Source of the DNA: Gemmatimonadaceae bacterium
GTDB taxonomy: Bacteria > Gemmatimonadota > Gemmatimonadetes > Gemmatimonadales > Gemmatimonadaceae
Direction: 5' to 3'
Length of the DNA stretch: 64,000 bases
Assembly (NCBI GenBank): GCA_019637355.1
Contig: JAHBVT010000001.1
Location: 62,001 to 126,000, forward strand
Both the position numbers and the translations under genes were made by a program. Positions 1 through 64,000 of this stretch are shown here, piece after piece. The notes below the pieces were generated by a model that was not told where the DNA came from, did no database searches, and saw only the letters and a program-made list of their open reading frames with translations. Every line of letters begins with the position of its first letter. Within the stretch, counting starts at the first letter, position 1.

Positions 1-3
1 CCG

Positions 4-864
4 ATGAACGTCACGGCCGACTTCTCCTTCTGGGGCTGCCGCGGGCTCGAAGTCACCATCGAGCTGACGACGCTGCTGGCGGCGCTGGTCGGCCTTCGCG
101 CGACGCGCTTTCCGCTCTTGGCCGCTCCCATCGCCGCACTCCTGCTGCGCGGCGTGTTCCTCGTCGCCGACGGCGTGTTGCGCGGTGAGGTGGGCCGACT
201 CAGCGCCGCGTGGGTCTGGGCCGCCGGGGCCTCGCTGCTCGTGGCCGGCGCGTACGTGCTCGATCGCCGCCAGCCGGAGGACGAAGACTATGCCCTGTGG
301 TTCCACCTCGTGGCGGCCTTCGCGGGGGTAATCGCCACGGCCATTCTGCTCAACAGCTTCGAACAGTTCCGACACCTCCTCGTGCCGGCGGCCTTCGTGG
401 CGTTCACGTTCTCGCTGCGAATGCGGCGCTTCGTCTGGACGCTCGTGGGCCTCGGCTGGTTCGTCACGTACCTGGGCTGGCTGGCCGCCGATGTGTTCAA
501 GGACACGCCGTTCTTTCCCATCGTCCTCGCGGCGCTGGGCCTGGGCGTGATCATCGCGACGGTCTGGGTGCAGCGGAACAGCGCGATGCTGGTGGCCCGC
601 TTCGGCGGGCTGGGTGGGGATGCCCGCCCCGCCTTCCCGGGTGGCGTGGGGTTGCTCCTGCTGCCGGCACTGGTGGCGGCACTGCAACTTCCGGCAGCAC
701 GCTTCGCCGACCGGGAGCTGCGGCGCGAATCGGCGGCTAGTATGCGGATGTACGGAGCGATGCGGGCGCGGCGGGACGCCGAGGTGCGCCGGGCGCGGCG
801 GGAGGCGACGGGACAGGCGGTTCCCAGCCGCAGGCCGGAAACCCCACCCCCCCGCCTGCCGTAG
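4..864 (+). CDS. Polytopic membrane protein, possibly 5'-truncated
   Basis: I do not recognise a named family with confidence. The 286-residue translation is strongly hydrophobic, with about seven predicted membrane segments spread over residues 15-230, then an Arg/Ala-rich tail of about 60 residues ending in a proline-rich stretch. That tail is probably cytoplasmic. The first ATG lies three bases from the window edge and the frame stays open upstream, so the real start may be outside. The layout vaguely recalls the C-terminal half of DUF2157-type membrane proteins, but no diagnostic motif is visible. The next gene starts 60 bp downstream on the same strand and may be co-transcribed. Confidence 0.6.
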   Translation: MNVTADFSFWGCRGLEVTIELTTLLAALVGLRATRFPLLAAPIAALLLRGVFLVADGVLRGEVGRLSAAWVWAAGASLLVAGAYVLDRRQPEDEDYALWFHLVAAFAGVIATAILLNSFEQFRHLLVPAAFVAFTFSLRMRRFVWTLVGLGWFVTYLGWLAADVFKDTPFFPIVLAALGLGVIIATVWVQRNSAMLVARFGGLGGDARPAFPGGVGLLLLPALVAALQLPAARFADRELRRESAASMRMYGAMRARRDAEVRRARREATGQAVPSRRPETPPPRLP

Positions 865-924
865 CGCAGGAGGTACGCCAAGCCGCCGCAGGGGCGGGGG
901 CGGGAGACTCTGCGGAGGAGCTTG

Positions 925-3276
925 ATGCTGGTTGCGGGACTGTTGCTGGCCCTGCAGGTGACCGTGCAGGTGGACGTCGATTCTGGGCGGGCTTCCGCCG
1001 GCGTGGGGATGCGTGCTCCGCAGCGCCAACGCATCCCCGTCACCGACGAGCACCGCCGCACCGCCTTCCGCGACGCCGCCGCGCGTGAACTCATCCTCAA
1101 CGCGCGCGCCGCCCGCCTCAAGCAGGACTCCTCGCTCGTTTCCTACGAGGTCAAGAGCTACCAGCGCATTTCCGCCGGAATGTCGCTGCGCGAGACGGCC
1201 CGCGACCGCCTGATCTTCCGCACGGAGAACGCCGCCCTCGTGCGCTGGCAGCGGGGCATCGGCGCTCGGATCGAATTGCTGGGCGCACGCCAAGCCGTGC
1301 CCATCGTGCAGGGCATCAGGGAGGCCGAAGACGAGATCCAGCGCGAGATGGAGTCCGAGTTCAGTGATATGCTCGCGGTGCCGTACTACCCGGGGAAGGA
1401 CGACTTCTGGCTCTTCGAGATGGTCGGGAGCTCCAACGAGAGCGGCAGCCCGATGCTGATCCATCCCATCGCCGAGGGGTCGGAGGCCTACTTCACCTTC
1501 GCCAGCGGCGATTCCGTGGACATCGTCCTGCCAGACGGCAAGCGCATCAAGCTGCGCGAGATCCTGGTCACGCCGCGGCAGGCGATCTGGAATCTCGTCG
1601 TGGGTTCGTTCTGGTTCGAGACGGAGGCGGCGCATCTCGCGCGCGCGGTGATGCGCTTCTCGGCACCGATGGATATCTGGGAGACGGTCGAGGCCGAGGA
1701 TCCGGGAGCGCGCGACGAGATGCCGCGCGCGGTGCGCGGGATGCTCTCGCCGATGAAGGCCGAGATCACGGCCGTCACCATCGAGTATGGATTGTTCGAG
1801 CAACGCTTCTGGTTGCCACGGACGCAGGGCGCCGAGGGCTATGCGCGCGTGAGCTTTATGCGCCTGCCGTTCCGCATCGAGCAGCGCTACCGGTACGAAA
1901 GCGTGAATGCCGCAATCGACCTGCCACCCATCGACTGGCCCGTGTCCCAGCCGCGCAACGCCGCGAGGATGCGTGATAGCCTGCGCGCCGCCGGTCTCGA
2001 TTCTGTCGCCGCCCGCGATTCCGTGCGTGCGGCGTTCGCGCGCGCGGATTCGCTGCGCCGTGCGCGCCGCGACGAGCGTTGCGCGACCGAGGGGACGTAC
2101 ACCGTCTACCAGCGCCGCGGCAACGGCTCGCTGGAGATGGCGGTGGAGGTGCCTTGCGACGTCTCCGTGCTGGCGACTTCCCCGGAACTTCCGCCTTCCA
2201 TCTACGATCCCGGCGAGGAGCTCTTCGGTGCGGCCCAGCGCGAGGAGCTGATGCAACTGCTCGATTTCGGCCTGCAGCCGAACTGGGCGCCGCGTCGGCC
2301 GACACTGGAATACGGGCTCCAGTACACCCGCTTCAACCGCATCGAGGGGCCGAGCAGCGGCATCCGCGCCTCGTCGCAACTGGGCAAGGGCTACACCGTC
2401 GCGCTCGACGCCCGCGCCTCGGCGGCGGACCTGCAGCTCAACGGCGGACTCTCGCTCGCGCGCAGCAACGGACGGCGCCAGATCCGCGGTGAGGTCTACC
2501 GCCGTCTCTCCGTGAGCTCCGACTTCGGCGATCCGCTCTCGTTCGGCGCCTCGCTGCCGGCGTTCTTCTACGCTCGCGACGAAGGTTTCTACCACCGTGC
2601 CTGGGGCGCCGAGCTCGCCAGTGAGCGCGTGCCGCGCCGCGGTCTGGAGTGGCGCCTCTTCGCCGAAGAGCAGTGGACGGCACGGGTCGAGAACCGCTGG
2701 TCGCTCTTCGGCGGGGCCAACGATTCGCGCGTACTCGGCAACGTCGCGGCCGATACCGGCTGGTACTACGGGGCCGGACTGCGCTGGCGCGGCAGTCGGG
2801 GTCTGGATCCGCGGGGCTGGCGCCTGACTGGCGACCTGCGGCTCGAAGGCGCCACCGGTGCGAGCGACTACGGGCGCGTGATTGTCGAGACGGTCACGTC
2901 CAAGGGAGTCGGCCCCGTGATCGCGTCGGTGACCGCCTCCGGCGGCACCAGCGAGGGCGAGCTCCCGGCTCAGCGGCAGTTCTTCCTTGGCGGCCTGCAC
3001 AGTGTGCGCGGACTCACGCCCGGCACGATGGTGGGCAACACGTTCTGGATGACGCGCGCCGAGGTGGGTACGAACGACGTCGCGGCGCGTCCCGTGATCT
3101 TCGGGGACTTCGGTTGGGCCGGGAGCCGCGAGGCCTGGGGCAAGTTCGGCCGGCCGATGACCGGCGTGGGCGTCGGGATGAGCTTCTTGGATGGCCTCGC
3201 CCGCATCGACCTCGCCCGGGGCATCCACCCGCGCTGGGAGACGAGGATGGACCTATACCTCGAGGCCAAGTTCTAG
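925..3276 (+). CDS. Omp85-like outer-membrane beta-barrel protein
   Basis: A 783-residue exported protein. A short hydrophobic leader is followed by a large periplasmic-type region to about residue 440 and then a C-terminal half rich in alternating beta-strand patterns. Near the C-terminus the segment FFLGGLHSVRGL matches the conserved (F/L)GG...RG(Y/L) element of the BamA/TamA/ShlB barrel, and the last residue is Phe, as usual for outer-membrane barrels. An Arg/Asp/Ser-rich low-complexity stretch lies around residues 345-385. The ATG at 925 is preferred over TTG at 922 because GGAGGAG at 914-920 then sits at a better distance. POTRA repeats are not obvious, so a role in surface protein assembly is only inferred; it could instead be a DUF5686-like barrel. 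Confidence 0.75.
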   Translation: MLVAGLLLALQVTVQVDVDSGRASAGVGMRAPQRQRIPVTDEHRRTAFRDAAARELILNARAARLKQDSSLVSYEVKSYQRISAGMSLRETARDRLIFRTENAALVRWQRGIGARIELLGARQAVPIVQGIREAEDEIQREMESEFSDMLAVPYYPGKDDFWLFEMVGSSNESGSPMLIHPIAEGSEAYFTFASGDSVDIVLPDGKRIKLREILVTPRQAIWNLVVGSFWFETEAAHLARAVMRFSAPMDIWETVEAEDPGARDEMPRAVRGMLSPMKAEITAVTIEYGLFEQRFWLPRTQGAEGYARVSFMRLPFRIEQRYRYESVNAAIDLPPIDWPVSQPRNAARMRDSLRAAGLDSVAARDSVRAAFARADSLRRARRDERCATEGTYTVYQRRGNGSLEMAVEVPCDVSVLATSPELPPSIYDPGEELFGAAQREELMQLLDFGLQPNWAPRRPTLEYGLQYTRFNRIEGPSSGIRASSQLGKGYTVALDARASAADLQLNGGLSLARSNGRRQIRGEVYRRLSVSSDFGDPLSFGASLPAFFYARDEGFYHRAWGAELASERVPRRGLEWRLFAEEQWTARVENRWSLFGGANDSRVLGNVAADTGWYYGAGLRWRGSRGLDPRGWRLTGDLRLEGATGASDYGRVIVETVTSKGVGPVIASVTASGGTSEGELPAQRQFFLGGLHSVRGLTPGTMVGNTFWMTRAEVGTNDVAARPVIFGDFGWAGSREAWGKFGRPMTGVGVGMSFLDGLARIDLARGIHPRWETRMDLYLEAKF

Positions 3277-3399
3277 GTCGCCGCGCGGTACCGTGTGATG
3301 TGAGCACTTGCGTAAAGAACCGGTACAGCGCCACTTAGAGGCTCCCCCCCCCTCTTTGACTAGGTCGCTCGCTTCTTGACGACGGAAACGCAGGGCCCG

Positions 3400-4677
3400 A
3401 TGCCGGCCCCCGAGGATGTGCACGCCGAAGTCCTGCTCTGGCAGGCGCGGTATCGTGTCACCCTCGTGTCCCTACTGGGATTCGCGACGATTACCCTCAA
3501 GTGGTTCGGGGTGACGTCCGCCGAATCGGTGTTTGCGTCAGGCGTCTCCGAGCGCAGCCTGCTGATGGCGGTTATCGGGCTGATGCTGGTGTACCTCATC
3601 GGCCATCGGATGTTGCGGGCGTACCTGCTGCGGCAGCGGCGCGCGTCGATGCGTCTCGTCATCGGGGCGATTGCCAGCGACGTCGTCCTGCTGTTCGCCG
3701 GTGTGCTGCTGATGACGCCGCCCGAGTTCTACGTCCGCGCGCTGGTGGTCGCGATCTTCACCGTTCAGTTCACGCAGCTGTTCTTCGGCTGGGGCGCGAC
3801 GATCGCGAACCTCGTGCTGATTGCGCTGGGCTACACGACGCTGGTGGCCGTGGCCAGCGATGCCGGCATTCTGCTGCGGCCGCAGGAGGAGCTCTGGACG
3901 CTCACCCTCTACGCAATCGGCGTGCTCGTCCTGGTAGCCCTGCAGGCGCAAGTGGCCTCGCGGATGCACCGCCTGATGGAGCTCTTCCACAAGGCGCAGG
4001 AGGGGGACTTCTCTCAGCGCTTCGAGGAGCGCGAGGATGAAGTGCCCGATCCGGTGAGCGTCATCGGGCGCGCGTACAACCGGATGCGCGAGCATCTGCA
4101 GGCGATCGTGTTCACCGACCCGCTCTCCGGCTGCTACAACCGACGCGGGCTCAACCAGATGGCGGAGCGCGAGGTCTCGCGCGCCATCCGCAACAAGAAG
4201 GAGCTGGCGGTGCTGGCGATCGACCTCGACCACTTCAAGCGCGTGAACGACGAGTTCGGGCACCTGACCGGCGACGAGGTCATCCGCGAGGTCGGCCACC
4301 TCCTGCGCAACACCGCCCGCGAGGCGGACGTCGTGGCGCGCTTCGGCGGCGAGGAGTTCACCATCCTCGCGCCAGATTCCGGCGAGGAGGGCGCGCTGAT
4401 TCTCGCCGACCGCGTGATGGAGGCGTTCCGGGCCTACCGCTTCCGTTCGCTGCCGCCGGAGTTCCGGATGACGGCCAGCGTCGGCGTGGCGGCGGACTTC
4501 GCGCGCGACGACCAAGTCTCCAAGACGCTGATTGCCCGCGCCGACGAGGCGCTCTATGTGGCCAAGCGCAACGGCCGCGACCGCTCGGTGGTCTGGCACG
4601 CGGGGATGCGTGCCTTCGACGGTTCTCCCGCGCGCGGACGCTCGTCCGTCGTCGGGATGCTGCGGATCACCGAGTAG
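3400..4677 (+). CDS. Membrane-anchored diguanylate cyclase (GGDEF)
   Basis: Makes cyclic di-GMP from two GTP. About 425 residues: an N-terminal half with five to six membrane helices (about residues 15-200), a HAMP-like linker, and a C-terminal GGDEF domain. The active-site motif is GGEEF at about residue 316. READ five residues before it matches the RxxD product-inhibition I-site, so feedback control is likely. A TTG at 3376 is an in-frame alternative start; neither start has a good ribosome binding site. The 98-bp upstream gap contains a run of nine C (3344-3352). The gene converges with the PhzF gene and overlaps its stop by 11 bp. Signal input through the membrane part is unknown. Confidence 0.9.
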   Translation: MPAPEDVHAEVLLWQARYRVTLVSLLGFATITLKWFGVTSAESVFASGVSERSLLMAVIGLMLVYLIGHRMLRAYLLRQRRASMRLVIGAIASDVVLLFAGVLLMTPPEFYVRALVVAIFTVQFTQLFFGWGATIANLVLIALGYTTLVAVASDAGILLRPQEELWTLTLYAIGVLVLVALQAQVASRMHRLMELFHKAQEGDFSQRFEEREDEVPDPVSVIGRAYNRMREHLQAIVFTDPLSGCYNRRGLNQMAEREVSRAIRNKKELAVLAIDLDHFKRVNDEFGHLTGDEVIREVGHLLRNTAREADVVARFGGEEFTILAPDSGEEGALILADRVMEAFRAYRFRSLPPEFRMTASVGVAADFARDDQVSKTLIARADEALYVAKRNGRDRSVVWHAGMRAFDGSPARGRSSVVGMLRITE

Positions 4678-5578
4678 GCAGCCGCAGCGTCCCTTCGCCG
4701 ATTAGCACCGCGCGGCCGGCCACGCGCACCGTCGTCACCGCGCCCGCCGCCTTGGTCGCGCGCACCTCGAGCAGGCTCGGCCGCCCCATCTCGATGCCCT
4801 GGCGCACGGTCCACGCGAACTCGCCGTCGGCCTTGGAGTCCTTCATCGCCAGCCAGCCGCCAAAGGCCGCGATCGCCGACCCGGTGGCGGGATCCTCCGG
4901 TACGTTGATGCCGGGCGCGAACATCCGGGCGCGCCAGTGTTGCTCGCCGGACTCGGCGTCGCGCGCCGCGACGAGGATCTCCGGTGCCCAGGCACGCTTG
5001 AGCGTCTGCTCCCACAGGTCCACGCGCACGCGGGCGCGCTGCACGGCGTCCACCGTCTTGAGCGGCACGAGCAGGAACGGATAGCCGCAGGAGACGGCCT
5101 GTGGCGAGAGCGCGCCGCCCACGAGATCCTTGGCGTCCAGCGACAGGATCTCGGCCATCGTGTTCAGCGTCGGGACGCTCGGGCCGACCTCGGGCATCTT
5201 GGCTGCCGACAGCTCCGCCCAGGCCAGCGCCTCGCCCTCGATGCGCACGTCCACGGGCACCGTCCCGATCTTGAGGTCGAGGCGCAGCGTGCCGCGCTGC
5301 GCGCCATCGAGTGCACCTTCCACGAGCGCCAGCGCCGCCGCCGTGCCGATCGTCGGATGCCCGGCGAAGGGCATTTCCTTCTCCGGCGTGAAGATCCGCA
5401 CGCGCCGCGTGTGCTCGGCGTCGGCGGCCGGATACACGAAGGTCACCTCGGAGAAGTTGAACTCCCGCGTGATGGGGAGCAGCAACTCTTCGGGGATGCC
5501 GGTCGCGTCCGGAAAGACGGCGAGCTGGTTGCCGCCGAAGGGCGTGGCCGTGAAGACGTCAAGCGTGAGATAACGCAT
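4667..5578 (-). CDS. PhzF family isomerase/epimerase-like protein
   Basis: 303 residues, the normal PhzF length. The two-lobed diaminopimelate-epimerase-like fold is indicated by VFTATPFGGNQLAVF near residue 8, NFSEVTFV with the catalytic Glu at residue 44, MPFAGHPTIGTA in the first lobe, and DPATGSAIAAFGGW in the second. Family members catalyse proton-transfer isomerisations, as in phenazine synthesis, but most are uncharacterised enzymes outside phenazine clusters. No phenazine gene is seen here, so the substrate is unknown. It lies downstream of pruA on the same strand, separated by an inverted repeat at 5581-5665. It overlaps the convergent GGDEF gene by 11 bp. Confidence 0.9.
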   Translation of the reverse strand: MRYLTLDVFTATPFGGNQLAVFPDATGIPEELLLPITREFNFSEVTFVYPAADAEHTRRVRIFTPEKEMPFAGHPTIGTAAALALVEGALDGAQRGTLRLDLKIGTVPVDVRIEGEALAWAELSAAKMPEVGPSVPTLNTMAEILSLDAKDLVGGALSPQAVSCGYPFLLVPLKTVDAVQRARVRVDLWEQTLKRAWAPEILVAARDAESGEQHWRARMFAPGINVPEDPATGSAIAAFGGWLAMKDSKADGEFAWTVRQGIEMGRPSLLEVRATKAAGAVTTVRVAGRAVLIGEGTLRLPTR

Positions 5579-5580
5579 CA

Positions 5581-5665
5581 GAGACGGGAGACTTGAGACG
5601 TGGGATGGACGGATGGGCGTGGGTTTGAGCCGCGGCTACCTCACGTCCCAAGTCCCACGTCTCAC
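5581..5665. repeat. Intergenic imperfect inverted repeat
   Basis: Arms 5581-5603 and about 5643-5665 pair at roughly 20 of 23 positions; both are built of GAGAC/GGGAC-like units around ACTTGRGACGT. It fills the gap between pruA and the PhzF gene (both minus strand). It could act as a terminator or transcript-end hairpin. It resembles other degenerate quasi-tandem intergenic palindromes in this window in style, although its unit differs. Confidence 0.7.
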
Positions 5666-5671
5666 GACTGC

Positions 5672-7303
5672 TTAGCCCATATGTGGGTAGCGATAATCCT
5701 TCGGCGGTACGAAGGTCTCCTTCACCGTCCGCGCGCTCACCCAGCGCAGCAGGTTGAGCTTGGAGCCGGCCTTGTCGTTGGTGCCAGAGGCGCGGGCACC
5801 GCCGAAGGGCTGCTGACCGACCACCGCCCCGGTGCACTTGTCGTTCACGTAGAAGTTGCCGGCGCTGTGGCGCAGCGCGGCGTGCGCCTGCTTCACCGCC
5901 GCACGGTCCTGCGCGAAAACGGCGCCGGTGAGCGCGTAGTCGGAGGTCTCATCCACCAGCTTGAGCGTCTCCTCCCACTTGGCGTCGTCGTACACATAGG
6001 CGGTGACGATGGGGCCGAAGATCTCCTCGCACATCAGGCGGTACTTCGGGTCGCTGGTCTCGACCAAGGTCGGCCGCACGAACCAGCCTTCGCTGCCGTC
6101 GGCCTTGCCACCGGCGACGATCTTGGCGTTCTGCTTGGCGTCGGCGAGGTAGCCGCTGATGCGGTCGAAGGCGCGGCGGTCGATGACGGCGCCCATAAAG
6201 TGCGAGAAGTCGCTGACGTCGCCGACGGTGATCTCGTCGATCATCGCGACGATGCGCGCTTTGACCTCCGGCCAGATGCTCTTGGGCACGTAGATGCGCG
6301 AGCAGGCCGAGCACTTCTGCCCCTGGTATTCGAAGGCGCCGCGCACGACGCCGACGGCGAAGGCCTCCACGTCAGCCGAGGGGTGCGCGAGCATAAAGTC
6401 CTTGCCGCCCGTCTCGCCGACGATGCGAGGGTAGGAGCGGTACTTGCCCATATTCGCGCCGATGGTGCTCCACATCGAGTTGAACACGCCGGTGGAGCCG
6501 GTGAAGTGCACGCCGGCCAAGTCGCGGTGCGTGAGCGCGATGTCGCTGATCATCACCGGGTCGCCGGGCACGAAGTTGATTACGCCCTTCGGCAGACCGG
6601 CCTCGTGCAGCAGCTGCAGCGTGTACCAGGCCGAGAGCATCGCGCTGGCGGCGGGCTTCCAGAGCACGGTGTTGCCCATCAGCGCCGGCGCGCCGGCGAG
6701 GTTGCCGCCGATGGCCGTGAAGTTGAACGGCGTCACCGCGTAGACGAAGCCCTCGAGCGCGCGGTACTCGCTCTGGTTCCACATCCCGGGCGCGCTCACC
6801 GGCTGCTCCGCGTACAGTTCGCGGGCGAACTGGACGTTGAAGCGGAAGAAGTCCGTCATCTCGCAGGCGGCGTCGATCTCCGACTGGTAGACGTTCTTGG
6901 ACTGGCCGAGCATCGTGGCGGCGTTGATGGTGTCGCGCCACGGGCCGGCGAGGAGGTCGGCCGCCTTGAGGAAGACGGCGGCGCGCTCTTCCCAGGTCCA
7001 CTCGCTCCATTCCCGCCACGCCTTGCGGCCGCTGTCGATGGCGTCGCGCACGTCCTCGGCGGTGGCGTGATGCCAGGTGGCCGTGGCGTGGTGATGCTTG
7101 TGCGGTGAGGTCGCCGTCGAGCTGTCGCCGCGGCGACGTTCCTCGCCGTGCACGACCACCGGAATGTCGGGGCGCTCGGCCTCCATTGCCTTGAGGCGGG
7201 CCTGCAGGGCGACGCGCTCCTTGGTGCCGGGAGCGTAGCTGCGAATCGGCTCGTTGACGGTCGGCGGAAGCTGGCGGACGCCGCTGGGCGAGAACGTAGA
7301 CAT
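5672..7303 (-). CDS. pruA: L-glutamate gamma-semialdehyde (P5C) dehydrogenase
   Basis: Oxidises glutamate semialdehyde (from 1-pyrroline-5-carboxylate) to glutamate with NAD+, the second step of proline catabolism. The 543 residues match the stand-alone ALDH4A1-type enzyme. The catalytic Cys is residue 331 in GQKCSACSR, the general-base Glu is residue 297 in GETGGKD, and FTGSTGVF is the Rossmann turn motif. The C-terminus contains QQPFGGARASGTNDKAG, typical of the family. The ATG at 7303 begins a conserved-looking N-terminus; the long upstream open frame is a GC artefact. No proline dehydrogenase gene is seen nearby. A His-rich HKHHH stretch near residue 70 looks like an insertion. Confidence 0.95.
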   Translation of the reverse strand: MSTFSPSGVRQLPPTVNEPIRSYAPGTKERVALQARLKAMEAERPDIPVVVHGEERRRGDSSTATSPHKHHHATATWHHATAEDVRDAIDSGRKAWREWSEWTWEERAAVFLKAADLLAGPWRDTINAATMLGQSKNVYQSEIDAACEMTDFFRFNVQFARELYAEQPVSAPGMWNQSEYRALEGFVYAVTPFNFTAIGGNLAGAPALMGNTVLWKPAASAMLSAWYTLQLLHEAGLPKGVINFVPGDPVMISDIALTHRDLAGVHFTGSTGVFNSMWSTIGANMGKYRSYPRIVGETGGKDFMLAHPSADVEAFAVGVVRGAFEYQGQKCSACSRIYVPKSIWPEVKARIVAMIDEITVGDVSDFSHFMGAVIDRRAFDRISGYLADAKQNAKIVAGGKADGSEGWFVRPTLVETSDPKYRLMCEEIFGPIVTAYVYDDAKWEETLKLVDETSDYALTGAVFAQDRAAVKQAHAALRHSAGNFYVNDKCTGAVVGQQPFGGARASGTNDKAGSKLNLLRWVSARTVKETFVPPKDYRYPHMG

Positions 7304-7363
7304 AGTCTGGGCCTGAGGGGTGAAGACGTAGAAATCTAACGCCCTGCGCAGCGATACTTCAGG

Positions 7364-8182
7364 ATGCGATTCGCCTCCGTTCCCGCGATCCTGCCCCTCG
7401 CCGCGCTGCTCGGCGTGATGGCCTGCCTGCCGCAGCCCGTGGAGTGGGCTGAGCAGACGCTGCGCCGCGACGGTGCGGTGGCGGATACACTGCGGCTCGA
7501 GATCGCCGAGGACGCGCCGGACGGCATTGCGTTCGTGCCGATGTGGACGCCACCGACGTGGCCCGAGGAGCCGGGGGCCTGCACCGCGACGCGACGCGCC
7601 GACCGCGCGGCGGGCAGTGAGGCCTACGCCAGCTGGTTCAGCGTGCGACCCGACTCCAGCGTGCTGCTGCGCGTGGCCCGCTCGGACGACGGCGGGCGCA
7701 GTTGGAACACGCCGGTGACGGCCGACGCGATGGACGTGGGGCGCGCCGGCTGCGCCCGACCGGTTCCGTACATCAGCGCCGACACGCTCAACGGGTACGT
7801 GCACCTGGTGTACTACCTCGACGCCAAGGAAGGCGCGGGCCTGTTCTTCACGCACACGATGGAACGCGGGGCGCTCTTCCACGAGCCGGTGCCGATCGTC
7901 TACGGCGACCGCCCCGGCGAGGCGGCAGTGGCGTCGCGCGGCGACACCGTCGTCGTCGCGTACGAGGACCCGAACTCCCGCGTGCCGCGGCTCGGACTCG
8001 CGCTCTCGCGTGTGCAGGGCCACATTTTCGAGCATCGCATCGCGGCCTCGGACGAGACGGGTGAGGCACGGACTCCGCGCGTGGCGCTGCGCGGCACGCG
8101 CCTCGTCCTCGGCTGGACGGCCACGTCGCGAGGCGGCGGCACGCCGCGCACGACCATTCGCACCGGAACCCTCTCGTGGTGA
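7364..8182 (+). CDS. Probable lipoprotein with one Asp-box motif
   Basis: A 272-residue protein of unknown function. The N-terminal hydrophobic stretch ends in GVMAC, a plausible lipobox with Cys at residue 21. SDDGGRSW in the middle is a sialidase-type Asp-box (SxDxGxxW), found in beta-propellers of sialidases and exported binding proteins. Surrounding strands (YVHLVYYLD, TVVVAYEDPN) also suggest a partial propeller. Only one Asp-box is evident, so no enzymatic activity is proposed. The gene diverges from pruA, leaving a 60-bp gap, and its stop overlaps the start of the receiver-DHp gene, so the two are probably co-translated. Confidence 0.7.
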   Translation: MRFASVPAILPLAALLGVMACLPQPVEWAEQTLRRDGAVADTLRLEIAEDAPDGIAFVPMWTPPTWPEEPGACTATRRADRAAGSEAYASWFSVRPDSSVLLRVARSDDGGRSWNTPVTADAMDVGRAGCARPVPYISADTLNGYVHLVYYLDAKEGAGLFFTHTMERGALFHEPVPIVYGDRPGEAAVASRGDTVVVAYEDPNSRVPRLGLALSRVQGHIFEHRIAASDETGEARTPRVALRGTRLVLGWTATSRGGGTPRTTIRTGTLSW

Positions 8183-8868
8183 GGCCGCCCCTGCGCATCC
8201 TGCTGGCCGACGACGATCTCGCAATGCGCGATCTGCTGAAGACCGTGCTCGAGGCCTACGACCACGAAGTCGTCGTGCACGCCGACGGCGCGGCGGTGTG
8301 GGCGGCCTACGAGGCCGAGCCCAGCGCACTGGTGGTGCTCGACTGGGAGATGCCGGGGCTCGACGGCCTCGAGGTCTGTCGGCGGATCCGCCAGCACCCC
8401 GCCGGCGAACTCAGCTACGTGCTGCTCATCACGGCCCGCACTAAGTCGGCCGATCTCGAGGACGTGCTCGCCGCTGGCGCCGACGACTACCTGCCGAAGC
8501 CGGTGACCGCCGGCGACATCGCCGCGCGCCTGCGCATCGCCGAACGGCGCATCGAGGTCGCGGCCGCGCGGCGCAGCGCCGAGGAGGAACTGCGCAAGGC
8601 TCGCTACCTGGCCGGCGTCGGCGAGGTGTCGTTGGCGCTGCAGCACGAGATCAACAACCCACTCGCGGCCCTGCTGACCACGGCGACGATCATCAAGGAA
8701 GGGATGGTCGAGCCCTCCGAGATCCCGGCCAGCCTCACCGTGATCGAGGAGCAGGCCAAGCGCATCGTCGAGGTGGTGAAACGCCTGCGCGAAGTGCAGA
8801 CAGACCAGAGCGTTGAGTACGCGCGTGGTCAGCGGATGGTAGACTTGAGCGGCCGCCACCTCCGGTGA
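8176..8868 (+). CDS. Response-regulator receiver fused to a DHp-like helix pair, no ATPase domain
   Basis: 230 residues. Residues 6-120 form a CheY-like receiver: acidic pair in LLADDD, phospho-acceptor Asp in VVLDWEMPG, conserved Thr in ITART, and Lys in YLPKPV. A coiled linker leads to a HisKA-like segment, LQHEINNPLAALL, with the canonical phospho-His, followed by a second helix. The protein then ends with no N/G-box ATP-binding domain. Known hybrid kinases of this order carry a catalytic domain, so this one may act as a phosphotransfer protein, need a partner kinase, or be truncated. GTG at 8179 is an alternative start. It overlaps both neighbours (GTGA overlap with nfo). Confidence 0.85.
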   Translation: MVRPPLRILLADDDLAMRDLLKTVLEAYDHEVVVHADGAAVWAAYEAEPSALVVLDWEMPGLDGLEVCRRIRQHPAGELSYVLLITARTKSADLEDVLAAGADDYLPKPVTAGDIAARLRIAERRIEVAAARRSAEEELRKARYLAGVGEVSLALQHEINNPLAALLTTATIIKEGMVEPSEIPASLTVIEEQAKRIVEVVKRLREVQTDQSVEYARGQRMVDLSGRHLR

Positions 8869-9773
8869 GTGCGACACCGCTGATCGGCGTGCATCCGGCC
8901 GACGAGGGCGGGATGCCGATGGCGATTCGCCGCGCCGCGGCCGCGGGTGCGGAGGCGGTGCAGGTGTTCACGGCGCCGCCGACGTACTACAACGAGAAGG
9001 TCTCGCTCAAGCCGCCCAAGGTCGCCACGGTGCACGCCGCGCTGGCCGAGGTGGGCCTCGCGCCGCGCGCGATGTTCGTACACGCGGCCTACGTGCTCAA
9101 CACCGCGTCGGCCGAGGAAGAGAAGGCGCGGCGTGCCGCCAGCGGCCTCGCCAAGGAGTTCGAGCGCACGACGGCGCTCGGGGCCTTCGGCTGCTGCTTT
9201 CATCCCGGGTCCGCCGGCGAGCGTGCACCCGAGGACGCCGCCGTGCAGGTCGGGCACGCCATCGTGCAGGCGCTCGAGGCAGTGCCCGAGACTGCATCCG
9301 GCACGCGCGTGCTGATCGAGAACACCGCCGGCGTCGGCCGCACCTTGGGCCGCACGCCCGAGGAGATCGCGCTGATGCTGGCGCAGGTGCCCGCCGCCCT
9401 GCGTCACCGCACGGGGTACGGGCTCGACACCTGCCACCTGTTCGCGGCCGGCCATCCGATTCACGAGAGCGCCGCGCGGCTCGGCGAGGTGCTCGATACC
9501 TTCGAGCGGACCATCGGCGAGCCGCCGGCGTTCTTCCACCTGAACGACAGCCAGCATCCCTTTGGCTCGAACAAGGACCGGCACGCATTGCTCGGCGAGG
9601 GACAGCTCGGTGCCGAGCCGTTCCGGTGGTTGCTGGCGGACCCGCGTACGAGGGGGATTCCCTGTATTCTCGAGACGCCGTCAGAGCGGAAAACGGTGGA
9701 CGACGGTGATGCCAGCGCCGACCCCGCCGACCTGCGGATGATGGCGCTCCTGAGGGGATTTCTCGGCGCCTGA
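8865..9773 (+). CDS. nfo: Deoxyribonuclease IV (AP endonuclease)
   Basis: Cuts the backbone 5' of abasic sites in base excision repair. 302 residues with the TIM-barrel zinc-site motifs in order: FVHAAYVLN, CFHPGS, LIENTAG, LDTCHLFAAG, FHLNDSQHPFGSNKDRH and ILETP. All expected His/Asp/Glu metal ligands appear to be present. The GTG start overlaps the upstream stop as GTGA, which supports both the start and co-translation with the receiver-DHp gene; no functional link between them is known. After the stop there is only a weak 6-bp hairpin (9789-9805). Confidence 0.95.
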   Translation: MSATPLIGVHPADEGGMPMAIRRAAAAGAEAVQVFTAPPTYYNEKVSLKPPKVATVHAALAEVGLAPRAMFVHAAYVLNTASAEEEKARRAASGLAKEFERTTALGAFGCCFHPGSAGERAPEDAAVQVGHAIVQALEAVPETASGTRVLIENTAGVGRTLGRTPEEIALMLAQVPAALRHRTGYGLDTCHLFAAGHPIHESAARLGEVLDTFERTIGEPPAFFHLNDSQHPFGSNKDRHALLGEGQLGAEPFRWLLADPRTRGIPCILETPSERKTVDDGDASADPADLRMMALLRGFLGA

Positions 9774-9910
9774 GGCCCTCCCCAGAGGGAGAATCGGCAA
9801 TTCTCGCTCTTGCGCGGTGCGCGGCGCCCCTTACTTTCGAGTCAGAACGCGCAGCGCTCGACCGGGCGAAGCAGCGCGTTCGATAAACATCCTTTCGAGG
9901 AGATGGTCGA

Positions 9911-10258
9911 ATGGCTGCCAAGAAGAAGGCGAAGAAGCCGGCGAAGAAGGCCGCGAAGAAGCCGGCGAAGAAGGCCGCGAAGAAGGCCTCCAAGCCGAAG
10001 GTGAAGCGCAAGCCGAATGCGGCGTTTATGAAGCCGGTGACGCCGAACGAGAAGCTCGCCGCCGTCGTCGGCGCGTCGCCGCTGCCGCGCACCGAGCTCA
10101 CCAAGAAGCTCTGGGTCTACATCAAGAAGAACGGCCTCCAGGACAAGAAGAACCGTCGGATGATCAACGCCGACGACAAGCTCAAGGCCGTCTTCGGTGG
10201 CCGCGGGCAGGTCTCGATGTTCGATATGACCAAGCTCGTCTCGAAGAACCTCAAGTAA
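9911..10258 (+). CDS. SWIB/MDM2-domain protein with histone H1-like basic tail
   Basis: 115 residues. Residues 3-34 are a Lys/Ala/Pro repeat (AAKKKAKKPAKKA type), resembling histone H1 tails and bacterial Hc1-like proteins. Residues 41-115 form a SWIB domain (LPRTELTKKLWVYIKKNGLQ, then MFDMTKLVSKNL). Such fusions occur in several bacterial phyla and in Chlamydia and are presumed to bind or compact DNA. The tail is encoded by near-perfect 24-bp tandem repeats (about 9933-9985), so its length may vary between strains. A purine-rich GAGGAG lies at 9896-9901. A strong terminator follows the gene, so it is probably monocistronic and highly expressed. Confidence 0.92.
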   Translation: MAAKKKAKKPAKKAAKKPAKKAAKKASKPKVKRKPNAAFMKPVTPNEKLAAVVGASPLPRTELTKKLWVYIKKNGLQDKKNRRMINADDKLKAVFGGRGQVSMFDMTKLVSKNLK

Positions 10259-10280
10259 TCCAGTGGTTCGTCGGAGACCG

Positions 10281-10315
10281 GAGGGGCGCGCCACGAGGCG
10301 CGCCCCTCTCGTTTT
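10281..10315 (+). terminator. Rho-independent terminator
   Basis: A perfect 12-bp stem (GAGGGGCGCGCC at 10281-10292 with its complement at 10297-10308) and loop ACGA, followed by TCGTTTT. It begins 22 bp after the SWIB gene stop and ends transcription before lepB. Confidence 0.93.
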
Positions 10316-10343
10316 CGGGCCTCCGAGCGGCGAGATTCCCCCT

Positions 10344-11138
10344 ATGGCACCCAAGAAGCGCCCGTCCAAGGCCGTCCCCAAGAACGTCGTCGCTGCGGTC
10401 CGCGCCGGCGATGCGCCTCGCTTCGACGCCCGCAAGTTCTGGGAAGGCTTCAAATCGATCGCGGCGACCGTCGCCATCTTCCTGCTCCTGCGCACCTTCC
10501 TCATCGAGGCCTACCGCATCCCGTCCGGCTCGATGATTCCGTCGATGCTGATCGGCGACTGGCTGTTCGTAAACAAGCTTCGCTACGGGCCGCACGTGCC
10601 GTTCACCAAGATCAACCTGCCGGGCTACGCCGAGCCGCGGCGCGGCGAGATCGTCGTGTTCATCTCGCCGTACCAGGTGGACCAGCCCGAGGACCCGACG
10701 CCGATCCTCGTGAAGCGGCTCATCGGGATGCCGGGGGACACGATTTACTCGCGCGCCGGCGTCGTGCACGTCAACGGCGAGCCGCAGCGCTTGGGCTTCC
10801 AGACAGCCGACCGCTCGGGCACGCCGGGCGACGAGTGGCATCCGTTGTTCGAATGGCAACGCCGCATCGCGGTCGACTCCTCGCGCTTCGGTCCGCCGCC
10901 CGCCAGGCCCACGCTCGACGACTGGGGCCCGCTGCTCATCCCCGAGGGCTATCTCTGGATGATGGGTGATAACCGCTACCAGTCCAAGGACTCGCGCTTC
11001 TGGGGCATCGTGCCGCGTGAGAACGTGCGCGGCCGCCCGCTCTTCGTGTACTACTCCTGGAACGCCGACGACTCCGACCGGCCGCTGCCGTTCTTGACGG
11101 ACATCCGCTGGTCGCGCATCGGACATATCCTACGATGA
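10344..11138 (+). CDS. lepB: Signal peptidase I
   Basis: Cleaves signal peptides from exported pre-proteins at the outer face of the inner membrane by a Ser/Lys dyad. 264 residues from the ATG at 10344; the longer frame upstream runs through the terminator and is not used. A basic N-terminus precedes one membrane helix (about residues 38-54). Catalytic Ser63 lies in PSGSMIPSM and Lys124 in LVKRLIGMPGD; box E is GDNRYQSKDSRFWG. An insertion of roughly 40 residues between boxes D and E (DEWHPLFEWQRRIAVDSS region) is longer than in minimal enzymes. The stop overlaps the next gene as ATGA. Confidence 0.95.
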   Translation: MAPKKRPSKAVPKNVVAAVRAGDAPRFDARKFWEGFKSIAATVAIFLLLRTFLIEAYRIPSGSMIPSMLIGDWLFVNKLRYGPHVPFTKINLPGYAEPRRGEIVVFISPYQVDQPEDPTPILVKRLIGMPGDTIYSRAGVVHVNGEPQRLGFQTADRSGTPGDEWHPLFEWQRRIAVDSSRFGPPPARPTLDDWGPLLIPEGYLWMMGDNRYQSKDSRFWGIVPRENVRGRPLFVYYSWNADDSDRPLPFLTDIRWSRIGHILR

Positions 11139-11629
11139 CCACCCGCGCGTCGCTGCTGCTCTGCCTCACGGTGGGCCTCGCCTTCGGAGCGGGCCTGTAC
11201 CTCAGCAGTCGGTCCGCGGCACCGTCGGCCGCGGCGGCCGGCGCCGCCGACCTCGCCTACCTCACGCCCTTCGGCACGCCGACGCGCCCCTTTTCGCCTG
11301 CCGTGCGCGTCGGCGACGTCATCTTCCTCTCCGGACAGATCGGCACCGACCCCGGCGCCAATGCCAGCGCGGTGGTGCCTGGCGGCATCGAGGCCGAGAC
11401 GCGGCAGACGATGGACAACATCAAGCGCACGGTCGAGGCCGTCGGCTCCTCGATGGACAAGGTCGTGAAGTGCACGGTGATGATGGCCGATATGGCCGAG
11501 TGGGACCGGATGAACGCGGTCTACCGCGAGTACTTCTCACCGGGTCGCCTGCCGGCGCGCTCGGCCTTCGGTACCAGCGGACTCGCGCTCGGCGCACGTG
11601 TGGAGATCGAATGCATCGCCGCCCGCTGA
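11135..11629 (+). CDS. RidA/YjgF family protein with N-terminal export signal or anchor
   Basis: RidA enzymes hydrolyse reactive enamine/imine intermediates of PLP enzymes. Residues about 45-164 form the full RidA domain, including PARSAF with the conserved substrate-binding Arg and GARVEIECIA at the end. Residues 1-38 are a hydrophobic leader plus an Ala-rich linker (LLLCLTVGLAFGAGLYL), so this copy is predicted to be exported or membrane-anchored, unlike cytosolic RidA. It overlaps lepB by four bases. A periplasmic role is inference; substrate unknown. Confidence 0.88.
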   Translation: MTTRASLLLCLTVGLAFGAGLYLSSRSAAPSAAAAGAADLAYLTPFGTPTRPFSPAVRVGDVIFLSGQIGTDPGANASAVVPGGIEAETRQTMDNIKRTVEAVGSSMDKVVKCTVMMADMAEWDRMNAVYREYFSPGRLPARSAFGTSGLALGARVEIECIAAR

Positions 11630-11643
11630 GCGCGTAGCCGCCG

Positions 11644-12147
11644 ATGCCGCTGCTGCGCGAGACCGTTGTCCTGACGGCGACCGACGTCGAGTCGCCGGGC
11701 TTCTGGCGCAAGGTCGGGCTGTCGCTGCCGCTGATGGCCATCCTCACCGGGGCTGGCCTGCGGGCCTACCGTGCCGTGGTCTACGCCTTCGGCTGGAGCG
11801 ATTCGTGGCTGTTCATCGCCGGCACGTTCATCGCCGGTGCGATGTTTCTCTTCCTGATGGCCACGCTGCATCTCGGCAACTACCCGGCCCGCGCGTGGTG
11901 GTGGCGCGCCCCGCTCTTTGCCTTCATCGAGGCGCTCACGGAGATCCTCGTCTCGCTCGCGCTGACACTGCTCGGCCTGGAGTTGGTGGGCTCGATGCAG
12001 GCCACGCTCGAAGACTTGCAGATCACTGCCACGCGCACGCTGTTTATGCGCGTCGTCGGCATCACCGGTTTCGCGTTCGTGCTCGCCATCGTCAGCACCC
12101 TCGTGCGCCGAATGCTGCTCAAGGGCCACAAGTTACCGGCTCACTGA
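11644..12147 (+). CDS. Four-helix membrane protein, unknown function
   Basis: 167 residues with about four membrane segments (near 25-45, 57-77, 88-112 and 137-157). Between helices it carries short charged loops and a Trp-rich YPARAWWWRAP motif. No family recognised. It begins 14 bp after the RidA gene and the ATG is the only good start. Its frame is real: hydrophobicity is maintained, and the competing long frame in another phase is an upstream extension of the M24 gene. Confidence 0.7.
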   Translation: MPLLRETVVLTATDVESPGFWRKVGLSLPLMAILTGAGLRAYRAVVYAFGWSDSWLFIAGTFIAGAMFLFLMATLHLGNYPARAWWWRAPLFAFIEALTEILVSLALTLLGLELVGSMQATLEDLQITATRTLFMRVVGITGFAFVLAIVSTLVRRMLLKGHKLPAH

Positions 12148-12194
12148 GGGCCGACGGCCGGCTCTTCACCACGAGAACACGGAGTCACGGAACA

Positions 12195-13589
12195 ATGCCG
12201 AGAGCCCGCAGGATGCTGTTGCTGTTGCAGTTCGCTTCCGTCTTCAGTCTTCCGTCCTCCGTCTCCGCCCAGACCCGCCCCTTCGGCACGCTGCGCGAGC
12301 AGGCGGCGACTCGGCAGGCCTGGCTGGAGAAGCGCCTCACCACCGTCCTGCCAGCCGTGATGCGTCGGCACGGCGTGGATGCCTGGGTGATCCCGATGCG
12401 CGAGTACAACGAGGACCCGATGTTCTCGTCGCTGGTATCGCCGACGACCTTCGCCGCGCGACGCCGAACGATCTACGTCTTCTTCGACAAGTGCGCCGCC
12501 AGCGCTGCCAGCGATCCCGGCGATGGGTCCTGCGTCGAGCGCATCGCCCTCGGCGGCACCTCGCAGGGCGGCCTCTACGAGGCACGCCGCGCGATGGCGG
12601 CCGTTGACGCCGGGGCCGAGGCGCGACAGGCCGAGTTGGTGGGCGCCGAGCAGTGGAACGCGCTGCGGAGCGTGCTCGAGGAGCGCGACCCCAAGCGCAT
12701 CGCCATCAACGTGTCGCGCAACTTCGCCTTCTCCGACGGCCTCACCGCCGGTGAGCGCGACGGGATGAGCGAGGCGCTCGGCGCGCGCTGGACCTCGCGC
12801 TTCACCAGCGTGGACGCGCTGGCGCTGGACTTCATCGCCACGCGCCTGCCGGAGGAGGCGGAGTTCTACCGCGAGCTGCAGACGTTGGTCTGGCAACTGA
12901 CGGAGCGGATGTTCTCGAGCGAGGCCGTGACGCCGGGCGTGACCCGCACCAGCGACCTGGTGTGGTGGTGGCGGCAGCAGGTCAACGACCTCGGGCTCGG
13001 CACCTGGTTCCAGCCCAGCGTGAGCGTGCAGCGGCGCGGCGTGAGCGCGGCGCAGCTCGGCGACGATCCCATCATCCAGCGCGGCGATGTGCTGCACTGC
13101 GACGTCGGCATCGTGGCCCTCGGCCTCGCCACCGACACGCAGCACAACGGCTACGTGCTGCTGCCGGGCGAGACGGCGCCGCCTCCCGGCTTGGTGCGCG
13201 CGTTGCACAACGCCAACCGCCTGCAGGACATTACGATGGAGGAGCTGCGGCCAGGTCGCAGCGGCAACGAGGTGCTGGCCGCGGCCTTGGCGCGGATGCG
13301 AAGCGAGGGCCTCAACGGCACACTGTACTCGCACCCCATCGGGACACACGGTCACGGCGCCGGTTCGCTGGTGGGGCGCTGGGACGCGCAGGAGGGCACG
13401 GGCGCGCAGGGCGACGCCAAGGTGATCGCCAATATGTGGTACTCGATCGAGCTGCAGGTGACCACGCCGGTGCCCGAGTGGGGCGGCCAGCCGGTGCGGA
13501 TGGCGCAGGAGGAGGATGCCATCATCGGCCCCGACGGCCGCACACGCTGGGCCCTGCGCCGGCAGTCGAACCTTTTCCTCGTCAAGTGA
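12195..13589 (+). CDS. Exported M24 family metallopeptidase (Xaa-Pro aminopeptidase-like)
   Basis: 464 residues; the open frame extends upstream but the signal peptide marks the start (ATG 12195, or 12213). The leader ends SSVSAQ with likely cleavage after Ala. The creatinase-like N-terminal domain is followed by the pita-bread catalytic domain with all five metal ligands in plausible positions: Asp in LHCDVGI, Asp in ATDTQH, His in GTHGHGAG, Glu in YSIELQ and Glu in AQEEDAI. Expected to hydrolyse N-terminal residues or small peptides in the periplasm. The signal-peptide codons (12235-12269) are almost identical to an intergenic repeat elsewhere in the window (61859-61886), an unusual coding intrusion. 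Confidence 0.88.
   Translation: MPRARRMLLLLQFASVFSLPSSVSAQTRPFGTLREQAATRQAWLEKRLTTVLPAVMRRHGVDAWVIPMREYNEDPMFSSLVSPTTFAARRRTIYVFFDKCAASAASDPGDGSCVERIALGGTSQGGLYEARRAMAAVDAGAEARQAELVGAEQWNALRSVLEERDPKRIAINVSRNFAFSDGLTAGERDGMSEALGARWTSRFTSVDALALDFIATRLPEEAEFYRELQTLVWQLTERMFSSEAVTPGVTRTSDLVWWWRQQVNDLGLGTWFQPSVSVQRRGVSAAQLGDDPIIQRGDVLHCDVGIVALGLATDTQHNGYVLLPGETAPPPGLVRALHNANRLQDITMEELRPGRSGNEVLAAALARMRSEGLNGTLYSHPIGTHGHGAGSLVGRWDAQEGTGAQGDAKVIANMWYSIELQVTTPVPEWGGQPVRMAQEEDAIIGPDGRTRWALRRQSNLFLVK
12235..12269 (+). repeat. Dispersed CTTCCGTC-type repeat inside the M24 signal-peptide codons
   Basis: Quasi-tandem units (TTCCGTCTTCAG, TCTTCCGTCC, TCCGTC) from 12235 to 12269. 27 of 28 bases at 12236-12263 match the non-coding segment 61859-61886, and the units resemble the right arm at 44345-44370. 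Here it is translated as part of the export signal (SVFSLPSSVSA). Confidence 0.75.
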
Positions 13590-13602
13590 GTTACTGACTG
13601 GT

Positions 13603-13962
13603 ATGCGAAAGGGACGCAAGGAACTGATCGTCGTCGGCGACCGCGTGCTCATCCGCCTCGAGGACGGCGAGGAGCGCAGCAAGGTCGGGCTGTACCTTCC
13701 CGCCACGGCGGTGGACAGCCAGGCCGTGCAGGGCGGGCGCATCGTGGCCACCGGCCCGGGTACGCCGCTGCCGGAGGTCACGGACCACCTCGACGAACCC
13801 TGGCGCATCACCGGGCAGAAGGAGACGCGGCACATCCCGATGCAGGCGCAGGTCGGCGACTACGCGCTGTTTTTCCGGAAGGCGGCGGTGGAGATCACGT
13901 TCGAGAACGAGCGCTACCTCGTGGTGCCGCAGGCGGCGTTGCTCGCCCTGAGCCGCGAGTAA
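13603..13962 (+). CDS. GroES-like (cpn10) co-chaperonin family protein
   Basis: 119 residues, somewhat longer than GroES (about 97). The cpn10 fold is suggested by VVGDRVLIRLEDGEERSKVG at the start, a GGRIVATGPG turn, QVGDYALFFRKAAVEI (equivalent to GDxVLFxKYxGxEV), and a final strand ERYLVVPQAALLAL. A mid-protein insertion (EPWRITGQKETRHIP) replaces the usual loop. No groEL is adjacent, so this is probably a divergent stand-alone paralog rather than the main GroES. ATG 13603 follows the M24 gene by 13 bp; the longer frame is an overlap artefact. Confidence 0.8.
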   Translation: MRKGRKELIVVGDRVLIRLEDGEERSKVGLYLPATAVDSQAVQGGRIVATGPGTPLPEVTDHLDEPWRITGQKETRHIPMQAQVGDYALFFRKAAVEITFENERYLVVPQAALLALSRE

Positions 13963-13999
13963 GCATCCGTAACCCCCACACAGCAGGGAGCCCCACACG

Positions 14000-14431
14000 A
14001 TGATGTACGATGAACGGATGGTGGCGCCGATGCGCGCCGAGATCACGCAGCACGGGGTCGAGGAGCTCCGTAGCGCCGACGCGGTGGACAAGGCGCTCAA
14101 GGAGACCAAGGGCACGCAGTTGGTGATCGTGAACTCGGTCTGCGGCTGCTCGGCGCGCAATATGCGCCCGGCCATCGGAATGGCGTTGCAGCACGGCGCG
14201 GCGCCAGACCACAAGTTCACGGTCTTCGCCGGCAATGACGTGGACGCCACGCGGCAGGCCCGCACGTACTTCACCGGCTACGCGCCGAGCTCGCCATCCA
14301 TCGCGCTGCTCAAGGACGGCAAGCTGGTGCATATGATCGAGCGCTGGCAGATCGAGGGCCGCTCGGCCGAGATGATCGCCGAGGAGCTGAAAGGAGCGTT
14401 CGACAAGTACTGTGTTGGGGTGACTGCGTAG
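14000..14431 (+). CDS. Bacilliredoxin (BrxA/BrxB, DUF1094 family)
   Basis: 143 residues, the family length. The thioredoxin-like fold carries the hallmark CGC motif, Cys48-Gly49-Cys50, in NSVCGCSARNMRP. Characterised members remove bacillithiol from mixed disulfides in proteins. Outside Firmicutes the thiol partner is uncertain, although members occur in several phyla. A purine-rich CAGGGAG lies 10 bases before ATG 14000. Transcription likely ends at the hairpin that starts at the stop codon. Confidence 0.93.
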   Translation: MMYDERMVAPMRAEITQHGVEELRSADAVDKALKETKGTQLVIVNSVCGCSARNMRPAIGMALQHGAAPDHKFTVFAGNDVDATRQARTYFTGYAPSSPSIALLKDGKLVHMIERWQIEGRSAEMIAEELKGAFDKYCVGVTA

Positions 14432-14489
14432 GACGGATGACGAATGACGGATGCAACTGAGTCGAGCCTCCGTCATCCGTCATCCGTCC
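14431..14489. repeat. GGACGGATGAC-type inverted repeat, probable bidirectional terminator
   Basis: Arms 14431-14453 and 14467-14489 pair at all but about two positions around a 13-nt loop. Each arm is a quasi-tandem of GGACGGATGAC units, the same sequence family as 42637-42702 and related to 55774-55860. It sits exactly between two convergent genes, starting on the last base of the bacilliredoxin stop codon. Confidence 0.85.
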
Positions 14490-14493
14490 GAGC

Positions 14494-15784
14494 TCAGCTC
14501 TGCCGAATCCAGCGCACCAGTTCCTTGACGCTCGGCCGCTTGCCGTACATCAGCAAGCCGACGCGGTAGATGCGCGCCGACACCCAGATGGCGGCGACGC
14601 AGGCCAGCGCGACTGACAGCAGCGACCCGACGATCTCCAGCGGCGGCACCGGCGTGGCCGTCATCCGCATCGGCATAATGATCGGCGCTGAGAAGGGCAG
14701 CCAGCTCATCGTCACCGCCAGTTGGCCGGTGGGGTTGGTCATCACCGGCTGCACGAAGAGGATGCTGAAGATGAGCATCATCAGCACCGGCTGGCTGGCC
14801 TGCTGCGCTTCCTCCATACTGCCGACCATCGCGCCGACCGCGGCGAAGAGCGAGGCGTAGAAGGTGTAGCCGAGGACGAAGAACAAGAGCAGCGCGACCA
14901 GCACCAGCGGGTCGATGCTCGGAAAGACGAGGTTGGGCAGGGCAGGGAGCCCCATCGCTTCGAACAAGCGCGCCCGCTGCGTCCAGAAGGCGATGCCGCT
15001 GGCCGTCCAGACGAGCATCTGCGTGAGGCCCACGGCGCCGACGCCAATGACCTTGCCGGCGAGCAGAACGTCTGGGCTCACGCTTGAGACCACCACTTCG
15101 GCTACGCGCGTCGTCTTCTCCTCGAGTACGCCGCGCAGCACGTTCTGGCCGTAAAGGATGATGCTGAGATAGAGCAGGAATGCCACGCCGAAGCCGAAGA
15201 TCGTCGCCGCCAGCGCCGACCCTTCGCGCCCCTTGTCGGTGATCTTCTCGGCGCTGATGCGCACGCGCAGTCGTGCGATCTCGTTCGAGATGTCGGTCGC
15301 AAGGCCGGCTTGTTGCAGGCGCGTGGCGATGAGGGCATTGCGGGTGGCGGCTTCGATCGCCTCCACTTGGCCCACCGAGCCCGCATCGCGGCCGAGGTAG
15401 CGCGCCCGGCCGGCGTCCAGCGTGGATGGGTCGAGAATGAGCACGCCGTTCATCTCGCGCCGCTGCACGGCGCCGAGCATCGCTTCCTCGACTTCCGCGA
15501 GCGCCTCCGGCGCGACCGTGTCCACGCGCGCGAGGCGCTGGGCGTCGCTGCCGCTGTCGAGCCCGGGCAGGGCGAGGCGTTCGGCCACGCGTTGGCCGAG
15601 TCCGGCACCGGTGGCATCCACGATGGTGAGGCTGGTGGTGCGCGCCTCGCGCATCCCCTTCATCGAGAGGTAGCCCGGCAGGACCATAATGACGCCGAAG
15701 AACAACGGCCCCACCAGCGTCACGATGATGAACCACACCGTGCGGACGCGCTCGAGGTACTCGCGCTTGATGACTGTCCAGAGC

Positions 15785-15792
<8 letters not shown>
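14494..15792 (-). CDS. ABC-2 type transporter permease (NatB-like)
   Basis: 432 residues. One membrane helix near the N-terminus (residues 20-42), a large extracytoplasmic domain to about residue 190, then five or six helices in the C-terminal half. This is the topology of ABC-2 exporter permeases of the NatB/YhaP type. The start overlaps the upstream ATPase gene by 8 bp, which defines a two-gene exporter. Substrate unknown; NatAB-type systems extrude sodium or drugs, but specificity cannot be read from sequence. Confidence 0.9.
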
Positions 15793-16750
<958 letters not shown>

Positions 16751-16869
16751 CAGGGTCCGGGGAAGTGAACGGGTTGAAGCTACCGGGTGCACCGCGAACC
16801 GCAATCGCGCGGCAGCCACAGGATGGGCATTGCTACCGCCGGTTCCCCTCAGGCCGATAGCTTTGTCGG

Positions 16870-17811
16870 ATGCACCGTGCCCTGCTTGCACTCGTGATCG
16901 CGATCTCCGCGTGCCAAGGCGGCGATAGCGCTCAGGAGACGCTGACCGTGTTCAATGCGGGATCTCTGGCGCGTCCGCTCAAAGCGGCGCTCGACACGTT
17001 CGCGCGCCGTGAGAACGTCCGAGTGCATCAGGAGAGTGCGGGGTCGCTCGAAAGCGCACGCAAGCTGACCGAGCTCGGCAAGGTGCCCGACCTCATCGCG
17101 CTGGCAGACGCGGCGGTGTTTCCCCAGTATCTGGTTCCGCGGTATGTGACCAGCTACACGCTCTTCGCGCGCAACCGAATGGTGGTCGCGTTCACTGATC
17201 GCTCGCGTCACGCCCGGGAGATCGGCACGGCCAACTGGCCTGAGATTCTGACGCGCGCGGATGTCGACGTCGGTCGTTCGGATCCCGACCTGGATCCCAA
17301 CGGATACCGCACGCTGATGGTCTGGCAACTGATTGCGCGCACGCGCGGCGATGATGCCTTGGCGGCACGGCTCGAGGCGCAGGCGGTCCCTCGCAATGTC
17401 AGGGCCAAGGAGGCCGACCTCGTCGGGTTGCTCCAGGCGGGCGAACTGGACTACATCTGGTCGTACGAATCGATGGCCAAAGCCACCGGCCTGCGTTGGG
17501 TGATGCTTGGCGATTCGGTGGATCTCTCTCAGCCCGCCTTGGCTGATTTCTACGGTCAAGCACGCGTGGCCCTGCGCGGGGCGCGGGAGGGCGAACACGT
17601 CGTATTCACCGGTCAACCCATCGTCTACGCGCTGGCGGTGCCTGCTGAGGCGCCCAATCGCGCCCTCGGTGAACGTTTCGAGGCGTTTCTGCTCGGCGCC
17701 GAGGGACGCGCAATTCTCCGGCGTGAGGGGCTCGACGTGCTTGAGATGCCGCAAGTCGAACACGGAACGGCGAGTGCCGGCTTGCTGGCCGGGCGCGCCG
17801 CGCGCCGATGA
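16870..17811 (+). CDS. wtpA: Tungstate/molybdate-binding lipoprotein (WtpA/ModA family)
   Basis: Captures oxyanion at the inner-membrane surface for import. 313 residues; the lipobox IAISAC puts Cys at residue 15. The sequence follows archaeal-type WtpA closely: FNAGSLARPL, QESAGSLESARKLTELGK, PDLIALAD, SYTLFARNRMVVAFT and DPNGYRTLMVWQL. In that subfamily Asp and Glu add metal ligands; candidates here are the Asp of LDPNGYR and the Glu of WSYESMA. Tungstate, molybdate and sulfate cannot be told apart with certainty. It overlaps the permease gene as ATGA, starting a tightly coupled series of five genes. Confidence 0.88.
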   Translation: MHRALLALVIAISACQGGDSAQETLTVFNAGSLARPLKAALDTFARRENVRVHQESAGSLESARKLTELGKVPDLIALADAAVFPQYLVPRYVTSYTLFARNRMVVAFTDRSRHAREIGTANWPEILTRADVDVGRSDPDLDPNGYRTLMVWQLIARTRGDDALAARLEAQAVPRNVRAKEADLVGLLQAGELDYIWSYESMAKATGLRWVMLGDSVDLSQPALADFYGQARVALRGAREGEHVVFTGQPIVYALAVPAEAPNRALGERFEAFLLGAEGRAILRREGLDVLEMPQVEHGTASAGLLAGRAARR

Positions 17812-18614
17812 TGCGGCACCGGGGCGCGCACGCGGTAATGAGCGTCGCGGCGGCGCTGCTCGCATCGCTGCTGCTCCTGTTTCTTGCCGCGCCGATCCTA
17901 CGGTTAGTGGCCGAGGGTGGAGTCGAAGGCATCTCCCGCCTTGGTAGCGATGCGGAGCTCCGGCAGTCGCTGCTCCTCACGGGCGCTACGGCGACGGCCG
18001 CCACATTGCTGGGCGTGCTGGGAGGCACACCCATCGCGTGGCTCCTGGCCCGTCGCGAGTTCCCGGGGCGTGCGGCACTCTCGGCGCTGATTGACTTGCC
18101 GCTGGTCATTCCGCATCCGGTGGCCGGCATTGCCTTGCTGCTGTTGCTTGGGCGCGAGAGCGTCGTCGGCGGGGCGGCGCTAGACCTCGGGTTGCGCATC
18201 GTAGGCTCCCCGGTTGGCATCGTAGCCGCAATGCTGTTCGTGTCGGCCCCGCTCTTCGTCAGCGGCGCACGCGAGGCGTTCGCAAAAGTCGACGCCCGGT
18301 TCGAGGGGGTTGCGCGCACGCTCGGCGATGCCCCGTGGCAGGCGTTTCGGCGCGTGACCTTGCCGTTGGCGTCGCGCGGCCTCTTGGCGAGTGCTGTCGT
18401 GATGTGGGCGCGCGCCGTCAGTGAGTTTGGTGCCATCGTCATTCTGACCTACAACCCGAAGGTCGTGAGCGTGCTCAGCTACGATCGCTTTACGAGCTAC
18501 GGGCTCCGCGAGGCGCTGCCCGTGGCGGCTGCGCTGGCGCTGCTGGCGCTCATTCCGTTGACGTTGCTGCGAGCGCTCCGCGCAGAGGACGGTCGGCGAA
18601 AGGGACAGAGATGA
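17808..18614 (+). CDS. wtpB: Tungstate/molybdate ABC transporter permease
   Basis: 268 residues with about six membrane helices. The cytoplasmic EAA loop, EGVARTLGDAPWQAFRRVTL (residues about 165-184), is the ATPase docking motif of ModB/WtpB/CysT permeases. VISEFGA-type residues are replaced by RAVSEFGAIVILTYN, also typical of molybdate/tungstate permeases. It sits between the binding-protein and ATPase genes with four-base overlaps on both sides, so stoichiometric translation is likely. Confidence 0.9.
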   Translation: MMRHRGAHAVMSVAAALLASLLLLFLAAPILRLVAEGGVEGISRLGSDAELRQSLLLTGATATAATLLGVLGGTPIAWLLARREFPGRAALSALIDLPLVIPHPVAGIALLLLLGRESVVGGAALDLGLRIVGSPVGIVAAMLFVSAPLFVSGAREAFAKVDARFEGVARTLGDAPWQAFRRVTLPLASRGLLASAVVMWARAVSEFGAIVILTYNPKVVSVLSYDRFTSYGLREALPVAAALALLALIPLTLLRALRAEDGRRKGQR

Positions 18615-19690
18615 TCGCGCTCTCGGACATCGCCGCACGGAAGGGGCAGTTTCACCTGTCCGATGTGCGCGTTGCACTCGCGACGGGCGAGTATGGGGTG
18701 GTGATTGGACCGGCCGGCTCGGGGAAGACGACCTTGCTCGAGGTCGTCGCGGGGCTTCTCGCTCCGACCCACGGCACGGTGCATATCGACGGCGCGGATG
18801 TCGCTGGTGTGCCACCGGAGCGCCGTGCGCTCTCGCTCGTGTACCAACACGCCTATCTCTTTCCGCATCTCTCCGTGCAGGCGAACGTCGCCTATGGCGC
18901 GGCCGATGCGGCGACGCTGCAGGAAGTCGAAGATCGGCTCGAGGTGACGTCGCTCTACGGGCGCGACGTGCTCGCCCTCTCGGGCGGCGAACGGCAAGTG
19001 GTCGCGCTGGCACGCGCATTGGCACGTCGCCCTCGCCTGCTGCTGCTCGATGAGCCCTTCTCGGCGCTGGATCCGCGCCGCCGAGGGCTGGTGCGCCGCG
19101 AGGTGCGTGCATTCCACCGGCGTTGGGGTCTCACGACCCTACAGGTGACGCACGACTTCGCCGAGGCGGGGCTGCTGGGTGACCGAGCGATCCTCCTCGA
19201 CGGCGGACGGGTCCTGCAGCAGGGGACGCCGGCGGAAGTGTTTCGCCGGCCGGCCTCGCCGTACGTGGCGGAGTTTCTCGGCGCCGAGAACGTCTTCGGC
19301 GGCACGGCCCGCGAGTTGGGAGCACTGTCGCCGGACTGGGTGGACGGCGAACCGAGTGCGTACGCCCACGGGCATCGCGCGTTCGCGTTTGAGACGGAGG
19401 GGCTGACCTTGTACGCCGTGGGGGACTTCGCCCCGGGCGCGGGCCACGCCGTCATCCGCGCCGAGGAGATTACGCTTTCGCGCGACCAGAGCTTCGACTC
19501 GGCGCGAAATCGCTTCGCCGGACGCGTGCTGGAAGTGCAGACGCTGGGGGCGCTCACCCGTGTGACTGTCGAGGTTCAAGGGGTGCCGCTGGTGGCGGCG
19601 CTGACGACGCGATCGGCGCTGGAACTACGGCTGGAGCCAGGTCTCGCCGTGATCGCTACGTTCAAGGCTATGGCGGTGCACCTGTGCTGA
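18611..19690 (+). CDS. wtpC: Tungstate/molybdate ABC transporter ATPase with C-terminal oxyanion-binding region
   Basis: 359 residues. Walker A GPAGSGKT at 33-40, signature LSGGERQ at 123-129, Walker B LLLLDEPFSALDP from 142, and switch His in QVTHDFAEA. The segment between the Q-loop and the signature is short for the family. Residues about 225-359 form a TOBE/Mop-like domain (EEITLSRDQ, GALTRVTVEVQGVPLVA), which in ModC/WtpC can bind the oxyanion and inhibit transport. The end overlaps the glycosyltransferase gene by seven bases, so transport and glycan genes share one transcript. Confidence 0.9.
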   Translation: MIALSDIAARKGQFHLSDVRVALATGEYGVVIGPAGSGKTTLLEVVAGLLAPTHGTVHIDGADVAGVPPERRALSLVYQHAYLFPHLSVQANVAYGAADAATLQEVEDRLEVTSLYGRDVLALSGGERQVVALARALARRPRLLLLDEPFSALDPRRRGLVRREVRAFHRRWGLTTLQVTHDFAEAGLLGDRAILLDGGRVLQQGTPAEVFRRPASPYVAEFLGAENVFGGTARELGALSPDWVDGEPSAYAHGHRAFAFETEGLTLYAVGDFAPGAGHAVIRAEEITLSRDQSFDSARNRFAGRVLEVQTLGALTRVTVEVQGVPLVAALTTRSALELRLEPGLAVIATFKAMAVHLC

Positions 19691-21627
19691 TCTTCGACGG
19701 GCTGCGGTTCACCGCGTGGCGTGACGGGCATACGGGATCGCTCGCGATCGTGGCGGAGCACGTTGCGACGACGGTGGCAGCCCTTGCGCTGGTCCTCACG
19801 TGGATCGCGGTTGGCCGAGCCGTGCGGGATCGGCTGGAGCGTTCGCGCGGTGAGGGGACGCTGGACCTGAGCGGCGCCGTCATCCTTGACGCGGTGGTTG
19901 GGGCAGGCCTCCTCGCACTGGCGCTGCTCGCCGTCGGTGCGATCGGTCTGCTCACCAATGCCGCCGCGCTCGGCGTGGCGGGCGCCGCCTTGGTTGTCGT
20001 GCGCCGTGCCGCGTGGCGCAGCGCGGAGGAGATCGGGCGGGCGCTCCTGCGTGCGCCGCGCTGGAGCGTCGCGGCGGGCCTGGCGGTACTCGTCGCGGCG
20101 CTGGTCCCGGCACTGACGCCACCCGCGGAGTGGGATTCGCTGGCGTATCATTTGCGGATCCCGTTGGGCATTCTCGAGCGGGGTGACTTCGCGGTGCCAT
20201 CGGATTCGCGGGGCTATGCCACGCAGATTGGCGTCGCGCACCTCGCCACGTTGCCGCTCCTCGCGGCCGGACTGATGGAAGGTCCGTCCGTCGTGCACGT
20301 GCTGCTCCTGCCCGTGCTCATCGCGGGTACTGCGTCGCTCGCGCGTGCCCTCGGTGGGGTAGCCTCACGTTACATTGTCGCGGCCGTGTTGATCGGCTCG
20401 CCGGCGCTCGTGTTGGTCGCGTGGACCGCCCGAATTGACCTCTTCCTCGCCGTCGCGGCGCTCGGCGCGCATCGCGCCCTCACGTACGCGCTCGATGGCG
20501 CAGACGAAGGGCCAGTGTACCTCGCCGCGCTGGCGATCGGAACGGCCTTCGGCGTGAAGTCGCTCGGAGCTGCGTACATCGTCGCGCTGCTGCCACTGCT
20601 GCTGTTGCCGGCGGCGCTACCGTGGCCGCTTCGGGCGCGCGGAGCGATGCTGGCGTTCGTGGCCTGCGTCCCGTGGATGGCAAAGTCGTGGATGATCGCC
20701 GGCACGCCGCTGTACCCGCTGTGGTACTGGGGCGCCCTTGAGCCGTGGCTGGAGCAGCTCGCGACCGCTGCAGAACTCACCGGACCCATCGACCGCAGTG
20801 CGCTCTCGTCATTGGCGCGCGCGCGTGAACCGTTCGCCCTACTCGCGGCGTTCTTTGCGCCCGAGCGCCTGACGATCGAGGTCGAAGGGGTCTGGTACCG
20901 CCTGTCGCCGCTCCTGTTCGCCCTGCCGGTGGCTCTGCTGGTCCCGGGACGGCGTGTACGAGTCGTCGTGCACGCTGCCGTACCCTTGGTGTTCGTCGCA
21001 CTGGTCGTCTTACCCGCCACCGCCATCAACCTGCGCTACCTGCTGCCGGCGTATCCGGTCTTGGCGGCGCTCACGGCAGTGGGAATCGGCGCGCTTGTGC
21101 AGTTCGCCCCGAGGCTGCATCGGGCCATCGTGGCGACCGGGTGCATCGTGGCATTGCTTCCCGCACTGCATATGGTGCAGGCGCGCGGTACGCGCTTCGC
21201 GTGGCAAGCGAGGCACGCTGTCGGCGCGGTCGACGCCGAGTTGTTGCTCGCCCGCAACTCGGCATTGCGCTCCCTCGATCGCGTCGGCGACCAGTTGGCT
21301 GCGTCCGGGGCATCCGACGGCACGGTGCTGTTGCTCTGGGAGGCGCAAGCCCTAATGCTGCCGCAGCCTGCGATCATCGATGCGTTTCACGCCAACTGGC
21401 CGCTGCTTGCCCAGTTGGCTGCGGTCGAACACTGCCTGACGGGGTCTGGCATCCGGTGGGTCGTTGTGGGATGGAGCAGCCTGACCTTCTTTCAGTCGAA
21501 GGGCATCTCCGACGAGACGCTGCGACTCGCCGAGTTTGAACGCTTTCGTGCGCGCTGCCTCGGGGATCCTGTGTACGCGCGTGACGGCTACCTCGCCTTC
21601 GCGCTCCGCGCGGCGGCGGCGCCGTGA
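19684..21627 (+). CDS. GT-C fold membrane glycosyltransferase-like protein (paralog A)
   Basis: 647 residues, GTG start inside the end of wtpC. About 11-13 membrane helices and a soluble C-terminal domain. PPAEWDSLAYHLRIP after the third or fourth helix has the acidic residue and YH found in the first loop of polyprenyl-phosphate-dependent GT39/GT83-type (ArnT/PMT) enzymes, suggesting transfer of sugar from a lipid carrier on the periplasmic face. The C-terminal region (HANWPLL, HCLTGSGIRWVVVG) is shared with the protein at 22841-24724, so the two are paralogs. Acceptor unknown. Confidence 0.82.
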   Translation: MLIFDGLRFTAWRDGHTGSLAIVAEHVATTVAALALVLTWIAVGRAVRDRLERSRGEGTLDLSGAVILDAVVGAGLLALALLAVGAIGLLTNAAALGVAGAALVVVRRAAWRSAEEIGRALLRAPRWSVAAGLAVLVAALVPALTPPAEWDSLAYHLRIPLGILERGDFAVPSDSRGYATQIGVAHLATLPLLAAGLMEGPSVVHVLLLPVLIAGTASLARALGGVASRYIVAAVLIGSPALVLVAWTARIDLFLAVAALGAHRALTYALDGADEGPVYLAALAIGTAFGVKSLGAAYIVALLPLLLLPAALPWPLRARGAMLAFVACVPWMAKSWMIAGTPLYPLWYWGALEPWLEQLATAAELTGPIDRSALSSLARAREPFALLAAFFAPERLTIEVEGVWYRLSPLLFALPVALLVPGRRVRVVVHAAVPLVFVALVVLPATAINLRYLLPAYPVLAALTAVGIGALVQFAPRLHRAIVATGCIVALLPALHMVQARGTRFAWQARHAVGAVDAELLLARNSALRSLDRVGDQLAASGASDGTVLLLWEAQALMLPQPAIIDAFHANWPLLAQLAAVEHCLTGSGIRWVVVGWSSLTFFQSKGISDETLRLAEFERFRARCLGDPVYARDGYLAFALRAAAAP

Positions 21628-22856
21628 GCGGAACGCCTTCGCGACTCCTCATCACGACGTCCACCTTCCCAATGGCAAGGGACGACGCCACAAGTGCGCG
21701 ATTCGTCCTGGATCTCGCCCAGCACCTGACGGCTCACGCGAAGGTCTATGTGTTCGCTCCCGCGGGGCCCGCCACGGCGCCGCGGGAGCAGTGGGGGGAC
21801 GTGGTCGTGCACCGCTTCCGCTACTGGCTTCCCGCACGGGCGCAGCGACTGGCTGCGGGCGAGGGAATGGTGGCGACGATGCGTGCGAGCTGGCTGGCAC
21901 GCCTTCAGGCCCTGCCCTTCGTCACCTCCCAGTGGGCGCAACTGGGCCGCCTCGTACGGGACGAGCGCATCGAGCTGCTCAATCCGCACTGGATCGTGCC
22001 GCAGGGCCTGGTTGCAGCCCAGTGGAGCCGACGCCTGGGGCTCCCGGTCGTCGTCACGGCGCACGGCGCCGATGTCGCGTGGCTCGACCGGACGCGCGGG
22101 GGAGCTTTGCTTGCCCGGTATGTCTTCGGGCGCTCGCAGGGCCTGATTGCGGATTCGCAGGAGCTGGCATCGCGCACAGAGGTCATCGCCGGACGATCGA
22201 TTCCGCACGCAGCCATCCCGATGGGAGTGACGACGAGCGTATTTCGCCCGCTCGCGCCGCCGACGTCGGCGGAAGATGCTCGGCGCGTGCGGACCGTCGT
22301 CTTTGTGGGGAAGTTCGTCCCGAAGAAGGGCATCGATGTGTTGATTGACGCCTTCGCTGCGCTGCGCGCTCGGGGCGTGGTGGCACAGCTTGCGCTTATC
22401 GGCGGCGGGCCGCTTGAGTCCGCGCTCCGCGCCCAGGTGTCGCGCCTGGACCTCGACGCGTCGGTGGATTTCCGCGGCTGGGTGGCCAACCACGAGCTGC
22501 CGACTCAATACGCCCAGTCTGACGTCGTCTGCGTGCCCTCCGTCCAGGATGCGCACGGCGAAACGGAGGGGACGCCTGTCGTGCTGCAGGAGGCGATGGC
22601 CTGCGGTGCCGTGGTCGTGGCGTCACGCAGCAGCGGCATCAGCGACGTCGTGCAGGACGGCATCAACGGGTGGAGCGTACCGCCGAGCGACCCGCAGGCG
22701 CTTGCGGAGGCCATCGGGCGCGCCCTCGCAATGCCGCCGCTGGCCCGCGAGGCGATGCGCGTCGCCGCTCGCGACTCGGCCACGCGACACTCGTGGCCGC
22801 GTGTGGCCGAACGCTACTTCGAATTCTTTCGCGAGGCCGTTCAGCGCACCCGATAG
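21624..22856 (+). CDS. Glycosyltransferase family 4
   Basis: 410 residues, GT-B fold. N-terminal TFPMARDDATSARFVLDLA and a HGADVAW segment form the acceptor domain. The C-terminal domain has VVFVGKFVPKKGIDVLIDA (nucleotide-sugar side) and ETEGTPVVLQEAMACGAVVVAS, the E-x7-E signature of GT4. It adds a nucleotide-activated sugar to a growing glycan in the cytoplasm. GTG start overlaps the upstream stop (GTGA). Its 3' end overlaps the convergent GT-C gene by 16 bp. Confidence 0.92.
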   Translation: MSGTPSRLLITTSTFPMARDDATSARFVLDLAQHLTAHAKVYVFAPAGPATAPREQWGDVVVHRFRYWLPARAQRLAAGEGMVATMRASWLARLQALPFVTSQWAQLGRLVRDERIELLNPHWIVPQGLVAAQWSRRLGLPVVVTAHGADVAWLDRTRGGALLARYVFGRSQGLIADSQELASRTEVIAGRSIPHAAIPMGVTTSVFRPLAPPTSAEDARRVRTVVFVGKFVPKKGIDVLIDAFAALRARGVVAQLALIGGGPLESALRAQVSRLDLDASVDFRGWVANHELPTQYAQSDVVCVPSVQDAHGETEGTPVVLQEAMACGAVVVASRSSGISDVVQDGINGWSVPPSDPQALAEAIGRALAMPPLAREAMRVAARDSATRHSWPRVAERYFEFFREAVQRTR

Positions 22857-24724
22857 ATTGCGAGGCCCGGCAACACGGCCATCGGGTCGAGGCAGCGCTC
22901 GGCGAATGCGGGAAAGCGGTCCCAGCCCAGCGAGGCCAGGTCGAGTCCGCGCCGTTCGTAGTACCGCGGTGCCTCGAGGTTGACGTACACGTGCGTGATG
23001 CCAGTGCCGGCGAGACAACGCGCCGTCGCCCCGATACCTTCGAGCATCGGCCAGTTGGTCAGCAGATTGTCCTGGAGGGCGTTGCGCGTGAAGTGGTAGC
23101 CGCGCGCGTCCCAGAGCATCAGGACCGTCGCGTCTGGCGCTACCTGCTCGTCGAAGTAGCGCGCCACGACGTACGGTACCTCGCGGTTGAGCGCGACCTG
23201 GGCCGGCAGCAGGCCCAGGGCGATCTGCACCCGCTCCATCGAGAGCAGGCGTTCGCCTCCCCGTCGGAGCCCCAACAGCGCCGCGCCGCCCGCGAGCGCG
23301 ATCAGTAGTGTCGTCACGTACCGCATGCGCGGCACGCGCGACAGCGTCTCGCCGGCCCGCCGCCAGAGTTCCGCCGATGCGATCGCCAGCATCGGGAGCG
23401 CCGGCAGCAGGTACCGAAGGTTCGTCACGCTGAAGTACCCGAGCGTGAATGTGAGATAGGCGAGTCCTGGAACGGCGATGCCGAGCAACCGTCGGTCACG
23501 CAGGAAGAACGGGAGGAGCAACAGTGCAGCGTAGAGCGGATTCCTCGAGTAGGAGGCGCCCTCGACTTCGACGGTCAGGCGCTCTGGCCGCAGCACGAGC
23601 GCCGCGAGGGAGACGCGCTCCCGCGATCGTCCCACGCCGCGTAGTGACTCAGGATCGATGGTAGTCGGTACGCTATAGCTTCCCGTCAACTCGGCCACGA
23701 AGGGCTGCACGCGCGGCGCGCTGAAAAACGGATAGAACGGCGCGTCGAAATACGCGACGTTCTTCAGCAACCAGGGTGCCGAAGCCAACACGCCCAACGC
23801 CATCGCCAGGCCGACGGCACGCGCGTGGTGGCCGAGATTGCCCCCTGGGCGCCCCCTGAGTCCCCACAGCGCGAGCGGCACGAGCGCCGCCAGGTAGGGC
23901 AAGGCGTGATACTTCATCCCAAGCGCGATGCCGCCAAGGAGGCCCGCTACCGGGATCGCCCAGGCGCTCCGTTCGTCACCGGTGCGCAGTACGGCGCAAT
24001 GCGTCATCAGGAGCACGAAGGCCAGCGCGACGTCCACCCGAGGCGTGGCGCCGACAAAGAGCCACGCTGAACTGCCCCAGAGTGCCGTGGCCGCGAGCAC
24101 GCCCGTGCGGCGAGACAGCAGGCGGGTTCCCGCGACGAACACCCCGGCCCAGAGGGCCATCGCCATCGCTGCGTTCAAGAGGGCCGGGCCAGCTTCGGCA
24201 CCAATCGCCATCAACGGCAAGTACAGGAACTGGAACAGGCCCAGGAACGCCAGGTGGTTGCCGTCCGGGGGCAGGTACAGGCGCCCGGCGTCGAGAAACT
24301 GTCGGGGCAGCCTGAGATGGTACATCAGGGAATCCCAGTCCGAGACCGGGGTCAGCGCCGCAACGACGAGTATGAACAGTGCCGCCGTGGCGACGCCTAG
24401 CGTGACCGTCCGCTCAAGTGGTCCGAGCGCGCGCAAAAGTGACTCTAGGCTCCGCACCGCGGCGAGAACCTGTCGCCAGTCTCGCAGGCCGGGCAGGGCG
24501 GGCGCGATCACCGCCACCCAGAGCACCGCCGGATGCATCCATCCCAGCGCCGCGCACGCGAGCAGCAGCGCCGCCTGGATACCGATGCCGATGGCGAGCG
24601 CGTAGAGCAGGGATTCTCCTGGCCCCGACGCTGTGCGCAGCCTGCGTAGCACGGGGCCACCGGCGAGGGCGGCCGCGAGGAGGAGGACAGCGGTGGGTCC
24701 GAGCGCCCACGCGGGCCCGGTCAC
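22841..24724 (-). CDS. GT-C fold membrane glycosyltransferase-like protein (paralog B)
   Basis: 627 residues from the GTG at 24724, chosen because it forms a GTGA overlap with the GT2 gene upstream; the frame is open 22 codons further. Multiple membrane helices and TPVSDWDSLMYHLRLP, the same acidic/YH loop as paralog A. The C-terminal domain is also alike (TNWPMLEGIGATARCLAGTG). It likely receives lipid-linked sugar made by the GT2 partner and transfers it outside the membrane, as in ArnC/ArnT-type pairs; this pairing is inference from order and families. Confidence 0.82.
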   Translation of the reverse strand: MTGPAWALGPTAVLLLAAALAGGPVLRRLRTASGPGESLLYALAIGIGIQAALLLACAALGWMHPAVLWVAVIAPALPGLRDWRQVLAAVRSLESLLRALGPLERTVTLGVATAALFILVVAALTPVSDWDSLMYHLRLPRQFLDAGRLYLPPDGNHLAFLGLFQFLYLPLMAIGAEAGPALLNAAMAMALWAGVFVAGTRLLSRRTGVLAATALWGSSAWLFVGATPRVDVALAFVLLMTHCAVLRTGDERSAWAIPVAGLLGGIALGMKYHALPYLAALVPLALWGLRGRPGGNLGHHARAVGLAMALGVLASAPWLLKNVAYFDAPFYPFFSAPRVQPFVAELTGSYSVPTTIDPESLRGVGRSRERVSLAALVLRPERLTVEVEGASYSRNPLYAALLLLPFFLRDRRLLGIAVPGLAYLTFTLGYFSVTNLRYLLPALPMLAIASAELWRRAGETLSRVPRMRYVTTLLIALAGGAALLGLRRGGERLLSMERVQIALGLLPAQVALNREVPYVVARYFDEQVAPDATVLMLWDARGYHFTRNALQDNLLTNWPMLEGIGATARCLAGTGITHVYVNLEAPRYYERRGLDLASLGWDRFPAFAERCLDPMAVLPGLAIYRVR

Positions 24725-25698
24725 GGGGTCGTGTGGCGCGATGCGGTTGACTGGCGTGCCACCTGGTCCTGCAGTACGCGAAGCTGCCAATCGACGCGCT
24801 CGAGCAGCGAGCGGTTCACGGCGATGAGGTCGGCTACGAGGCCAACGACGACGAGGAAGAACCCGGTGCCGAGCAAGAGCGTGCCAAGGAGCAGCGATTG
24901 CAGGTGGCCGCTCCCGCTCCCGGCGAAGTAGTACAGTAGGAAACGCACCCCGATCGCGAAGCCGACTCCGAAGATGGCTGCGCCCGGCACCGCGAAGAAG
25001 GCAAAGGGGCGGTACGTCATAAAGATCCGGATGATTGTCAGCGTCTGGCGCCCCACGTACTGGGCTACACTGGAGGCCAAGCGCGACGGACGCGCTGCGG
25101 GGTTGACCTCGATTGGTATGGTCTCGATGGCCAAGCCCTTCTGTCCAGCCTGGATGATCGTCTCGACGGTGTACGTGTAGCGGTTGAAGACGTGCAGCCG
25201 CATCGCGGCCGTACGGGACATTGCCCGAAATCCCGACGGCGCATCCTCCACCTGCGTTCCGCTCGCGAGGCGCGTGACCCAGCTCCCGAGGCGCTGCAAC
25301 AGCTTCTTGAGCGGGGAGAACTCGCGTACCTCGCTGATCGGTCGGACTCCGACCACCAGTTCCGCGCGTCCGGCAACGACCGGGGCGACGAGTCGCTCGA
25401 TGTCCGCACCGCGATACTGCCCGTCGCCGTCGGTGTTGACAATGATGTCGGCGCCGAGCGCCACGGCGCGGTCGAGTCCGGCGAGGAAGGCGCGCGCCAG
25501 TCCGCCCTTCACCGGACGCCGCAGCACCGTGGCGCCCAGTCGTTCCGCTACGGCAGCGGTGCCGTCAGTGCTCCCGTCATCCACCACCAGTGGGATGATG
25601 CGCGAAATCCCCGGCAACGTCCGTGGGAGGTCCGCCAAGACCCGGGGGAGTGTCTGTTCTTCATTGTGGCAAGGAATCTGGATGACGAGCGTGGCCAT
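24721..25698 (-). CDS. Glycosyltransferase family 2, polyprenyl-phosphate sugar synthase-like
   Basis: 325 residues from ATG 25698. GT-A catalytic domain: IQIPCHNEEQTLP, VVDDGSTDGT, and DxD-type TDGDGQY. The DPM1/ArnC-like pattern is followed by EDAPSGFRAMSR, a sugar-lipid synthase feature, then two C-terminal membrane helices (about 225-295) and a basic coiled tail. It probably makes a polyprenyl-phosphate sugar used by the adjacent GT-C protein. The start lies only 28 bp from that of the divergent GT4 gene. Confidence 0.9.
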   Translation of the reverse strand: MATLVIQIPCHNEEQTLPRVLADLPRTLPGISRIIPLVVDDGSTDGTAAVAERLGATVLRRPVKGGLARAFLAGLDRAVALGADIIVNTDGDGQYRGADIERLVAPVVAGRAELVVGVRPISEVREFSPLKKLLQRLGSWVTRLASGTQVEDAPSGFRAMSRTAAMRLHVFNRYTYTVETIIQAGQKGLAIETIPIEVNPAARPSRLASSVAQYVGRQTLTIIRIFMTYRPFAFFAVPGAAIFGVGFAIGVRFLLYYFAGSGSGHLQSLLLGTLLLGTGFFLVVVGLVADLIAVNRSLLERVDWQLRVLQDQVARQSTASRHTTP

Positions 25699-25700
25699 GA

Positions 25701-25726
25701 CCGGAAATGTACATTCCACTCCGGTT
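25701..25726. promoter_or_regulatory. Palindrome in a 28-bp bidirectional start region
   Basis: AATGTACATT at 25706-25715 is a perfect 10-bp palindrome, flanked by GGA and CC, and CCGG lies at both sides (25701-25704, 25721-25724). It occupies the whole gap between two divergent start codons, so it is a candidate operator or shared promoter element. No regulator is identified. Confidence 0.5.
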
Positions 25727-26869
25727 ATGGCTATCGTCCTGCACGTTGTGTCGTACTATCCCCCCGATCGCATCGGCGGGGTGGGGGAGGTCGTCGCCAA
25801 CGTCCATCGCGGATTGCTGGCACGCGGTCATCGCTCGTGCGTGCTCACGTCGGGGACGAGCACCGACGATGCCAACGTCCTGCGCGTGGCCGCTACGCCG
25901 CTACGCTTCGCTCTTGCCGTTGCGCGCCTGGCGACTCTCGCCCGCGAAGCGGACGTGGTGCACCTCCATCACGGAGAGGGCATTGGCTTACTTATCGCGA
26001 TGCGCCTGCTTCGCATCAAGACGCCGGTGTTGTTGACGTTGCACGTGAACGTCGCGGCGATGATGCCGTCGATGCGCCCGTATCGTGCCGCTGGCCGCAC
26101 GTTCGGCGACTGGACGATGGCAGAGCGGTTCTATGCGACGGTGGTGATGCCAGCGCGTGCACTGATGGACCGTGTCGCGCTGGCGCTGGCAGATTCCGTG
26201 AGCTTCATCTCCCGTAGTGCGGCGCAGGATACGCTGGGTGCGGATGCCGCAGAGGGCGCCGTAATCATCTACAACGGCCTCGCCGCTGCTGCGACGCCAC
26301 GCGCTGAGGCAATCGATTCGTCGACGCTGCTCTTCGTCGGCAGCGGCTCGGTGCGCAAGCGCGTAGAGTCTCTGCCCTTGGTCTTGGCTGCCGTCCGTCG
26401 CCGACTTCCGTCCGCAACGCTGCGCATCATTGGGTTGGCCGCCGGCGACAACCAAGAACTGCTCACTGTTGCCGACGCGCTTGGTGTTCGTGATGCCCTG
26501 ATCTTCGAAGGGAGGAGACGCTCAGAAGAACTTCCCGCGTACTATCGAGCGTCTCAGGTGCTGCTCGTCCCGTCTGCCTACGAGGGACTGCCGATGGTCA
26601 TCCTCGAAGCACAGCAGCAGGGCCTGCCCTGCGTGGCAACTCGAGTAAGCGGACACCCCGAAGTCATTACCGATGGCGTGAACGGATACCTCGTGCCGCT
26701 CGACGACCCCGAGCAAATGGCCGCTGCCGCCCTTCGCGTTCTCGAAAACCCGGAGATTCGCGCACGAATGGCAATCAACGGCCAGCGTGAGATTGCATCG
26801 CGCTTCAGCGTGGCGCGTCAAGTCGAGGAATACCTCGCGCTCTACGCCACGCTCTGGAACGTCACGTGA
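25727..26869 (+). CDS. Glycosyltransferase family 4
   Basis: 380 residues from ATG 25727; the open frame extends far upstream through the antisense of the GT2 gene and is not used. YYPPDRIGGVGEVVANVHRG is the typical GT4 N-terminus with a Gly-rich loop. The donor domain includes LLFVGSGSVRKRVESLPLV, and the E-x7-E motif is YEGLPMVILEAQQQGLPCVA. It starts a five-base-coupled run of plus-strand glycan genes; the stop overlaps the next GTG as GTGA. Specificity unknown. Confidence 0.92.
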   Translation: MAIVLHVVSYYPPDRIGGVGEVVANVHRGLLARGHRSCVLTSGTSTDDANVLRVAATPLRFALAVARLATLAREADVVHLHHGEGIGLLIAMRLLRIKTPVLLTLHVNVAAMMPSMRPYRAAGRTFGDWTMAERFYATVVMPARALMDRVALALADSVSFISRSAAQDTLGADAAEGAVIIYNGLAAAATPRAEAIDSSTLLFVGSGSVRKRVESLPLVLAAVRRRLPSATLRIIGLAAGDNQELLTVADALGVRDALIFEGRRRSEELPAYYRASQVLLVPSAYEGLPMVILEAQQQGLPCVATRVSGHPEVITDGVNGYLVPLDDPEQMAAAALRVLENPEIRARMAINGQREIASRFSVARQVEEYLALYATLWNVT

Positions 26870-27720
26870 ACGTACGCACCGCACGCATTCTGCGCGGGAG
26901 CATCGCAGTGGTCGCGATGGCGATGCTCGTCTGGTATGTCGGGCCGGCGGCACTACTGCAGACGCTCGCGCGCACGCACGCAGGATACGTGATCGGATAC
27001 TTCGCGGCATTTCTGGCCGTACCCTACATTTACGGAATGCAGTTGCACGGTGCGCTGCGCCTGGCAGGGCACGGAATCCCCGTTCAGGACACCGTTCGCG
27101 CGGCCGCGCAGTCGTGGAGCGTAGGTTCGCTGACGCCGGCGCGGGCTGGCGACCTGAGCTTCGCTTACTTTCTCCGCGGTGCGGTGCCTGAACGCGATGC
27201 ACTGGCCGTCGTGTTTGCCGATAAGTTGTTGAGCCTGCTGGTGCTTGTCCTGCTCGCCATCGGCTCGGCATTTGTGGTCGAGGTACCCTATCGCGAAGCA
27301 CTGATTATGGCTGCGTCGCTGGCCTCCGGCGGCGTCCTTGGCGTCCTGCTGCTCACGCGGATACCGCGACTCGAGCCACTGCGCGTCCTGCTTGCCAAGT
27401 CACGCGTGGTGCCGTGGACTCTCGTGATGGCGATGCTTCGATGGGCGTACATCTGCGCCATCAACCTGCTCATATTTCGGGCCGTCGGTTATTCGCCGGG
27501 ACTCGCGACGGTGACGGCCGCGACCGCGGTGGGGCGGCTCATCGCCACCGTACCCGTGTCGATCGGTGGCGTCGGCATCAAGGAACCCGCACAGATCCTC
27601 ATCTACGCGGGTGCTGCCGTACCGGCCGAAGCAGTGGTGGCGGTGTCCGTGCTCGGGATGGCCTGTGGCTTCGCCGTCGCTGCCGTGGTGCCGCTGCTGG
27701 TTAGGGGAGTGGCGCGATGA
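26866..27720 (+). CDS. Lysylphosphatidylglycerol synthase-type transmembrane (flippase-like) protein
   Basis: 284 residues with about seven to eight membrane helices and no soluble domain. SWSVGSLTPARAGDLSFAYF and VSIGGVGIKEPAQI correspond to conserved elements of the UPF0104/AglD-C-terminal family (PF03706). Homologs fused to MprF flip lipids; stand-alone members sit in glycan loci and are suspected to translocate or modify lipid-linked sugars. GTG start and ATGA end overlap both neighbours. Role here is inference. Confidence 0.85.
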   Translation: MNVRTARILRGSIAVVAMAMLVWYVGPAALLQTLARTHAGYVIGYFAAFLAVPYIYGMQLHGALRLAGHGIPVQDTVRAAAQSWSVGSLTPARAGDLSFAYFLRGAVPERDALAVVFADKLLSLLVLVLLAIGSAFVVEVPYREALIMAASLASGGVLGVLLLTRIPRLEPLRVLLAKSRVVPWTLVMAMLRWAYICAINLLIFRAVGYSPGLATVTAATAVGRLIATVPVSIGGVGIKEPAQILIYAGAAVPAEAVVAVSVLGMACGFAVAAVVPLLVRGVAR

Positions 27721-28772
27721 CTGCGCTCCCCGTCTTGGCGTGGCGCTACTGGCGCGCGAACCAGCGGCTCGGCCATCCGCTGCAGGTCGGCTTCGCCGTG
27801 AACAACACCTGCAACACGTTCTGCGAGATGTGCAATGTCTGGCAGATGAAGCCGAAGTCGCAGCTCGGACTCGAGGAGATTCGTCGCATCTTCTCTTCCG
27901 GACTCTTCAAGCACTGCGCCACCATCAGTATGACAGGTGGCGAGCCGAGCATGCGCCGAGACTTCCGGGAATTGCCGGAACTGTTTGCCGACGTAATGCC
28001 GGCGCTCCGCCAGGTGAATCTGACCTCGAACGGGTTTGCGACCGAGGCAATCGTGGATGGCGTCGAGCACTTCGTGCCGCGGCTCCGCGCACGGGGCATC
28101 GCGTTCGGTGTAAACCTCTCGATTGATGGCATCGGGAAGACGCACGACAAGGTGCGCAACAACCCCAAGGCCTGGGCGAACCTTGACGCCAGCGTGCAGG
28201 CGCTCGTCGCGCTGCGCCGCCGCATCCCGTTCAACCTCGTCTTGGCCTGCACGTTTACGCACAGCAATGTGGATGACGCCGAAGCAGTGCTCGAGTATGC
28301 CAAGGCACACGATGTCTATGTGGTGTTTCGACGCGCCGCGCAAATCAACCGCATCGAGAACCAGGACCTGTACGCCGAGGTGCAGCCCACGGCGGCGCAG
28401 GACACCGCGCTCAAGGCATTCTTCGAGCACGTGCGGACGAACTACGATCGTTCGCACGCGCGCAGGATCTACTATGGAATGTTGCTGGAGATGCTGAATG
28501 GTGCAGAGCGGTCGGTGCCTTGTCTCTATCGGAAAGCGGGGCTCTTTGTCGATCATCACGGGGATCTCTACGTCTGCACGGTCGCCAGCAAGAACCTCGG
28601 TTCGGCGCTTGAGCGTGATGCCGAGGAACTCTACTTCGGATCGCTAGCCTACCGCGACGAGATGGCCTGTGGGCCCTGTCGCGGTTGCTCGCACGACGTG
28701 ACGCTCTACACGCCGCTGCTGGATCAGGTGGCGGATCGCCTGCGCGCGGCCGTTACGAAGGTGAAGCGGTGA
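27717..28772 (+). CDS. Radical SAM protein with C-terminal Cys cluster (SPASM-like)
   Basis: 351 residues. Cys32-x3-Cys36-x2-Cys39 (NTCNTFCEMCN) binds the [4Fe-4S] cluster for SAM cleavage; SMTGGEPSMRRD is the SAM-contacting GGE motif. The C-terminal part has CLYRKAGLFVDHHGDLYVC, then CGPCRGC, a SPASM-like auxiliary-cluster pattern. Members near glycosyltransferases may modify a sugar, lipid or peptide, but the substrate is not evident. ATGA and GTGA overlaps join it to the flippase-like and pyruvyltransferase genes. It would depend on Fe-S assembly. Confidence 0.88.
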   Translation: MTALPVLAWRYWRANQRLGHPLQVGFAVNNTCNTFCEMCNVWQMKPKSQLGLEEIRRIFSSGLFKHCATISMTGGEPSMRRDFRELPELFADVMPALRQVNLTSNGFATEAIVDGVEHFVPRLRARGIAFGVNLSIDGIGKTHDKVRNNPKAWANLDASVQALVALRRRIPFNLVLACTFTHSNVDDAEAVLEYAKAHDVYVVFRRAAQINRIENQDLYAEVQPTAAQDTALKAFFEHVRTNYDRSHARRIYYGMLLEMLNGAERSVPCLYRKAGLFVDHHGDLYVCTVASKNLGSALERDAEELYFGSLAYRDEMACGPCRGCSHDVTLYTPLLDQVADRLRAAVTKVKR

Positions 28773-29944
28773 AGGCGTTCGCCTATCTGGCCGAGCTTGC
28801 ACTCGCGCTCCTGTTCCTGCCGGCCGTCCGCGCATTGCGCCTGCTCGGCTGGCGACCGGCACGAGCGAGCATCGTGGGCTGGTGGGGATCGGAGACCATC
28901 GGTGACATCGCCATCCTTGGTCAGCTGCTCACCGAGTGTCGTGCAATCGCCGCGACAGCTCCGTTGGACGTCGTTAGCTTCGATGCGCGCGTCACCCGAG
29001 CGACGCTGCGAATGCTCGGCTACCGCGACGTCCGCTGCCTTCCGCTCGGCGTCCTGTCTGCCTGGGCTCTCGTCGCGTCTCGCTGCATCATTGTCGGCGG
29101 TGGCCCGTTGATGGAGAGTCCGAGTATGAGATTCTGGGCTTGGCGGCATCGCCTCGTGCGCGCGGCTGGTGGTCGCGTGCTCCTATATGCTAACGGCATC
29201 GGCCCGGTACGGAGTGCGGGCGGCGCGGAGACAATTGTCTCGATCCTGCACAACGCGAGCCACGTGGTGCTCCGCGATAGTACCTCTGTCGCTTGGAGCG
29301 CCGTGCACGCCAAGCGTACCGACGCGGTGCTGAGTTTCGATCCGGCATTCGATTTCGTGCGTACCCTGCACACGCCGGGCCTCACGCGCCGCCGGCAGCT
29401 AGCGCTCGCCTTGCGAAGCCCGTCGGTCCCGTACCTCGATGGAGTCGAGGAGGGGCTGGCGACCGAGCAGTTCCTTGAGGTGCTTGCCGCAGCGCTCAAC
29501 CACATCAGCGCAACGACGGACCTGCGGTTCGTCGGTCTCGTGATGCACGACGGCAGTGATGACGCGGCGATGTATGCGCGTTTGCGCCGGAAGCTCAGCG
29601 ATCCCGCGCGCCTGCACGTCCCGGAAAACCAAGATGTGACGGCCATCGTTCGCTTGCTCGAGTCGTCGCAGGCCGCGCTCACGGTGCGATTCCACGCCAT
29701 GATCTTCGCGCTAGCCACGGACACACCCTTCGTCGCCATCGACTACGCCCGCCCGCAGGGCAAGGTCACCGCCGCAGCGATAGACGTTCGGTGTGGGGAT
29801 GCCGTACTCGCCTGGGACACTGTGACGGAATCTGCGCTCCGTATGGGCTTGCAGCGGGCGCTTGATGCGGGAGGTGCCTCCTCCCGAGACGTGAGCGCGG
29901 CATCGTCCGCGCGACGTGCCGTCCTAGGTGCCGCGCTCGCCTGA
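28769..29944 (+). CDS. Polysaccharide pyruvyl transferase family protein
   Basis: 391 residues from GTG 28769, which overlaps the preceding stop (GTGA). The GT-B-like fold of PF04230 (CsaB/WcaK type) is shown by GWWGSETIGDIAILGQLL near the N-terminus, VGGGPLMES in the first domain and a conserved TVRFHAMIFALATDTPFVAIDY in the second. Family members transfer pyruvate ketal from PEP onto a hexose of surface polymers. A hydrophobic stretch at residues 5-22 may associate it with the membrane. Its 3' end overlaps the convergent methyltransferase by 21 bp. Confidence 0.87.
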   Translation: MKAFAYLAELALALLFLPAVRALRLLGWRPARASIVGWWGSETIGDIAILGQLLTECRAIAATAPLDVVSFDARVTRATLRMLGYRDVRCLPLGVLSAWALVASRCIIVGGGPLMESPSMRFWAWRHRLVRAAGGRVLLYANGIGPVRSAGGAETIVSILHNASHVVLRDSTSVAWSAVHAKRTDAVLSFDPAFDFVRTLHTPGLTRRRQLALALRSPSVPYLDGVEEGLATEQFLEVLAAALNHISATTDLRFVGLVMHDGSDDAAMYARLRRKLSDPARLHVPENQDVTAIVRLLESSQAALTVRFHAMIFALATDTPFVAIDYARPQGKVTAAAIDVRCGDAVLAWDTVTESALRMGLQRALDAGGASSRDVSAASSARRAVLGAALA

Positions 29945-30655
29945 CTTCCGTGCCACCGCGACATAGCCGGCTGCAAACAGGCCGCGGCGATCCAGCAGTC
30001 GATCCAGCCACAGGGCCGGCCAAACCAGCAAAGCTTGGTTGACTCCGTACACGAGCTGCCGCAACAGGGGCACCGGCCACGCAAGGCCGAGCAGGACCGT
30101 GGACAGTTGGTGACCGAGAAAACTCAACACGCCTGCGATCGGTTCAACACGCACTGCCGTCAGCCCTGCGTCGTGCAGCATCGTGCGCAATCCGTGAACC
30201 GTGTACCGGAAGTAGTCGTGCGGCTCCTCGTGCAACCGGGACAGATGCGGCACGGTGAGCAAGAGTACGCCACCGGGCTTCAGCACGCGGGCCATCTCGC
30301 CCACGGCGCGCTGCGGGTGCGGCAGGTGTTCGAGCACCTCGAACGAGAACACAGAGTCGTATGTATCGGACGCGAGACCCGTCATCGCCTCCGCGTCACC
30401 GATGTGCGTGACCCCGTCAGTGCGGCGCTCAACGTCGAAGCCTTCGTATGCCGTGACGTGGCGCAGCGCGAAGTGACGAAACGGCATATGCCCGCAGCCG
30501 ACGTCCAGCACGCGACCCGTGGCGTACTCTGTGATCGCCGCGCGAGTGGCCGCAAATCGCCCCGCATTGAGTGCGGAGAAGTTCGCGTAGCGGCCCTCGC
30601 CGATCGCATCCGAGAGCTCGGCGCGATTACGGCGGAGGAAGTCGAGGAATCCCAC
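29924..30655 (-). CDS. Class I SAM-dependent methyltransferase (UbiE/type 11 family)
   Basis: About 243 residues if started at GTG 30655, just after the ggt stop; upstream frame exists but no ATG. Motif I VLDVGCGHMPF binds SAM; then DAEAMTGLASDTYDSVFSFEVLEHLPHP and LKPGGVLLLTVPH, typical of methyltransferase type 11. The C-terminal 60 residues are hydrophobic (VLSFLGHQLSTVLLGLAWPV), suggesting membrane association. It closes the glycan locus on the opposite strand, so it may methylate a lipid or sugar there; ggt upstream is an unlikely functional partner. Confidence 0.83.
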   Translation of the reverse strand: MGFLDFLRRNRAELSDAIGEGRYANFSALNAGRFAATRAAITEYATGRVLDVGCGHMPFRHFALRHVTAYEGFDVERRTDGVTHIGDAEAMTGLASDTYDSVFSFEVLEHLPHPQRAVGEMARVLKPGGVLLLTVPHLSRLHEEPHDYFRYTVHGLRTMLHDAGLTAVRVEPIAGVLSFLGHQLSTVLLGLAWPVPLLRQLVYGVNQALLVWPALWLDRLLDRRGLFAAGYVAVARKSGERGT

Positions 30656-30674
30656 GATCAGTTCCGGGTCGTTC

Positions 30675-32555
30675 TTACCACGCGATCCCGTAGTCCTCAC
30701 CGAAGTTGCTCGCCGCACCCCAGAGCGTCCCCGTCCGCCGGTCCCGCATAATCGCCGTGATCGGCCCCGAGGTGTGGCTGGCGAACTCCAGCGAGTACCC
30801 CTTCGCGCGCAGCTCGTCGCGCACCCAGCCTGGCACGCGCTCGTTCAACTGCATCCGCCCCGGCCGCGCCTCGTGCTGGCCGAAGCTCGTGCGCATCTGG
30901 TAGGAGTGGAAACCGGGATGCTCCGCCGCCTGCTGCGGCGTCTGCCCGAACTCCACCATCGCGAGGAAGAACTGCAAGAGGTCCTGGTCCTGCGTGTCGC
31001 CGCCCTGCACCGAGAACGCCATCCAGGGCTCGCCGTCGCGGAAGGCCAGCGTGGGCGTCAGCGTCACGCGCGGCTGCTTGCCCGGCTCGACGACGTTGAA
31101 CGGTCCGTCCTCGGGATCGGTGACGAAGCTCTGCATCCGCTGCGAAAGGCCGATGCCCGTGCGGCCGGCGATGTACGCCGGCACCCACCCGCCTGACGGC
31201 GTGATGCTCACCATCCAGCCGTTCTTGTCGGCGGCCTGGATGCTGGTCGTGCCGCGCGTGAAGGCTTCGTCAAACTCCTCGTCGCTGCTCCGATTGGCCT
31301 CGCCGCCCGCCGCGTTCGGGCGCGGCATCGGCCGCGGACCCTCGGTGCTCCAGCGCTCGAGGAGAGCGGTGTAGGGGTTGGTGCCGCCCTGGAAGGGATA
31401 CGGATCGCCGGGCTTCACCCGCGGGTCGTTGCGCGTGTGGTCCATCTGCGCCCAGCGGCTCCGCGCGTACTCCTTGCTGAGCAGACCCTGGATCGGTTCT
31501 TCGGGCGGGAACGCCGGATCGCCGTAGTAGAAGTCGCGGTCGGCGAAGGCGAGGTTCATCGCCTGATACACGGTGTGAATGTACTGCGCCGAGTTGTAGC
31601 CCATCGCCTTGAGGTCGGCGTTCTCGAGGATGTTCAGCGCCTGCAGCATCGCCGGGCCCTGCTGCCACTGCTGCAGCTTGTAGACCGTGACGCCGCGGTA
31701 GGTCGTCGAGAGCGGTTCCTCGATCTTCACGCGCCAGTTGGCGAGGTCCTCGCGTGTGAACAGGCCGCCCTCCTCCTGCACCGCGCGCACGATCTCCTCG
31801 GCGATGTCGCCGCGGTAAAAGCGATCATAGGCGGCCATAATGGCTTCCTTGCGCGGACGCCGGCGCCTGAGGGCCTGCGCCTCGGCCTCGATGAGCTTGC
31901 GGAACGTCGCGGCCAGGTCCCCCTGCCGGAAGATCTCGCCCGCTATCGGCGCCTCGCGCTCCCGGTCCGTGTGCGGGAGGAACACCGGGCGCGAGTACTT
32001 CCATTCGCGCAAGCGCCGCGCCTGCGCGTTGATCGAGTTCGCCAGCTGCGCTTCGATCGGGTAGCCCTGCTCGGCCATCTGCAGCGCCGGCGCCAGCACC
32101 TGGGCCAGCGACATCGTGCCGTATTCGGCGAGCATCACCATCAGCGCGCCGGGCGTGCCGGGCGTGACCGCAGCCAGGGGACCGTACTCCGGCGGGAACT
32201 GCATCCCGCGGTTGCGGAAGTACTCGGCGGTCGCGCCGGTGGGGGCGACGCCGAGCCCGTTGATGCCGATGACCTTCTTGAGGCCCGGATGGTAGATGAG
32301 GGCCTGGGTCTCGCCGCCGCAGCCGAGCGTGTCCCACATCGTGCAGGTGGCCGCGAGCATCGCGACGGCGGCGTCGACGGCATTGCCGCCCTGCTGGAAG
32401 ATCATCGCGCCCGCCGTCGCGGCTAGCGGCTTCCCGGTGACGGCCACCCAGTGCTGGCCGTGGAGCGGAGGCCGCTCGGTGCGCTGGGCGTCGGAGGTGG
32501 CCGGGAGGGCGGAGAGTGCCACCAGGCTGCAGAGGGCGGAGAGCTGGATGCGCAT
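30675..32555 (-). CDS. ggt: Gamma-glutamyltransferase (exported)
   Basis: Cleaves or transfers the gamma-glutamyl group of glutathione-like substrates in the periplasm. 626 residues from ATG 32555, with signal peptide MRIQLSALCSL... ending TSDAQ. The Ntn-hydrolase precursor has GGNAVDAAVA near the start and GTTSIQAADKNGWMVSITPS at the self-cleavage site, where the second Thr is the probable nucleophile; canonical enzymes show TTHFSVVD, so the flanking residues differ. Later SPTL-like and GGDTQDQDLLQ segments fit the family. About 150 residues between subunits are charged and longer than in E. coli. Confidence 0.9.
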   Translation of the reverse strand: MRIQLSALCSLVALSALPATSDAQRTERPPLHGQHWVAVTGKPLAATAGAMIFQQGGNAVDAAVAMLAATCTMWDTLGCGGETQALIYHPGLKKVIGINGLGVAPTGATAEYFRNRGMQFPPEYGPLAAVTPGTPGALMVMLAEYGTMSLAQVLAPALQMAEQGYPIEAQLANSINAQARRLREWKYSRPVFLPHTDREREAPIAGEIFRQGDLAATFRKLIEAEAQALRRRRPRKEAIMAAYDRFYRGDIAEEIVRAVQEEGGLFTREDLANWRVKIEEPLSTTYRGVTVYKLQQWQQGPAMLQALNILENADLKAMGYNSAQYIHTVYQAMNLAFADRDFYYGDPAFPPEEPIQGLLSKEYARSRWAQMDHTRNDPRVKPGDPYPFQGGTNPYTALLERWSTEGPRPMPRPNAAGGEANRSSDEEFDEAFTRGTTSIQAADKNGWMVSITPSGGWVPAYIAGRTGIGLSQRMQSFVTDPEDGPFNVVEPGKQPRVTLTPTLAFRDGEPWMAFSVQGGDTQDQDLLQFFLAMVEFGQTPQQAAEHPGFHSYQMRTSFGQHEARPGRMQLNERVPGWVRDELRAKGYSLEFASHTSGPITAIMRDRRTGTLWGAASNFGEDYGIAW

Positions 32556-32659
32556 TGGAGAGGTTTGAAGGAGTCGCTGCCCAAGACTAACGGGCATCGT
32601 ATGCAGGGCCTACGGCGGTCCCCGTCGACGATAGGACTTCGTCTATATATAGGTAGTAG

Positions 32660-32690
32660 TTGACTGTATATATAGAAGTATTACTATTAT
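32660..32690 (+). promoter_or_regulatory. AT-rich promoter island upstream of carbonic anhydrase gene
   Basis: TTGACT at 32660-32665 and TATTAT at 32685-32690 are 19 bp apart; TACTAT at 32682 gives a 16-bp spacing. The surrounding 32643-32691 is almost all A/T, with CTATATATAG and GTATATATAG repeats, striking in GC-rich DNA. The ATG is at 32738. The island may also drive ggt divergently. Confidence 0.6.
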
Positions 32691-32737
32691 CACCTTGGGC
32701 GCCTTGCCCCAACCCAACCACTCCAGTCCCTCGATCT

Positions 32738-33427
32738 ATGCGTACGCTCACGAAGGAAGCCCGCGACGCCCTGTCGCCCACCGAGGTCATCGACGTCCTC
32801 CGCAAGGGGAACGAGCGCTTTCAGGGCAACCTGAAGGCCAACCGGAACCTGCTGCAGCAGGTGAACGAGACCAGCGATGGGCAGCATCCGATGGCCATCG
32901 TGCTCAGCTGCATCGATTCGCGCACAGGTGCGGAGCTGATCTTTGACCAAGGGCTGGGCGATATCTTCAGCGCCCGCATCGCGGGCAACGTGCTGAATGC
33001 GGACATCCTCGGCTCGATGGAATTCGCCTGCAAGGTTGCCGGCGCCAAGGCCATCGTCGTGCTCGGCCACACCAAGTGTGGCGCGGTGAAGGGGGCCTGC
33101 GATGGCGTGGAGCTCGGCAACCTCAGCCACCTGCTGCACAAGATCCAGGACGCGGTGAAGCTCGAGACCACGGTGACGGGTGAACGCAGCTCCAAGAACT
33201 CGGAGTTCGTGGAGAAGGTGGCGTCGATCAACGTGATGCTGGTGAAGCAGCAGATCATCGAGCGCAGCCCGGTGCTTGCCCAGATGATCGATGCGGGCGA
33301 ACTTGCGTTGGTGGGCGCGATGTACGACGTCGACAGCGGCGCCGTGAACTTCTACGACAACCAGATGCTGCTCGGGAATCTTGACATCGCCGATCCGGCC
33401 TCCGCAGCAGCGGCAGCGGCGGCGTGA
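32738..33427 (+). CDS. Beta-class carbonic anhydrase
   Basis: Interconverts CO2 and bicarbonate. 229 residues from ATG 32738 (the frame is open upstream through the AT-rich promoter and is not coding). Zinc ligands Cys58 (SCIDSR, with Asp60/Arg62 dyad), His111 and Cys114 (GHTKCGAVKGA) are all present. C-terminal YDVDSGAVNFYD fits the family; the last residues are an Ala run. The stop overlaps the TetR gene start (GTGA), suggesting co-regulation. Confidence 0.95.
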   Translation: MRTLTKEARDALSPTEVIDVLRKGNERFQGNLKANRNLLQQVNETSDGQHPMAIVLSCIDSRTGAELIFDQGLGDIFSARIAGNVLNADILGSMEFACKVAGAKAIVVLGHTKCGAVKGACDGVELGNLSHLLHKIQDAVKLETTVTGERSSKNSEFVEKVASINVMLVKQQIIERSPVLAQMIDAGELALVGAMYDVDSGAVNFYDNQMLLGNLDIADPASAAAAAAA

Positions 33428-34137
33428 GCACGGCCCAACGTCCGGCGGCGTCCCCCGCGCCGCCGGCACCGCGCATCAAGCTCGAGGTCGACGCGCGGCT
33501 GTACCTCAAGGACCCGACCAGCTCCGACCTGGGCGAGCGCATCGTCGAGCACGGGATCCTGATGCTCGACGAGATCGGCATCGAGGAGTTCACGTTCCGC
33601 AAGCTGGCGCTGCGCGTCGGCACCACCGAGGCGTCGGTATACCGGTACTTCGGGAGCAAGCACCGCTTCCTGCTGTACCTGACGGCCTGGTACTGGAACT
33701 GGGTCGTGTACCGGCTCCGGCTCGCCACCGAGAACATCGCCTCGCCGGAAGAGCGCCTGCGCCTCGCGCTGCGTGAGCTCACGCGGCCGATCGTCAAGGA
33801 CGAGTCCACGCCGCGCATCGACGAAGCGGCGCTGTACCGCGTGGTGGTGGCGGAGTCGGCCAAGGCTTATATGCACGCCGAGGCCAAGGACGAGGGGCGC
33901 GAAGGCTTCTATCGCGCCTACCAACGCTTTGTGAGCACGGTGGCGGAGATGATCCGCGACATCAATCCGGACTATCCGCATCCGATGGCCCTGGTGTCGA
34001 CGGTGCTGGAGAGCGGCCATATGCAGAAGTACTTCGCCGAGCACCTGCCCTTCCTGACCGACCTGACGCCGGATGAGTCGCATCGGCAGACGACGAAGTT
34101 CCTGACCGACCTCGTGTTCAGGGCCATCGCGCGCTAG
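33424..34137 (+). CDS. TetR/AcrR family transcriptional regulator
   Basis: 237 residues. After a proline-rich N-terminus, residues about 38-85 form the helix-turn-helix: MLDEIGIEEFTFRKLALRVGTTEASVYRYFGSKH has the family's conserved YRYF and K. The remaining part is all-helical ligand-binding domain with unknown effector. GTG start overlaps the carbonic anhydrase stop, so it could respond to CO2/bicarbonate status or to an unrelated ligand; no operator palindrome is identified. Confidence 0.88.
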   Translation: MSTAQRPAASPAPPAPRIKLEVDARLYLKDPTSSDLGERIVEHGILMLDEIGIEEFTFRKLALRVGTTEASVYRYFGSKHRFLLYLTAWYWNWVVYRLRLATENIASPEERLRLALRELTRPIVKDESTPRIDEAALYRVVVAESAKAYMHAEAKDEGREGFYRAYQRFVSTVAEMIRDINPDYPHPMALVSTVLESGHMQKYFAEHLPFLTDLTPDESHRQTTKFLTDLVFRAIAR

Positions 34138-34179
34138 GCGCGGACACCACACCGCAGGGCCCCTCGTATATTCGGGGGT

Positions 34180-34932
34180 ATGCACCCCCCGGCCTCCCCC
34201 TCCGAGCGCGGTGAGGTCACCCGTCTCCTCACCGCGCTCCGCCACGCCTCCGGCGACCGCGCCCTCGTGTTCGACCAGCTCTTCCAGTTGGTCTACGGCG
34301 AGCTGCGGCGCGTCGCCGAACAGCTGCTCCAGCGGGAGCAGGTCGGGCACACGCTGCAGGCGACGGCGCTGGTGCACGAGGCGTACTTCAAGCTGGCGGG
34401 CGAACGCGCGCCCGACGCACAGGACCGCGCGCACTTCATCGGCGTCGCCGCGAGAGCGATGCGGCAGGTGCTGGTGGACCAGGCGCGTCGCCGCCAGGCG
34501 GCCAAGCGCGGGCACGGCGAGGTTTTCGTCACGCTCGGCGACATCCACGCCGAGGCGGAGCGGGGCAGTGACGCCGAGACGCTGCTGGCGCTCGACGATG
34601 CGTTGCAGCGGCTGGCGGCGCTGGAGCCACGCCTCGCGAAGGTGGTGGAGCTTCGGTTCTTCGGCGGGTTGGCGGAGCGCGACATCGCCGCGTTGCTCGA
34701 CGTGACGCCGCGCACGGTGCAGCGGGATTGGGCCAAGGCCCGCGTGCGGAGCGCGAGGCCTGGGTGGCGGCGCAGTGCCCGGACGACACGGGGATGCGCG
34801 AAGAGCTACTGCGGATGTTCGAGGCCGGGGACGTCACCGGCCCGCTGGACGCGCCGCCGCATCCGCTGCCGGCGGCGCACGCGCCGATCACGGAGCGCCT
34901 CGGCGCCGCCCTTGCCGGGCGGTATCGGCTGA
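34180..34932 (+). CDS. ECF-type sigma factor with frame-disrupted C-terminus
   Basis: Residues 1-188 fit the kinase-associated ECF group (TIGR02999-like): region 2 VYGELRRVAEQLLQREQ, HTLQATALVHEAYFKL, then region 4 AALEPRLAKVVELRFFGGLAERDIAALLDVTPRTVQRDWAKAR. Homologs end about ten residues after this motif. Here the frame instead runs on for about 60 Arg/Pro-rich residues that are the out-of-frame reading of the kinase gene. The real C-terminus looks lost, probably by deletion, so activity is uncertain. See the kinase entry for the junction. Confidence 0.8.
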   Translation: MHPPASPSERGEVTRLLTALRHASGDRALVFDQLFQLVYGELRRVAEQLLQREQVGHTLQATALVHEAYFKLAGERAPDAQDRAHFIGVAARAMRQVLVDQARRRQAAKRGHGEVFVTLGDIHAEAERGSDAETLLALDDALQRLAALEPRLAKVVELRFFGGLAERDIAALLDVTPRTVQRDWAKARVRSARPGWRRSARTTRGCAKSYCGCSRPGTSPARWTRRRIRCRRRTRRSRSASAPPLPGGIG

Positions 34933-37364
34933 TCGACGAGATCGCGCAGGGCGGGATGGGCGCGGTGTACCGCGCCCACGAGCTCAAGCACGGGCGTGAT
35001 GTGATCCTCAAGGTGCTGCGACCCGACATCGGCATCAGCGGCGGGCAGGCGCGCTTCGAGAGCGAGGTGCGCATCGCGGCGCGACTCGCACATCCGCACA
35101 TCGTGCCGCTGCTCGATTCCGGCGACGCCGGCGGCCTGCTGTACTTCGTGATGCCGCACCTGCCGGGCGAGACGCTGCGCGAGCGCATCGACCGGCTCGG
35201 GGCGCTCCCGGTGCCGGACGCCATCAAGTTGATGCGCGACATTGCCGATGCGTTGCTCCACGCGCACGAACACGGCGTCGTGCACCGTGACCTGAAGCCC
35301 GAGAACATCCTCTGCAGCGGCGAGCACGCCTTCCTGCTGGACTTCGGCATTGCGCAGTACACGCGCGACGAAGACGACGCCGGACGCCTGACGCTCGAGG
35401 GCAACGCCGTCGGCACGCCGCGCTATATGGCACCCGAGCAGGCCGCCGGACGCGCCGTAGACCACCGCGCCGACCTCTTCGCCTTCGGCATCGTCGCCAA
35501 CGAGATGCTCTTCGGCTCGCGCCGCGGCGACCTCGCGGCGGCGACGCGCAGCGACGTGCCCGAGGCGCTGAGTGCGCTGATCTTCCGTTGCCTAAGCCCC
35601 GATCCGGCGCGGCGTCCGCGCAGCGCCGGTACGCTGGTCGCCGCCCTCGATGCGCTGGCGAGCCAAGGCGCGGTGGCATCGGTCGCCGCCGAACGCCCGA
35701 TCGTCATCAAGCGCCGTCGTTGGCCCTTTCTGCTCTACGGTGCGGCCGCCGCCGCGGTCATCGCGATCGCGTGGCGCGCGGTCATCACCCGTGATGCGGT
35801 GCCGGCCGACACGCTGCAAACGCCGATCGCGGTGCTGCCGTTCCGCGAAGACGGCGATGCCGCGGCCGACGGCGTGCGCGGCCGCCTCGCTGGCGCCTGG
35901 ATTACCCAAGGCCTGCACGAAACGGGCGTGGTGCAGGTCGTGCCGTGGACGGAGGTGTTGCAGGCGGTGGCCGGCAGCACCGAGCCCGAGGTCGCGCTGC
36001 TGCGGCGCAGCGTGGTCGGAACTATCGTCACCGGGACCTTCTACACGACGCCCGACGGCACGACGCTGCACGCCGAGATCCGCGCGGTGCGCAGCGGACG
36101 CCTGCTCGCCAGTCTCGAGCCCGTACGCGTTCCGCACGACTCAGCGGCGCAGGCAATCCGCATCGTGCGCGACCGCGTGATGGGTGCGCTGGCCATCACC
36201 CGCGACGCGCGCTTCGCGGCGACGGCCGCGCGACACGAGCGCCCGCCGACCTTCGAGTCGTACCGCGCCTTCGACCGCGCGATGACGCAGTTCCTCGCCC
36301 AACAGTACCGTCCGGCGCTCGCTGGTTTCCGCGAGGCCTTCGCGCTCGACGACGGATTCATCGCGCCGCTGCTCTACGCCTCCCAGGCGGCGTGGAACAC
36401 GTCGCAGTACGCCGTGCTCGACACGTTGCTCGGCGTGCTCGATGCGCGCCGGTCCGAGCTCACGGATTATCACGAACACCTGCGGCAGCAGCTCCGGGCG
36501 ATGCTCGAGGGCGACGGGCGCGCCGCCTATGCCTCCGCCGCGCGCGCCGCCGCCCTCGCTCCGGATTCACGCGCGGCCTACGACGCAGCCGTCATCGCCC
36601 TCTGGCTTGGCTGGAACGACTCCGCCCTCGTGCGCCTCGAGGCGATGAGCCCGGACCGCGGGGCGATGATCGGCTGGCCCTCGTACTGGACCAACCTCGC
36701 GCACGCGCGCCATCTCACTCGCAACCACGCTGCCGAACGCCGCGCCGCCCGCGAAATGCGTGCACGGCACCCGACCCTGCGCGTGGCCTGGGTGCTCGAG
36801 GCACGCGCACTCGCCGCACTGCGCGACTTCGGGGCGCTGGACGCGCTGTTGGCCGAGGCCGAGGCGCTGGAGCCCGACGTGTACTGGTCGTACGGCGGAA
36901 TGCTGGTGGTGGCTGGCGAGGAGCTGGCCGCACACGGTGATTCGCTGCACGCCGCGCCATACGCCACGCGCGCGCGTGAGTGGCTGGAGGGCCGCCTCCG
37001 GCTGCGGCCTACGCAACCGGACCACCTTTTCTGGCTCGCGAGTGCCGCACACGTCCTCGGCGACTTCGCCGCTGAGCGTCGCGCGTACGGGCGGCTCGTG
37101 CAGGTCGATGCACGGCTGCGGAACCGCGAAGCGCTGGCGCTGGCGGCGGAGCGCAGCGGCAGCGTGGGAGCCCTGGCGCACGTTCCGCAACCCGAGCCGA
37201 ACGACATCGGCAGCCGTTACGTGGCGGAGGCGCGACTGGCCGCCCTACGCGGCGATGCGCAGCGCCGCGACGACTGGCTCCGCGAGGCCGATCGTGTCGG
37301 GGTCCGTGGACGCCCGTGGCTGCACGGGGCCGCGTGGCGCGACCTAGGGACCTTGCCGCCGTAG
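34728..37364 (+). CDS. Membrane Ser/Thr protein kinase with extracytoplasmic TPR-like region
   Basis: About 878 residues if begun at TTG 34728; ATG 34794 is a plausible shorter start. RAEREAWVAAQCPDD matches the usual N-terminal pre-kinase segment but enters abruptly, missing some 25 preceding residues. Kinase domain about 65-320: AQGGMGAVY loop, catalytic Lys95 in VILKV, HRDLKPEN at 186-193, DFG at 205-207, GTPRYMAPEQ. One membrane helix at about 329-350. Then a FlgO-like fold (IAVLPFREDGDAA) and helical TPR-like repeats to the end. It overlaps the sigma gene by 205 bp in another frame. Such sigma-kinase pairs are typical of Gemmatimonadota and Acidobacteriota. Confidence 0.88.
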   Translation: MGQGPRAEREAWVAAQCPDDTGMREELLRMFEAGDVTGPLDAPPHPLPAAHAPITERLGAALAGRYRLIDEIAQGGMGAVYRAHELKHGRDVILKVLRPDIGISGGQARFESEVRIAARLAHPHIVPLLDSGDAGGLLYFVMPHLPGETLRERIDRLGALPVPDAIKLMRDIADALLHAHEHGVVHRDLKPENILCSGEHAFLLDFGIAQYTRDEDDAGRLTLEGNAVGTPRYMAPEQAAGRAVDHRADLFAFGIVANEMLFGSRRGDLAAATRSDVPEALSALIFRCLSPDPARRPRSAGTLVAALDALASQGAVASVAAERPIVIKRRRWPFLLYGAAAAAVIAIAWRAVITRDAVPADTLQTPIAVLPFREDGDAAADGVRGRLAGAWITQGLHETGVVQVVPWTEVLQAVAGSTEPEVALLRRSVVGTIVTGTFYTTPDGTTLHAEIRAVRSGRLLASLEPVRVPHDSAAQAIRIVRDRVMGALAITRDARFAATAARHERPPTFESYRAFDRAMTQFLAQQYRPALAGFREAFALDDGFIAPLLYASQAAWNTSQYAVLDTLLGVLDARRSELTDYHEHLRQQLRAMLEGDGRAAYASAARAAALAPDSRAAYDAAVIALWLGWNDSALVRLEAMSPDRGAMIGWPSYWTNLAHARHLTRNHAAERRAAREMRARHPTLRVAWVLEARALAALRDFGALDALLAEAEALEPDVYWSYGGMLVVAGEELAAHGDSLHAAPYATRAREWLEGRLRLRPTQPDHLFWLASAAHVLGDFAAERRAYGRLVQVDARLRNREALALAAERSGSVGALAHVPQPEPNDIGSRYVAEARLAALRGDAQRRDDWLREADRVGVRGRPWLHGAAWRDLGTLPP

Positions 37365-37425
37365 CCCTGTCGCATTCGGCCGGTGCCTCGCGCATTCCCG
37401 GGTGGACCCTGCTCCGGAGTGCCCG

Positions 37426-38373
37426 ATGCGCCGATACCGCAGTTCCCTGCCGCAGCTCACGCCACAGCCGTTCCTCACCGACGGCGGCATCGAGACGACC
37501 CTCATCTATCACGAGGGGCTCGAGTTGCCAGAGTTCGCCGCCTTCACGCTGCTCGAGACCGGCGAAGGCCGTGAGGCCCTACGCCGCTACTTCCTGCGCT
37601 ACGTGGAGATCGCAAGGCGCCACAAGGTGGGCATCGTGCTGGAGAGCGCCACGTGGCGCGCCAGCATCGAGTGGGGACGCAAGCTCGGGTACGGTGCCGC
37701 GCGGCTCGTGGAAGCCAATCGCGCCGCCATCGCCCTGCTGGAGGAGATCCGTGCGGAGTGGGCTACGCCCGAGACGCCGATCATCATCAGCGGCAACGTC
37801 GGACCGCGCGGCGACGGCTATGTGCCGAGCGCCGTGATGACCGCCGAGGCGGCCGAGCGCTATCATCGCCCGCAGATCGCCACCTTCGCGAGCACCGTCG
37901 CCGACCTCGTCAGTGCGGTGACGCTCAACTACACCGCCGAGGCGATCGGCATCGTGCGCGCGGCTCGTGCGGTGGGAATGCCGGTGGCCATCGCGTTCAC
38001 CGTCGAGACCGACGGACGCCTGCCCACCGGTCAGTCACTGTCGGAGGCAATCGAAGAGACCGACGCCGCGACCGAGCGCTACGCCCGGTACTATATGGTG
38101 AACTGCGCGCACCCGACGCACTTCGCCCACGTGCTCTGCGATGGCAATCCGGTGTGGCAGCGCGTGCGCGGGCTGCGCGCGAACGCCTCGCGCCTCAGCC
38201 ACGCGGAGCTGAATGCGGCGACGGCCCTCGACGCCGGCGATCCGGCCGAGTTCGGCGACGCCTATGCGGCCCTGCGCGGCGAGCTCCCGTGGCTGACGAT
38301 CCTCGGGGGCTGTTGCGGGACGGACCACCGGCACATCGAGTCGGTGGCGGAGCGTTTGCACGCGCTGCGCTGA
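37426..38373 (+). CDS. Homocysteine S-methyltransferase family protein
   Basis: Likely transfers methyl from S-methylmethionine or a similar donor to homocysteine. 315 residues from ATG 37426. N-terminal LTDGGIETTLIY starts the barrel; the zinc-binding cysteines lie in MVNCAHPTH and LGGCCGTDHRHI, as in MmuM/BHMT. The stand-alone length excludes MetH. It follows the kinase gene after 61 bp and converges with sufS after 43 bp. Exact methyl donor cannot be assigned. Confidence 0.9.
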   Translation: MRRYRSSLPQLTPQPFLTDGGIETTLIYHEGLELPEFAAFTLLETGEGREALRRYFLRYVEIARRHKVGIVLESATWRASIEWGRKLGYGAARLVEANRAAIALLEEIRAEWATPETPIIISGNVGPRGDGYVPSAVMTAEAAERYHRPQIATFASTVADLVSAVTLNYTAEAIGIVRAARAVGMPVAIAFTVETDGRLPTGQSLSEAIEETDAATERYARYYMVNCAHPTHFAHVLCDGNPVWQRVRGLRANASRLSHAELNAATALDAGDPAEFGDAYAALRGELPWLTILGGCCGTDHRHIESVAERLHALR

Positions 38374-38416
38374 GCGGTTCGCAACGCGCGCCCGATGACC
38401 GCGGCGCTACTGTGGG

Positions 38417-39655
38417 CTAAGGCGCCGCAAACCGCGTCTGCGCCTGTCGGACGGCGCGTACCAGCGCGTCGACGTCCTCGAGCGTGTTGTACACCCAGAA
38501 GCTCGCCCGCGTCGTCGCCGCCGCGCCCAGCGCGCGCATCAGCGGCTGGGCGCAGTGATGCCCCCCCCGCACGCAGACACCCGCCGCATCGAGCATCGTC
38601 GCCACGTCGTGCGGATGCACGTCCGCCAGCGCGAAGCTCACCACGCCGGAGCGCCCGTCGGCCGTCGGCGTGCCGAACAGCGTCAGGCCGTCGATCTCCG
38701 ACAGCGCCCGCATCGCGGCCGTCGTGAGCAGCAGCTCGTGCTCGCGCACGGCGTCCATCCCGAGTCCGTCGAGGTAGTCGCAGGCGGCCGCGAGCCCGAC
38801 GGCCGCTTCGACATTCGGCGTGCCGGCCTCAAAGCGATGAGGCAGCACGTTCCAGGTCGAGTCGCGGTCATTGACCCACTCGATCATATCGCCGCCGAAG
38901 TGGTACGGCGGCATCCGCTCGAGGATCGTGCGGCGCACGACCACCGCGCCGGAACCCATCGGGCCGCCAATCTTGTGTCCGCTGAAGGCGTAGGCGTCCA
39001 CGCCCAGCGCATCCACGTCCACGCGCAGGTGCGGGACACCTTGCGCCCCGTCGCAGACGATGAGCGCCTGCGGCGCCTGCGCGCGGGCGATCCTCACGAA
39101 CGCATCCACGGGATTGATCGTCCCGAGCGCATTGGACACCTGCCCGAAGGCCACGACCTTGGTCTTGGCATCGACGAGGCGCGCCATCATCGCGAGGTCC
39201 ACGCCGCCCGCGGCGTCGAGCTCGACGATCCGGAACTCCGCGCCGGTGGCCAGGCAGAGCTGCTGCCAGGGCACGAAGTTGGCGTGGTGCTCCATCCGCG
39301 TGACGACGACGTTGTCGCCGGTCGTCACGTTGGCACGGCCCCAGGAGGACGCGACGAGGTTGAGCCCCTCGGTCGTCCCGCGCACGAAGATCAGGGTATC
39401 GGCGTCGGCGACGCCGATGAAGCGCGCCACGCGCGCACGCGCTTGGTGGTAAGCCTCGGTGGCCGCCGCGCTCAGCGCATACGCGCCGCGGTGCGGGTTG
39501 GCGTTCTCGGTCTCGTAGTAGCGACGAATGGCATCGAGCACGACGGCCGGCTTCTGCGACGTCGCGGCGGAGTCGAGGTACACCAGCGCCGGCTGGGCCG
39601 CCAGCAGCGGGAAGTCCGCCCGCTTGGCCAAGCTCACGGGAGTCGAAGCCCTCAT
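38417..39655 (-). CDS. sufS: Cysteine desulfurase SufS
   Basis: PLP enzyme that mobilises sulfur from cysteine for Fe-S assembly. 412 residues from ATG 39655. PLP-binding Lys228 in AFSGHKIGGPMGSG; persulfide Cys368 in RGGHHCAQPLM. Group II (SufS) architecture. It is the last gene of the suf operon, and its start overlaps the Rieske gene stop (ATGA). The active-site loop codons include a run of eight C on the plus strand (38561-38568), a possible slippage site. Sulfur is expected to pass to SufU. Confidence 0.95.
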   Translation of the reverse strand: MRASTPVSLAKRADFPLLAAQPALVYLDSAATSQKPAVVLDAIRRYYETENANPHRGAYALSAAATEAYHQARARVARFIGVADADTLIFVRGTTEGLNLVASSWGRANVTTGDNVVVTRMEHHANFVPWQQLCLATGAEFRIVELDAAGGVDLAMMARLVDAKTKVVAFGQVSNALGTINPVDAFVRIARAQAPQALIVCDGAQGVPHLRVDVDALGVDAYAFSGHKIGGPMGSGAVVVRRTILERMPPYHFGGDMIEWVNDRDSTWNVLPHRFEAGTPNVEAAVGLAAACDYLDGLGMDAVREHELLLTTAAMRALSEIDGLTLFGTPTADGRSGVVSFALADVHPHDVATMLDAAGVCVRGGHHCAQPLMRALGAAATTRASFWVYNTLEDVDALVRAVRQAQTRFAAP

Positions 39656-40050
39656 CGTCCACCTCCGGATCGCGGCGCCACGGCACGCCGCACATAGAGA
39701 GCGCCATTCACGGCGTACACATCGAAGGGCACGAGATCGTCCTCTGCCGGACCGCGCAGCACCTTCCCGCTCGTACAGGCAAAGCGCGCGCCGTGCCAGC
39801 AGCATTCGAGCTGGCCGTCGGCATACAGCGTACCCTCGCTGAGCGGGAACTCAGCGTGCGTGCAGTGATCCTTCACCGCGAAGAACCGCCCCTCGTGCAC
39901 GCCGACGCAGAGCGCCGTGCCGTTGGGCATCGTCGCGCGATACAACTGCAGGGGCTGGACGTCGTCGGCGCGGATGCCGCCGAGCAAAACGGCGCCCTCA
40001 GGCGCCGCCGCGTCGTCGTGCCCCACGTCGGCCCGCGCCGCGTCGCTCAC
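39652..40050 (-). CDS. Rieske [2Fe-2S] ferredoxin-like protein in the suf operon
   Basis: 132 residues from GTG 40050, which overlaps the sufU stop (GTGA). Rieske cluster ligands: Cys63-x-His65 (DHCTHAEFPL) and Cys83-x2-His86 (LECCWHGARF). It resembles ferredoxin subunits of ring-hydroxylating dioxygenases, but no oxygenase is nearby. Similar Rieske genes sit in suf operons of other bacteria, e.g. Actinobacteria, where they may supply electrons to assembly; that role is inferred, not shown. Confidence 0.9.
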   Translation of the reverse strand: MSDAARADVGHDDAAAPEGAVLLGGIRADDVQPLQLYRATMPNGTALCVGVHEGRFFAVKDHCTHAEFPLSEGTLYADGQLECCWHGARFACTSGKVLRGPAEDDLVPFDVYAVNGALYVRRAVAPRSGGGR

Positions 40051-40529
40051 GAGGCGCTCCGCGCGTCTTCCGGCCCCTCGGTGCTCACCACCGCGGTGCC
40101 GTCGAGGGCCGCCTTCATCGCGTGCCAGCTCAGCGATGCGCACTTCACGCGCATCGGGAACTTGCTGACGCCGCCAAGCGCACGCAGCGACCCGAGCTCC
40201 TTGTCCTTGGCCGCAGCAGGATCTTCGCCGGTGAGCAGCTTGTGCACCTTCTCGTAGATGCGCACGGCATCGGCCCGCGTCTTGCCCTTCACGGCCTCGG
40301 TCATCATCGACGCCGAGGCCTTGGAGATGGCGCAGCCCTGGCCTTGGAACGAGACGTCGGTGACCGTCTCATCTTCGACCTTCAGCCAGATCGTGAGCTG
40401 GTCGCCGCAATTGGGGTTCTTGCCGTCCGCGGAGCACGAGGCCTGCGCCATCGGATGGAAATTCCGCGGGCGGCGGTTGTGGTCCAGGATCACTTCCTGG
40501 TACAGGGCGTCGAGCGTGGCGTCCGCCAT
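40047..40529 (-). CDS. sufU: SufU sulfur-relay/scaffold protein
   Basis: Zinc-dependent sulfur acceptor partner of SufS. 160 residues from ATG 40529. Conserved Cys41 and Asp43 (NPNCGDQ), Cys66 (GQGCAISKAS) and Cys130 (RVKCASLSWHA) match SufU rather than IscU; the insertion of about 18 residues before the last Cys is also typical of SufU. It lies between sufD and the Rieske gene. SufE is absent, which fits SufU being the acceptor. Confidence 0.94.
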   Translation of the reverse strand: MADATLDALYQEVILDHNRRPRNFHPMAQASCSADGKNPNCGDQLTIWLKVEDETVTDVSFQGQGCAISKASASMMTEAVKGKTRADAVRIYEKVHKLLTGEDPAAAKDKELGSLRALGGVSKFPMRVKCASLSWHAMKAALDGTAVVSTEGPEDARSAS

Positions 40530-40540
40530 TGCCGTGGCCC

Positions 40541-41851
40541 TTACACCAGCTGCGTGTGCGTGAAGCGCTCGAAGACCCGGCGCTCCAACGAGAGCCGCAG
40601 GGCGTCGATCTCGATGGTCTCCAGCGCCTCGGCGGCGAAGGCGTAGGTGAGCAGTGCGCGCGCCGACTCCCCGCCGATGCCGCGGCTCTTGAGGTAGAAC
40701 AGCGCCATCTCGTCGATGCGGCCGACCGTCGCGCCGTGGGTGCACTTCACGTCGTCGGCGAAGATCTCCAGCTGCGGCTTGGTGTCCACCCGCGCCTGTG
40801 GCGAGAGCAGCAGCGCCTTGTTCGTCTGCTTGCCGTCCGTCTTCTGCGCCTGCGGATCGACGAAGACCTTGCCGTTGAACACGCCGTGGCTCTGGCCGTC
40901 GAGCACGCCGCAGTACAGCTCGCGGCTGGCGCAGGACTCGGCGATATGCTCGACGAAGGTCTGGTGGTCGCCGTGCTGCGCGCCGTCCAGCAGGTAGAGC
41001 CCGTTGAGCCGGGCCTCGCTGTTGGTGTCCAGCAGCTTGGTGTAGATGTTGGTGCGCGAGAGCGCGGCGCCGACGGCGAACGAGAAGCTGTGGTAGATGC
41101 TGTCGCGGCCCTGCGTGACCTGCGCGGTGCCGACGTGGAAGGCCTCGCCGCTCTCACGCTGGACCTTGTAGTGGTCCACGCGGGCGCCGTTGCCGACGAC
41201 GATCTCGGCCACCGCGTTGACGAGGTAGCTCACGTTGCCGAGCCCGACGTACTGCTCGACGAGCATCACGTTGGCCAGCGGCTCGGCGACGACGAGCAGG
41301 CGCGGATGGATGGCGGCGCCGGCGGCGTTGCCGTCGGTGACGTGCAGGACGTGGATCGGTACGTCGACCACTTCGCCCTTCGGCACGCGCAGCACGACGC
41401 CGTCCTGCATAAACGCCGTGTTCATCGCGGTGAAGGCGGCTTTGTCGAAGGCCGCCAGCGAGCCCAGGTACTTCTCGGCCCACTCCGGCTCCTCCTTGAG
41501 GACTTCGGAGAGCGGCGCGAGCTGCACGTCGGCCGGCAGGCCGGCGAACTGCGAGAGGGCGGGCTCCAACCGGCCGTTCACGAAGACCAGGCGGTGCCAC
41601 TCAGCGTCCACGAGATAGGGCTCGAGGTCGGAGAGCGTCAGCGCGGTCGGCGCCGGCTTGATGGCCTTGAAGGTCTTCTCGGCGATCGGCGTGACGGACG
41701 TGAAGTGCCAGTCTTCGTCGCGCGTGGTCGGGAAGCCAAGGGCAGTGAAGCGCTCGAAGGCCTTCTTGCGCAGGGCGGGCAGCCAGGAGGGACCCTCGCT
41801 GCCGCCGTTGGCGCTGAAGGACTCGAACTGCTCGACGTACGGGGTGGTCAC
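40541..41851 (-). CDS. sufD: Fe-S assembly protein SufD
   Basis: 436 residues from GTG 41851, two bases after the sufC stop. Beta-helix SUF core with DEDWHFTSV near the N-terminus and a C-terminal KCTHGATVGRIDEMALFYLKSRG segment, the conserved SufB/D dimer region with its His. It forms the SufBC2D scaffold complex with SufB and SufC in the cytosol. The short N-terminal extension in the open frame (upstream of the GTG) overlaps sufC and is not favoured. Confidence 0.95.
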   Translation of the reverse strand: MTTPYVEQFESFSANGGSEGPSWLPALRKKAFERFTALGFPTTRDEDWHFTSVTPIAEKTFKAIKPAPTALTLSDLEPYLVDAEWHRLVFVNGRLEPALSQFAGLPADVQLAPLSEVLKEEPEWAEKYLGSLAAFDKAAFTAMNTAFMQDGVVLRVPKGEVVDVPIHVLHVTDGNAAGAAIHPRLLVVAEPLANVMLVEQYVGLGNVSYLVNAVAEIVVGNGARVDHYKVQRESGEAFHVGTAQVTQGRDSIYHSFSFAVGAALSRTNIYTKLLDTNSEARLNGLYLLDGAQHGDHQTFVEHIAESCASRELYCGVLDGQSHGVFNGKVFVDPQAQKTDGKQTNKALLLSPQARVDTKPQLEIFADDVKCTHGATVGRIDEMALFYLKSRGIGGESARALLTYAFAAEALETIEIDALRLSLERRVFERFTHTQLV

Positions 41852-41853
41852 GC

Positions 41854-42606
<753 letters not shown>

Positions 42607-42636
42607 TGCTGTATTGACGGATGACGGATGAGTTGT

Positions 42637-42702
42637 GGACGGATGACGGATGACGGATGACGGACCACGGTGCTGTTCGCATCCGTCATCCGTCATCCGT
42701 CC
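42637..42702. repeat. Perfect GGACGGATGAC-type hairpin between sufB and sufC
   Basis: Arms 42637-42659 and 42680-42702 are perfectly complementary over 23 bp with a 20-nt loop. A further partial copy lies at 42616-42630. The arm sequence is nearly that at 14467-14489. Inside an operon, it could attenuate transcription or protect the sufB message. Confidence 0.9.
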
Positions 42703-42709
42703 GGCTACA

Positions 42710-44143
<1,434 letters not shown>

Positions 44144-44200
44144 TCGCTATGCGTGCAAAGGTGGGACTGAATAGCCAATAAAGTTAGTCGGTTTTGCTTA

Positions 44201-44370
44201 GGGACGGAAGACGGATGACGGAAGCGACAACGCATCTCGCGGCACCGAGCAAGACGCCCTAACCCGTTGGCTTACAAAGCGTTGACGGGCGACCAAAGTT
44301 CCCAAGGAACCCAGTCGCCCGTCGCCGCTACCTTCCGCAAACGCCGCTTCCGTCCTCCGTCTTCCGTCCC
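44201..44370. repeat. 170-bp element with 26-bp terminal inverted repeats in the suf leader region
   Basis: Ends 44201-44226 and 44345-44370 match at 25 of 26 positions (GGGACGGAAGACGG...). Nested inside are GACGGGCGAC (44284-44293) with its complement (44314-44323) around a smaller GTTCC/GGAAC hairpin (44298-44310). It lies between the GGDEF gene end and sufB. MITE-like or RNA-structural; no transposase seen. Confidence 0.85.
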
Positions 44371-44371
44371 T

Positions 44372-45550
44372 CTACCCAGCATACACCTCGACACGATCCC
44401 GCCCGAGGTTCTTCGCCCGGTACATCGCCTTGTCGGCGCGGTCGATGGCCACGGGAATCGGCATTCCTTCGTCGAGCGAGGCGATGCCGGCGCTGAGCGT
44501 GAGCTGCACGATGGGCCCGCCGTCCGGCACGACGATCGGATCCTGACTGACGGCCTTCCGGATGCGCTCGAGGGCCACCAAGGCCTGGGCGGGCGTGGTG
44601 AAGGGAAGGAGCATCACGAACTCTTCGCCGCCGTAGCGTCCCACGAGCACCTCCTCGCGGACGCTGTCGGCGATGCGCTGGGCCGCCTCGCGCAGCACGA
44701 CGTCGCCAGCGGCGTGGCCGTGCGTGTCGTTGACGGCCTTGAAGTGGTCCAGGTCAAGGACGGCAACGGACACGGGCTGGTCGCGACGACGGCTTGCGGC
44801 AATCGCCGTTTCGGCGTCGTCGAAGAAGGCCCGTCGATTCTTGAGTCCGGTCAGCTGGTCCACCATCGCGAGGTCCTGCATCTGGGCCAGCGTGGCCTCG
44901 AGCTGGCCGCGGTTGGTGCTGGCGGCACTGAGCGCCTCGTCGCGCTCGACGAGTACCTGCACGTTCTCGACGAACTGATGCCAGCTGGTACGCGTGAACA
45001 GCAGCGCGCAGAGGATGAACACGCCCACGGCCGACGGGAGGATGGGCTGGGCGCCACTGTCGTAGCGCACGACCTGCACCATCAGCGAGCTCATAAACGG
45101 AGTGAAGAATGCGATGCTGGCGGCCGGCGACGACGAGAAGAACGCCACCGAGCCGGCGCAGAGTCCCGACATCATCATCACGAGCATCGCCTTCTCCTCC
45201 GCGCCCCCCACGGGATACAGCACCCAGGCCGCCACGGCCCAGAGCACCCCGGTAACGGTCGAGAAGACGAGCGCGCGCATCTCGTTCTGCGGCGAGACGT
45301 CCGTCGGGCGTGGCCGCTTGCGCAATCGTCGCCAGCTCAGCGCAGCGGGCGTCCAGAGAACGGTCATCACGGCGGTGAACACGATGAGCGACGTGTGGTC
45401 AGCGACGTCCCAGTACGCGATGGCCAGGAAGGCCGCCAGCAGCGGACTCGCGATGAACACGGTCGGCAGCTGCCGCACCCGATTGACGGCCTGCGAGACA
45501 CGAATGGCTCGGCTGAGGGCATCATTCGGCACGGTTCGAGGGGGCAGCAT
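44372..45550 (-). CDS. Membrane diguanylate cyclase (GGDEF)
   Basis: 392 residues from ATG 45550. Six to seven N-terminal membrane helices (about 25-195), a coiled linker (VERDEALSAASTNRGQLEATLAQMQ) and a GGDEF domain with intact GGEEF (GRYGGEEFVML). The I-site position reads REEV rather than RxxD, so product inhibition is probably weaker than in the enzyme at 3400. The upstream frame extension is not used. It diverges from the gene at 45645, with a small inverted repeat between. Confidence 0.9.
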   Translation of the reverse strand: MLPPRTVPNDALSRAIRVSQAVNRVRQLPTVFIASPLLAAFLAIAYWDVADHTSLIVFTAVMTVLWTPAALSWRRLRKRPRPTDVSPQNEMRALVFSTVTGVLWAVAAWVLYPVGGAEEKAMLVMMMSGLCAGSVAFFSSSPAASIAFFTPFMSSLMVQVVRYDSGAQPILPSAVGVFILCALLFTRTSWHQFVENVQVLVERDEALSAASTNRGQLEATLAQMQDLAMVDQLTGLKNRRAFFDDAETAIAASRRRDQPVSVAVLDLDHFKAVNDTHGHAAGDVVLREAAQRIADSVREEVLVGRYGGEEFVMLLPFTTPAQALVALERIRKAVSQDPIVVPDGGPIVQLTLSAGIASLDEGMPIPVAIDRADKAMYRAKNLGRDRVEVYAG

Positions 45551-45593
45551 CGCCACAGGATATTGCGCGGCAGGCCGAAGAGCCAGACTATAA

Positions 45594-45613
45594 CTGGACA
45601 GCGCCCTGTCCAG
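45594..45613. promoter_or_regulatory. Small inverted repeat in divergent spacer
   Basis: CTGGACA (45594-45600) and TGTCCAG (45607-45613) with a 6-nt spacer, centred in the 94-bp gap between the divergent GGDEF and membrane-protein genes. It could be an operator; no regulator identified. Confidence 0.4.
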
Positions 45614-45644
45614 GACGCCACCACACCTTCCCCCCGGAGGTTTC

Positions 45645-46199
45645 GTGCAGTTCCTCGCTGACCTGTGGCTCCCGATCCTGCTGTCCGCGACCGCTGTGTT
45701 CATCCTCTCGGCGATCTTCCACACCGTCGTGCCGTTTCACACCCGCGAATGGGCAGGTTTGAGCAACGAAGACGCGGTCGCCGATGCGTTGCGCGGCGGC
45801 GCACCGGCTCCCGGTCTCTATACCATTCCCTACTGCCCGCCGGGCCAGATGAACAACCCCGACTGGCAGGCGAAGCTGGCGCGCGGCCCGGTCGCCTTCC
45901 TCACGGTGATGCCCAACGGGATGCGCGGGATGGGCCCGATGCTCGTGCAGAGCTTCGTGTACAACGTGGTGGTCGCGATCTTCGTCGCGTACGTCGCCGC
46001 GCACACCATCGCCGCGGGCGCCGAGTACCTGAGCGTGTTCCGCGTGACGGGTACGGTGACGTTTATGGCCTACGCGCTCGGCCAGCTCCCCGACTCGGTG
46101 TGGTTCGGCCGGCCGTGGAAGAGCTATGGCTTGATCGTCGGTGACGCGATCGTGTACGCGCTGGTGACGGCTGGGATCTTTGGCTGGCGGTGGAGCTGA
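45645..46199 (+). CDS. Membrane protein, DUF1761-like in size and topology
   Basis: 184 residues from GTG 45645, preceded by GGAGG at 45635-45639. About four membrane helices: residues 8-30, 100-122, 128-148 and 160-180, with a soluble loop of 65 residues after the first. Motifs in the loop (FHTREWAGL, YTIPYCPPGQMNNP) suggest a conserved but unnamed family. No enzymatic motif. Followed by a low-complexity inverted repeat. Confidence 0.65.
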   Translation: MQFLADLWLPILLSATAVFILSAIFHTVVPFHTREWAGLSNEDAVADALRGGAPAPGLYTIPYCPPGQMNNPDWQAKLARGPVAFLTVMPNGMRGMGPMLVQSFVYNVVVAIFVAYVAAHTIAAGAEYLSVFRVTGTVTFMAYALGQLPDSVWFGRPWKSYGLIVGDAIVYALVTAGIFGWRWS

Positions 46200-46200
46200 G

Positions 46201-46374
46201 GAGTGGGAGAAGGGAGGAGGTAGGTGGGTGACGGCAGGGAGATGGAAGAGGGGAGACGGCTGAGAGACGCGAGATGAATGGCAGTGCCCGTTTCGCTTCT
46301 CCCAGCCCTCTCCCGTCTCTCACCTCCCCGCCTTCACCCTGCTCCCATCTCCCCTCTCTCCGTTCTCACATTGC
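46201..46374. repeat. Low-complexity inverted-repeat region between convergent genes
   Basis: 46201-46275 is G/A-rich (GGGAGAAGGGAGGAGG, GGTGACGGCAGGGAGATGG, GGCTGAGAGACG) and 46290-46370 is its pyrimidine-rich imperfect complement. A close copy of the GGTGACGGC...GGCTGAGAGACG block lies at 61746-61789. Confidence 0.75.
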
Positions 46375-47361
46375 CGTCTGCGCGCGGCTCACTTCCGCCC
46401 GCCCGATGTTGCCCTGATCGGTGCCGAACCACAGCAGGCCGGTGCGCGGGTCGAACATCATATGCCGGATGGTGTTGTTGTCCTCTCGGCCGATCAGCGT
46501 GCGGCCGAAGAAGCGGCCTGAGGCCGGATCGTAGCCCTGCAGGATGGCGCCCTTGGTGCCGGACTCGGTCACCCACACGCGGCCCTTGTCATCGCGGGCC
46601 ATCCCGTATGGCAGCGAGCCAGGGCCACCCGGCAACGGAATCTCGGTGACGCGGCCGTTGGTCGGATCCACGCGGCCGAGCATCCCGCGCGTGTAGTCCG
46701 TGTACCAGACCACGTCGTCCGGCGTGATGGCGATGCGACGGCCGCGGGCGCGCTCGTGCGGCAGGTCATACGAGGTGAGCGCGTAGGTCGTGGGGTTGAT
46801 GCGGGCGATCTTGTTCGTGCCGAAGAGGTTGACCCACACCTCGCCGCGCGAGTTGAGCTCGATGCCGTACGGCCGCGTGCGCTCGCCCGTCTTCACGTAG
46901 CGGATGGCGCCGCTCTGCACGTTGAGGTGCCCGACGGCATCGGAGTTCTGCGCCGTGAACCAGAGATTGCCGTTGCGATCGAAGACCATCGTGTGCGGGT
47001 CGCGCACGGTGGAGTCGGTCATCGGATACCAGCGGATGTCACCGGTGGCGGGGTTGAGCCGCCCGATCGTGGCGTTGCGGTTGCCCGCGATCCAGACCAT
47101 CTGATCCGGCCCGACGACGACGGTGTGCGGGTTGGTCCGCTCCGGCAGGTCGTAGCGCCGCTGGGCGCCGGTACGCGGATCGAGGCGGCCGACGTAGTTC
47201 CCGGCCTGTCCGGCGAAGTACACCATCCCGTCCGGGGCCACGAAGGGGTCACGGGGGCGACCGCCGTACTCGATGGGCCACTCCTGCGCCGGGACGACCT
47301 GGGCGGCCACGTCGGGCGCGACGAGGGCGCCCAGCAGGGCGAGCGAAAACAGGGAACGCAT
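46366..47361 (-). CDS. Exported Vgb/SMP-30-like beta-propeller protein
   Basis: 331 residues from ATG 47361 with AAGGAG upstream. Signal peptide MRSLFSLALLGALVAPDVAAQ. Repeating blades of about 42-46 residues (GRLDPRTGAQRRYDLPER, GRLNPATGDIRWYPM, GHLNVQSGAIRYV, ARINPTTYALTSYDL) give a six- to seven-bladed propeller like virginiamycin B lyase or NHL proteins. Streptogramin lyase activity is not claimed, since most homologs are uncharacterised periplasmic proteins. Confidence 0.85.
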   Translation of the reverse strand: MRSLFSLALLGALVAPDVAAQVVPAQEWPIEYGGRPRDPFVAPDGMVYFAGQAGNYVGRLDPRTGAQRRYDLPERTNPHTVVVGPDQMVWIAGNRNATIGRLNPATGDIRWYPMTDSTVRDPHTMVFDRNGNLWFTAQNSDAVGHLNVQSGAIRYVKTGERTRPYGIELNSRGEVWVNLFGTNKIARINPTTYALTSYDLPHERARGRRIAITPDDVVWYTDYTRGMLGRVDPTNGRVTEIPLPGGPGSLPYGMARDDKGRVWVTESGTKGAILQGYDPASGRFFGRTLIGREDNNTIRHMMFDPRTGLLWFGTDQGNIGRAEVSRAQTAM

Positions 47362-47433
47362 AGGGAGCTCCTTGGAGAAAGACAGGCTATTCAAGGCTAC
47401 GCCCGAGCTCCCGGTTCCGTTGGTCTCCGGCCG

Positions 47434-48600
47434 TCACTCCCGCCCGACGTTCACCACGGGGAGCACTTTCCACGGCCAGGGCCGATCGGCCACGATGTTG
47501 ATGGCTCCCACCTGCACGCCGCGCAGACGCTCGGTGTAGTTCACGAGGCCGATCGTGAGGCCCTGCTGCATTCCGCGCACGGCGTTCACGGTGGAGATGC
47601 TGGCGCCGGTCATCTGGCCGCCGCGCTCGGTGCGGAAGAGCGCGGGTGCGACCACCATACCGTGTGTCCGCTCGGCGCCCACCAGTAGCGCGCTCGCTAC
47701 GCCCTCGATCCGCGGCGCACCGACTCCAAGGCCGCCCAGCGTGACCCAGCGCAACGTGCCGCCCGAGCCAACGCCGAGTCCGCCGACGGTCACGCCCGTA
47801 ACGTCATCACCGGCGCCGACGCCCAAGCCACCGACGCTGATGCCGCGGATGCTCCCGCCGGCTCCGACGCCAAGCCCCGCCACGGAAATGCCGCGCAGAC
47901 GCCCACCGGCTCCAACGCCGAGTCCGCCGACGGTGATGCCCCGGATCTCGCCGCCCGCGCCGGCGCCGAGTCCCGCGACGGTCATACCGCGAATGTCACC
48001 CCCGGCGCCGGCGCCGAGCCCGGCGGCGGTGAGGCCGCGGACGGAGCCGCCCGCACCCGCGCCAAGTCCGGCCACCGCAATGCCGCGGATGGAACCTCCC
48101 GCTGCCGCGCCGAGGCCGCCGACCATCAAGCCGCGGGCATCTCCGCCCGCGCCGACGCCGAGGCCGCCGACCGCCGCGCCGCGCACGCTGCCCCCGGCGC
48201 CCACCCCGACGCCTCCGAGCATCAGGCCGCGGAGGCTGCCGCCAGCGCCCAACCCGATGCCACCGAGACCGATGCCACGGAAGTCGTCCTCGGCGCCAAC
48301 GCCGAACACACCCACCCCAACGCCGTGGATATCGCCGGCCATCGTGATCGGAAGGCCGATGGCGGCTCCCACCACGCGGCCGCTGAGGTAGCCATCGTAG
48401 GGACTCCACACAGTGATGTTGGCGCCGCGGACGAGCTCGAGCTCCTTGTCGCGGTAGTTGATCCGGATGCCATCCACGCGCGGGTGGTGGCCGATGGAGA
48501 TCGGACGCCTTACCGGCGCGCCGCGCTGGGCGAGAAGCTCGGGGGCGAGGCTGGCCACGGCGAGCGTGGCGAGGGCGAGACGGCGAAGGAGTCGGGACAT
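47434..48600 (-). CDS. Exported glycine-rich 16-residue repeat protein (LA_2272-like)
   Basis: 388 residues. Signal peptide to about residue 25 (LLAQ). Residues about 98-305 consist of 12-13 tandem 16-residue units of pattern GLGVGAGGSIRGISVG, with alternating small and branched residues and a variable polar pair, suggesting a beta-solenoid or amyloid-like stack. After the repeats, GLTIGLVNYTERLRGVQVG and PWKVLPVVNVGRE resemble the end of Leptospira LA_2272-type surface repeat proteins. The 48-bp DNA repeats have diverged, so it is an old array. Function unknown; probably a surface protein. Confidence 0.85.
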   Translation of the reverse strand: MSRLLRRLALATLAVASLAPELLAQRGAPVRRPISIGHHPRVDGIRINYRDKELELVRGANITVWSPYDGYLSGRVVGAAIGLPITMAGDIHGVGVGVFGVGAEDDFRGIGLGGIGLGAGGSLRGLMLGGVGVGAGGSVRGAAVGGLGVGAGGDARGLMVGGLGAAAGGSIRGIAVAGLGAGAGGSVRGLTAAGLGAGAGGDIRGMTVAGLGAGAGGEIRGITVGGLGVGAGGRLRGISVAGLGVGAGGSIRGISVGGLGVGAGDDVTGVTVGGLGVGSGGTLRWVTLGGLGVGAPRIEGVASALLVGAERTHGMVVAPALFRTERGGQMTGASISTVNAVRGMQQGLTIGLVNYTERLRGVQVGAINIVADRPWPWKVLPVVNVGRE

Positions 48601-48732
48601 CGGGACGGTCCGGTGCGGGTTGGCTTCCTCTACGAGCTCACGGGGGCTCGGTTTCGGCGATTTCCCTCTGCGAATCGCTGAGTCCCGATGGCTCCCCGAT
48701 AGGACAGCGCCACCCCGGCGAAGGGTTTGAGC

Positions 48733-49692
48733 CTAGCCGAGCGACTGGATGGCACGCTTCAGCACACCCTGCGCCATCTCCCGCTTATACCCGTTGTGGG
48801 CGAGTGGTTGCGCGTCGTAGAACGCGCGCTCGACCAGCGCATCGATGGAATCTTCGTCGAGGCCGCCCGAGGCCACGTCCTCCTCGACGCTGAGCGGCAC
48901 GCGCCACGGACCCAGCGCTAGGCCACCCATCGCCATCCGCACAGTGCCGTCGGCGCGCCGCGCGGCCGCGCAGGACACGAGCGCGAAATCCCAGGCAGCG
49001 CGTTGCATCACCTTCTCCCAGTGCTGGGCGCCTCCCCCGGCCTCCGCGGGGATGAGCACCGCGACGACGAGCTCGCCGGTAGCGAGTTGTGCTTCCTTCG
49101 CGGGATCGTTGGCCGCAGACTCGAAGAGCGTGTCGATGCCCGACTCGCGCGAGGCGCTGCCGTAGCTCGCGATCTCCACCGTGGCGCCGAGGGCCAGCAA
49201 TGCCACGGCCGGATCCGACGGATGTACGGCGCGGCAAGTGCCGTCGGCGATGATGCCGTGATACTGGTGCTCGCCGTCCACCGCGGCGCACTGCGAGCCG
49301 CCGCGCTTGAAGCAGCCGACGCCCCGGCGGAAGTACCAGCAGTGGTGGCGCTGGGCGAGATTGCCGCCGAGGCTTCCCGCGTTGCGCAGCGCCGGTGTGC
49401 CGGCACTGGCGCAGGCTTCGGCGAGCATCGGAATCTGGGCACGGATCTCAGGATGCGTGGCCAGCTCAGCAATCGTGACGGCGGCGCCGATGCTGATGCA
49501 GCCGTCGGGCTGCCGCGTGATGTCACGCATCCCTGGGATGCGGCGGATGTCGACCACCGCGCTCGGCGCGATGATCCCGTCCTCATAGCAGGGGACCAGG
49601 TCGGTGCCGCCCGCGACCGGTACCACGCCCGGCGCGGCGAGCCGCGCGAGCGCATCCTCGCGCGATGTGGCGTGTTCGTAGGAGAAACTCAC
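48733..49692 (-). CDS. Molybdenum hydroxylase FAD-binding subunit (CoxM/PaoB-like)
   Basis: 319 residues from GTG 49692. FAD motifs PVAGGTDLVP and NAGSLGGNLAQR. Inserted after this are four Cys (HHCWYFRRGVGCFKRGGSQC ... DGTC), matching the [4Fe-4S]-binding loop in PaoB/YagS and 4-hydroxybenzoyl-CoA reductase beta, so it likely carries an extra cluster. It should pair with the large subunit (52660) and 2Fe-2S subunit (54974), but those are 3-6 kb away with unrelated genes between. Confidence 0.92.
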   Translation of the reverse strand: MSFSYEHATSREDALARLAAPGVVPVAGGTDLVPCYEDGIIAPSAVVDIRRIPGMRDITRQPDGCISIGAAVTIAELATHPEIRAQIPMLAEACASAGTPALRNAGSLGGNLAQRHHCWYFRRGVGCFKRGGSQCAAVDGEHQYHGIIADGTCRAVHPSDPAVALLALGATVEIASYGSASRESGIDTLFESAANDPAKEAQLATGELVVAVLIPAEAGGGAQHWEKVMQRAAWDFALVSCAAARRADGTVRMAMGGLALGPWRVPLSVEEDVASGGLDEDSIDALVERAFYDAQPLAHNGYKREMAQGVLKRAIQSLG

Positions 49693-49719
49693 GCGTGGGA
49701 AGCTACGCTCTCGGCCGCG

Positions 49720-50724
49720 CTACGGGGTGGCGGGAGCGGCCGGCGCGGGCGCGAGGGTGAAGACGATGTAGTCGGCCCGTTTGCGGTGCGCGCGGCCGTT
49801 GGCGGCGTCGAGGTCCTGCACGGGGACGAAGCTCACGACCAGTTGGCGAACGCGGCGGTCGCGGCGCTTGACTCGCGCGGCCGTGCCCAACCCAAAGTCC
49901 GAGTGAAACGCGCCGTTCGCGTGGATGACCAAGGTGTTGTGCGCCGCGCGCGCAGCGACGATGGACTCCGCCATCGCCTCGTCCTTCACGCACTGGGCTT
50001 GGTAGGTCCGCCAGACCATCGCCTCGACCTGGTCGGGGGTGAGCTGCATTCCGTGGCCCGACATATCGCCCATCGTCTCGCGGAAGCGCTCCCAGTACTC
50101 GTCGCGCGGGCAGATGTGCTCGGTGGCGAAGTAGGGACGGTCGCTTTCAGGGACACTATCAAGCGCGGCGAGGCCTCGGCGTGAGACGACCTGCGCGAGG
50201 CGGCGCGGAATGTTGCCCCCCACGACCGGCCAGCCGTTGGCCTTGGCCTGCTCGACCATCGGGCGGTAATCGTTGAGGTAGTTGCCCCAGGGGCGGCTGG
50301 CACCGAGGAACTCGTCCTCGCTGATGCGGCCGGCCAGGTAGGAGTCGAGCTGCGGCTGCACATCGCGCTCGAACATCTCGAGCGAGAGGACGATGGCATC
50401 GCTGCGGCGCCGGCGGACGCCCTCGAGGATTGCGGCCTGCAGCACGTGCGTGCCCGGGTCGTTATGGAACTCGCCGAGGTACACGACGTCCGCCTCGCTG
50501 GCGATGCGCTTGATGAGCGTCTCGAGATCCCCGAAGCGCCGAGTCTTGGTGTTGTAGAGGCGATGCGGCTCGTACTGGCGCGGCGGCTGCGGCTGGGCCT
50601 GTGGGGGCTGCGGAGCCGGTGCGGGCAGCGGAGCCTGCGCGGCAGCAGGGGCGCCCGCTGCGGAGAGCGCGAGCAGCAGTGCGGCAGCAGGCGCACGCAA
50701 GGTAAAGCAAAAATAACTACGCAT
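49720..50724 (-). CDS. ChaN/DUF399 family exported protein
   Basis: 334 residues from ATG 50724. Signal peptide, then a Pro/Gln-rich linker (residues 28-50). Core motifs VVYLGEFHNDPGTHVLQ, VLSLEMFERDVQPQLD, RPWGNYLNDYRPMVEQAK and GWPVVGGNIPRRLA match ChaN (haem-regulated iron lipoprotein) and related TIKI-like hydrolases; the E-F-H-N motif may bind metal. No lipobox. The start lies in an AT-rich divergent region. Confidence 0.88.
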   Translation of the reverse strand: MRSYFCFTLRAPAAALLLALSAAGAPAAAQAPLPAPAPQPPQAQPQPPRQYEPHRLYNTKTRRFGDLETLIKRIASEADVVYLGEFHNDPGTHVLQAAILEGVRRRRSDAIVLSLEMFERDVQPQLDSYLAGRISEDEFLGASRPWGNYLNDYRPMVEQAKANGWPVVGGNIPRRLAQVVSRRGLAALDSVPESDRPYFATEHICPRDEYWERFRETMGDMSGHGMQLTPDQVEAMVWRTYQAQCVKDEAMAESIVAARAAHNTLVIHANGAFHSDFGLGTAARVKRRDRRVRQLVVSFVPVQDLDAANGRAHRKRADYIVFTLAPAPAAPATP

Positions 50725-50820
50725 AATTATTTTACGGCTGGAGAAGGTATCAAGCTGAGTCCGTGCATGCGGGCCCATCAGCAACTAGCAGTACTAGTAA
50801 AGAAATGTTAACTATTTAAA
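50725..50820. promoter_or_regulatory. AT-rich divergent promoter region
   Basis: The ends next to each start codon are A/T-rich (minus-strand TAAAATAATT before ATG 50724; TTAACTATTTAAA before ATG 50821), with no Shine-Dalgarno sequence on the plus side and CTAG-CAGTA-CTAG at about 50789-50801. The placement suggests short or leaderless transcripts in both directions. Confidence 0.5.
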
Positions 50821-51729
50821 ATGACTTTAGTTGAGTTTCTCCGCTTATCGGACGCACGGCTGGTGGAAGAGGCGTCGGAGGAGCTCGCGCGCGCTGAGGC
50901 CCTCATAGGCCTGACCCCCGGCGCGCTTCCGATGCTGCTCCAGGCGGGAGCGGTCGCGGCACTGACGACATCCCTGCCGGAAGCTATGCGCTCGGCGCGC
51001 GCTGCGCTGGTCGCGGCCTGGGTGGATCCGACGCACGCGGGTATCGTGGACCCAGCGATGGAGCAGTGGCAGCGCCGGCTCGAGGACGAGGAGCGGCGAG
51101 TGCGAGGGGGATTGCCGCTGACGGTCTCGCGCTTCGCCGACCTTCTGGGAGCGGATGCCGACCGCGAGCTGCTTGAGGACGCGCTGCGACCTGGCGGACA
51201 GACTCGGCCGCAGCTGCTGCGCGCCGTGCAAGCGGCGGCGGCCTGCGGCGACGAGGAGCCGAACGTCGCCGCGGCCGTGTTGCCGGCATTGCTTCTCTGC
51301 GCAACGGGGATGACGGACCGTGTGCGCATCCTCCCGTTCATCGGATTCACGGGCGACGCGAGGCGCGAGGCGATCGCCGAGTGGCGCCGGGGGGAGCCGG
51401 GGCCCTTCCTGCGCGGCGCGCTCGGTGCGCTGAGTGCGGAGGCGCGGCATCTACGGGTGTCGCTGCGGCTGCTGCTCGAAGCGCTCAAGGAAGAGGAGGC
51501 CACCCTTGAGCCCCTCGGACGTGCCGCCATCGGCGCGCGGCGCGCGCTCGAGGTGCTGCGCGCGTCGCTCGCGACGACCGTCCCGGATCTGAGTGTGCGG
51601 CTCGATTGCTCCCGGCCCGCCGCCGGGGCGGCGCTCGAACGACTCGTGCAAACCGGATTGGCCCTGGAGATCACCGGCCGTGCGCGAGACCGCGTGTTCG
51701 TGCACGCGGGGGTGTGGGAGATCGGCTGA
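50821..51729 (+). CDS. Helical protein with Fic-like C-terminal winged helix, no Fic motif
   Basis: 302 residues of unknown function. The last 60 residues (VRLDCSRPAAGAALERLVQTG, EITGRARDRVFV) closely resemble the winged helix at the C-terminus of Fic-family and DUF1612-type proteins, and the preceding 130 residues keep their helical pattern. The catalytic HPFxxGNGR motif is absent, so AMPylation is not expected. It may be a DNA-binding derivative. Promoter is AT-rich and there is no partner antitoxin gene. Confidence 0.55.
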   Translation: MTLVEFLRLSDARLVEEASEELARAEALIGLTPGALPMLLQAGAVAALTTSLPEAMRSARAALVAAWVDPTHAGIVDPAMEQWQRRLEDEERRVRGGLPLTVSRFADLLGADADRELLEDALRPGGQTRPQLLRAVQAAAACGDEEPNVAAAVLPALLLCATGMTDRVRILPFIGFTGDARREAIAEWRRGEPGPFLRGALGALSAEARHLRVSLRLLLEALKEEEATLEPLGRAAIGARRALEVLRASLATTVPDLSVRLDCSRPAAGAALERLVQTGLALEITGRARDRVFVHAGVWEIG

Positions 51730-51778
51730 GCGCCGTCGCGGAGTGACTTGGACTCGGTGTGGCTCGTTTGCACACTGA

Positions 51779-52333
51779 ATGATTCGCCGACACTTCCTGG
51801 TATTCTTGGCGCTCCTGTTGGCAGCCTGCGGAGGACGTGCGGCGCCGACGACGGCACCGCGGCTATCCGCGGACGTGGCGTACCTGCGCAGCAAGCAGTT
51901 GATGGTGCCGGTGCACGGGGTGGCGCCCAACCAACTGCGGGACACCTACAACGCGATGCGCAGCGGCGGCCGGCGTCACCACGCGCTCGACATAATGGCG
52001 CGGCGGGGCACGCCAGTGCTCTCGGCGGACGACGGCGTGGTGCGCCGCATCTCGACCAATGCACTCGGCGGACGCACTGTGTATGTCGTGGATCACGACC
52101 AGCGCTTCGTACATTACTATGCGCATCTGGACCGTTACGCCCGTGGACTGCGCGAGGGCCAGCGGGTGCGGAAGGGCCAGGAGCTCGGCACGGTCGGGAG
52201 CACTGGCAACGCCGACCGCAACGCGCCGCACCTGCACTACCAACTGCTGCGCTACGCGAACGCCCGGATGTGGTGGGCCGGCGATCCGATCAACCCCGTA
52301 CCGTTCCTGGTGCGACGAGGCAACAAGCGATGA
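51779..52333 (+). CDS. M23 family metallopeptidase lipoprotein
   Basis: 184 residues. Lipobox LLAAC at 14-18 (Cys18). LytM-type zinc site: His and Asp in RHHALDIMA, and HLHYQ near the end, with GSTGNADRNAPHLHY typical of M23. Expected to hydrolyse peptidoglycan cross-links from the outer or inner membrane. All visible ligands are present, so it is probably active. The stop overlaps yhbY (ATGA). Confidence 0.9.
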   Translation: MIRRHFLVFLALLLAACGGRAAPTTAPRLSADVAYLRSKQLMVPVHGVAPNQLRDTYNAMRSGGRRHHALDIMARRGTPVLSADDGVVRRISTNALGGRTVYVVDHDQRFVHYYAHLDRYARGLREGQRVRKGQELGTVGSTGNADRNAPHLHYQLLRYANARMWWAGDPINPVPFLVRRGNKR

Positions 52334-52641
52334 CGATGACGACGAAGGAGCGCGCCACGCTGCGCTCGGAGTGCAACCGACTGAAGCCGACGCTGCACGT
52401 CGGCGCCGAGGGAATCACCGGGCCGGTGCTGGCGGCGCTGGACGACCTGCTGCGCACGCGCGAGCTGGTGAAGGTGCAGCTCAACAAGAGTGTCGAAGTG
52501 TCGGCGAAGTCTGCCGCCAACGATCTCGCCAAGCGCCTGAAGGCTGAGGTGATCCAGGTGATCGGGCGAACGACGACGCTGTATCGGCACAATCCCGAGC
52601 TGAAGCGAAAGGCCGGCGCGTTGCCGCCGTGGCGCAACTAA
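52330..52641 (+). CDS. yhbY: YhbY/CRS1-YhbY (CRM) domain RNA-binding protein
   Basis: 103 residues. LRSECNRLKPTLHVGAEGITGPVLAALDDLLRTRELVKVQ fits the CRM domain, although the usual GxxG loop is only partly clear (HVGAEG). VIQVIGRTTTLYRHNPE is the conserved final strand. YhbY associates with pre-50S ribosomal subunits. Start overlaps the M23 stop. Ends just before the convergent large hydroxylase subunit. Confidence 0.92.
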   Translation: MTMTTKERATLRSECNRLKPTLHVGAEGITGPVLAALDDLLRTRELVKVQLNKSVEVSAKSAANDLAKRLKAEVIQVIGRTTTLYRHNPELKRKAGALPPWRN

Positions 52642-52659
52642 CCGGAGTTCGCCGCGCGG

Positions 52660-54981
52660 CTACGCGCCGCGGAGCGCTGCGAGCACGCGCCACGGCGTGA
52701 TCGGTAGCTCGTTGACCTCTACACCCAGCGCATCGGCGACCGCACCGGCAATCGCCGGCGCCGTCGGCACGATGGCCGGCTCGGCGATGCCGCGGACGCC
52801 GACGTGATTGGCCTTGGTGTCCGCGCCGTCGAGGAACACGCCATCAATGGCGGGGATGTCGGCCAGCGTCGGGATCTTGTAGTCGTGGAGCCCGGCGTTT
52901 AGCGGCAGGCCCATCCGTGCATCGAGCACGCGCTCCTCGAAGAGCGCGAAGCCGAGTCCCTGGATGATGCCGCCTTCCAACTGCGACTCAGCGAGCGTGG
53001 GGTTCACGATGCGCCCGGCGTCGTGCACCGCGACGACACGCAGCACGCGCACCACACCGGTGACGGTGTCGACCTCGACCTCGGCGAACTGCACGCCGGT
53101 GGTGACGATGCCCGCGTCCTGCGGATTCGGACCGCGTGAGCCGTGGCCCTGAATCATCACGTTGCCGAGCTTGGCGGTGATGGCACCGAAGTCCATCGCG
53201 CGGTCGCTGCCGCGCACGATGACGCGGCCATCACGGGTCTCGAGTGCGGACTTGGGTGCGTCGAGCAGGCCGGCGGCGGCATCGAGGAGGGCGCTGCGCG
53301 CGTCCTCGGCAGCCATCCGCACGGCCGGCGCCAATGACGCGACGGTCATCGAGCCCCAACTGTTGCCGGCATAAGGCGTGGCGCCGGTGTCGCCGATGAC
53401 GGCGCGCACCTGCTCCAGCTTGTGGCCCAACGCATCGGCCGCGACCTGCGCGAGGATGGTGCGCGTGCCGGTGCCGAGATCCTGCGAGCCCGCGAGCACA
53501 TCGGCCGAGCCGTCGGAGTTGAGGCGTACGGTGGCGTAGCTCGGGGGGCCACCGCCGGTGGACCAGATTTGCGCGCTGACGCCGACGCCGCGGCGCAGAT
53601 GCGGCTTGCCATTCACGCGACGCGCGTCGTTCCCGCGCTCGAGGCCGCGCTCGCGCAGTAGCGCGCTCCACCCGAAACGGCGATCGCTTTCATCGTAGCA
53701 CTCGGCCAGCCGGTTGCCGGTGTATGGGCGGTCCTTCTTCTGGTCGTGCGTGGCGAGATTGCGGCGTCGGAGCTCGAGGGGATCCATCGTCAGTGATTCG
53801 GCCAGCGCGTTCATCCCGACTTCGAGTCCGACGGCGCCCTCGGCGTGGCCCGGCGCGCGGAAGGCCGCCATCGCGGCGGTGTTCACGAAGGCGAAGGTCT
53901 CGTGCGTGCGGACGTTGGGGCAGGCGTAGAGTTCGTGGTAGATCTCGCCGGGCCCGCCTTCCCAACCGCCGATGCCAAGCGGCACCTCGGCGACCATCTC
54001 GATGGCCGTGAGGTGGCCGTCGCGGGTGGCGCCCATCTTGATGCGCTGCACGCTGGACGGGCGGTTGCCCGTGTCCACCTGTTCGCCGGCGCGGTCGAAG
54101 GCGCACATCACGGGGCGGCCGAGCCGCTTGGCGAAGAGCGCGGCGATGTAGGTGTGGGCACCAGCGTAGTTCTTGGCACCAAAGCCGCCGCCCATCGCCT
54201 CGCAGATGACGCGCACGTTGGTGTGCGGGATGCCGAGCGCCTTGGCGACGTTGTCGCGCACGCGGAAGATGCCCTGCGTGCTCTCCCACACCGTGAGCCG
54301 GTCGCCATCCCACTCGCAGACGGCGCTGTGGGGTTCGAGCGCAGTGTGCAGCGCGCAGGGCGTACGGACCTCGCGTTCGACGATGACGTCGGCGGCGGCG
54401 AATCCCGCAGCGACGTCACCGCGGCTGTGCTCGCGCGGTTCCTTGAAGAGCAGGTTGTTGGGCAGGCCTGGCCGCACCGGCGCGGCGCCGGCGGCGGTGG
54501 CCTGCGCGACGGTGACGGCGTGCGGAGCGCGTTCGATGTCCACAGTGACCAGCGCGGCGGCACGATCGGCGATTGCCTGCGTCTCCGCGCAGACGGCGGC
54601 CAGCGGCTGGCCGTGGTAGGTGATTTCGGGGTTGAATAGTCGCGTGCGCGCCGGGGCGTCGGCGTGCAGGAGGACATCGAGCACGCCCGGCAGGGCGCGG
54701 GCCGCGTCAGCATCGATATGCCGCACGCGGCCGCGGGCCACGTCGCTGCGAACGATGGCGACGTAGGCTTGTTGCGGGCGCCGCAGGTCGGTGGTGTAGC
54801 CGGGGCGTCCGGTGGCCTTGAGCGCCGCATCCACCCGCAGCGCTCGCGCGCCGACGTGGGTCAGCGTGGCGTCTTCGCCCCAGGGTTCGAGGTCGAAGGC
54901 CGGTAGCTCGACGACGCGCTGCTCGGTGCGGCCCTCGACCTCAACGGTGGTCGTGACGAAGCGGGACTTGGGTTCAGCCAT
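52660..54981 (-). CDS. Molybdenum hydroxylase large (molybdopterin) subunit, XdhA/PaoC-like
   Basis: 773 residues. Aldehyde oxidase/xanthine dehydrogenase fold: ATGRPGYTTDLRRPQ, CEAMGGGFGAKNYAG (Moco contact), AFRAPGHAEG, GSQDLGTGTRTIL and C-terminal GVRGIAEPAIVPTAPA, where the Glu is the catalytic base. It oxidises an aldehyde or heterocycle by water-derived hydroxylation, substrate unknown. The start overlaps the 2Fe-2S gene by 8 bp. The separate FAD subunit is at 48733. Confidence 0.93.
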   Translation of the reverse strand: MAEPKSRFVTTTVEVEGRTEQRVVELPAFDLEPWGEDATLTHVGARALRVDAALKATGRPGYTTDLRRPQQAYVAIVRSDVARGRVRHIDADAARALPGVLDVLLHADAPARTRLFNPEITYHGQPLAAVCAETQAIADRAAALVTVDIERAPHAVTVAQATAAGAAPVRPGLPNNLLFKEPREHSRGDVAAGFAAADVIVEREVRTPCALHTALEPHSAVCEWDGDRLTVWESTQGIFRVRDNVAKALGIPHTNVRVICEAMGGGFGAKNYAGAHTYIAALFAKRLGRPVMCAFDRAGEQVDTGNRPSSVQRIKMGATRDGHLTAIEMVAEVPLGIGGWEGGPGEIYHELYACPNVRTHETFAFVNTAAMAAFRAPGHAEGAVGLEVGMNALAESLTMDPLELRRRNLATHDQKKDRPYTGNRLAECYDESDRRFGWSALLRERGLERGNDARRVNGKPHLRRGVGVSAQIWSTGGGPPSYATVRLNSDGSADVLAGSQDLGTGTRTILAQVAADALGHKLEQVRAVIGDTGATPYAGNSWGSMTVASLAPAVRMAAEDARSALLDAAAGLLDAPKSALETRDGRVIVRGSDRAMDFGAITAKLGNVMIQGHGSRGPNPQDAGIVTTGVQFAEVEVDTVTGVVRVLRVVAVHDAGRIVNPTLAESQLEGGIIQGLGFALFEERVLDARMGLPLNAGLHDYKIPTLADIPAIDGVFLDGADTKANHVGVRGIAEPAIVPTAPAIAGAVADALGVEVNELPITPWRVLAALRGA

Positions 54982-55444
54982 CGGCGGCCTCGCGCAACAT
55001 CGCCGCCGCGCGGCGCACGGCGCGGACGATCTTCGGGTACGTGCCGCAGCGGCAGAGGTTCCCGCTCATCGCGGCGACGATCTGTTCGTCGGAGGGGTCG
55101 GGATTGGCGGCCAACAGGGCCGCGGCCGCCATCAGCTGGCCGGGGGTGCAGAAGCCGCACTGCGCGGCGTCTTCCAACACGAAGGCCTGTTGCAGCGGGT
55201 GCGGGGCGCCAGGGCCGCCGAGTCCCTCGATCGTACGGACGTCGCGCCCGTCGCAGCCCTGAGCGAGGGTGATGCAGGCGTAGACCGGGACGCCGTCCAC
55301 GAGCACGGTGCAGGCACCGCAGGCCCCGGCCTCGCAGACCCGCTTCGTGCCGGTCAGGGCCAGGTCGTCCCGCAGCAGGTCGAGCAGGGTGGCGTCGCCG
55401 GCGGGATTGGACTCCGTCCGCCTACCGTTCAGGGAGATATGCAC
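54974..55444 (-). CDS. Molybdenum hydroxylase [2Fe-2S] subunit
   Basis: 156 residues from GTG 55444. Plant-type cluster ligands Cys37, 42, 45, 57 and second-cluster ligands Cys96, 99, 131, 133 ([16 protein letters not shown]). Passes electrons from Moco to FAD. First gene of the unit with the large subunit; it has no twin-arginine signal, so the enzyme is predicted cytoplasmic, unlike PaoABC. Diverges from the ferredoxin gene. Confidence 0.94.
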
Positions 55445-55509
55445 AAGGGAAGGATACTGTTATCTTCCCCCGGTTCGCACCAGACGTACACCCACCGAGG
55501 AAGCACGCG

Positions 55510-55773
55510 ATGCCGTATGTGATCACCGAAGCCTGCATCAACACCAAGGACAAGTCCTGTGTGGACGTATGCCCGGTGGATTGCATCTATGAGGGTCCGG
55601 ATATGCTGTACATCCATCCGGACGAGTGCATCGACTGCGGCGCCTGCGAGCCGGAGTGCCCGGTGACGGCGATCTTCCCGGAGGAGGACGTGCCGGCGAA
55701 CCTCAAGCAGTATATCCAGATCAACAAGGAAGTGTTCGAGAAGGAGCCGAAGCCGGGGCGGCCGACGCGGTAA
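55510..55773 (+). CDS. fdxA: Seven-iron ferredoxin
   Basis: 87 residues. Cys9, Cys17 and Cys50 would bind [3Fe-4S]; Cys21, Cys40, Cys43, Cys46 would bind [4Fe-4S], with Cys25 free, matching the Azotobacter FdI-type spacing. Low-potential electron carrier. Possible partners in the window include the radical SAM protein, but none is proved. A purine-rich GAGGAA lies 7-12 bases before ATG 55510. Followed by nested hairpins. Confidence 0.94.
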
Positions 55774-55860
55774 GGACGTATGACGGAGGACGGATGCGAC
55801 AAGGGTGCGCTGAGCTGAGCTCGGCGCACCCTTCAAGCATTCGTCCTCCGTCCTCCGTCA
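55774..55860. repeat. Nested hairpin between convergent genes
   Basis: Outer arms 55774-55797 and 55837-55860 are GACGGAGGACGGATGC-type imperfect inverted repeats. The inner stem 55801-55815 / 55819-55833 (AAGGGTGCGCTGAGC) has 14 of 15 pairs and a 3-nt loop, a strong terminator-like hairpin. Bidirectional termination likely. Confidence 0.88.
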
Positions 55861-55865
55861 ACGAC

Positions 55866-56414
55866 TTACATCCACCTGTCCTTCGCCCAGAACACGACGA
55901 TGATCGCCGCGAACTGCAGGAAGGTGCTGATCTCGCTCTTCCACGCCTCGGCCCAGAAGAACTCGCCCTCGGCGTCTTCCTTGCGCGGCGGGCGCGGGAA
56001 CCAGCGCGGCGTCTTCGCCTTGTAGTCGAGGTACACCTGGCCGAAGATGCTCTCGAGTACTCCCTCCTCGTAGCGCACGATGTAGTAGTACTCGATGGCG
56101 AAGATTACGGCCGCGACGGGCAGGAACCAGTGCACGCCGCTGATGGTGATGATGCCCATCCAGAGCAGGAAGTTGCCGTTGTAGAGCGGGTTGCGGCTCC
56201 ACGCAAAGGGGCCGTGCGAGACGAGTTTCTGCACGTTGCGTGAGCGGCGACGCGTCACGGTGCCGGCGGTGGCCACGCCCCACATCCGCCACCACTCGCC
56301 AATGACCATCACGACCACGCCGACGATGAGGTTGCGCGTGGTGAGCGCCTGCATCGCGAGGACGGGGACGAGCAGGAAGGGCACCGGCAGCCAGCCGCGG
56401 TTCTTGAAGAGCAC
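55866..56414 (-). CDS. Isoprenylcysteine carboxyl methyltransferase (ICMT)-like membrane protein
   Basis: 182 residues from GTG 56414; the frame is open further up but has no better start. Four or five membrane segments. SHGPFAWSRNPLYNGNFLLWMG is the ICMT/PEMT-type SAM-binding motif (GPxxxxRNPxY), followed by VRYEEGVLESIFGQVYLDYKAKTPRW, the usual R-E...F...Y..Y. Bacterial homologs methylate lipids or small molecules rather than prenylated proteins. Substrate unknown. Confidence 0.87.
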   Translation of the reverse strand: MLFKNRGWLPVPFLLVPVLAMQALTTRNLIVGVVVMVIGEWWRMWGVATAGTVTRRRSRNVQKLVSHGPFAWSRNPLYNGNFLLWMGIITISGVHWFLPVAAVIFAIEYYYIVRYEEGVLESIFGQVYLDYKAKTPRWFPRPPRKEDAEGEFFWAEAWKSEISTFLQFAAIIVVFWAKDRWM

Positions 56415-56507
56415 GGCACCGATCTTGGCGGCCTGCGTCTGCTCGGCGGCGCTGACGTTTTGGTGATTGGGCTGGGCGGTAGTCAGGGCAGTGTCCGGTG
56501 GGGGAAG

Positions 56508-57299
56508 TCAGGCGAGCCGCGACTGCAGGAAGGACGCAAGCAGCGCGTTGAAAGCGGCCGGATGTTCGACGCAGCTGGCGTGGCCGGCTCCGGGAATTAT
56601 CGCCAATTGGGAGCCGGAAATGGCGGCGTGCATCGCCTCGGATTCCTTCACCGGCGTCAGGGCGTCCTCGTCGCCGCAGAGCACGAGCGTCGGGACGGTG
56701 ATGGTGGCGAGCGTGGGCGTGGAGTCCGCGCGCGTGCGCATCGCCTCGAGGGCGTCGTGGATGGCGCCGACCTCGGCGCGGCGCATCATCGCGTCGAGGT
56801 GCTCGATGGCCCGCGGCCGTGAGGCGCGCGTGGTCTTGCCGACCATCCCGGGCATCATCGCTTCGGCGATGGCACCGGCCCCATCGCGCAGGGCCTGCAA
56901 CTGCATCGCGACGCGCTTCTCCTGACCCTCGAGCGTATCGGCGCCGGCACGGGTGTCGGCGAGCACGAGGCCGGCGATGCGCGCCGAATGCCGGCGCCAG
57001 AGCGCGAAGGCGAGGTACCCGCCCATCGAGAGGCCGCCGACGACCGCCGTGCGAATCTCGAGCGCATCGAGGGCCGCAACGGTCCAGTCGGCCCAGGCAT
57101 CGAAGGACGGCGCCACGCCGCTCTCGCTCTCGCCGAAGCCGGGGAGGTCGAGCGCGATGAGCCGCGCACCGGACGGCGGCGCGGCAAGCTGGGCCTCCCA
57201 GAGGGTACGGTCGTGCGGAAAGCCGTGCAGGAGCACGACGGGGCGTCCCGTGCCTGCTTCGTCGTAGCCGACGGCGCCGCGGTCGGTGGCAAGGATCAC
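56508..57299 (-). CDS. Alpha/beta hydrolase
   Basis: 263 residues from GTG 57299 (GTGA overlap with the permease gene). Oxyanion HGFPHD, nucleophile Ser91 in GGLSMGGY, acid Asp in LCGDEDALTP and His in GAGHASCVEHP form a complete triad. General esterase, lipase or lactonase type; similar proteins act on 3-oxoadipate enol-lactone, but the substrate cannot be assigned. Confidence 0.9.
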   Translation of the reverse strand: MILATDRGAVGYDEAGTGRPVVLLHGFPHDRTLWEAQLAAPPSGARLIALDLPGFGESESGVAPSFDAWADWTVAALDALEIRTAVVGGLSMGGYLAFALWRRHSARIAGLVLADTRAGADTLEGQEKRVAMQLQALRDGAGAIAEAMMPGMVGKTTRASRPRAIEHLDAMMRRAEVGAIHDALEAMRTRADSTPTLATITVPTLVLCGDEDALTPVKESEAMHAAISGSQLAIIPGAGHASCVEHPAAFNALLASFLQSRLA

Positions 57300-58435
57300 G
57301 CGGGATCTCCTCCGCCCGACTTCGGGGTGATGGACGGCAATGCCATCTCGACGGTCGGCAGCGGCGGGAGCTCGTCCTCCACCCAGAACGTCCGGACGGC
57401 GACGACGATCGTGGCCAAGAGCGGAATGGCGACGAAGAGTCCGAGGAAGCCGAACACGTAGGCCATCACGACCTGCGCGACGAGCGTGAGCGCGGGTGGC
57501 AGGTCGAGTTGCTCCTTCATCAGGTACGGGATGAGCAGGTTGTTCTCGAGGAACTGGATGGCCCAGTACGCGCCGATGACGATGGCGGCCTTCTGCGGCG
57601 AATCCACGAAGCCCATCAGCACGGCGGGAATCGCGGCGAGCATCGGGCCGATGTTCGGCACGAACTCGAAGATGCCGGCGATGACGCCGAGCGGGAACGC
57701 GGCGCGCACGCCGAGGATGGCGAGCACGATGGTCGTGACGACGCCGATCACGAGCATCGCGATGAGCTGCGTGGCGAACCAGGTGCGCAGCGTGGTGCCG
57801 ACGGCCGTGAGCAGCTGGCCGAATCGATCGCGGCGAGCGATGGGCACGAGCAGCATCAACCCGCGGCGGTAGACATCGGGATCGGCGGCGATGTAGAGCG
57901 CGAGGAACACGACCATCACGACGCCCGCGGCGACGACCAGCGTGGACTGGAGGATGCCGAAGGCGAAATCGGTGACCGCCGGTGCGTGCTTCGCGACGGC
58001 GCTGCCGACGCGGCTGGACCCATCGTCGGTGGCGGGGGCGATCAGATCGAGCAGGGCAGGCTGCTTGGACGCCAGCCAGGTCTCAAGGTTGGTGATGGCT
58101 TCGGGGAGCTTGGTGCGCAGATCCTGTGACTGCTCCACCAGCGTCGGGCCCGTCCAGGCGACCACGCCGGCGAGCAGCAACACCGTACCGAGCACGACCG
58201 CGGCGGCCGCGATGTTGCGATTGATGCGCACCCGCGCCACGACCCAGTCGGTGGCGCGCGCCGCCGAGAGCCCGAAGAGGATGCCGAGGAAGGCCGTAAG
58301 GACCAGGATGCGGGCCGACCACAGCAGTTGGAAGAGGATGAGCGTGGCGATGACCGCCAGCGCCGCCCGGTAGATGTCGCCGGGGCGCAGCGGGTGGTCG
58401 GTCTTCTTGCCGGGGAGGGTGGTCAGCAGGGACAT
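57296..58435 (-). CDS. AI-2E family transporter (PerM/YdiK/TqsA-like)
   Basis: 379 residues from ATG 58435; upstream frame not used. Seven to eight membrane helices in the PF01594 arrangement, with a soluble segment between helices 3 and 4 (residues 100-150) and conserved FEFVPNIGPMLAAIPA and LENNLLIPYLM motifs. Members include exporters of AI-2 and Na+/H+ antiporters; no function is asserted. Coupled to the hydrolase gene. Confidence 0.93.
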   Translation of the reverse strand: MSLLTTLPGKKTDHPLRPGDIYRAALAVIATLILFQLLWSARILVLTAFLGILFGLSAARATDWVVARVRINRNIAAAAVVLGTVLLLAGVVAWTGPTLVEQSQDLRTKLPEAITNLETWLASKQPALLDLIAPATDDGSSRVGSAVAKHAPAVTDFAFGILQSTLVVAAGVVMVVFLALYIAADPDVYRRGLMLLVPIARRDRFGQLLTAVGTTLRTWFATQLIAMLVIGVVTTIVLAILGVRAAFPLGVIAGIFEFVPNIGPMLAAIPAVLMGFVDSPQKAAIVIGAYWAIQFLENNLLIPYLMKEQLDLPPALTLVAQVVMAYVFGFLGLFVAIPLLATIVVAVRTFWVEDELPPLPTVEMALPSITPKSGGGDPA

Positions 58436-58545
58436 ATCGGCTGGTGACGGATGAGGGGAACTGAACCCCTCGCGCCCCATTGAGGCAAGGGCGGCCGCTG
58501 CTTGGTGCGGGGGCTAGATTGCAGGCACCTGAACCCCTGAGCGCC

Positions 58546-59721
58546 GTGTCCCGTTCCGCGAAATCGCTGTCCGCCGAGTATCTCGATACCGATGCCGCCG
58601 TGTCCGCCTGGCTCGCGAAGGCCAAAGGCGCGCGCCGCCTCGCGTTGGATACCGAAGGGGCGAGCTTCCATCGCTACGTGGACCGCATCTACCTGCTGCA
58701 GCTCTCGACGGACAGCGCGCACGCGATCATCGACCCGCTGGCGGTCGCGTCGCCGGCCCAGCTCGGGGCGCTGATCGAGGATCCGAAGGTCGAGATCGTC
58801 TTTCACGACGCGGACTACGACCTGCGCCTGCTGCACCAGGACTACGGCTGGAACGTGCGCAACGTCTTCGACACGCGCGTGGCATCGCAACTGCTCGGCA
58901 TCAAGGCCTTTGGGCTGGCCTCGCTGCTCGAGGCGTACTTTGGCGTGAAGCTCGACAAGAAGCACCAGCGCGCCGACTGGTCGATGCGCCCGCTGACCGC
59001 CGATATGCTGGACTACGCGGCGCAGGACACGATTCACCTACTGGGCCTGCGCGACGAGCTGCACGGGCAGCTGGTGAAGAAGGGCCGCTTGGCGTGGGCG
59101 CAGGAGGAGTTTGAACGACTGGCGCTGGTGCGATGGTCGGCCGATGACTCCGCAGACGCCTTCTTGCGCGTGAAGGGTGCCCGCGATCTTACGCGCCGCG
59201 AGCTGGCCGTGTTCCGCGAGCTGGTGCAGTGGCGCGACGCGACGGCGCTGAAGCTGGATCGCGCGACGTTCCGCGTGGTGAGCAACGAGGTGCTGCTGGA
59301 GGCGGCGAAGGCGCACCCGGCGAGCAAGGAATCGCTGGGGAACATCAAGGGGATGCCGCGCGGCATCCTCGAGCGCACGCACGCCGAGATCCTTGCGGCG
59401 ATCGACCGCGGGCTGGCGGTGCCGGAGGCGGAGCTGCCGAGGTTTCCGAAGGCGGCGCGCTGGGACCGCGACCCGGAGTTCGATCACAAGGTCGGCGCGG
59501 TGAAGGCGGTGCGCGACGCGGCGGCGGCGCGGCTCGAACTGGATCCCGGGGTGCTTTGCTCGCGCGAGCGGATGGAGGCGGTGGCGCGGATGCTCCCGGG
59601 CGAGCCGGGGGAGATCCTGCAGATCCCGGATTTCCGGCGCTGGCAGGTCGAGGAGTTGGGGGCGGAGTTCGTGCGGGTGCTGGCGCCCTGGAGGAAGAAC
59701 GATTCGCCGTACCGGGAGTGA
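58546..59721 (+). CDS. rnd: Ribonuclease D
   Basis: 3'-5' exoribonuclease that trims tRNA and other stable RNA. 391 residues from GTG 58546. DEDDy motifs: Asp35/Glu37 in LALDTEGAS, FHDADYDLRLL, and YAAQDTIHLL with the catalytic Tyr. Then an HRDC domain (ELAVFRELVQWRDATAL) and a second helical domain. The start region overlaps a GAGGGG/CCCCTC hairpin (58453-58471) upstream. Followed immediately by the 340-bp nested palindrome, whose left arm begins within the stop codon. Confidence 0.92.
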   Translation: MSRSAKSLSAEYLDTDAAVSAWLAKAKGARRLALDTEGASFHRYVDRIYLLQLSTDSAHAIIDPLAVASPAQLGALIEDPKVEIVFHDADYDLRLLHQDYGWNVRNVFDTRVASQLLGIKAFGLASLLEAYFGVKLDKKHQRADWSMRPLTADMLDYAAQDTIHLLGLRDELHGQLVKKGRLAWAQEEFERLALVRWSADDSADAFLRVKGARDLTRRELAVFRELVQWRDATALKLDRATFRVVSNEVLLEAAKAHPASKESLGNIKGMPRGILERTHAEILAAIDRGLAVPEAELPRFPKAARWDRDPEFDHKVGAVKAVRDAAAARLELDPGVLCSRERMEAVARMLPGEPGEILQIPDFRRWQVEELGAEFVRVLAPWRKNDSPYRE

Positions 59722-60059
59722 ACGGCGGTTCACCACAGAGGACACAGAGGACACAGAGGGCACAGAGAACTGCAACTGCTTTTGAACGCAGAGACGCAGA
59801 GGGCGCGGAGAACTGCAAGGACGAGAGGAACTGCAAGACAAGAACTACAAAATTCAAGAACTACAAAGTTCAAGAACTACAAGGACAAGAATTGCAGGGA
59901 CAACTGCCAGTGCAAAGCTCTAGGGGTCCACGCCGATAAATCGGTGCGGACCCCCTCGCACTTGCAGTTCTCTGCGCCCTCTGCGCCTCTGCGTTGAACG
60001 CAGTTCGCAGTTTGTAGTTCTCTGTGTCCTCTGTGCCCTCTGTGGTGAATACGCCGTTC
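59720..60059. repeat. 340-bp layered palindrome (three nested inverted repeats plus direct repeats)
   Basis: Outer arms 59720-59779 / 60000-60059 contain CACAGAGGACACAGAGG units and pair over about 60 nt imperfectly. Middle arms 59784-59819 / 59961-59996 (ACGCAGAGRCGCAGAGGG) match at 33 of 36. Between them are three 16-bp tandem copies of AAGAACTACAAAATTC type (59840-59887) and a central hairpin GGGGTCCACGCCGA / TCGGTGCGGACCCC with loop TAAA (59923-59954). No protein-coding capacity; it fills the gap between two convergent genes. Confidence 0.9.
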
Positions 60060-60396
60060 AGAACCCGAGATACGCCCGCACTCTCGGCTCGATCCGATCA
60101 GGCGTCCACGGCGGCGACCAGACGAGGTTCATCGACACGCTCCCGACGCCCTCGAGCGCCTTCAGCTGGTTCTCGGCGTCGGTCATTATCTCCGGGCCGG
60201 AGGGGCACCCGGGCGAGGTGAGCGACATATCGACCTTCACGTCGTTGCCCTCGACGGCGATGCCGTAGATGAGGCCGAGATCGAGGATGTTGAGGTTAAG
60301 CTCGGGGTCCTTCACGCGCCGCAGCGCGAGCTTCACCTGGTCTTCGGTGATGCCGGCGGGCGCGGGCGCGGGCGATGGCGTAGCGGTATCGGTCAC
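60058..60396 (-). CDS. DUF59/MIP18-like protein, SufT-related
   Basis: 112 residues from GTG 60396, which overlaps the hydrolase stop (GTGA). ALRRVKDPELNLNILDLGLIYGI and LTSPGCPSGPEIMTD match the metal-sulfur cluster assembly factor family with its conserved Asp-Pro-Glu and Cys. Family members (SufT, PaaD) aid Fe-S maturation. It is 16 kb from the suf operon. A Pro/Ala N-terminus precedes the domain. Confidence 0.92.
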   Translation of the reverse strand: MTDTATPSPAPAPAGITEDQVKLALRRVKDPELNLNILDLGLIYGIAVEGNDVKVDMSLTSPGCPSGPEIMTDAENQLKALEGVGSVSMNLVWSPPWTPDRIEPRVRAYLGF

Positions 60397-61682
60397 GGCG
60401 TGTCCGTCTCGGGGCTCGAGGCCGCGCTGGCGCGCGGAAGGGTCGTCGGACGACGAATCAGCGTCCGTGCCGGCGGGTTCCAGTCGGGCCGCTGGTCCAC
60501 GCGGAAGTCGCGCGGCCAGCTCACGGCGGCGAGCTGGCGGTCGTCGGTGATGGCGAGCGCCGCCGCGTCGGCGACGTCGTGCCGCACGTCGGCGATGATG
60601 ATGCCGGCCCGCTGGGCGCGTGGGTCGTGCACGCGGTTGGTCAGGATGATGACGAAGAGCTCGCGCTCGGGGTCGATCCACAGTGACGTCCCGGTGTATC
60701 CGGCGTGGCCGTAGGTGCGCTCACTCAAGAACTCGCCGGAGCCCTGCTCGCCCGACGCGATCATCCAGCCGTAGGTGCGGTTGCCGGCCTGCAGCGTGGT
60801 GAAGCGCCGTACGGTGGAGTCGGCGATGAGCCGCAGGTCGCCGTAGCGACCGCGGTTGAGCATCATCTGCGCGAAGATGGCGAGATCCTGCGCCGTACCG
60901 AAGAGCCCGGCGTGGCCGCTGACGCCGCCGAGCCGCCAGGCCGATTCGTCGTGCACCTCGCCGCGCAGCGGATAGCCGCGGGGCGGATACATCTCCGTCG
61001 GCGCGATGCGTGCGCGCAACACGGGGTCCGGGCGATAGCCGGTGTCGTGCATCCCGAGCGGCTCGAAGATGCGCGTGCGGCAGAACTGGTCGAGCGGCAT
61101 CCCGCTCACGCGCTCGATGGTGAAGCCGAGTACCATCGCGCCGAGGTCGGAATAATCGGTGACGCCGCCGGGAATCGAGTTGAGCCGGGTCGTCAGCACC
61201 TGCTCGCGGCCCTCGGCGGGACTGTTGGCCGTCTGCCAGATGCGCCGGCCCGGCGGCAGGCCCGAGCGATGCGTGAGCAGCTGCGCGACCGTGACGCGCT
61301 CCTTCCAGCGCCCGGTGAACTCCGGTAGCACGGTCTGCACGCGCAGGTCGAGCGGAAGCTTGCCTTCGTCGTAGAGGATCATCGCGGCCGTCGAGAGGCA
61401 GACGGCCTTCGTCAGCGATGCGAGATCGTAGATGCTGCTGACCGGATTCACCTCGCCGGTCTGGTGCCAGGCGAGGCGCCCGTAGCCCTTCTGGTGCACG
61501 ACGCCTCCGCGTCGGCCGATGACGACTGCCGCGCCCGGATATGCGCCCGCCGTGATACCACGCTGGACGATGCGGTCGACTTCAGCGAGGCGCGCAGCGG
61601 ACATCCCGACGGCGCGAGGGGGCTGGAGCGGGACCGGATCCGGCGGGAGGGTGAGGAGGGTGGCGAGGGCGAGGAGGAGCAT
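60393..61682 (-). CDS. Exported class C beta-lactamase-like serine hydrolase
   Basis: 429 residues from ATG 61682. N-terminal hydrophobic leader. Catalytic Ser89-x-x-Lys92 in LASLTKAV, Tyr in VTDYSDLG (YxN-type with Ser) and GHAGYTGTSLW (HxG box) complete a penicillin-binding-type site. Likely a peptidase or esterase (EstB/DD-peptidase like) rather than a resistance enzyme. Coupled to the DUF59 gene. Confidence 0.9.
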   Translation of the reverse strand: MLLLALATLLTLPPDPVPLQPPRAVGMSAARLAEVDRIVQRGITAGAYPGAAVVIGRRGGVVHQKGYGRLAWHQTGEVNPVSSIYDLASLTKAVCLSTAAMILYDEGKLPLDLRVQTVLPEFTGRWKERVTVAQLLTHRSGLPPGRRIWQTANSPAEGREQVLTTRLNSIPGGVTDYSDLGAMVLGFTIERVSGMPLDQFCRTRIFEPLGMHDTGYRPDPVLRARIAPTEMYPPRGYPLRGEVHDESAWRLGGVSGHAGLFGTAQDLAIFAQMMLNRGRYGDLRLIADSTVRRFTTLQAGNRTYGWMIASGEQGSGEFLSERTYGHAGYTGTSLWIDPERELFVIILTNRVHDPRAQRAGIIIADVRHDVADAAALAITDDRQLAAVSWPRDFRVDQRPDWNPPARTLIRRPTTLPRASAASSPETDTP

Positions 61683-61890
61683 TGGGGGTGGAGAGGGGGC
61701 TGCTGTTCTGAAGGTAAGCGAAGCGGGAGACGGGAGGGGGGAGGGGGGTGACGGCGGGGAGAGGGGAGATGGGAGATGGCTGAGAGACGGGGCACGAAGT
61801 CCTTAGCTAAGTCGCGTTCTTACAATGGATTGCGCTGAGTCCAAGCCGGTTCTCAACCTTCCGTCTTCAGTCTTCCGTCCGCCGTCTAGT
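61683..61890. repeat. Repeat-rich half of the 311-bp divergent spacer
   Basis: 61720-61800 is a G/A-rich block containing GGTGACGGC...GGCTGAGAGACG, shared with 46224-46270. 61859-61886 matches the M24 signal-peptide codons at 27 of 28 bases. The remaining 61891-61993 has no repeat and I see no clear promoter there, although it must serve the sigma gene. Confidence 0.75.
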
Positions 61891-61993
61891 ACAGACACGG
61901 CATACAGCGTTCCCGTCACCAACCGGTGCCACGCTCCCGTATGGCCCGAAGGCAACCCTGCCGTCCCTTTCCGTGACAGATTGAGCGTACGCA

Positions 61994-62569
61994 ATGGCTA
62001 CAGACCCCCTCACCATCCGACGCGCCATCAACGGTGACGAGTCGGCGCTGCGCGCCCTGTGGGTGGCGCACGCGCCGCGCATCGATGCCGTCGTGCGCCG
62101 GTTGGTCGGTGATCCCGACCAGGCGGCGGACATCGCGCAGGAAGTCTGGATCCAGATCTTCCGGGCTCTGCCGTCGTGGCGCGGGGATTCGCAGTTCTCG
62201 ACCTGGGCGCACCGCATCGCGGTGAACCGCACGCTCAATGCGCTGCGCTCGGTGCGCCGGATCGCGAAGCTCGAGACGGTGATGGAAGAAGACACGGTGT
62301 CGGTGGAGGCGGACACGGATCGTTCGTTCCTCGCGCAATCCATCGACGAAGCGGTACAGCAACTCTCGCCGGGCGCACGTGCGGTGTTCGTGCTGCACGA
62401 CGTGGAAGGCTACACGCACGAGGAGATCGCCCAGGAACTCGGCATCACCTCGGGTGGCTCGAAGTCCCAACTGTTCAAGGCGCGCGCGAAGCTTCGCCGG
62501 CTGCTCGCGCACCTCGTGGATGCAACCTCGCCGGCGCAGGATCCAGGATATGTCACACCTCTCGACTGA
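61994..62569 (+). CDS. ECF sigma factor (RpoE-like)
   Basis: 191 residues. Region 2: PDQAADIAQEVWIQIFRALPSWRGDSQFSTWAHRIAVNRTLN; region 4: LSPGARAVFVLHDVEGYTHEEIAQELGITSGGSKSQLFKARAKL. Directs RNA polymerase to stress or envelope genes. Translation overlaps its zinc anti-sigma partner by 20 bp, so the pair is stoichiometric. The upstream 300-bp spacer is repeat-rich. Confidence 0.95.
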   Translation: MATDPLTIRRAINGDESALRALWVAHAPRIDAVVRRLVGDPDQAADIAQEVWIQIFRALPSWRGDSQFSTWAHRIAVNRTLNALRSVRRIAKLETVMEEDTVSVEADTDRSFLAQSIDEAVQQLSPGARAVFVLHDVEGYTHEEIAQELGITSGGSKSQLFKARAKLRRLLAHLVDATSPAQDPGYVTPLD

Positions 62570-63287
62570 CCGACTCGCCGCGATTGCGGACGACACGCCG
62601 ACTCCGGACGAAGCGACGCACCTCGCCGGTTGCTGGGATTGCCGCGCGGAAGTGGCTGCGTACCGCCGACTGGCGCGGATGGCGGCAATGGCGCCGATTC
62701 CCAGCGAGCCGCTGACCGCGTGGTCGCAGTTGGCACCGCAGCTTCGCGCCGATGGCCTCATCGTAGACGCGTCGCGTGTGGCATCCGGCGGCAGCGGTGC
62801 TTCCGTGCAACCGCTGATGCGCAACGGACGCAAGCCGACGTTGCAGTTGTGGACGATGCGTCTGGCGGCTGGCCTCGCGCTGCTCGTGGGCGGCGGTCTG
62901 GTCGGACGCGTGACCGCTGATGGCCCAGAGGCGCTGCCGTTCGAGGCCTCGTTGGTGGCGTCTCAGGCGCAGCCGGTGGCGCAGTTCCGCTCGCCGGATG
63001 AAGCCATTCGCGCGCTCACGGTGGCGCAGCAGCAGTATCAGGTCGCGGCGGCATTCCTCGCGTCGCAGGACACGCTCTCGCGCTTCGTGGGAATGAACCA
63101 AGATTCGTATGAGGCGCGGCTTGCGGCGCTTGACGAGATCGCCGCGACGACGCGTGCCGCGCTCTACCGTGCGCCGCAGGATCCGCTGCTCAACCAGTAC
63201 TACCTGACCACGCTCGGCGCCCGCGAGGCGACGCTGCGCGAGATCGGGGCCTCGCTGCCGGGCACGCGGCGGCTGGAGCGGTACTGA
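62550..63287 (+). CDS. Anti-sigma factor with ZAS zinc finger and membrane helix
   Basis: 245 residues from ATG 62550. His24-x3-Cys28-x2-Cys31 (THLAGCWDCRAEV) is the zinc-binding anti-sigma motif. One membrane helix at about 104-123 (LAAGLALLVGGGLVGRV), then a periplasmic helical domain of about 120 residues rich in Gln/Ala, which could sense envelope stress or be cleaved. It holds the sigma factor at the membrane. Confidence 0.9.
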   Translation: MSHLSTDRLAAIADDTPTPDEATHLAGCWDCRAEVAAYRRLARMAAMAPIPSEPLTAWSQLAPQLRADGLIVDASRVASGGSGASVQPLMRNGRKPTLQLWTMRLAAGLALLVGGGLVGRVTADGPEALPFEASLVASQAQPVAQFRSPDEAIRALTVAQQQYQVAAAFLASQDTLSRFVGMNQDSYEARLAALDEIAATTRAALYRAPQDPLLNQYYLTTLGAREATLREIGASLPGTRRLERY

Positions 63288-63288
63288 G

Positions 63289-64000
63289 ATGCCGATGCGA
63301 GTGATGGTCCTCGGCGCGGCGGTCGTGCTGGCGGCGGAGTTGCCGGCGCAGTTGCCGGCGCAGCAGGCGGGCCAGCAGCCGGCGAGGGCGCCGATGGTGG
63401 AGACAGTCCGGACGCGCCTGACGCAGGAGAACGAGGCGGAGATCATCCGCGTGGTGAACGAGCTGCGGGCGCGCGAGGCGCGGATTCTCCGCGAGCTGGC
63501 GGGCACGCGGCTGGACGACCTCACGGCGCGCCGCGCGCTGGAGCAGCAGTTGGCGTCGACGTCGCGCGAGGCGTTCACGCTGATGAGCATCATTGAGTCG
63601 CGCTGCCTCGAGCAGCGTACGGCGGCGCCGGCGGGCTATCTCGGGCTCAACATCACCACGGAAATCGAACTGCGCGACAGTACGCGGCGCGTGCGGTACT
63701 CGACGGTCGCGAGCGTGGAGCCCGGGTCGCCGGCGGAGGCAGCGGGCATCGCAGCGGGAGATCGCCTGATGTCCGTCGGCGGACGCGATACGCAGCGGGC
63801 GGAGCCCGAGCTGGCCGACCTGCTGTCGCCGGGCCGGCGCCTGCCGGTGGTGGTGGATCGCAAGGGCGCGACGCAGGAGTTCACGGTGACGGTGGCGCCG
63901 CGTCCGCAGCGGCTGAGCGCGGCTTGCCCGGAGTACGAGCGCGCGATGCAGCCGCTGCGGATGGGCACCGTGGCGCGCGTGTGGGTGCGCGACTCGGTGG
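63289..64000 (+). CDS. Exported PDZ-domain protein, 3' end outside window
   Basis: The ATG at 63289 follows the anti-sigma stop by one base; the frame is open to the window end (237 codons). A leader ending LPAQLPAQ is followed by a helical segment (residues 38-105), then a PDZ domain: GYLGLNITTEIEL, VASVEPGSPAEAAGIAAGDRLMSVGG and VVVDRKGATQEFTVTV. Order resembles RseP/DegS-like sensors, but no protease motif is visible in this part. It may detect misfolded proteins for the sigma/anti-sigma pair; inference. Confidence 0.8.
   Translation, partial: MPMRVMVLGAAVVLAAELPAQLPAQQAGQQPARAPMVETVRTRLTQENEAEIIRVVNELRAREARILRELAGTRLDDLTARRALEQQLASTSREAFTLMSIIESRCLEQRTAAPAGYLGLNITTEIELRDSTRRVRYSTVASVEPGSPAEAAGIAAGDRLMSVGGRDTQRAEPELADLLSPGRRLPVVVDRKGATQEFTVTVAPRPQRLSAACPEYERAMQPLRMGTVARVWVRDSV

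Follow-up and report, generated by a model that had tools for sequence, protein, structure and literature searches.

A palindromic heptanucleotide repeat of Gemmatimonas contributes to predicted signal peptides

One arm of a family of palindromic repeats, normally located between genes, lies inside the 5′ end of four or more genes, and in the four cases found in this genome it falls within predicted signal peptides. In one of them, the gene of an M24-family metallopeptidase, the pyrimidine-rich 3′ arm of such a palindrome (CT arm) quite probably entered the first codons, replaced the end of the ancestral signal peptide and was tolerated there.

The match was found within the window, i.e. the whole 64-kb stretch of DNA that was analysed, positions 62001-126000 of contig 1 (Table 1). 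The bases at 12236-12263 (TTCCGTCTTCAGTCTTCCGTCCTCCGTC) are identical to those at 61859-61886 (TTCCGTCTTCAGTCTTCCGTCCGCCGTC) in 27 of 28 positions, one base differing, and an exact 22-mer, CTTCCGTCTTCAGTCTTCCGTC, starts at 12235 and at 61858. The second copy, which is non-coding and 50 kb away, is located between a beta-lactamase-family gene (60393-61682, minus strand) and the ECF sigma factor gene (61994, plus strand). With up to three mismatches allowed, we recovered five matches in the window, where dinucleotide shuffles give an expectation of 0.00, and 63 + 73 = 136 sites in the whole genome (3.15 Mb), while a reversed control pattern gave none. The 28-bp repeat that an earlier note on this DNA had described is thus real.

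Table 1. Repeat arms and the genes and predicted signal peptides associated with them; locus labels are given for features listed by locus.
Feature	Position or locus	Strand	Details
Gene upstream of the M24 gene	11644..12147	+	no Pfam match; stop codon 47 nt before the M24 ATG
GA-rich repeat-like stretch before the M24 start	12167..12193	+	CACCACGAGAACACGGAGTCACGGAAC; pairing possible with TTCCGTCCTCCGT in the CT arm
M24-family metallopeptidase gene	12195..13589	+	PF00557, E 3e-12
Predicted Sec signal peptide	12195..12269	+	MPRARRMLLLLQFASVFSLPSSVSA; cleavage between VSA and QTRPFG; alternative start ATG 12213
CT-rich 3′ arm	12236..12263	+	four heptad units, TTCCGTC TTCAGTC TTCCGTC CTCCGTC; encodes SVFSLPSSV
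Member with both arms	42638..42701	.	15-nt loop
Intergenic member with both arms	44203..44368	.	GA arm, 124-nt loop, CT arm
Member with both arms	55782..55859	.	50-nt loop
CT-arm copy, non-coding	61858..61886	+	107 nt before the ECF sigma factor gene
TPR protein, CT arm in signal peptide	L007		MLLLLQLLSPSVFSLPSQA
M14 carboxypeptidase, CT arm in signal peptide	L122		
EnvC-type M23 peptidase, CT arm in signal peptide	L128		MTEASRVRLLRLAAVAMALSLPSSVIRP

The M24 protein starts with MPRARRMLLLLQFASVFSLPSSVSA, followed by QTRPFGTLREQ. Signal peptides were called by hydropathy, charge of the n-region and the -3/-1 rule, combined in a heuristic score. Here the hydropathy is 2.25, the n-region carries a charge of +3 and the residues at -3 and -1 are small. 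By these measures it is a good Sec signal, running from MPRARR (n-region) through MLLLLQFASVFSL to VSA before Q, and we infer that the protein is exported by this predicted signal. Read from the ATG at 12195, the repeat corresponds to S15-V23 and forms the c-region together with the last part of the h-region. The earlier assignment of the repeat to a part of the h- and c-region holds, but the peptide given for it, SVFSLPSSVSA, was too long, as S24 and A25 lie outside the repeat. The element at this gene has no perfect heptad GA arm. A start codon downstream of the repeat, an objection raised in the earlier note itself, was looked for in the M24 frame: there is no ATG, GTG or TTG between the repeat and RPFGTLREQ, which is conserved among orthologs from residue 28, and the first one after the repeat is residue 55, within the conserved domain. 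The start codon must therefore precede the repeat, and the candidates are the ATGs at 12195 and 12213.

The organism groups with Gemmatimonas, as the closest orthologs of the M24 gene come from records labelled Gemmatimonas or Gemmatimonadaceae. When the DNA was aligned with that of four relatives, identity 3′ of the repeat was 70-79 %, whereas the repeat itself had only 2-10 matches out of 28 and fell in gaps. At this place each relative has an unrelated signal peptide of its own, e.g. MGRSTSVRTALIAGMVLGMAWPADLAA in the sister species G007. Orthologs with the same residues and no repeat at the DNA level, which would have spoken against the repeat as their source, were not seen; the orthologs lack those residues. 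Since G007 is rich in the repeat elsewhere in its genome and has none in its M24 gene, the arm is most likely a recent change in our lineage inside an already existing signal. It probably arrived by insertion or by templated expansion of units. Regarding the surroundings of the gene, a second repeat type, CACAGAGGCACGGAGGCACGGAGG, is present at the orthologous place in G002 and G011 (L089, L090), and a similar stretch is found at 12167-12193 of the window. In these two genomes its translation product could be FATEARRHGG, preceding an ordinary signal peptide; alternatively, it could sit immediately 5′ of a TTG start.

In this family, each arm is a short array in which a 7-bp unit, NTC[C/A]GTC, is repeated in tandem; the commonest units in the M24-bearing genome are ATCCGTC, TTCCGTC, CTCCGTC and TTCAGTC. 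In G007 almost all units are TTCCGTC. Among the loci read, the arms form inverted pairs of a single polarity, with 66 in the order GA arm, loop, CT arm and 0 in the opposite one. Run counts come from individually read loci and not from an exhaustive genome survey; they include 117 runs of at least three units here and 52 in the sister species. Exact three-unit sites number 84 in the M24-bearing genome and 97 in G007, and among 15 other genomes of the genus there are few in three species and none in 12. In the M24-bearing genome, the two arms of a locus agree better in unit type than arms taken from different loci (0.60 vs 0.48 shuffled, p = 0.0025). For 26 of the 68 runs read in G007, a run here occupies the same side of the orthologous gene, although the unit type is different; positions therefore appear to be partly inherited, with the units homogenised inside each genome. 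The RAYT/Y1 transposase (PF01797) was found in none of 17 genomes of the genus, while the control search was positive in 5 of 14 known genomes, which makes slippage, template switching or gene conversion a more plausible way of copying than mobilisation by RAYT. A strong G+C-rich hairpin, similar to an intrinsic terminator and flanked by heptads, is frequent in loops that lie between the arms or next to them (L008, L018, L025, L028, L167 and L168). Strong inner stems occur in 6 of 43 loops compared to 1.1 in shuffles.

The palindromes are placed at gene ends. The GA arm overlaps the upstream stop codon or lies at most 20 nt from it in 68 of 81 cases, and 41 of 64 CT arms have the downstream start codon at a distance of no more than 20 nt. 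Of 100 located spacers of the M24-bearing genome, 65 lie between tandem genes, 29 between convergent and 6 between divergent ones. A Shine-Dalgarno (SD)-like 4-mer was found in only 1 of 48 genes with a CT arm 0-18 nt upstream of the ATG (loci of G000 and G007), as opposed to 15 of 55 genes of the window, and genes preceded by a CT arm are possibly initiated without it. At many loci (L014, L120, L121, L126, L131, L148, L153 and others) the GA arm crosses the stop codon. The proteins then end in TEDG or TDDG, and their TGA stop is supplied by GGATGACGG-like units of the arm.

Why the CT arm can be translated is apparent from direct reading of the sequence. Whichever frame is chosen, translating the 7-bp unit in triplets leads to the same cyclic heptapeptide: the CT strand yields FRLPSSV-like peptides and is stop-free in all frames, and the GA strand yields DGRRKTE-like peptides. 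Owing to the TTCAGTC unit, the sole Arg codon, CGT, becomes the Ser codon AGT in the M24 frame, and for this reason the arm encodes only S, V, F, L and P. The TPR gene has the same frame and order of units.

The M24 signal peptide has company, as three more genes of this genome carry the CT arm in a predicted signal peptide (Table 1). In the EnvC-type gene the ATG itself is inside the GA arm, and the cleavage site of the protein is doubtful, with P where its orthologs have G or A. Orthologs of the TPR, M14 and EnvC-type proteins without the repeat display ordinary, unrelated signal peptides. All four genes with the CT arm in their 5′ codons are predicted to be secreted, compared to 4 of 33 genes with the arm at most 20 nt before the ATG (Fisher p = 0.001); the base rate of predicted-secreted genes in the window is 10 out of 65. 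Copies in frame are also found in other proteins. IleS (L158) contains both arms as extra residues, DGRRK...SVFSLPS, relative to all aligned orthologs, and NAD synthetase (L023) has a copy in a hypervariable linker. Further in-frame copies are those of E2 acyltransferase (L149, L178), MetH (L164) and a DEAD-box helicase (L028). What the in-frame sites (signal peptides, linkers and C-terminal tails) share is tolerance.

We considered three readings in which the repeat would not have remodelled the M24 signal peptide in the proposed way. Codons for S, L, V and A are abundant in signal peptides, so a match might come from chance or convergent codon choice, but the exact 22-mer and a genome-wide family, with 0 expected and 0 control matches respectively, refute this, and we give it practically no credence. 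It is extremely unlikely that the start codon is wrong and the repeat an untranslated 5′ leader. Such errors are common at annotated N-termini with palindromic repeats, and most N-terminal REP copies in three species were judged untranslated (PMC3733652); moreover, in this genome AccB (L137) and L148 are of this kind. Both were rejected as N-terminal cases, as a downstream ATG fits better, and AccB of the sister species begins with the same MIDLRYV. In the M24 frame, however, no such codon is available before conserved residue 28, and the corresponding place in orthologs is occupied by an in-frame signal peptide. Finally, the earlier note suggested a way of making new secreted proteins, by which spreading repeats would give secretion signals to proteins that had none. 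The CT arm, free of stops and in the M24 frame hydrophobic enough, does occur in four signal peptides, yet we consider this very unlikely: for all four genes the repeat-free orthologs already possess an unrelated signal peptide in that position, no repeat-tagged protein with cytosolic orthologs was found, and the core of the h-region (MLLLLQ, VVTAAVLVL, RLLRLAAVAMAL) is outside the arm. An existing export signal was thus remodelled, the repeat presumably replacing or lengthening part of it in a region free to vary.

The remodelling most likely proceeded as follows. Palindromes would spread or be homogenised in spacers, with the purine arm next to the stop codon of the preceding gene and the pyrimidine arm next to the start codon of the following one. 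Purifying selection would halt the elements at gene ends, except where the end of the protein is free to vary, and signal peptides would extend this free zone beyond the start codon; in the M24 gene the end of the ancestral signal peptide would then have been replaced by the pyrimidine arm. The arm was probably tolerated because the CT strand has no stop in any frame, because this frame encodes nothing but the five residues named above, and because a signal peptide has to keep its hydrophobicity and its cleavage motif but not its sequence. For the bias towards signal peptides, we infer that selection for tolerance is a sufficient explanation. It is also conceivable, though we hold it to be less than probable, that the repeat is a functional RNA element at mRNA ends, either a terminator-like or stabilising hairpin or a pyrimidine-rich ribosome standby site free of Shine-Dalgarno sequence, and that coding for signal peptides is a by-product of selection keeping the element. 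This would agree with arms that adjoin stop and start codons, with the scarcity of located spacers between divergent genes, with the strong inner stems of some loops and with the runs kept at the same side of orthologous genes in the sister genome despite another unit type. The rarity of SD-like 4-mers also fits, but it is partly trivial because the CT arm occupies their place. Moreover, at the M24 gene the RNA fold of 12148-12275 does not exceed that of shuffles in stability (z -0.10), which gives no support for a selected structure, and copies are present within coding linkers as well.

Other heptad families were found in signal peptides of relatives. The M14 orthologs of G015 (L245) and G014 (L249) have signal peptides with heptads of the CCTTCGTC/CCTCCGT and CCTTCATC types, accompanied by a GA stretch that is complementary to them and located at the start codon or ahead of it, and these heptads are repeat families of the two genomes (21 and 18 exact sites). 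Similarly, the TPR signal peptides of G008 (L217) and G001 (L218) contain TTCAGC-type heptads, which form a family there with 18 (G008) and 7 (G001) exact CCTTCAGCCTTCAGC sites. A lag-7 scan of 58 ortholog signal-peptide regions gave three at 17 of 21 or above, one of them being a GA-type stretch at the gene start, while the periodicity scan of the 58 orthologs gave none at the other lags tried and none in the mature parts. These few cases suggest that signal peptides have captured heptad sequence repeatedly. That heptad palindromes are a recurrent source of signal peptides across the genus, with unrelated families having entered the same genes independently (M14 and TPR, in three species each), is a tentative and rather unlikely extension. 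If true, export signals would turn over partly by capture of repeats and not by point mutation only.

Signal peptides of orthologs diverge very fast, and to our knowledge the turnover of their sequence is poorly documented. In our case a lineage-specific repeat would supply the replacement sequence, and pairs of species with and without the repeat make the process testable. The family also offers a natural experiment on the segments that tolerate inserted sequence, i.e. signal peptides, linkers and C-terminal tails.

Several known systems resemble parts of this picture. By the description available, the RPE of Rickettsia (Ogata et al. 2000, as summarised in PMC10969869) are likewise palindromes lying in frame in housekeeping genes and tolerated in the protein, with intergenic copies too. 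They are about 150 bp long with a conserved encoded peptide, whereas the Gemmatimonas elements have free loops between short arrays of a 7-bp unit and are notable for their place in the signal peptide. REP and REPIN elements (GTAG- and CGTC-tagged; PMC3733652, PMC3116915) are also intergenic inverted pairs, mostly between convergent or tandem genes, and sometimes lie in ORFs; they supply stop codons, as the GTAG repeats do to flanking genes (PMC3733652). CGTC-type REPs, like the Gemmatimonas family, have no dedicated transposase (PMC3733652, PMC3116915). However, a REP is a hairpin of 20-40 bp with an unpaired tag, and the arms described here are heptad tandems of variable length in genomes without RAYT. 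These arms end in CCGTC, a sequence present in nearly every unit and paired with the other arm. With a 7-bp tandem unit, many loci and clustering near gene ends, the family has the features of heptanucleotide repeats. Those known are the intergenic TAACTGA of marine Beggiatoaceae (PMC4679880) and GGGAATC of Xanthomonas and Nostoc, with heptanucleotides of Calothrix cited as well (PMC4692102). As far as these accounts go, TAACTGA and GGGAATC are also short tandems of 7 bp, specific to a genome or species and situated near start and stop codons, but they are mainly direct repeats, unlike the inverted pairs of strict polarity in Gemmatimonas, and signal-peptide coding was not found for them in the portions of the two papers available. 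Nor did a search of the available literature find a paper on heptad palindromes of Gemmatimonas or on their use in signal peptides. Palindromes within ORFs and heptanucleotides near gene ends are thus already known, and what appears to be new is the heptad palindromes of Gemmatimonas as signal-peptide sequence.

Follow-up and report, generated by a model that had tools for sequence, protein, structure and literature searches.

The window, a 64,000-nucleotide stretch of the genome of a soil-type Gemmatimonadaceae bacterium, carries nine genes between positions 19684 and 30700 (Table 1): two GT-C proteins, a GT2, two GT4 glycosyltransferases, a flippase-like protein, a radical SAM enzyme, a pyruvyltransferase and a methyltransferase. 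All nine are open reading frames at the places given by the initial annotation, although its end coordinate of 30655 falls short of the methyltransferase gene, which begins at about 30700. The cassette comprises four blocks on alternating strands, and so does not necessarily encode one pathway. Successive genes of the GT4b-FLIP-rSAM-PyrT run overlap by 4 bp each, GTC1 and the preceding ABC ATPase gene share 7 bp, and the start of MT lies inside the end of GGT, with an overlap of 26 bp. Promoter and terminator scans stayed close to shuffle level (1 vs 1.4 and 10 vs 7.9). A check for anti-phage defence gave a single weak signal, a methyltransferase match to mads_2 (E 2e-7), which we rejected as that of a generic methyltransferase.

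Table 1. Features of the locus and its flanks, with Pfam and NCBIfam matches judged against curated cut-offs; every Pfam match listed exceeds its cut-off.
Feature	Position	Strand	Remarks
ABC transporter, three genes, tungstate/molybdate-like	16870–19690	+	Left flank of the slot
ABC binding protein	16870–17811	+	
ABC permease	17808–18614	+	
ABC ATPase	18611–19690	+	Best NCBIfam model WtpC, 285 bits, under cut-off of 440
GTC1, GT-C paralogue	19684–21627	+	Start codon uncertain; probable GT-C by homology to GTC2
GT4a, GT4 glycosyltransferase	21624–22856	+	Start 21624 or 21672; PF00534, 126 bits
GTC2, GT-C glycosyltransferase (predicted fold)	22841–24724	-	ORF reaches 24790; AlphaFold model
GT2, DPM1-like, polyprenyl-phosphate-sugar synthase-like	24721–25698	-	ORF reaches 25719; PF00535, 73.9 bits
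GT4b, GT4 glycosyltransferase	25727–26869	+	PF00534, 116 bits; heads the four-gene run
FLIP, flippase-like membrane protein	26866–27720	+	PF03706 (flippase-like / LPG synthase TM), 74.5 bits vs cut-off 33.4; TIGR00374, 52.5 vs 43.2; both over cut-off
rSAM, radical SAM enzyme	27717–28772	+	PF04055, 46.3 bits vs cut-off 29.5
PyrT, CsaB-like polysaccharide pyruvyltransferase	28769–29944	+	PF04230, 85.6 bits vs cut-off 25.3
MT, class I SAM methyltransferase	29924–30700	-	PF13489, 59.6 bits vs cut-off 27
GGT, presumed gamma-glutamyltransferase-like	30675–32555	-	ORF reaches 32597; right flank of the slot

GT-C proteins and their GT2 partner

The two GT-C proteins are paralogues (31.7% over 561 aa, E 3e-48). 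Neither matches a Pfam family above its cut-off; GTC2 scores 20.4 bits against 26.1 for PMT_2, and GTC1 has no match. The AlphaFold model of GTC2 (pLDDT 88) superposes on ArnT with a Z score of 22.5 and an rmsd of 4.9 Å over 428 residues, at 12% identity, with further fold matches to ALG12 (Z 22.2) and Pmt4 (Z 21.3). GTC2 is thus predicted from its model to have the GT-C membrane fold, and GTC1 is probably also a GT-C protein, by its homology to GTC2. The initial description of two paralogous GT-C proteins appears right because the predicted model matches the ArnT fold. Acidic and histidine residues occur in the first extracytoplasmic loop of both proteins, and D131, Y135 and H136 are invariant in all 11 sequences of an alignment (A3) that includes GTC1 and GTC2. 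Loop residues of the D131/H136 type are presumably catalytic in GT-C proteins.

The best NCBIfam model for the neighboring GT2 is AglJ (TIGR04182), at 111.2 bits under a cut-off of 325. Relatives of this protein occur at 65–73% identity in three congeners, and relatives of GTC2 in 8 of 297 other sampled genomes of the phylum. In congeners G070 and G407 the GT2 and GTC2 genes are adjacent and lie beside GGT; in G228 relatives of both fall within 6 kb.

No Wzx, Wzy, Wza or initiating transferase was found among the Pfam matches of the nine genes. The absence of Wzx, Wzy and Wza noted at the outset holds for the locus but not for the genome, which has two Poly_export and two initiating-transferase (PF02397) genes at C1:1.160–1.177 Mb, about 1.05 Mb away. 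Those genes, together with the lack of an initiating enzyme among the Pfam matches here, would fit a locus that acts as a tailoring module for the conventional exopolysaccharide of this Wza-type locus. We consider this doubtful, as the usual acceptors of a GT-C protein with a polyprenyl-phosphate-sugar GT2 are lipid A, S-layer or teichoic-type molecules rather than Wzy polymers, and nothing here links the two loci.

A variable slot between conserved flanks

The nine genes occupy a slot, defined as the interval between the ABC-transporter ATPase gene and the right-flank gene, which we take from its sequence to encode a gamma-glutamyltransferase-like protein. Of 17 genomes of the genus, the same 13 contain both flanks, which share a contig in 11, and the GGT is 75–87% identical in the 12 other genomes. 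In three of these 11 the flanks are separated by only 19, 39 and 43 bp and the slot is empty; in the other eight it spans 3.1–20.5 kb, with contents that differ and are mostly glycan- or lipid-modifying genes. The slot holds a GT2, two methyltransferases, a fatty acid desaturase and a sulfatase-family gene in G183; a GT2, methyltransferases and a GT-C-like gene in G408; a GT-C-like gene, a methyltransferase, a GT2 and a second methyltransferase in G087; and a GT4, an HprK-like gene, a flippase-like gene, GTC2 and GT2 in G407. Much of the roughly 20-kb slot of G070 consists of genes without glycosyltransferase, methyltransferase or flippase matches, and the slot of G023 contains no glycosyltransferase. 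Relatives of GT4a, at 35–37%, adjoin the ABC ATPase gene in both G070 and G407. This slot, with the same flanks, differing contents and empty sites across 11 genomes, is a new observation here.

The GT2 and GTC2 genes recur in relatives, whereas the GT4b-FLIP-rSAM-PyrT run was found only in the window genome among those sampled. Close matches to FLIP and PyrT were each confined to that genome among 346 of the phylum, as were rSAM matches better than 2e-19 among 395. FLIP shows no significant similarity to its positional counterpart in G407, a protein with no Pfam match whose own counterpart in G070 matches PF03706 at 44.4 bits. Third-position GC (GC3) of the four genes is 0.73–0.81, against a window mean of 0.873 (sd 0.053) and 0.931 for GGT. 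The ABC transporter genes are similarly low (0.76–0.81), so that composition becomes a weaker indication of foreign origin.

These distributions bear on whether the nine genes make up one pathway, rare in the genus, that is devoted to a single unusual glycolipid. Their clustering, the overlaps at nearly every junction and the restriction of close PyrT, FLIP and rSAM matches to the window genome agree with such a pathway. We nevertheless think it unlikely, given the alternating strands of the four blocks, the presence in G070 and G407 of GT2 and GTC2 without the remaining genes, and the piecemeal exchange of slot contents among relatives. A modular and exchangeable cassette for decoration describes the genes better than one conserved pathway does. 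The initial annotation had named scattering of the genes in close relatives as grounds against its reading, and this applies in part: they are replaced, with the flanks kept, rather than scattered.

The radical SAM enzyme and its relatives

rSAM carries a CX3CX2C motif (C32, C36 and C39), invariant in all 35 aligned sequences, and its predicted model (pLDDT 85) has the core fold; by motif and fold it is a member of the radical SAM superfamily. The SPASM part of the earlier label goes too far. A full SPASM domain has a seven-cysteine C-terminal motif and two auxiliary clusters, whereas rSAM has five C-terminal cysteines, at positions 269, 287, 318, 321 and 324, and no match to PF13186 at E up to 0.01. 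This partial set may be twitch-like. The BtrN-like twitch subfamily has one auxiliary 4Fe-4S cluster and about four cysteines, a number that rSAM reaches, and the C-terminal part of BtrN is matched by the rSAM profile A2 (E 7e-15). rSAM passes no NCBIfam family cut-off; PTO1314 (TIGR03961), for example, scores 59.1 bits against 306. A single-protein scan of a set of genome contigs with rSAM returned 12 pattern stretches and no relatives, and a plasmid collection yielded 13 records, all below 40% identity and all MoaA or generic radical SAM proteins.

The closest solved folds to the rSAM model include the peptide and protein enzymes SkfB, SuiB and anSME, and SkfB (Z 24.2) and SuiB outrank the sugar enzymes BlsE (Z 22.6), DesII (Z 19.4) and BtrN (Z 17.7). 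Fold comparison of the predicted model thus does not separate sugar from peptide substrates. Together with weak matches to many NCBIfam peptide-maturase models, these folds would suit an enzyme that modifies a protein or peptide, in RiPP-like fashion or in enzyme maturation, and lies among glycan genes incidentally. We judge this very unlikely: the 4-bp overlaps of the four-gene run leave no room for a precursor gene, rSAM passes no family cut-off, and its relatives neighbor glycosyltransferases.

Distant relatives of rSAM, at 22–33% identity, lie beside glycosyltransferase genes in many bacteria and archaea. A glycosyltransferase occurs within three genes at 66 of 79 relative loci, compared with 3 of 38 control radical SAM genes from the same genomes (1/20 and 2/18; Fisher P 1e-15, the loci being not fully independent and the glycosyltransferase profiles for the 66/79 count trained by iteration on those very loci). 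Comparative neighborhood analysis, proposed initially as a check, was therefore strongly positive for glycan loci. Pfam tallies, which are free of this training bias, gave PF00534 for 22 and PF00535 for 13 of 131 neighbors from 26 of 31 chosen loci. Among 148 control neighbors, from 28 of the 38 loci, PF00534 fell outside the top 25 families and PF00535 occurred three times.

Of 80 case loci, 79 were counted, one lacking two neighbors at ±3 genes; the near-identical L097 and L103 of one genome were both included, and L035, apparently called on the wrong strand, was counted as called. Two of 40 controls, L164 and L181, duplicated L036 and L060 and were left out. The patterns used to retrieve the case loci came from an alignment that contained Gemmatimonadota radical SAM proteins, one or more of them next to glycan genes. 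The set may therefore favor glycan-adjacent types, even though loci were ranked by how similar they are to the window protein. The two nearest relatives, L033 and L036, sit among other radical SAM genes and have no GT2 or GT4 within three genes; at L033 a GT9 gene is adjacent. A second run of GT2, PF03706, rSAM and membrane protein genes occurs in the same family, at L004. In a quick tree the branch of the window rSAM is long (2.3 changes per column) and unplaced, next to other long branches; we therefore claim no donor lineage, and at 22–33% identity the function of its relatives may not carry over.

These glycosyltransferase neighborhoods are also a new observation here. We suggest, tentatively, that twitch-like radical SAM proteins, forming a broad but uncurated set found in many phyla of bacteria, in candidate phyla and in archaea, perform radical chemistry on surface-glycan sugars, perhaps on lipid-linked intermediates. 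The window rSAM would be a divergent representative, accompanied by a PF03706 protein and a pyruvyltransferase, and some Patescibacteria members, having lost the auxiliary-cluster cysteines, may have altered chemistry.

Proposed function and comparison with known systems

Four features speak for chemistry at the membrane on sugars linked to polyprenyl phosphate: the predicted GT-C fold, the pairing of GT2 with a GT-C protein, the flippase-like protein and the pyruvyltransferase. To this extent the first reading, of a glycan or glycolipid locus, stands; its extension to one unusual polymer locus is not supported, with contents swapped between relatives. We favor, with somewhat better than even confidence, a modular, horizontally assembled cassette that builds and decorates a lipid-linked surface glycan, in a slot with contents exchanged among relatives. 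GT2 would load a sugar onto polyprenyl phosphate on the cytoplasmic side, while GT4a, GT4b and PyrT would assemble and pyruvylate a short glycan. Judging by its family, the PF03706 protein may carry the lipid-linked sugar or glycan across the membrane. There GTC1 and GTC2, by their predicted fold, could transfer sugars from polyprenyl-phosphate donors to a putative outside acceptor, as ArnT does on lipid A. From its place and fold, rSAM may alter a sugar of the glycan or its precursor through a 5'-deoxyadenosyl radical, for example by oxidation, epimerization or deoxygenation, and MT may O-methylate the glycan. The GT4b-FLIP-rSAM-PyrT run would be a separate, foreign-looking module joined to an older GT2 and GT-C core.

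Most known radical SAM enzymes that act on sugars belong to antibiotic pathways. Judging by the neighbors of rSAM relatives, radical chemistry on sugars may be a common feature of bacterial and archaeal surface-glycan loci, through proteins that bear no specific name in the family models seen here. To our knowledge, little is known of Gemmatimonadota surface chemistry; the slot offers a defined site of glycan-gene turnover in which empty, simple and complex versions are directly comparable.

In the literature on radical SAM enzymes with glycans or glycosyltransferases, and on Gemmatimonas, no homologous locus turned up that had been ascribed to a known polymer. BtrN, BlsE and DesII, which act on antibiotic sugars, share with rSAM the radical SAM core and a partial auxiliary-cluster cysteine set, but are only 11–15% identical to it in structural alignments, and peptide enzymes score equally high. 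A plasmid cluster of Brachyspira hyodysenteriae, which some strains have and others lack, places radical SAM genes beside a group 1 glycosyltransferase, an epimerase and rfb genes (PMC4267127); it lies on a spirochaete plasmid, and its likeness to the window locus is one of gene context. PyrT shares PF04230 with CsaB, of the pyruvylated secondary cell-wall polymer, and matches TIGR03609 (E 3e-30), but at 105.5 bits reaches half the cut-off of 213, and it lies with radical SAM and PF03706 genes rather than S-layer genes. As in ArnC/ArnT, a polyprenyl-phosphate-sugar GT2 adjoins a GT-C protein whose model resembles ArnT, yet structural-alignment identity is low, and the window has two GT-C paralogues and two GT4 genes. 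The archaeal AglJ-type GT2 is the best model for the window GT2, yet the match is under cut-off. Finally, O-antigen and capsule loci of the galF-gnd type exchange glycan genes between fixed flanks. The slot shares with them conserved flanks, interchangeable glycan genes and empty sites; it is smaller, without Wzx, Wzy, Wza or an initiating enzyme, and in relatives its contents include sulfatase-family and desaturase genes.

Gene layout and GT-C proteins

Within the window, which spans C1:62001-126000, nine genes in four blocks occupy the space between an ABC transporter operon and a gamma-glutamyltransferase-like (GGT) gene. The families assigned to them in the initial annotation are borne out by family matches, with the exception of the SPASM label for the radical SAM protein, rSAM, which has no SPASM match and carries five C-terminal cysteines. 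Just beyond the right flank, a carbonic-anhydrase-like gene and a TetR-like regulator gene, both named by eye, overlap by 4 bp (32738-34137).

Boundaries and blocks of the nine-gene locus, in window positions
Feature	Position	Strand	Remark
ABC transporter operon	16870-19690		left boundary
GTC1-GT4a (GT-C, GT4)		+	block
GT2-GTC2 (GT2, GT-C)		-	block
GT4b-FLIP-rSAM-PyrT (GT4, PF03706, radical SAM, pyruvyltransferase)		+	block with three 4-bp overlaps
MT (methyltransferase)		-	block by itself
gamma-glutamyltransferase-like gene	30675-32555		right boundary

Neither GT-C protein scores above cut-off in Pfam. A predicted model of GTC2, built from 11 aligned sequences (pLDDT 88), matches ArnT by structure comparison (Z 22.5, 4.9 Å, 428 residues) and by Foldseek (E 1e-7), and also matches ALG12 and Pmt4. 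The invariant columns of the GT-C alignment are present in GTC1 as well. Among 297 other phylum genomes sampled, 8 carry relatives of GTC2.

The 3.15-Mb genome also has two Poly_export and two initiating-transferase (PF02397) genes at 1.160-1.177 Mb (C1:1160184-1176979), roughly 1.05 Mb away. They have the look of a conventional exopolysaccharide locus, which makes the one in the window accessory.

The radical SAM protein and its neighbourhoods

By profile and fold comparison, rSAM falls among SPASM/twitch enzymes. These include both peptide-acting (SkfB, SuiB, anSME) and sugar- or nucleotide-acting enzymes (BlsE, DesII, BtrN, viperin), two groups that this comparison did not separate. In NCBIfam, rSAM scores above no cut-off, and a tally over a 35-member alignment of radical SAM proteins gave no specific owner family, the tally being made without cut-offs, so that single members may pass one. 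Seven of the 35 (L042, L051, L053, L058, L068, L071 and L086) keep CX3CX2C but have no cysteine at the alignment positions of 269 and 287, which hints at loss of the auxiliary cluster; six of these are titled Patescibacteria, Parcubacteria or Falkowbacteria.

Gene-neighbourhood analysis with the radical SAM query, as the initial annotation had proposed, covered eighty named relative loci from GTDB genomes (22-33% identity to rSAM), with MoaA-like and other radical SAM genes from those genomes serving as controls. It demonstrated a glycosyltransferase context: 66 of 79 relative loci have a GT2, GT4 or GT-C gene no more than three genes away, against 1 of 20 MoaA-like and 2 of 18 other controls. 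Such a gene is directly adjacent in 50 of 75 relative loci, compared with 0 of 17 MoaA-like and 1 of 17 other controls. Pfam matches are in line with these counts, with PF00534 (22) and PF00535 (13) among 131 case neighbours, and PF00535 (3) among 148 control neighbours, where PF00534 is not among the top 25 families. Wzy_C (5) and UDP-sugar dehydrogenase (3) also occur among the case neighbours.

The two nearest relatives (L033, L036) are exceptions for GT2 and GT4; in L033 a GT9 heptosyltransferase-family gene adjoins the radical SAM gene. In both, the relative stands in tandem with two more radical SAM genes and an epimerase-like gene, joined in L036 by a carbamoyltransferase. A locus from the window's own family (L004) runs directly from the C-terminal portion of a GT2 through a PF03706 protein (116.5 bits) and the radical SAM gene to another membrane protein. 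In a Euryarchaeota locus (L034, 7755-15301), the radical SAM gene lies amid apparent heptose/nucleotide-sugar genes, read by eye as sugar isomerase, HAD phosphatase, kinase and nucleotidyltransferase.

A variable slot with a private block

The ATPase flank and the GGT flank each occur in 13 of 17 genus genomes, an identical set, on a single contig in 11 and on separate contigs in G227 and G409. Flank-to-flank distances of 19 bp (G317), 39 bp (G232) and 43 bp (G217) mark empty slots; filled ones measure 10.98 kb in the window, 6.98 (G183), 6.56 (G408), 3.14 (G023), 4.27 (G087), 4.31 (G245), 6.79 (G407) and 20.47 kb (G070). Comparison of these flank-anchored loci showed that contents vary:

G183 holds a sulfatase-family gene, a desaturase, two methyltransferases and a GT2; G087 a GT-C-like gene, a methyltransferase, a GT2 and a methyltransferase. 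In G023 there are just two proteins, one of 473 aa that weakly resembles methyltransferases and one of the sulfatase family. G407 carries GT4, HprK-like, flippase-like (so named from resemblance to its G070 counterpart), DUF4142, GTC2 and GT2 genes. G070 has GT4, HprK-like and PF03706 genes as in G407 at one end, GTC2-GT2 at the other, and about 14 kb of other kinds of genes between. Three of the eight filled slots, those of the window, G407 and G070, share a GT2 and GT-C pair accompanied by a GT4 and a flippase-like protein. Since contents differ between genomes, the slot exchanges genes, acting mostly on glycans or lipids; the exchange itself is demonstrated by the comparison. The protein that separates GT4 from the flippase-like gene in the G070 and G407 slots (L224 2634-3668; L225 5549-6583) has 344 aa and weak PEPCK/HprK-type matches.

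No other sampled genome holds close matches to rSAM, PyrT or FLIP at the phylum search thresholds used (E 1e-15, 1e-20 and 1e-12, respectively). Matches to rSAM occur in 6 of 395 genomes, the five besides the window's own at 25-28% identity only; PyrT and FLIP each match in 1 of 346. GC3 averages 0.873 (sd 0.053) over the window and is 0.73-0.81 in GT4b, FLIP, rSAM and PyrT, but it is likewise low in the ABC genes (0.76-0.81). We read this block as acquired.

Relation to described loci

The initial observation was right. Computation establishes the identity of the genes and the GT-C fold. The interpretation was right in kind, a glycan locus with unusual radical chemistry, but too unified. Substrate, reaction, transport direction and final product are inferred. 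Full-text searches of open-access papers for radical SAM together with glycans, polysaccharides, antigens, capsules, S-layers or glycosyltransferases listed none that, judged by title and abstract start, describes the locus or assigns a glycan role to the window-type radical SAM set, and nothing relevant was listed for Gemmatimonas. The nearest cases among the papers listed are a Brachyspira plasmid cluster (PMC4267127) and, in the capsule region of Campylobacter, a gene for a radical SAM protein (PMC8743553).
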